From Ochromonadaceae sp. CCMP2298 (Eukaryota > Sar > Synurophyceae > Ochromonadales > Ochromonadaceae), in assembly GCA_026770595.1 (NCBI GenBank), contig MU633852.1:1-21419 (forward strand): a DNA stretch of 21,419 nt. Direction: 5' to 3'. This document shows positions 1-21,419 of the stretch, piece by piece. Within the stretch, counting starts at the first letter, position 1, and the number at the start of each line of letters is the position of its first letter. A model generated the notes under the pieces. That model searched no databases. It saw only the letters and a list, made by a program, of their open reading frames with translations, and was not told the origin of the DNA. A program made the position numbers and the translations under genes.

Positions 1-274
1 GGGGGGTGGGGGAATAGATGGGTTTGGGGGTGTCAGGGGGATAAAGGGGTGGGATGGGGTTGGTCGGAGGTTTAAGGTGTGAGGGGGTTTGAGGCAGTAG
101 GGGGGGATAGAAAGGTTGGGGAGGGGGGGGAGGACGATAGAGGTGGAGGAGTTGGTAAGTTATGGGGAAAAGAGGCAGAGGGAGCAGGAAGCAGGGGGAG
201 CAGGGGGCAGGGGAGCAGATAGAGGTAACTTCAAACTTATTCTCCTGACTTAAGCACATTCCTGACTTCCTTAC
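1..274 (-). other. Partial last intron of the giant gene (G-rich on plus strand)
   Basis: After the GTAAGG donor at 274 no exon can be recognised. The plus strand is G-rich, with a short minisatellite of GCAGGGGGA type at about 180-217. Positions 153-188 (gttatgg...aggcagagggagcag) match 624-652 inside the intron 548-716, so the two introns are related copies. Confidence 0.6.
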
Positions 275-3200
275 CGTATTCGTGGAGTTCTCCGCCACCA
301 CTTCTTTCTTCCTGACTTTGTCCAACTCCTTCGCCTCCCTCTCCTGAGAGGCCGTAGACCGAATTAGAGACACCATGAAGTATAAAATGGGTTTTAGAAA
401 AACAGTTAGCGTATAGAAGGTGGAAAAACCAGATTTGGCACCAGGGGGGGATAAAAAGGCGTCTTTTGTGTACTTCCTACCTGGTTTAGCTCCAGCCCCC
501 TCAGCCTCTCCCTCAGATCCACGTTTTGCTTCTTCGCCAGCAGTGATCTTGGTAGTGGGGGGGTAGTGGGGGGGTAGTGGGGGGGTAGTGGGGGGTTTAG
601 AGGTGGGGGGTTTGGGGAGAGGTGAGTTATGGAAGGCAGAGGGAGCAGTGGGGGCGGTAGATATAAGACACGTATTCCTGACATCCTTATGCCTGGCATA
701 CTTAATCCTGACTTACCGTGTATCAGCCTCCTGGCGCAGCTCGAGCAGAGATTGGCGGAGGTGTGCGTTCATTTCCTTCTTCTGGCGCAGTTGCTCCTGA
801 GAGGCCGTAGACCGAATAAAATAAACCATACCATATAAAGTTTTAGTAAAAAAACAGTTAGCGTGTTCGGGGTAAAAAGACCAGATTTGGGTAGGGAATC
901 ATTAGAAAAAGACGTATTTTAGGTTACCCGGACACTTACCTTGAGGTTTCGCTGTTCCGCGTACATCAATAGCCTCAGCCGCTCTGACTCTGCCGCCGCT
1001 GACTCTAATTCTTGCTTTGACATGGAGTTTGAGTTCTGCAGGATTTCGACCTTGTCTGACTGCTGCTGGAGGAGAGTGCTGCGGGGGGTGGGGGGGAGAG
1101 GGGCGCCGAGGGGGAGAGGTGTGGGGGGTGGGGAGGGGAGAGGAGGGAGAGGTGAGTATATAGGTCGATATGAGTTAGCACAATTCTTGGCATGCGTAGA
1201 AAAGCATTATAGTAAGGATATATTAATGAGTCAGGGATTCACGGAGTCAGGGAATCAGGGACTCACTTTCTCTGCGCCAGCTCCTGCTGCTTGGACGCCA
1301 TGGCCTTTTTGTTCTTCGCCCCTCTGTGCAGCTCGAACACACGCCGGGCCAAGGCTCTAGTGATGGTCTCCAACAGACTGTGCATCGAGACCAGCTCGTC
1401 CTCATTTGAGGCGGTGCAGGTGGTGGGGGCCTCAGCCATGTCGTCCCACCTGAGGGTCGTTTCTATCCGCCCCTCTCCATTCCCCCCACCCCTATCCCCC
1501 CTCTCTTTGTCGCGGCGCTGCGCGGCGGGCGAGCGCACCGCGTGATAGGGACTGGTGGGGGCACTTTTACCCCTACTGGTGGGCTCGGGACTGCCACTAC
1601 CCCCCATACCCCCACTGCCCATAAAGAAATCGCCCCCCCCCTCTCCAGCCGCCCGCATCAGCGCACTCTCCTCTGCCGTGAAGTACACAGTCAGACTGCC
1701 CTGCACCTCGTAGCACTCGAACACGATCTCTAGCTGCTCTAAGCCATCAAGCTCGCCCCCCGCCTCCCCCCACTGGTCTTTCAAACTGGCATGCCCGAAC
1801 CTCGACCCCCCCTGTACCTCCTGAGTTAGCGAAAAGGACAAACCAGCTGCCCCGGTTCCAGCCCCAGACCCGGCAGGTGCAGGAGTAGATAAAGGGGCCG
1901 ACTTGTCCAGACCCTCCCGGCGGTGGCGGTCTTTCTGCGAGAGGTCTAGGTAGGTGACGCGGTGCGAGTGGGGGGATTGGGGGGAGTGGGGGGTGATGGC
2001 AGAGAGATTGGAGGGGGATTGGAAGGCTGCCCCCCCACCCATACCCCCCATACCACCACCCGCACCACCCATACCACCCCCACCCCCCGTGGAGGCATTG
2101 GAGGCGTGCGTGGTCTGATTGGAGGCATAGTCGATGGTGCAGTTGTACACCGTACTGCTAGTAGCTGTGTCCCGTACGAGCAGTGTGGAGGCCCGGATAG
2201 GCAATCGACACAAAACCTCCTGCACCTGAGAGGCCGTAGTCCGAATTAGATATAAAGAATAAAGTTGTAGAAAACCAGTTAGCGTATAGAAGGTGAAAAG
2301 ACCAGATTTGGGTAGGGAATCCTGATAAAAAAGACGAAGAAGACGTCTTTTAAGTTATTCGGGGGTGGGGGGGGGGCACCTACCTGCTGCAGTAGTCCGG
2401 CGGCTCTGTTGCCCTCTGAGGTGAGCAGTGTAACGACGGAGGAGAGGAGGGAGATGCGCGCCTGGGCAGCCTGAGTGGAGGGTGTGTGTGGATGGGTGTA
2501 GAAGTGGTTAAAAAGACAGATGGGTGGGTGGGAAAGTGGTTAGGGGGCTGGTAGCAGTGATGGTGGTAGTAGTAGTAGTAGTAGTAGTAGCGCATTGAGT
2601 GGATTATTAGTTATGTATACCTGTAGGTACACCTCCCACTCTGCCTCCCACTGCCTAAGGCCCGCCGCGGCCACGCAGTGCTGCAGCAGATGTGCCACAG
2701 AACTGCGCAGCATGCGTACTGTAGGCAGACAGGGGGAAAGCAATCCCACCACAACACCCTCGACCATCTCCGCTAATGCTAGCTCGTCAGGCACCGGCCT
2801 GAGCTTCTTTTTGCCCCTCTTGCCCCCCTGAGCCCCCACCGCCGGCGCAAGTCCAAGCGGCGCCCCGGTCATGCCGTGCACCCCCTCAGAGGGAGTCAGC
2901 TGCGCCCGCAGCAGCATCTCCAGTATAGCTGGCTGCTCCGCACCGGCCACATACACCAGCAACTGGAATTCTACAGTGCCGTCGGGGCGTAGATATCGCC
3001 CCACACCTGCACTCTCTTCCACTATCGGGACCTTCGCCTTGTGCCCCGCCCCCTGCCCAGCCCCCGCCTGTCCGTGGCTGTGGGGGGTGGTAACGGGTAC
3101 GGGCACTGGCAGCAGGCTGAACCCCTCTGCTGTCTCCCTCAGTGCCTGCACCTGCCCAGGCGTCAGAGCTGACCTCCCCACACTCCATTGCTTCTGCTTA

Positions 3201-6200
3201 CACCTCCGGTACACCGCAGCATCCCTCACCAGCGCATAGGTAGGCTTCACCACAACCCTCTCGTCCTCCTCGTCCTCCACCTTGGCCTTAGCCTTCTGCT
3301 GCGCCTGCTGCGCCTTCTCCTGCCTCTGTGCCTTGCGAACAGCCGCAGTGCCGGCCACAGGTCCTGAGCTCTTGGACTCACCGAAATCTTCAGCCCCACT
3401 GTCCCCCTCCTCCTTGGGCCTCTCCTCGGGCAGAGAGGCGGTTAGCCATACACCAACTGGGGAAGAGGAGGAGCTGGCACCACCTACACCCATCCCCATC
3501 CCCATCCCCCCCCCCATCCCCCCCCCCCCCCCCTTACCGGTACCCACCCCCAGGTTGACCCAGTGCAGCCTAGCATTAACCCAAGCCGCCTCGAATGTAT
3601 TGGCGAATCTCGCTGGCGCCGCCTCCTCATCCGAGTCCTCCCCCCCCCGTGTAGGCAGAGCCATGGGAGTCTTCTGGAAGACATGGGAGAGGGTGGCGGC
3701 CACCTGCTCCACAGTCAGATCCAGAGGCCGGAAGTCCGCTCCTACACCACCACCTACACCTGACCCTGACCCTCCTATACCCCCTATACCTCCACCTCCA
3801 CCCCCTACACCACCCTCATCAGGAGCAGCCAGCAGCAGCACCTGCTCAAGACACTGCGCGCTTCGACCGCACACAAACCCCTCCAACAACGACTGCTGCA
3901 GTGCCAGATCCCTCTCCGCCCTGTGTCTGCACAGCACCATGCTGGTAGATAGATATCTTGTCACACCCGTCAGGAATCCGAAATACAGTGAGGGCCGATC
4001 CTGCTGCACCCCATGCCCGCCCCCGTGGGAGGTCTTTCTCTGGCTATGGCTGCTACTGTGTCCGTGGGGGCTGTGGGGGCTGCTTGGTTCCTTGGAGTCG
4101 AGCATTTTGTTCACGTATTCGTCTCTGGCTTCGATGGACTCAAACACAAGCTGCAGGGCCCATGCGTGAGAGGGGTTGCACTTGGTGGACCGCTCGCCCA
4201 CCCCCCCCACCCCCCCCCCCGTACCGCCAATACCACCACCCATACCCAGACCCCCCATACTCTGCCCCATACCCACACCCCTTCTGGTCTGGTCATACCT
4301 CCCCCCGTACCCCCCCTGTTCGTACTGTCCCGGAGGCTTACTAGGCAGCAGCACGGCCTCCACTGCGCCCCGCAGAGTCGCCTCGACCCAGGGAAGTCGC
4401 AGCACAGGTGAGCCGAACTCGTCCGCACCCTCCCCACCCACAGAGCCCCCACCAGCCCCAGCACCCACACCCACAGTCCCGCCCACCATAATTCCCCCAC
4501 CCCCACCTCCAGCCCCACCTGCAGGGTGGGGGTCTTCGTGATGCAGGGCTGCGTGCTCTACTACTGGTATGATGATGCTGCGGGCCAGGGCAGGCACGCG
4601 CTGCTTGTCCCCCCTCTCCCCTCCCTCCTCCACCTCCACGATATCCCCCACATCGACGATCAAAGGCACCCCCTGGTACACAGCCAGCGCGGCCATTCGC
4701 AGGGTCGCTGCCTCGTACTTCGCAGCCGCAGCGGACGCGTAGGCTACTGTATTTACACTGCCGCCCGCGCCTACACCGGGGTAATCAACCGTCAGCATGC
4801 GCTGCAGCGCGCGGCGGCTTAGCGACTTTGTTGCCGCCTCGAAGCGGTGGTCGAAGGGGTCCTCGGGCGCGCGGCTCGCAACCGACATTGCGTCAGTGCG
4901 CAGCAGGTCTGCGATCTCCCCACACACCGTGCGGCTGAGAGGCCGACCGAATTATAAGTATTAAGTTTGAGAAAAACAGTTAGCGTATAGAAGGTGAAAA
5001 GACCAGATTTGGCACCAGGGGACGATAAAAAGACAGTACTATACATGTGGATGAAGATGAAGACGAAGACTCTGGAACAGATAATAAGACGTTTTTGTGT
5101 AATTTGGGGGGAGGGGAACACCTACCTGGCCGAGATCATGACAGCCTTTGTTGCGCCGCCCAGCACCTCGCAGATGCTGTCCTGCGCGCTCGACACGCTG
5201 TGCAGCACGTCCTGCAGGAGGGGGGAGAACTCTGAGCTCTCCGGGGCGAGGTTAATGGAGCCCAGACTGGAGCCACTAAGATCTGCCGCCCCCCCGTGTG
5301 TGGTTGCGTGCAATTCTTCGAGGAGGTCCGCATACCTGTATACGAATACCGGATAAGAGGGACACATACGTAAGATAAGAGGGTTAGATGAATACAACGA
5401 ATAAGAGGGTTAAATACATATGCCAGAAGTCTAATCAGCACATACCGTCTGTGGAGCTCGTTGTCGCTGGATTCCTGCATAAGTCTTTGACTCGACCCCA
5501 CCAGTGCGGTAGAAATAGCCGTGACCTCCGCGTTAGCTAGAGAAATCGCCTCCCGCTGCTGCTGCGCATGCACGTATGTCTGTACCAGCTCCGCCACACC
5601 TGCGAAGGCCTTGATGTCCGCAGCACTGGGCCGTCTCGTCATCTCCACCACCAGCAAGTCGTCATGATCGCGCAGCACCCGTTCGTTGCGAGAGGCCGCC
5701 CCTGCTCCCTCGAAATGCACAACCTTCCACTTCGAGTTGGCCAGCGCCGCACCCCCACTCCCTGTGGTTTTGCGGACCGGGTCCTGGTGAGTGCCTGCTG
5801 AGCTGATCCCGCAGGCTAGTATGTACTTCGACGGAGCCCCCTCGGCGCGCTCGACCTCCGACGTGCCTGACGCATTCGACGAGGAATTCGACCCGTATTT
5901 GGAGGAAACGCGGGGCTTGTAGGACAGCACGGAGGCGGAGTAGAGCACGAAGATCTCCATATTGGAAGACTTCATAGCAAAGGCCTCGTACTTCTCCACC
6001 AATGTGTACAGAGGTTGGTAGGAGCTGGGGCGCACGTGGAGTACGTGGGGGGGGGCCTCGGGAGCCCCTGATGACACGACGCCCGCCGCGTAGGAGAACA
6101 AAATGCCCTCGTACACCACGCCTGTGTACCGTGCGTCCGCCTCTGTCTCGTCGTTCAACTTCGCTGAGGGCTGCTTCATGGAGGGCGTAACGTGCAGCAT

Positions 6201-9200
6201 GCAAGCTTCGGCGCGCAGCAGACTGGCCAATAACTTCCCCACCCACTTAGACACGGGACTGTACACCGCCGCAGCCGCGATCTTGTCCAGCTGCATCTGA
6301 GCATGCCTCGAGCTGCGCTCGGACCTTCCTGACTTTCCAGACTTGCCAGACTTGCCCGAGGCGACACTCTTATTGCCCTTCGACACACTCTTATTGCCCT
6401 TATTGACAGACTGGTTTCCTGACTTTCCACCTACCGAGCGACTACCAGAGGAGCGAGAGGAGTTCGCTGAGGGTGCTGACCCTTTTTCTACCACCACCTC
6501 AGGCGGGCGTACTGGGTCTACGATGTACTGCAGCGCCTCTGTATAGGGTGAGGGTAGATGTAGAGGGTATAGAAGTGGTGAGTGGGTGATTGAGTGGTTG
6601 AAGGGGTTTGACGGATAGGTACTGCATAGTATATAGTATATAGTATAGTATTAGTATGGTATAGTATAGTGTATTACAGTGTAGTTTAGTAATAGTAATA
6701 GTACAGTATAGTGTACAGTATAGTGTACAGTATAGTGTACAGTATAGTGATAGTATAGTAATAGTACAGTATAGTGTACCTGCGAGGGCCCGCCAGTGCA
6801 CCCCGCCGGTCATGTTGTGCTCCGTATCGAGCCTGTAGGTGAACTCGGCTGGTCCGGAGATTCGCCCCTTGGCCATGATTCCTAGTCCTGCGTGCTCTAG
6901 GGTGCGGCTCTGCAGGGCCACGTGCTGTCCCATATAGGTCAGCGCCTGCTCTACGCGGTCCCGCCCCACCCGGCGCATCGCATCCCCCAATTCGACATTC
7001 AGATCGCCAGAAGAGTCGTCCCCACCCCCACCCCCACCCCCATTGGAGCTCTGTCCCATACTAGACCCCCCCCCACCCTCCCCACCGGCGGAGGAGCCCT
7101 GGGGGGCGGCGGCTTGTATACCAGGGTTGGCGATATCTCCCCCCACGAGGAGGTACTGCACTACGGCGACTACGACTTTTTCACCTGAGAGGGAGGGTAA
7201 TTGTTGTTTGTAGGGTGGGTTAAATAGGTGTGTAGGGTGGGTTTAATAGGTGTATAGGGTGGGTTTAATAGGTGTTTGGGCTGGGTTACCTGAGACGGAT
7301 ACGAAGCTGTTGCCGTCGTCCGAAAAGTCGTCCCCCATCTCCTCCACCACAGGCAGCGACGCCAGGATAGGCTGGTACAACAGTCGAACCGTGGGGAAAC
7401 TCCCCTCACCCGTGAAGCCCTGCGCACTGTAGAAGGCCAGTAGATGCGGCAGTGCTTGCAGTAGCTCCTCCCCCTGCACCACCACAGTCTCCTTGCTGAT
7501 CAGCGCCTCGAGGAACTTAGCCTGACTGTGCAGAGTGTTCACATCCAGACAGTTATCGCTAGTACGCACCGCGTTCGACAGGTTCATAGCGCTAATATGC
7601 GATCCAGGCTCCAGCACCCACCACACAGTAGCGAATATGTCGGGCGTGGTCTCTTCGAGCGCGTGCTCCTTCAGCTGCATGTGCGGGGTCTGCTTGAGCG
7701 CCTTCAGGGTGGTGGCGAACTCGTTCGATGTGTCTGTGTCCATACTGCCCTCCTCCTCCTCCTATTTATAGAATGAGTATAGAATGGGTATAGAATGGGT
7801 GGGTTTAATACATATTTGCGATATATAGAGGAGAAATGTACATTTGTAATATATAGGGGGGTTACCTCATCAGCGCACGCCGCCAACGTGCTGAGAAGCA
7901 GGTTGAGGTAGGGAGACATCTCGTCATATGCTGCAAGCTCTGATAAAACCTCCAATGCTTTGCGCAGCAGCTGGGTGGTGGAGACAGCTGAGAGGCGTCC
8001 GAATTAGATAAACCAAAGCATAAAATTTAAACCAAAGCATAAAACCAAAGAAAGACAGTTAGCGTATAGAAGGAAGGACCAGATTTGGGTAGGGATAAAA
8101 GACATGATGAAATGACGAACACGTCTTTTATGCGACTCTCACCTGTGGCGATGGCCGAGTGCAGTGCCACCATGTCGGGCACCACGGCGTCGTTTTCTGC
8201 CACCTTGTCGTCCCCGCTCTGCATGAGGGGGAGGGGGTTAGAAGGGTAGAAGGGTAAGCGATAAAACTATAAAAGCTTATAAAACCCACAACAATATAGT
8301 ATAAATAGCTATAAAACCCAAAACAATATGGTATAAATAGCTATAAAACCCACAACAATATTGTAGAAATAGCTATAAAACCCATGATTGAGGGCCTACC
8401 TGCACGCTATCGTCATCCAGCTCCTTGTGGTTGGGGGGCAGTATAGACAGGCTACTGAGAACGGCCTCGTGGTAGGCCCTGAATGCCCTCGCCTGAGAGA
8501 GTGGACCGGATTAGTTATTAGTACAAAGTTTCAGAAAAAAAACAGTTGTATGTTCGAGGTGAAAAGGCCAGATTTGTGTAGGGAATCATGATGGGTCCAG
8601 GGAATCCTGATAAAAAGACAGATCAAAAGACATAAATGTAATGCGGACACCTACCTTTGCGCGGCACTCCTCACGGGAAGACTTGTAGTTGGATCGGATC
8701 TCGAGTCCGTTCTCTTGCTCCTGCGTGTACAGGTGCGTTACGCCTATAGGGGTACAGGGGGGTAGAGGGATAGAAGTGGGTTTAGGTTTGTATGCGGGTA
8801 AGGGTTAGTGCTATTGCTAGGTGGGGCTATTGTTAGGGTTGGTGTCAGATAGCGACATAGTTAGGGTAAGTGACATAGGACAGAACCGTTGACGACAAAG
8901 GACGTGGAGACATAGACAAGGACATACTTACCTAGGAACTTCTCGATTACCAGTGCCACGGTGCCCATAGCTTGCTGACCCACGGTGTGCTGAGGTGGGT
9001 AAGAGGTGGGTAAGAGGGTAAGAGGTGGGTAAGAGGGGAGGAACGTGAGTACATGCAACCCCGAACATCCTTCCACTATAACTCTATCCCTGTACTATAT
9101 ACTTATCTCACCTGCAGATTAGGGTCGTTCAGCAGCCTCTGCATTATGTTCGGGTCGTTCCCCTGCCCCCCCACGCTCACGATGGGCTCACTATCCCCCA

Positions 9201-12200
9201 GATGAGGTGCATCCTTCAGCATACTGCCTAGCTCCTGATGAATCTGCAGCAGGCTGCACGCCAGTCCTTGGCTATGCACCTGCAGTGGAGGGTCGTGGGT
9301 TGTTTAATTATTTGTGGTTTGTACTAGTGTTATTAAGCGCATTAGTGTTATTCAGCGTGTGTTATTCAGCGTATGAGTATTCAGCATAGAGCACAGAGGA
9401 TAGTACGTACAGCACATACGTACCTGCATCTGCGCCCTGTACCCCCGCGTATCAGACACCTGCATAGATGAGTCGAACTGCTGTCTGTAGAGGCTGCTCA
9501 CCAAAGCGCCTAGGCGTAGACCGAATTAGATCAAAGTACATAGTTTTAGAAAAACAGTTAGCGTACAGGTGGAAAGACCAGATTTGGTTAGGGACTCATG
9601 ATAAAGAGACGTCCAGGGCACGATAAAAAGATGTTATTTGTGTAGTTCTACGGACCTGTGGTATCCCCCACGCGCATTATGCAGCTAAGGATGCCCCTTG
9701 TCAGGCTGAGAGGCGTCCGAATTAGATACACCATAAAGAATAAAGTTTTAGAAAAAGACCAGTTAGCGAGTGTTCCGAGGTGAAAAGACTAGATTTGGGT
9801 AGGGAATCATGAAAGGTATGACAAAAAGTCGAAAAGACGTATTTTGTGTAATTCCTACCTGGAGCAGTGGCGGACCGCCTCGGGGGTGATGGGGACCATC
9901 TTGTTCTTGGTGTCGGGGTGCAGCACGTCCTCGCGGGATATGTAGGAGAGCGGGGGAAAGCGCTCCTCCCCCTCTGTGTACAGGGTTGGGGTTAGGGTAC
10001 GGATAAGGGTAAGGGTAAGGGTTAGAGTTAGGGTTGGAAGGAGAGGGTTATATACACAGGTGTGGGTGGGTTTTATAGATGGGTGATGGGGAGATGGGGT
10101 GATGGGTGTGGGGTGTGAGTTGTGTGTGTCACCTGTGTCTTGGGAGTTCATACTGAGGTAGACCAGCACCGAGCCCACGACCATCTCCTCACCCACGCCC
10201 CCCCCCGACGGCGAGGCAGTTATCAGCACCTGCAGTACGCGCACGTCGGATTGTAGAAACAGGTGGGCAGCAGATAGCACCTCCTGGACGGCGCCCACGT
10301 TCGTCTTGGACCGCGTGGTGGCGCTACGATGAGAATAAAGGTAAGAAAAATAATATGGGTAAAGTATGTGCTAATTGCAAAATTCCGAAAAGTATGAACA
10401 CGCGCAGTATTATGTACCTGTGCTGCAGCATCTTGATATGCTCGAGGGAGTTCATTTCCACGTAGTGTATGGAGGTCTTGGTGGCAGGTGAGGCGTACTG
10501 GGTGAGTGAGAGAGTGAGAGGGGTAGAGAGTGAGAGTGAGAGGGTGAGAGGGTGAGAGTGAGAGGGAATGAGAGAGGGAGACTTAGACTTTGACGCATAC
10601 TTAAACACATCCTTACCTCCTCCCCCTGGGGCAGATGTCTGGCCTGGAACTGTGCCTGGTTGTGCCTCTCCAGCAGCTCCCCGTGAGCAAACCGGTCGAA
10701 CACCTGCTGACCTGAGAGGCCGAATTAGAGAATCAGTATAAAGTTTTAGAAAAATGGTTAGCGTATAGAAGGTGAAAAGACCAGAGTTGGGTAGGGAATA
10801 ACAAAAAGAGGTATCAAACGACAGATAAAAAGACTCCTTTTATGTAGTTCAACCTACCTGTGGCCGGTGCGAGAAGACGTGAGGGCCCCTGCAGCATGGT
10901 CATGACCTTTCCTGACTTTGATGATACAGTCCCGACATCTGAGCAGCACCTGACAAGCTCCACTTCCTTATCCTTGGGGATCTCCCCCTGGAAGCGCAGC
11001 TGGTACCCCACCGCGCCCAGACATCTGTCCCCTATGATGCGCTTGATGATGGTGATCGTCTGCATCAGGATGCGCTGGCACTGGCCCTCCACGTTGGGTG
11101 TGGGCGCCTCCTGCGGCTCCTCCTCTCCTGTTATGTGTTGTGGTATGTTGTGTGATATGTATTATGTGTTGTCGTATGTATTATGCAGTATGTATGTATT
11201 ATGTGTTATATATTGTATATTATGTATTATATTTCCTCACCCTTGAAGTCGCTGTTTAGCCCCTTCGTAGCTGCCTTCACCAGCTCTTCTATACCCGACA
11301 TGCACTCGAACCAGGGCTGGGACGCGGCCAGCACTCTTGAGGGCAAGAAGAGCTCATCTAGACAGGCCTGAAGTCTCGCCATACTACAATCGGGGGTAGA
11401 TAAACATTATAGGAGAGGGTTAAATACACATACGAGTATAGAAGTGGGGGCTTAATACACATTATAGTATAGAAAGTTAGGGTTTAAATACCTGGAGGGC
11501 ACAATCATGCGGTCTTGGCGGCACGCGATGATGTAGTAGTGGTCCAGGGCGGCATTCGATACCCCGTCCAGCACACCCGCCTCCTCGTCTGATTCCTCCC
11601 CCCCCTGTGCGTGCTGGCTGGGCTGCAGGGGGGAGTAGAGCAGTATGAGGGAGTGGGGGTCGACTAGGGCCATCTCGTGGGCGCCCTTGGTGGCCTTGTC
11701 CAGGTTGGTGCCCACGTCCACGTAGCTAGAAAAGGTAGAAATGGTAGAAATGGTAGAAATGGTAGAAAAGGAAGGTTGTGTGAGCTATCAGATAGGTGCA
11801 CGGGACAGCATCAGGACACGTATAGAACGTATATGGCAGTTCTATATAATCATATGGGCAATTATAAGGTTGTAATAAGGATGTGTTCTTACCCATACAA
11901 GTCGAACTCATGCCCCCCCTCCAGCCCCCCCCCATGCCCTCCCCCATGGTGCACCCCGTGTCTGCGCTTCTGCTGCTTGTCGTGCATGTCTGGTTGATAT
12001 GTGGGTAGGGTCAATATGTGGTTGGGGTTAATATGTGGTTAGATGGGTTAATATGGTGTATGTGGTAATAGATAGGGTGTTTACCTGATAGATAGTTGTG
12101 CAACACGCCCCCCATACCCCCCTCCAGCACGATCAACCTCGATGTACGTACTCTGTTCACACCCTGCCCCATACCCACACCCACACCCGCGGGGGCCTCC

Positions 12201-15200
12201 TTTTCCCCCTTTTTCTTCGGCTCGGTGGCCTTCAGGTGCGCCTCCTCTATGCGCGCATGGTCCGTACGCGCACTCCTCACAGCGTCCCTCACTGCCTCAC
12301 ACAGCCTCAGGGGCAGCACACAGGTGGCTAGTTGGTTCTCCTTGTGGTGGTGGTGGTGGTGGCCGTGGGGGGTGGTCTTGACGGGCGGCAGTAGGTGCAC
12401 GTACCGCACATCCTCTATCTCGGGGTCTGAAGCGGATCCGGTCGATGTGGAGTCATCGTCGAAGAGGGCTACTTCGGTGGAAGTGACCTCTCGGATGGGC
12501 ATCAGCATGAATGCAGAGAAGGGGGGCACGAGGGTCAGTTGCCGCAGCAGTTTGCGCTGGTATAGGTAGCGGAAGTGGGGGTGCTGGTTCTTCTCCCCCC
12601 CTGTGTCTGTATCGGCCAAAAGACGTGTGGATTCGTGCACGATTGTGGAGGATAGGGCGTTTATGGCGATATTTGATGCCTGCGTGTGCAGCGCATCGTC
12701 TTCCCACTGAGCGGCCGTAGACCGAATTAGATAAACCATAAAGTATAGAGTATAAAATGGGTTTTAGAAGGACAAGTTAGCGTGTGTTCGAGGTAAAAAG
12801 ACCATATTTTGGTCCAGGGGGGGATAAAAAGACGTATTTTATGTAACTCAACCTACCTGCTGCTCCTCGTCCAGGGTCTCGTAGCGCCGCAGTTTCATGG
12901 GTGTGTATATGGGGTAGAGGGGCTGGAACAGGGCCTGGGAGTGGGTGGCGATGAAGGTCTGCAGTATGCGCTTCCACATGGGTGCTGACTGCATTTTATT
13001 GAAAAAACCCACACTTATGGGCGTGGGATTTGCGGAAAACCCAACCGCATGCGTGGGAATTGAGGGGGTGGGTTCGTCCTTGGACTTGACTGGGTATTCG
13101 TAGTGTATGTACACCGAGGCGTTCATACCGATCAGGTCGTCCTCCGTGTCTGATTCAGAGTCGCTCTCGTAGCGGCGCTTCTTATGCGCCCTGTGTCTCT
13201 TGTGCACATGCAGCACCGCCCCCCCCCGCTCCTCGTACACCCCCGCCAGAACATCCACCATTACCTCGGCCGTTACCACCTGCACCTCCACCACCCCCCC
13301 CACCTGAGAGGCCGACCGAATTAGATATAAAGTATAAAGTTTTAGAAAAACAGATAGCGTAAAGAAGGTGAAAAGACCAGAATTGGGTAGGGACTCATAG
13401 AAGACGATAAAAAGACAGATAAAAGGACGTATTTTTATGTAATTCTATAACACCTACACCTACCTGGAACATAGGAGGCGCTTGCACCTTTCTTCCACGC
13501 ATCTTCACCCCCTCTAGAGTCTCCGGCACGCGCACCCAGTCCGCCGTCTGCGAAGACAGGGCCCACTTCCTGTGCCGCCCTTCTTCCAAGCCTGTATATA
13601 TAGTTAGGTGTAGTAGGAGTCAATACGCATATAGATGTAGGTGTGGGGGGTTAGTACGCATACATATACACATACACAGATACAGATGCAGATGCAAGTG
13701 AAGGGGTACCTGTGCTCTCGTCCACCACGAGCTCTATGCCTATGACCTCCAGGGATCCGCCCAGGGTCCCGTCGCCCATCTGGTGGGTGGTAGAAAGTGG
13801 GGAGGTTGGAGTGGGAAACGTTATTGACAGATTTAACCCAATAGGTCAAATCAAACAGAACAATGGATATACCCATTAACCTCAGACACCTACATACCCA
13901 CATGGCACCTATATAATCACCCACATACCACCCATATACCACATATACCACTACATCCCCTCCACCAATACCCCCAGCCCCCCCACACGTACCTTGGTGC
14001 CATAGTTGGCGAAGTGCAGCTTGTGCAGCTGGGAGAAAAATTCAATCGCTACCTGGAGAAGTGGGTTTAATACACATTATAGTATAGGAGAAGTGGGTTT
14101 AGTGCACAGAATATTGAGAGGGGTTTAATATACAGGATATTGGGAGGGGGACAATTTGTGTTTAGTATAGAGAGGGGGTTAATATGCGGTTTAGAGAGGG
14201 GGGGTTACAGGCGGGATGGAGGGAGGTAGGTAGGAAGTGCGGTTGAGAAGGAGACATCTCACCTTCAGAAGACCCTTGCGGAAGGACACAAGCGCAGCCA
14301 CATTGCTGCCAGGCATGCCCAACGTGTTTCTGTGTAATTGCGCTAGATTCTCCTCCAGCGCCTTGGTAAACGTCACCTCTTGCTGGTTCTGGCCCTTCTC
14401 GGTGGCAAGGTTGGCGACAATCTGCTGCGTGAGAATGAGGTCCCGGCGGGCGATGGCGGTTTGGAATAGGGCTCGCACTTGTATGACGGAGGGGGAGTGG
14501 GGCAGGGGCGCGTAGAGGGGTCCGCGCAGGAATCTGCCGGTTAGTAGGACGATATTGGAGGCTCCTGGGTTAACTTCAGAGAGTGATCCCCCCAGCGACC
14601 CCCCCTTGCTTTTGAGCCGGTAGTCGTTGAAGTTGTGCGCATCGAGGTAGAAGCCGATTGTGTGGTGCATACGTGACGCGGCGCCGGAGTCGCACAGTGT
14701 GTGGAGGGCGCGCTTGTGGTCGAGGTGTAGCAGGGGGGCGAGCTCTGAGACGTCGAAGCGGCGCAGGCCGACTATTTCTCGTAGCAGCTCGTGTGTGTAG
14801 ACGTGGTGGCCTTGCAGATGGTGCGGCGTGTGGTGGGCACCGTGCCCATGCCCCTGTCCGTGCCCCTGTGTACCATGCCCGTGCAGTGCTCCCTTCAGGC
14901 CCCCCCCAGTCCCCGCCCCCAGACTCTGCATCACCAGCACTCTGCATGCGGCGGGCAGTTCCTGCGCCGCCATGACCCTCACCGCCCCCCTATTATCCAC
15001 CAGTCGGATGCTGGGCTCGCCTGTCTCCACCGTAGTGAAGCGAGTCGTGCGCTCGGCGCTGATCGTCCCCTGAGTGTCGCTGGGGGTGCCTGGGAGGCCG
15101 TAGACCGAATTAGATAAACCATAAAGTGGATGGATTTTAGAAGGAAAAACAGTTAGCGTATGTGTTAGAGGGTGAAAAGACCAGATTTGGTCCAGGGGAC

Positions 15201-18200
15201 GATATAAAGACGTCTTTTATGTAATTCTACCTACCTGGTATCACGGTTTCTGTTTCGTGGTCAGCGGTGATAACGAGTGCCCAATCTGTGTGCAGCAGGG
15301 TGCAGAGGTGGTACATCATTCCGGCATAGGGGGTTGGTTGGGGGGGGTGTAGGGGCAGGGGGTTGAGGGGGGTGGGGGCCTTGAGGAGGTGGTCGGCGGC
15401 CTCGGGGGCTACGGCGGGCATCAGCAGGCTAAATAGTCCGTCAGTGATGGAGTTATTGTACCGCGTAGCGTCAGCGTAAGACGTCGACGAGGGGCCCGAC
15501 ATGCTCCCCTGGTCCTTTGCTTTAGCCGTCCCCGTGGTCGGGAATAAGCTGATAGGTCGGCAGTTATGCGCGTAGAGGAAGTTGAGCACCATGCCTCCTA
15601 CTGCCTGAGAGATGTGAGATGTGAGATATGGCATGTGAAAAATGAGATGTGCGATGTGAGATGTGCGATGTGAGATGTGAGATATGACAAGTGCGATGTG
15701 AGATATACGGTGTGCGATGTGACAAGAGAGATATGAGGCAATCGCATACCTCCACTATATCCACCACCCCAAACACTAGCTGCTGGCGACCAGCCTCGAG
15801 TAAATTGTAGCTGCCAGCGATCTGCTCCATGTACGCTGCGTGACTGACGTGCGCACTCGAGGGGGCGAAATTGGGTCTATTTCCCATCCGACCCAGCTGG
15901 GGTGTATGCGTCTCGACCAGAAAGGACGTAACGTGCACCAACATGCAGCCCTTCACGCCCCCCATCTCGCACGCCTCGGCGGCCGTCATCTGCGCATATA
16001 CGGCCTCTTGCTGTTCGGGTAGCAGTAGCGGCACAGCAATCAGCGTGTGAAACTCCACCTGCGAGCCGTCCGTGGACCGAATTAGATATACCATAAAATA
16101 TAAGGTTTTAGAAAATAAACCAGTTAGCGTATGTTCGAGGTGAAAAGACCAGATTTGACACCAGCGGGGGATAAGAAGACGTCTTTTGTGTAGTTCTACC
16201 TACCTGCGGGCCTCTCTCCATCGCCGCCATGCCCCCCTTGGCCCTCCCAGAGTTGGTGGCGATTTTCTCGTGGAAGGAGACCTCCGAGTAGCTCTGCACT
16301 GCAGCTGTGTCCCTCAGTAACGCGCTGCGCAGCACGGTATTCAGCGCGTCCTCGTGCCCCTCGACTGAGTCTGCGTCCTTCAGCGGCAGACGACTGACCA
16401 CGCGTTTGCAGTTGAGCAGCGGGATCTCGGCCAGGAAAGCTGACCCCTCTGGGCCCTCTATAGCGACCCCCGTGGTGGCATACTCAGTCACCTCGTTCAC
16501 CAGGCTGGCCGATGTAACGAACATCTCACACCGCACAGTGCGCACCACCTGGCTCTCCACCTCTTCCTCCTCCCCCTCCTCGTCCTCCCGAGGGGGCCTG
16601 AGAGGCCGCAGACCGAATTAGATAAACCAAAGTGTAAAGTTTTAGAAAACCAATTAGCGTACAGAAGGTGAAAAGACCAGATTTAGCACCAGGGGAGGAT
16701 AAAAAGACCGATAAAAAGACGTCTTATAGGTAATTCCTACCTTAGGCAGTCCACATGGGAAGTCAGGAACTCCTCCAGCACGCCCGGCACAGACTGCCAG
16801 ATTTTCTCATAATATGCGTCGTCTACTACGTTATTCGCCTGCAAAACGTCATCCTCGTCGGAGCGCTATAAATGGGAAAGGGATGAGAGGTAGTAGGGAT
16901 AATTGTTGAAGTTGGGAATAATAGGGACAATTTCTTATCCAATACGCGTGTGTACGGGGGGTCGGTGTCGGTTACATAAAACAGCGTCGGTAATGTACCT
17001 GCGACAGCGTCTCCATCAGGTTTGACTCCTCTACGGACACCACCCCCGCTTCCTCCAGCATCAGGCCTACGGAGGCTGAAGAGCTAGAGAGCAGGGCCGA
17101 GAAATCAGCCGCTGCGGCGCCTTGCAGCACCTGCGAGGCAGCTTTGCGAGACTGCAGCTGGTTCAGCAGGGCGGTCATCACGAGCTGAAGGATAAGAAAA
17201 GAAGGGAAGAAGGGAAGGATAAGAAGGATAAGAAGGGGATGTTAGGCACATCACAAATAAGAAAGCAACACAAATGGACGTTGGGTGTATATGTATGTGA
17301 AAGCATAATGTGTATGTATGTGTATATTTATACATAATACTATATGTATATGTATGTGTATGTATATATGCGTGTATATGTGTGGTATGCGCACCTGCGC
17401 GGCGTGCTCCACTACCGGGAAGAAAAAGTCCAACGCGGCCGAATTGGGCTCCGCAGAATGGTCCCCGAAGTATTCGTTTGAGCCGTTGAGCACCATGGGA
17501 TGGGCGCCGAAGTGCTCCACTGCGAGCTATAGGCGTCCGTAGACCGAATTAGATAAACCATAAAAGGAGAACACGTTATTAGCAAATAGACCAGTTAGCG
17601 TATGTGTGTTCGAGGGTAAAAGACCAGATTTAGTCCAGGGAATCATGATAAAAAGACGTCGATGTAATTCGGACACCTACCTGGCGGATGGACAGTTCGT
17701 CGGAGTATATGTCGTGCATGGCGTGTGAGTGCTCGGGTCTGACGGAGATTATCCACACGCAGCGCTCTGCGATCTCGTCGTCCTCGTCGTTCTCCTGGGT
17801 CATGCGCAGCACGATGGCTTCCTGATATAGCAACTCGGCGGGGCTAAGGGAGGAGGAGTTGTGGCGCCGCCTGCCGCGGCCCTTGGACTCGTCGTTGAAC
17901 AAATCGAACGCGCTCTCGGTAGCTGGTACCGTCCCGCTGTGCACGTAGTTCACCACCGGCAGTGGTAGGATGGAACTTAGACTCTCCATGGTGACCTTGG
18001 AGGCCTTAGAGCGGGCCCGGTACTTGAGCATTTCATCAAAAGTGCGGCTGCGGAAACTAATGGTCTCCTGTGCAACCGAGCTGGAGCTCATAGCGATCCA
18101 AGACTCGCCCGTTTTCACCACAATGGTCGCAGTGAGAGAGTGGTATTTCATCTTGGGAAGAACCTTGGACACCTCCTTAACCAGTATGACGGGCTTGCTG

Positions 18201-18445
18201 GGGCAGCTGCAGCAGAGCTGCGAGAGCTGCGAGCGGGTGGCTTCCAGCTCCAGCTGCCCGTAGGCATGGTTCACCGAAGAGGTCAGCGTCTCCACCTTCC
18301 TCTGCAGGTTATGTGCCAGCTCTTTGTACTTCATCAGCTCGGAGTTGGCCTTTTGCCACGCCTCCTTGAGCTGGTTTATTTGCGCGCATGTGAGCTGATC
18401 CGATGTGGTCAGGAGCTCGTCCCTATCCTCGTCCAGCATCTCCAT
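275..18445 (-). CDS. Giant 40-exon gene, 5' partial in window: coiled-coil / multi-GAF-like protein (3' end beyond left edge)
   Basis: I joined 40 exons by hand: each intron begins GT and ends AG on the minus strand, the codon phase agrees at all 39 junctions, and the exons total 12,297 nt (4,099 codons) without a stop. Exon coordinates are given in the seven section entries. The start is the first in-frame ATG, at 18445 (G at -3 and +4); the frame stays open upstream but has no other ATG. The protein has a coiled coil near residues 21-77, a long middle of repeated helix-plus-strand units resembling divergent GAF domains, and a coiled coil from about residue 3950. No catalytic motif, membrane segment or signal peptide is visible. 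The role is unknown. A large cytoplasmic or cytoskeletal/flagellar scaffold, perhaps ligand sensing, is only a guess. Fifteen of its introns are copies of one mobile introner family. Confidence 0.88.
344..480 (-). mobile_element. Introner copy 1 (intron between exons 39 and 40), 137 bp
   Basis: It carries the family modules CTGAGAGGCCGTAGACCG, ACAGTTAGCG, CCAGATTTGG and GATAAAAAGGCG in plus orientation. On the sense strand the donor is CAG/GTAGGAAG and the acceptor CTCAG. It is the shortest copy and of the TATAGAAGG / GGCACCAGG subtype. Confidence 0.93.
548..716 (-). repeat. Intron 38 with 11-bp minisatellite
   Basis: This is an ordinary GT-AG intron with about four tandem copies of GTAGTGGGGGG at 552-595 (C-rich on the transcript, ahead of the acceptor). 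The donor is GTAAGTCAGGA. It shares TTATGG...GGCAGAGGGAGCAG with the intron at 1-274 and GGGGAGAGGTGAGT with the intron at 1079-1266. Confidence 0.75.
797..939 (-). mobile_element. Introner copy 2 (between exons 37 and 38), 143 bp
   Basis: Left module CTGAGAGGCCGTAGACCG, then ACAGTTAGCG, GTTCGGGG, CCAGATTTGG and GGTAGGGAATCA. The donor has drifted to AAG/GTAAGTGTCCG, which keeps the GTGTCCG terminal-repeat sequence. It belongs to the GTGTTCG subtype, unlike its neighbour at 344-480. Confidence 0.93.
1079..1266 (-). other. Intron 36, G-rich on plus strand
   Basis: The donor is AAA/GTGAGTC and the acceptor CCGCAG. The first part (sense) repeats CCCTGA(C/T)TC three times; the acceptor half is C-rich (G-rich on plus, 1081-1152). 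The GGGGAGAGGTGAGT segment links it to the intron at 548-716. Confidence 0.75.
2226..2383 (-). mobile_element. Introner copy 3 (between exons 35 and 36), 158 bp
   Basis: Modules CTGAGAGGCCGTAG, CCAGTTAGCGTATAGAAGG, CCAGATTTGGGTAGGGAATC and AAGACGTCTTTT are present. A poly-G run (plus strand, 2360-2377) is inserted just inside the GTAGGTG donor. The intron is phase 0. Confidence 0.93.
2471..2620 (-). repeat. Intron 34 with (AGT)n microsatellite
   Basis: An ordinary intron with donor GTATAC and acceptor CTCAG. It contains an AGT/GGT triplet run at about 2562-2590 immediately inside the donor. Confidence 0.8.
2621..4934 (-). other. Giant gene section 6: exon 34 (about residues 2861-3632), largest exon with Gly/Met-rich inserts
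   Basis: This 2,314-nt exon encodes about 771 residues and carries no intron. Ordinary helix/strand sequence (TLRGAVEAVLLPSKPP; YFGFLTGVTRYLSTSMVLCR; VEFQLLVYVAGAEQPAILEM) is broken by several in-frame glycine-rich inserts with Met, Val or Ile (GGMGGGMGMGMGVGG; GGIGGIGGSGSGVGGGVG; GGLGMGGGIGGTGGGVGG) and by a His/Ser insert (HSPHGHSSSHSQ). The inserts appear to be expanded surface loops. It ends at a GTATAC donor after EVYLQ. Confidence 0.85.
3484..3536 (-). repeat. Coding G-tract: CCCCAT minisatellite and long poly-C (plus strand) in exon 34
   Basis: The plus strand shows four CCCCAT-type units and then two long C runs. On the coding strand this is G-rich and encodes the GGMGGGMGMGMGVGG insert. 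It is a candidate G-quadruplex/i-motif and a likely length-polymorphic site. Such runs are also prone to sequencing error. Confidence 0.75.
4935..5125 (-). mobile_element. Introner copy 4 (between exons 33 and 34), 191 bp, longest copy
   Basis: It has the usual left part (CTGAGAGGCCGACCG, ACAGTTAGCGTATAGAAGG, CCAGATTTGGCACCAGGGG, GATAAAAAGAC). About 45 extra bases follow, rich in GATGAAGA/GACGAAGA triplet repeats (about 5048-5072), before the right end with its GTAGGTG donor. The extra length seems to be internal microsatellite growth. Confidence 0.93.
5336..5445 (-). other. Intron 32 (second-motif type)
   Basis: An ordinary 110-bp phase-2 intron with donor GTATGT and acceptor ACAG. The plus strand repeats AATAAGAGGGTTA(A/G)AT(A/G) twice, related to the GGGTTTAATACAC motif found in several other non-introner introns. 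Confidence 0.7.
6539..6779 (-). repeat. Intron 31 with AT-rich TATAGTGTACAG tandem array
   Basis: A 241-bp phase-1 intron. About 6628-6777 is a degenerate array of AGTATAGTGTAC and TAGTATAGTAATAGTAC units. The half near the acceptor is a GGTGAGTGGGTGATTGAGTGG-like G-rich stretch. Confidence 0.8.
7185..7289 (-). repeat. Intron 30 with three 22-bp tandem units
   Basis: Three successive 22-base copies of (G/A)TAGGGTGGGTT(T/A)AATAGGTGT lie at 7210-7231, 7232-7253 and 7254-7275. The unit contains the GTGGGTTTAAT core of the second intron motif. Confidence 0.85.
7762..7865 (-). other. Intron 29 (second-motif type)
   Basis: A 104-bp phase-0 intron with donor GTAACC and acceptor AATAG. It has three (G)TATAGAATG(A/G)G units and GGTGGGTTTAATACAT, again the second intron motif. 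Confidence 0.7.
7988..8142 (-). mobile_element. Introner copy 5 (between exons 28 and 29), 155 bp
   Basis: The left end reads AGGCGTCCGAATTAGAT (7993-8009), the clean form of the terminal repeat without the GTAGAC insertion seen in most copies. The ACCAAAGCATAAAA stretch is duplicated (8012-8025 and 8030-8043). The donor is GTGAGAGTC instead of GTAGGT. Confidence 0.93.
8219..8399 (-). repeat. Intron 27 with 32-bp AT-rich tandem units
   Basis: About 3.5 copies of a 32-base unit (AGCTATAAAACCCACAACAA plus TATAGTATAAAT) span roughly 8274-8384, differing by point changes. Confidence 0.85.
8493..8654 (-). mobile_element. Introner copy 6 (between exons 26 and 27), 162 bp
   Basis: A more diverged copy: the left end is CTGAGAGAGTGGACCGG and AGTTAGCG is reduced to ACAGTTGTATG. 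GGTGAAAAGGCCAGATTTG, two GGGAATC(A/C)TG units and GATAAAAAGAC remain. The right end has the donor GTAGGTGTCCGCATTACAT, close to the ideal terminal repeat. Confidence 0.9.
8744..8931 (-). other. Intron 25
   Basis: A 188-bp phase-1 intron, donor GTAAGT and acceptor CTATAG. It contains GATAGAAGTGGGTTTAGG (8770-8787), a version of the second motif. I see no long tandem array. Confidence 0.7.
8990..9111 (-). repeat. Intron 24 with GGTGGGTAAGA tandem
   Basis: A 122-bp intron. The acceptor half holds four GGTAAGAG(GTG) units at about 8995-9036. The transcript is therefore C/T-rich there, as expected of a polypyrimidine tract. Confidence 0.75.
9280..9423 (-). other. Intron 23
   Basis: A 144-bp phase-0 intron, donor GTACGT and acceptor TGCAG. 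The middle repeats GTGTTATT(A/C)AGCG(C/T) about three times (9327-9372). Confidence 0.7.
9510..9655 (-). mobile_element. Introner copy 7 (between exons 22 and 23), 146 bp
   Basis: The left end is CTAGGCGTAGACCGAATTAG, followed by AAAAACAGTTAGCGTACAGG, CCAGATTTGG and two GATAAA-type units. The acceptor is CCTAG and the donor GTCCGTAG, both departures from the family consensus. It lies 50 nt from copy 8. Confidence 0.92.
9706..9858 (-). mobile_element. Introner copy 8 (between exons 21 and 22), 153 bp
   Basis: The left end AGGCGTCCGAATTAGAT (9711-9727) is the clean terminal repeat. Internal modules AGTTAGCGAGTGTTCCGAGG and GATTTGGGTAGGGAATCATG follow. The donor is GTAGGAATTACAC, so the right terminal repeat has lost GTCC. 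Confidence 0.93.
9974..10132 (-). repeat. Intron 20 with degenerate telomere-like GGGTTA/GGGTAA run
   Basis: Positions 9983-10037 are a loose tandem of GGGTTAG, GGGTAAG and GGGTTGG units next to the acceptor. The other half is GGGTGATGGGGAGATG-rich. The units are too irregular for a true telomeric tract. Confidence 0.75.
10498..10616 (-). repeat. Intron 18 with GAGAGTGAGAGG microsatellite
   Basis: Positions 10500-10578 are a GA-rich array of GTGAGAG and GAGAGTGAGAGGG units. On the transcript this is a long CTCTCAC polypyrimidine stretch ahead of the acceptor CCCAG. Confidence 0.85.
10712..10857 (-). mobile_element. Introner copy 9 (between exons 17 and 18), 146 bp
   Basis: The left end CTGAGAGGCCGAATTAG lacks the GTAGAC insertion. 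GGTTAGCGTATAGAAGG, GACCAGAGTTGGGTAGGG and GATAAAAAGAC follow, then the GTAGGTTG donor. The intron is phase 1 (CCG GCC ACA G / GT CAG CAG across the spliced site). Confidence 0.93.
11128..11240 (-). repeat. Intron 16 with TATGTATTATGTGTTG array
   Basis: A 113-bp intron with AT/GT-rich repeats of TATTATGTGTTGTNGTATG type from about 11130 to 11230. Donor G/GTGAGG, acceptor AACAG. Confidence 0.8.
11384..11491 (-). repeat. Intron 15 carrying the second intron motif
   Basis: A 108-bp phase-2 intron. GAAGTGGGGGCTTAATACAC followed by ATTATAGTATAG (11441-11472) closely matches 14059-14087 in intron 8. A second weaker unit, GGGTTAAATACACATACGAG, precedes it. Confidence 0.75.
11726..11892 (-). repeat. 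Intron 14 with 9-bp GGTAGAAAT units
   Basis: Positions 11730-11770 contain four 9-base GGTAGAAA(T/A) units next to the acceptor CTAG. The rest (about 11790-11892) is unique AT-rich sequence. Confidence 0.85.
11990..12084 (-). repeat. Intron 13 with GGTTAATATGTGGTT units
   Basis: A 95-bp intron with about four degenerate (G)GGT(T/C)AATATG(T)GG units. Donor GTAAAC, acceptor ACCAG. Confidence 0.8.
12707..12856 (-). mobile_element. Introner copy 10 (between exons 12 and 13), 150 bp
   Basis: CTGAGCGGCCGTAGACCG, AATTAGATAAACCATAAAG, AAGTTAGCGTGTGTTCGAGG, CCATATTTTGGTCCAGG and GATAAAAAGACGTATTTTAT are all present. The donor is GTAGGTTG. Phase 0. Confidence 0.94.
13304..13463 (-). mobile_element. 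Introner copy 11 (between exons 11 and 12), 160 bp
   Basis: CTGAGAGGCCGACCGAATTAG, AAAAACAGATAGCGTAAAG, GGTGAAAAGACCAG and GATAAAAAGACAGATAAAAG are present. The donor end holds a doubled GTAGGTGTAGGTGTT, so either of two neighbouring GT sites could be used. The first keeps phase 0. Confidence 0.93.
13592..13709 (-). repeat. Intron 10 with CATACACATAC / GATGCA runs
   Basis: A 118-bp phase-1 intron. It has TAGTACGCATACATATACAC and ACAGATACAGATGCAGATGC next to the donor, and a weak second-motif unit (GTGTGGGGGGTTAGTACGCA). Confidence 0.75.
13780..13992 (-). other. Intron 9
   Basis: A 213-bp phase-0 intron, donor AAG/GTACGT and acceptor ACCAG. The donor half has CCACATACCACCCATATACC-type repeats (13919-13951). 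The rest is unique sequence. Confidence 0.75.
14053..14262 (-). repeat. Intron 8: tandem degenerate second-motif units
   Basis: GTGGGTTTAATACACATTAT then AGTATAG at 14061-14087, GTGGGTTTAGTGCACAG at 14093-14109, GGGGTTTAATATACAG at 14120-14135 and further decayed units to about 14195. This is the clearest array of the second intron motif. Confidence 0.8.
15090..15234 (-). mobile_element. Introner copy 12 (between exons 7 and 8), 145 bp
   Basis: GGGAGGCCGTAGACCG, AATTAGATAAACCATAAAG, AAAACAGTTAGCGTATGTG, CCAGATTTGGTCCAGGGGAC and AAAGACGTCTTTTATGTAAT are present. The acceptor is CCCAG and the donor GTAGGTAG. It splits the best GAF-like segment at phase 1. Confidence 0.94.
15605..15749 (-). repeat. 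Intron 6 with GATGTGAGATGTGC microsatellite
   Basis: Nearly the whole 145-bp intron is an array of (A)GATGTG(A/C)G and GAGATATG units (15607-15735). Donor GTATGC, acceptor CTCAG. Confidence 0.85.
16059..16203 (-). mobile_element. Introner copy 13 (between exons 5 and 6), 145 bp
   Basis: GTCCGTGGACCGAATTAG, CCAGTTAGCGTATGTTCGAG, AAGACCAGATTTGACACCAG and GAAGACGTCTTTTGTGTAG are present. The acceptor is CTCGCAG and the upstream exon ends CCCGCAG, so the 5 bases CGCAG are repeated on both sides. That may be a target-site duplication. Confidence 0.94.
16598..16740 (-). mobile_element. Introner copy 14 (between exons 4 and 5), 143 bp
   Basis: CTGAGAGGCCGCAGACCG, AATTAGATAAACCAAAGTG, CCAATTAGCGTACAGAAGG, CCAGATTTAGCACCAGGGG and GATAAAAAGACGTCTTATAG are present. 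The donor is GTAGGAATTAC. Phase 2. Confidence 0.94.
16866..16998 (-). other. Intron 3
   Basis: A 133-bp phase-0 intron, donor GTACAT and acceptor TATAG. It has no clear tandem array and no introner modules. Confidence 0.75.
17185..17394 (-). repeat. Intron 2 with GGATAAGAA and (TATG)n arrays
   Basis: A 210-bp phase-0 intron. AAGGATAAGAAGGATAAGAA-type units at 17188-17238 lie next to the acceptor, and a TATGTATGTGTATATG array lies at about 17285-17388 near the donor. Confidence 0.85.
17527..17680 (-). mobile_element. Introner copy 15 (between exons 1 and 2), 154 bp
   Basis: The left end GGCGTCCGTAGACCGAATTAG shows the terminal repeat with its GTAGACC insertion. The right end, read on the minus strand, is GTAGGTGTCCGAATTACAT, so this copy shows both arms of the inverted repeat. 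It is the first intron of the gene; the acceptor is CTATAG. Confidence 0.94.
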
Positions 18446-18860
18446 CACGCTGTATCCTGTGCAGCAGAGACTACTCCTTGAACTGACCAACTCTACTGCC
18501 AGCCAGCGGTCGTTCTGGGCAAGACTCCTTAGGAACCTATTGCCGTTGGTAAGACTCGTCTTCCAAGCAAGTCCACCTTCAACCTTCTGCTTCCCAAAAA
18601 GAGAGCTCGAGCTCTGAATACGAAAAGTCAACCGTCTATCCGTTGGTCCCCGGGGACCAACGATAAAAGTAACCTGGGAATCATGGCCGTTGGGTCCCCG
18701 CCGTTTCGGCCTAAAAAATCCACTTCCATTTTGTGCGCGCACGCCTTCGCATTTTGCGCATTGAACAGAAGTCTCATTCACAGCCCACCAACGCACCCAT
18801 TCTTGTTCTAAAATGCCACCGACTGGCGCGCCTTGAGTGGATCGCGAAGGCAGACGCGCA
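18446..18860. promoter_or_regulatory. Divergent intergenic region (bidirectional promoter) with palindromes
   Basis: Only 415 bases separate the two start codons of the giant gene and the ankyrin gene, so both promoters and 5' leaders must lie here. It contains a perfect 14-base palindrome, AGAGCTCGAGCTCT, at 18602-18615. It also contains a perfect 22-base palindrome made of CGTTGGTCCCC (18641-18651) and its reverse complement (18652-18662). A third half-site with one extra G, CGTTGGGTCCCC, lies at 18688-18699. The regulatory role is inferred from position; no proven TATA box or initiator is visible. Confidence 0.6.
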
Positions 18861-19757
18861 ATGTTGGACACGGAAACTCTTTCATCAACCCCGCGTAGCG
18901 TGGGCTGCGGCTCACCGCGGGACGATAGGTTCTTCACGCCACGAACTGTAGCCCGCAGCAACTCGATAAACTCAACAAGCAATAGCGATGAGTGGTATAG
19001 CCCGCGCTTCGAGACCCCGCGTGTTGGAGGCACACCTAGGTCGGAAGGCGGCACTCCGAGGGATCGCCGCGAGATGTACCCCTCCTACGTACGCAGCAAC
19101 TCCCGAACGGATTCTTTGCAGTTCCACGAGTCGCCCCGTCTGAACGGGCGCAAATCATTGCAAGGGGGGTTCCAGCCAGTGGGGTTGGGGGCGGTGCAAG
19201 AGTCCCAGTACCAGTACGAGCAGGGATCCTACGCACAAAGCAAAGACGACTACTACGAGTCAGAGCCGCACCAGTCCCCAGGCCGGGCCAAGGCGGAGTC
19301 CAAACTGGACCGGGACCGGGACAGGGGAGAGGCCAAAGGATACGACCCCAGAGACCAGGACGCGTACTCGCAATCTGCATACTCTGAAAACACAAGGGAG
19401 GAAGATCTGCCCAGCGGCCTCAGCGAGCGAGACGTGGAGGATGTGTTCAGCTACGCTAGACACGGGCGGGTGGAGGAGATCGAGCGGCTCTTCACAAAGG
19501 GCTTGCCGGTCGACGTGAGAGATGCATTCGGCAACACGGTGCTGACCATCGCCTGCCAGAACGGAAACAAGCGCGTGGCCAAGGGTGTTTTGCGCAGGGG
19601 CGCCAACATAAACGCCCGCAACCACAGGGGCAACACGCCCTTGCACTACTGCTACCACTACGGGTACGGGGACTCACTGGGCCAATATCTGATGAGCAAG
19701 GGCGCGGACGCGGATGCGCGAAATAATGCGGGCAGAGCCGTCGAGCAGGGAATCTAA
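18861..19757 (+). CDS. Ankyrin-repeat protein with disordered, phosphorylation-prone N-terminus
   Basis: An intronless 298-aa protein. The ATG at 18861 is the first possible start because an in-frame TGA lies at 18834-18836. Residues 1-185 are low in hydrophobics and rich in Ser, Arg, Tyr, Gln and Asp, with several SPR/TPR sites (SSTPRS, FFTPRT, YSPRF, ETPR, GGTPR) typical of proline-directed kinase targets. Residues about 189-290 hold roughly three ankyrin repeats: a degenerate one (VEDVFSYARHGRVEEIERLF), then GNTVLTIACQNGNKRVAKGV and GNTPLHYCYHYGYGDSLGQY, each followed by a GA(N/D)-(I/A)-(N/D)AR(N) turn. The last repeat resembles a short ankyrin family with H-(F/Y)-C-x-x-YGY-x-x-x-LG-x-YL that I recall from protists. 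It is divergent from the giant gene, so the two may be co-regulated. The function is probably protein binding; the partner is unknown. Confidence 0.92.
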   Translation: MLDTETLSSTPRSVGCGSPRDDRFFTPRTVARSNSINSTSNSDEWYSPRFETPRVGGTPRSEGGTPRDRREMYPSYVRSNSRTDSLQFHESPRLNGRKSLQGGFQPVGLGAVQESQYQYEQGSYAQSKDDYYESEPHQSPGRAKAESKLDRDRDRGEAKGYDPRDQDAYSQSAYSENTREEDLPSGLSERDVEDVFSYARHGRVEEIERLFTKGLPVDVRDAFGNTVLTIACQNGNKRVAKGVLRRGANINARNHRGNTPLHYCYHYGYGDSLGQYLMSKGADADARNNAGRAVEQGI

Positions 19758-19939
19758 TTTGTTTATATCCACCCTTTGGTTTTATATAGCCCTAGTTTAT
19801 TTACAGATTTGTACATGTTACCATACCGTCGAACAACTGTCGATCGATTAGATCCTTGAACACCTGTAATATTGTAAAAGGAATCCCTCAAAGCTTGTGT
19901 GTTACGCTGTACTTGCCCCTGTACCCCCAGTGCTCCTAC
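19758..19939. other. Convergent 3' spacer
   Basis: These 182 AT-richer bases separate the stop codons of the ankyrin gene and the repeat-protein gene and must hold both 3' ends. TGTAA-like elements occur on the plus strand (19866-19876, tgtaatattgtaa). No canonical AATAAA is seen, so the polyadenylation signals cannot be assigned. Confidence 0.5.
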
Positions 19940-21277
19940 TCATATTCTATGGCCAGATAACGGCTGTTTTAACACCCCAGCGGCTATCGTCTCTGGAGTC
20001 GTGATTGCCGAACTATCTATCAGCGTAATCTCCTCCGTAGTGGGATCAAGTCTCATAATGAACTGACTCATTTCGGGAATCGCATAAACACACCCATCGG
20101 CCCCCACGAAACCCCCTTGAAATTTGTCCTTCTGCTTTGGCAGATTTCCGATCTCCTTTATTTCCATAGTGTAGGGGTTGATCTTAAGCACTGTGCATGC
20201 GTTAGCCGGCATGGCGTAGAGACACCCGTCTGGGCCTAAAACCGCCCCCTGCCATTTGTTTTTGTCGTCCGAGACTGAGCCGAATGTACTCACTCGCCCT
20301 GTGCTGGTCTCAATTTTCAGAATCGTCTGTGCGTCCGACGGCATCCCATATATATTCCCCTCTCTGTCCACCCCGCCCCCGAGCCATTTGTACTTCCCCT
20401 GCATCACCTGGGGATCCTCAAGGGGGTCCAGGTGTAACTCCTCTAGGCCCACCCGGGCGTCATCTATGTGGGGTGAAATCTTCAGTACTGTGGCTGCGTG
20501 AGCTGGGAAACCATAGACACACCCATCGGGCCCCACAGCCCCCCCGTGCCATTTGAAGTCACTGTCCCCAAAGTCCCCTAGGATTGACACCTTGTCATTG
20601 AAAGGGTTGACCTTCACCACCCCGTGTGCCTTGTAGGGGATGCCGTAGATGCAGCCATCCCTTCCTACTAGAGTACCGTACCACTTCTGGCCACCATTGG
20701 CGTGCGATGGGATGTCCAACTGCGAGACCTCGCCCGTAGCAGGTGCTATCTTTAGGACGCTTTGGGCGTTGCACGGCACCGCGTAGATGCACTCGTTGGC
20801 CAGCGAGGCACCGTGCCACTTCCACTGCCCCTCCGGCAGGACTCCAAGCTCCTCAACCTCCTCCGTGGCGGGGTTGATCTTAAGCACAGATGTGGCGTGC
20901 GCGGGGATGCCGTAGATGCAGTTGTCCTTCGCGAGCACGCCGCGCAGCCACTTGAACTGCCCCACGAAGGGCCCGCCGAAGGTTGAGATCTTCCCCGTAG
21001 CTGGGTGTATTTTGATGACTCGCTTGGCGTGGCTTGGGATGCCGATAATCGAACCCTTGTCAGCTGTGTAGCTGCCCCCCAGCCACTTATGCTTGCCAAA
21101 CAGTGGATCGGGGTTGTTCACAAACTGGGGGTTCGCGTAGATGCCCGTGGGGCGGGGGCGCTTCTCCACCCGGCGCAGTGCGAGAGCCCTCGTGACGCAG
21201 ACTGACATGAGCATCAGCGCCCAGCCCACAGAAGAGGTGGAGAGCGCCCAGGCGCCGAGCCACCCGCTGGGGGGCAT
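19940..21277 (-). CDS. Secretory or membrane-anchored protein with eight KW-G / IYG-P / VLKI-P repeats (probable beta-propeller)
   Basis: An intronless 445-aa protein. The ATG at 21277 is the first in-frame ATG after a stop at 21371-21373. Residues 1-36 include a hydrophobic run (VGWALMLMSVCVTRALALRR) that reads as a signal peptide or type II signal anchor. From about residue 60, eight repeats of about 45 residues follow the pattern KW-x-G-x-x-x-x-x-DG-x-IYG-(I/M)P-x-x-A-x-x-VLKI-x-P-x-T-x-x-(V/I), for example FKWHGGAVGPDGCVYGFPAH and KWQGAVLGPDGCLYAMPANA. Repeat 5 has a longer loop (HIDDARVGLEELHLDPLEDP). Eight similar beta-rich units suggest an eight-bladed propeller. I have seen such proteins in algae and protists, but I know no proven function. 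Ligand or glycan binding in the secretory route is a guess. The last repeat, ending EMSQFIMRLDPTTEEI, is the most diverged. Confidence 0.92.
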   Translation of the reverse strand: MPPSGWLGAWALSTSSVGWALMLMSVCVTRALALRRVEKRPRPTGIYANPQFVNNPDPLFGKHKWLGGSYTADKGSIIGIPSHAKRVIKIHPATGKISTFGGPFVGQFKWLRGVLAKDNCIYGIPAHATSVLKINPATEEVEELGVLPEGQWKWHGASLANECIYAVPCNAQSVLKIAPATGEVSQLDIPSHANGGQKWYGTLVGRDGCIYGIPYKAHGVVKVNPFNDKVSILGDFGDSDFKWHGGAVGPDGCVYGFPAHAATVLKISPHIDDARVGLEELHLDPLEDPQVMQGKYKWLGGGVDREGNIYGMPSDAQTILKIETSTGRVSTFGSVSDDKNKWQGAVLGPDGCLYAMPANACTVLKINPYTMEIKEIGNLPKQKDKFQGGFVGADGCVYAIPEMSQFIMRLDPTTEEITLIDSSAITTPETIAAGVLKQPLSGHRI

Positions 21278-21419
21278 GACCAACCTCGGGATGGAAGTGA
21301 TGTAATGGCGTGATAATATGTGTAATTTCTCAATGGAAAGAGCACAACATCCACATCCAGGACATCCCCATCAAATATGAATTTAGCGGTTGTACACCAT
21401 TCCGCAAATCCCAATCCGT
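21278..21419. other. Upstream flank of the repeat-protein gene
   Basis: These 142 bases precede the start at 21277. They hold an in-frame stop (21371-21373, TGA on the minus strand) and no obvious TATA box or other gene. The short frames in this stretch have no recognisable features. Confidence 0.5.

Follow-up and report, generated by a model that had tools for sequence, protein, structure and literature searches.

The repeated sequence in the window (the whole 21,419-nt stretch of Ochromonadaceae sp. CCMP2298 DNA analyzed here) very probably belongs to an introner family: short (~115-190 nt), non-autonomous mobile elements that turn into spliceosomal introns upon insertion into exons. A preliminary description had claimed 15 same-orientation copies of one element, making up 15 of 39 introns. 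All 15 copies were confirmed, in a single orientation, across positions 344-17680, and our gene model likewise placed 15 of its 39 introns in one sequence family, with lengths of 137-191 nt and phases 0, 1 and 2 (8, 4 and 3 introns, respectively). The features, with introns as predicted by the model, are:

11..18445, minus strand: host gene, 39 modelled introns, run up to the window edge (gene model)
344..480, minus strand: introner copy 1, intron, phase 0 (nhmmer and gene model)
797..939, minus strand: introner copy 2, intron, phase 0 (nhmmer and gene model)
2226..2383, minus strand: introner copy 3, intron, phase 0 (nhmmer and gene model)
4935..5125, minus strand: introner copy 4, intron, phase 2, the longest at 191 nt, with extra internal sequence (gene model)
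7988..8142, minus strand: introner copy 5, intron, phase 1 (nhmmer and gene model)
8493..8654, minus strand: introner copy 6, intron, phase 0 (nhmmer and gene model)
9510..9655, minus strand: introner copy 7, intron, phase 1, aberrant acceptor CCTAG (gene model)
9706..9858, minus strand: introner copy 8, intron, phase 2 (nhmmer and gene model)
10712..10857, minus strand: introner copy 9, intron, phase 1 (nhmmer and gene model)
12707..12856, minus strand: introner copy 10, intron, phase 0 (nhmmer and gene model)
13304..13463, minus strand: introner copy 11, intron, phase 0 (nhmmer and gene model)
15090..15234, minus strand: introner copy 12, intron, phase 1 (nhmmer and gene model)
16059..16203, minus strand: introner copy 13, intron, phase 0, eight of its final 10 nt identical to those that end the upstream exon (gene model)
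16598..16740, minus strand: introner copy 14, intron, phase 2 (nhmmer and gene model)
17527..17680, minus strand: introner copy 15, intron, phase 0, ambiguous acceptor, CCTATAG or CTCGCAG (gene model)

The host gene was modelled by dynamic programming on the minus strand with a bonus for introns covering a repeat, giving a predicted protein of 4171 aa within the window (the model reaches the window edge) and a reading frame open across all 39 junctions. Without the bonus the model contained 38 introns, 37 of them common to both versions, and still recovered 13 of the 15 introners. The plus-orientation motifs of the preliminary description call for one correction of wording: as the gene runs on the minus strand, plus-strand CTACCTACCTG is the donor (exonic CAG followed by GTAGGTAG) and CTGAGAGGCC the acceptor (GGCCTCTCAG at the intron end). 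Acceptor placement carries more uncertainty for copies 9510-9655 and 17527-17680, since their ends depart from CTCTCAG. Protein searches returned no relatives for a 948-aa part of the predicted product (E 1e-10; candidates of ~520-1660 aa) or for a 419-aa part (E 1e-5), and Pfam gave no matches in five interior exon ORFs and, for the 5' exon ORF, none that attained its curated cut-off.

The family extends well beyond this gene. A genome-wide search for more copies, as the preliminary description had proposed, yielded roughly 200 hits across the assembly: a core 20-mer matched 201 times (≤3 mismatches) versus once for the reversed control, and a 15-mer 178 times (≤1 mismatch) versus 0 for the reversed pattern, which shows a repeat family rather than chance. 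Correcting the 201 core matches for recall (56/64) gives an estimate of ~230 copies, and most genomic copies sit in protein genes. For comparison among copies we used the 89 usable distinct ones out of 110 modelled. Similarity runs from donor to acceptor and ends at the splice sites; the exon flanks differ, in line with the earlier claim of unrelated exonic neighbors. Both splice sites lie within the element, together with a motif resembling a branch site and inverted ends that match imperfectly; introner GC is 0.39 compared to 0.55 for the window. The two modelled genes contain 27 other introns, all outside the family, and a search among these for a second introner family gave only 18-49 nt matches. 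Two patterns had no exact matches in viral_contigs, a collection from which records near this genome may be absent.

Evidence for splicing came from RPB1, the main subunit of RNA polymerase II, in which 22 of the 25 introns modelled after position 6700 of contig C185 are introners; all 25 were common to models with and without the repeat bonus. The spliced protein aligns, over the portion examined, to the solved Rpb1 3h0g, and is identical to database protein P0001 (1793 aa) over 1605 consecutive residues covering all 22 introner junctions. P0001 is encoded on a contig of 5,830 nt, which we infer to be a transcript, and the 22 introners total 3,372 nt, too much for that contig. Because a short contig without room for the introners encodes the identical protein, these data support exact removal of the element from RPB1 mRNA and, for this gene, bear out the earlier expectation that the segments are spliced rather than retained. 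Among 20 RPB1 hits from P0002-P0054 on contigs >10 kb, 19 were continuous across all 20 insertion sites tested, with no indel >6 residues, and the remaining one, P0011, across 19 of 20; RPB1 sites gain no codons from insertion. Orthologous introns at the same sites, raised earlier as counter-evidence, are not indicated by these proteins, which suggest recent intron gain in RPB1 if, as we infer from the proteins, the relatives' calls are unspliced. The RPB1 sequence also puts the host near chrysophytes. Separately, 10 of 21 exon-only gaps between RPB1 introners fell within 130-210 nt compared to 3.7 expected (P = 0.0004, for a range picked post hoc); this nucleosome-like spacing is a lead only, with a P of 0.018 once other introns are retained and no such excess in the window gene (2/14 or 0/14 gaps).

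Copies were placed almost exclusively in the sense orientation. Five long stretches totalling 67 kb contained 64 copies, all of which fit as introns in sense gene models or had sense coding flanks; flank scores alone favored sense in 59 of 61 evaluable copies. Overall, sense coding flanks outscored antisense in 97 of 101 evaluable copies; antisense was favored by >5 units in three, one of them an RPB1 copy whose sense orientation is certain. No copies were assigned to noncoding DNA by the long-stretch models, although these assume coding throughout. In the window, 18% of survivable CWGG target sites are noncoding and none of the 15 copies occurs there (P = 0.05).

CWG precedes 81 of the 89 introner copies compared to 14 of 27 other introns (p = 2.4e-5, the others coming from two genes only), and CTG is found at the left of 10/89 introners and 0/27 other introns. 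Because CTG is unused by the other introns, the preference is not simply that of the spliceosome for exon ends; counts of GT, AG and, in part, G at -1 are not independent evidence because they are built into the gene model. No general target site duplication (TSD) was found: over the 89 copies the mean end match was 2.90 versus 2.74 in shuffled controls, slightly above their 95% range (2.66-2.83), and fell to 2.81 without a single 11-bp copy. Direct repeats of 11 and 13/14 bp at two copies with deviant 3' ends are the two clear exceptions among the 89, and insertion is therefore not uniform. A 3-bp CWG duplication does not fit: CTG-left copies end in CAG (9) or TAG (1) and AAG-left copies in CAG (6/6), in models that demand AG, and at RPB1 position 8475 the left TG belongs to a Trp codon common to all eight aligned proteins, host included.

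Both 12-nt end motifs (at least 8/12 positions) were found in 82 of the 89 copies. These inverted ends, GTCCGAATTACATAAA / GTCCGAATTAGATAAA, have consensus arms agreeing at 11 of 12 positions, where a terminal inverted repeat (TIR) is defined by at least 6 nt, and agree at 15 of 16 in the GTCC variant (read by eye). Pairing within copies (9.06/12) was no better than with shuffled partners (8.99), and this absence of compensation speaks against an RNA stem maintained by selection and makes the ends look like inherited DNA ends. Introner ends were not found at any of six transposase loci (three of the 11 Harbinger-type and all three hAT-type), and no mobilizing partner was identified among them. 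A profile hit where one hAT ORF ends, on contig C408, was weak (9.4 bits, E 0.005 in 36 kb) and was counted as chance, since part of it falls within the ORF and the DNA beyond terminates in a different TAGGGATG-like repeat, taken to be a hAT end. Two Harbinger loci, 83% alike over 2.5 kb, were also rejected as partners, having TTCGGTTC-type ends rather than introner ends.

Given that the element is an introner, we consider DNA-based, MITE-like spread the probable route. The inverted ends are most simply explained as TIRs of a MITE-like DNA transposon, which would be mobilized in trans by a putative transposase. Insertion would occur in exons after CWG, mostly before G, with little or no target duplication, so that both splice sites would be borne by the element and the frame exactly restored; noncoding and antisense copies would have been lost, either purged or decayed.

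A less probable alternative is RNA-based spread, in which introns, once excised, insert by reverse splicing into other pre-mRNAs or into exonic DNA and are then copied back. The mobile unit would be exactly the intron, always sense, in transcribed exons and without a TSD. Several observations are as this route predicts: similarity ending at the splice sites, the missing general TSD, the 97 of 101 copies scoring for sense flanks, the zero copies placed in noncoding DNA (by models that assume coding throughout), and the 0/15 window copies at the noncoding CWGG sites. Yet reverse splicing does not predict inverted terminal repeats, which are present here without within-copy compensation, nor a target preference that includes CTG. 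A more tentative reading combines the two routes: a former TIR transposon whose ends turned into splice sites may now spread as the GT-AG intron itself, sense-only in exons and in bursts within certain genes, notably RPB1 (22 copies). The relic would supply the inverted ends and the palindromic CWG target, and the two copies lacking the usual 3' end would owe their acceptors to a target duplication of 11-14 bp, representing a second way in which introns arise, by break repair. If true, the bursts hit the largest subunit of the very polymerase that makes the introner's own transcripts.

That the copies are old spliceosomal introns, homogenized by gene conversion or a shared splicing requirement, is very improbable. 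Such an origin could accommodate a pairwise identity with a median of only 79% (maximum, 96%) and the nearest neighbor lying on the same contig for 19 of 89 copies compared to 11.1 expected. This excess, with the closest pairs sharing one contig, leaves some local spread possible, but mean identity was 0.785 for both same-contig and different-contig copies. The latter result argues against homogenization and against local duplication, whether of the gene or of blocks of exons and introns, and, with the differing flanks, upholds the earlier claim of repeated insertion. End-to-end identity stopping at the splice sites and the 27 other introns outside the family also speak against old introns, as do the RPB1 relatives, whose proteins continue across the insertion sites, unless their gene calls were spliced. 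Finally, coding-sequence repeats or retained pseudogene segments are scarcely credible, even though the window gene lacks a relative in our protein searches and the splicing evidence is from RPB1, because the same element is exactly removed there and the window model is open across its junctions.

We compared the family to known introner systems using their published descriptions. Aureococcus and Micromonas introners are described as MITE-like with TSDs and/or TIRs and resemble the present family as short, similar introns, many per genome, with inverted ends, low GC and restored frame (Gozashti et al. 2022, PMC9860276). Aureococcus is, like the present host, a stramenopile. However, the Aureococcus sp. 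introner is reported to add 12 bp including an 8-bp TSD (PMC9860276), whereas our family has no general TSD, adds no RPB1 codons and, unlike those of both genera as described, carries both splice sites. Acanthoeca sp. introners are described as having TIR without TSD, as here, in an unrelated host (PMC9860276, Fig. 2D). Fungal introner-like elements, reported without TSD or TIR and interpreted as RNA-based (PMC4457414, PMC9860276), share the missing TSD and confinement to genes; inverted ends and a CWG target set our family apart. Amoebophrya elements likewise have inverted repeats at intron ends, but are defined among non-canonical introns with 3-5 nt direct repeats, whereas the present copies fit GT-AG (PMC7789003). 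Most likely, the present family joins the known introners as another, MITE-like family.

The origin of introns is an old open question, and of the sources still operating introners are the best known. In the present case, the conserved and alignable RPB1 contains 22 introner-made introns in one species while the proteins of relatives pass through the tested sites, so that the sites of insertion, the restoration of frame and the timing can be followed at base resolution. With inverted ends but no general TSD, a palindromic CWG target and sense-exonic placement, the family lends itself to testing whether spread is DNA- or RNA-based.

All 15 copies that the preliminary description placed in one gene, in the same orientation, are present in the window sequence. 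The gene lies on the minus strand, and in its sense the element reads exon end CAG, then GTAGGTAGAATTACATAAAAGACGTCTTTT ... CCAAATCTGGTCTTTTCACC ... CGCTAACTG ... GGTTTATCTAATTCGGTCTACGGCCTCTCAG, then G. Using a gene model built on codon usage, GT-AG boundaries, absence of stops and a reward for introns covering a repeat, we obtained 39 predicted introns, 15 of them repeats as originally proposed, and a predicted product of about 4171 aa for the gene, which spans 11-18445 of the window. The unrewarded model had 38 introns, 37 common to the rewarded model, and recovered 13 of the 15 repeats. Searches with two parts of the predicted protein found no relatives. Two other introns of the gene (15605-15749 and 8268-8384) are mostly tandem repeats with 14-bp and 32-bp spaced units, and positions 19940-21370 of the minus strand hold an open reading frame of 476 aa that contains DUF6923-type repeats (PF21959).

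The gene for RPB1, the largest RNA polymerase II subunit, is on contig C185, and a solved Rpb1 structure (3h0g) aligns over this region (alignment listed in part). From position 6700 on (C185:6700-15398; stretches L039 and L040), the RPB1 model has 25 introns, 22 of which are introners, and it is unchanged without the reward for repeats; the model upstream of 6700, where the first residues of protein P0001 are not fully reproduced, was left out. The spliced product equals P0001 over 1605 consecutive residues, with all 22 introner junctions inside, and the two diverge past this stretch, in the C-terminal heptad region. The contig encoding P0001 (1793 residues) is 5,830 nt long, which leaves ~450 nt beyond the coding length. 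Because the 22 introners total 3,372 nt, that contig lacks them, and it is most simply a transcript. Since it encodes the identical protein, the RPB1 introners are spliced out exactly from all three phases (0, 1 and 2). RPB1 is dense in introners (22/25 introns), while four readable random stretches hold none.

Across the assembly (11.25 Mb, 724 contigs), a core 15-mer with ≤1 mismatch matched 178 places versus 0 for the reversed pattern, and a core 20-mer with ≤3 mismatches matched 201 versus 1; the repeat family is genome-wide and not due to chance. Because the 20-mer recovers 56 of the 64 profile-found copies in five long stretches, we estimate arithmetically ~230 copies in total. A profile scan of 154.5 kb, picked because it bears copies, returned 111, and four readable random stretches (16 kb; a fifth was masked) returned 0. 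Copies are clustered, with 75 exact 20-mer matches on 48 contigs compared to 71 contigs expected at random (contigs weighted equally). Of the 111 matches, one was too short and 110 were modelled; an intron resulted for 102, and removing duplicates and lengths outside 100-200 nt left 89. Among these 89, median pairwise identity is 0.79 and the highest value 0.96; the mean is equal within and between contigs (0.785 v 0.785). The nearest neighbour lies on the same contig for 19/89 copies versus 11.1 expected, and the closest pairs are on C185. Two regions, C209:3935-10635 and C223:10407-16082 (L053-L056), each hold three copies with the same printed flanks in reversed order, either through duplication in the assembly or through a genuine inverted duplication.

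Under an intron model in which GT and AG are obligatory and G at -1 is favoured, introns end in CTCTCAG in 65/89 copies, downstream exons start with G in 61/89, and upstream exons end in CAG (71), CTG (10), AAG (6) or others (2). CWG, the preferred left exon end, precedes 81/89 introners compared to 14/27 of the other introns, which were called under identical scores (p 2.4e-5); these scores carry no information on position -3. Ahead of the acceptor lie CTAAT, CTAAC, CTGAT or CTTAT variants, a motif that we take to fit the branch site. The copies have inverted ends, with GAATTACATAAA close to the 5' end and GAATTAGATAAA read on the opposite strand of the 3' end (both in 82/89). Within a copy the arms match at 9.06 of 12 positions, against 8.99 with shuffled arms, so the ends look inherited rather than maintained as a stem by compensation. 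Some copies, including one on C115 near 6685 and many on C185, carry GTAGGT, the donor motif, as a tandem array (GTAGGTGTAGGTGTTGTAG...) and thus offer several candidate donors each; the C115 copy near 6543 has CTCTCAC instead of the usual acceptor.

A general target duplication of 2-3 bases does not fit the left ends: all six AAG ends are paired with a CAG intron end and the ten CTG ends with CAG (9) or TAG (1), although both splicing and the model require AG. Agreement between left exon end and intron end averages 2.90 bases versus 2.74 when shuffled (95% range 2.66-2.83), falling to 2.81 without the single copy that reaches six; identity is just above the shuffled range at 5 bases (3.20 v 3.07-3.19) and within range at 3, 8 and 12. 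Two copies with altered 3' ends carry longer direct repeats, a perfect 11-bp one (11/11) at C185:12004-12118 (L040) and one near 2112-2262 of C183 (L047) matching 13/14 by eye and 9/10 in the end-match computation; in both, the acceptor AG is supplied by a repeat of the upstream exon. The window copy at 16059-16203 has an end match of 8/10.

The assembly contains 11 matches to a Harbinger-type transposase domain and 3 to a hAT dimer domain, and introner ends were not found at the six loci read (three of the 11 Harbinger-type, three of the 3 hAT-type). Two Harbinger-type loci, L079 854-3333 and L080 872-3365 (C296 and C669), resemble each other at 83% over 2.5 kb and have TTCGGTTC-type ends.

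Among the RPB1 matches P0002-P0054, 20 are on contigs >10 kb (10.7 to 179 kb), and we compared 20 introner sites before residue 1600, allowing no indel over 6 residues. Nineteen of the 20 run uninterrupted through all 20 sites, as do the two nearest short-contig relatives, P0002 and P0004; P0011 carries nine extra residues at one site, and two insertions in P0025, 50 and 54 residues long, lie elsewhere. Among the long-contig relatives, P0003 comes closest, sharing 81% identity with the host RPB1. Several proteins (P0004, P0005, P0021 and P0024) run into unrelated residues before or within the heptad region, as unspliced gene calls do at introns, so we read the relatives' genes as uninterrupted at these sites. 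We infer that their RPB1 DNA would be empty there, pointing to recent gain. P0041, labelled Ectocarpus fasciculatus, is from an annotated genome, and its gene call may be spliced.

In a FastTree phylogeny of 45 of the 120 RPB1 proteins listed, the host falls in a 32-row clade (local support 100). Because this clade includes Paraphysomonas vestita and leaves out diatoms, Tribonema, Chrysoparadoxa and oomycetes, we regard the host, with moderate confidence, as chrysophyte-like. A row labelled Ectocarpus fasciculatus inside the clade is probably a contaminant.

As excerpted, Gozashti et al. 2022 (PMC9860276) recognize introners as intron groups similar to near both splice sites, count 548 families in 175 genomes, cover ocean metagenome genomes in supplementary tables and give Acanthoeca as an example of TIRs without TSDs. 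The family here fits that excerpted description and is already within the known introner kind; the literature matches listed, as excerpted, included no paper on chrysophyte introners, and we do not claim absence from published families.

All 64 copies in the five long stretches (~67 kb) fit the sense orientation.

Sense copies by locus
Window gene, minus strand: 15, by gene model
RPB1, C185:6700-15398: 22, by gene model
C526: 9, by gene model
C590: 6, by gene model
C353, kinesin gene (PF00225): 5, by gene model
C185, minus strand: 7, by coding flanks

The predicted protein of the C590 gene (L041) is very large, has PSSQPTSQPS-type repeats and looks like a surface protein. On flank scores alone, sense is ahead in 59/61 evaluable copies of the long stretches, the exceptions being window copy 344 and one RPB1 copy; in the whole set it is ahead in 97/101, with three antisense by >5 units and 9/110 not evaluable. 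Our placement test assumes CWGG sites, both orientations and survival of sense-exonic or noncoding copies only. In the window, 18% of survivable CWGG sites are noncoding and 0/15 copies lie there (P 0.05); if this share, measured in the window only, held for all 64 copies, P would be about 3e-6 by arithmetic. The unusual points of this introner family are its density in RPB1 and the way it combines DNA-like ends and a DNA-like target with placement of an RNA-like kind.
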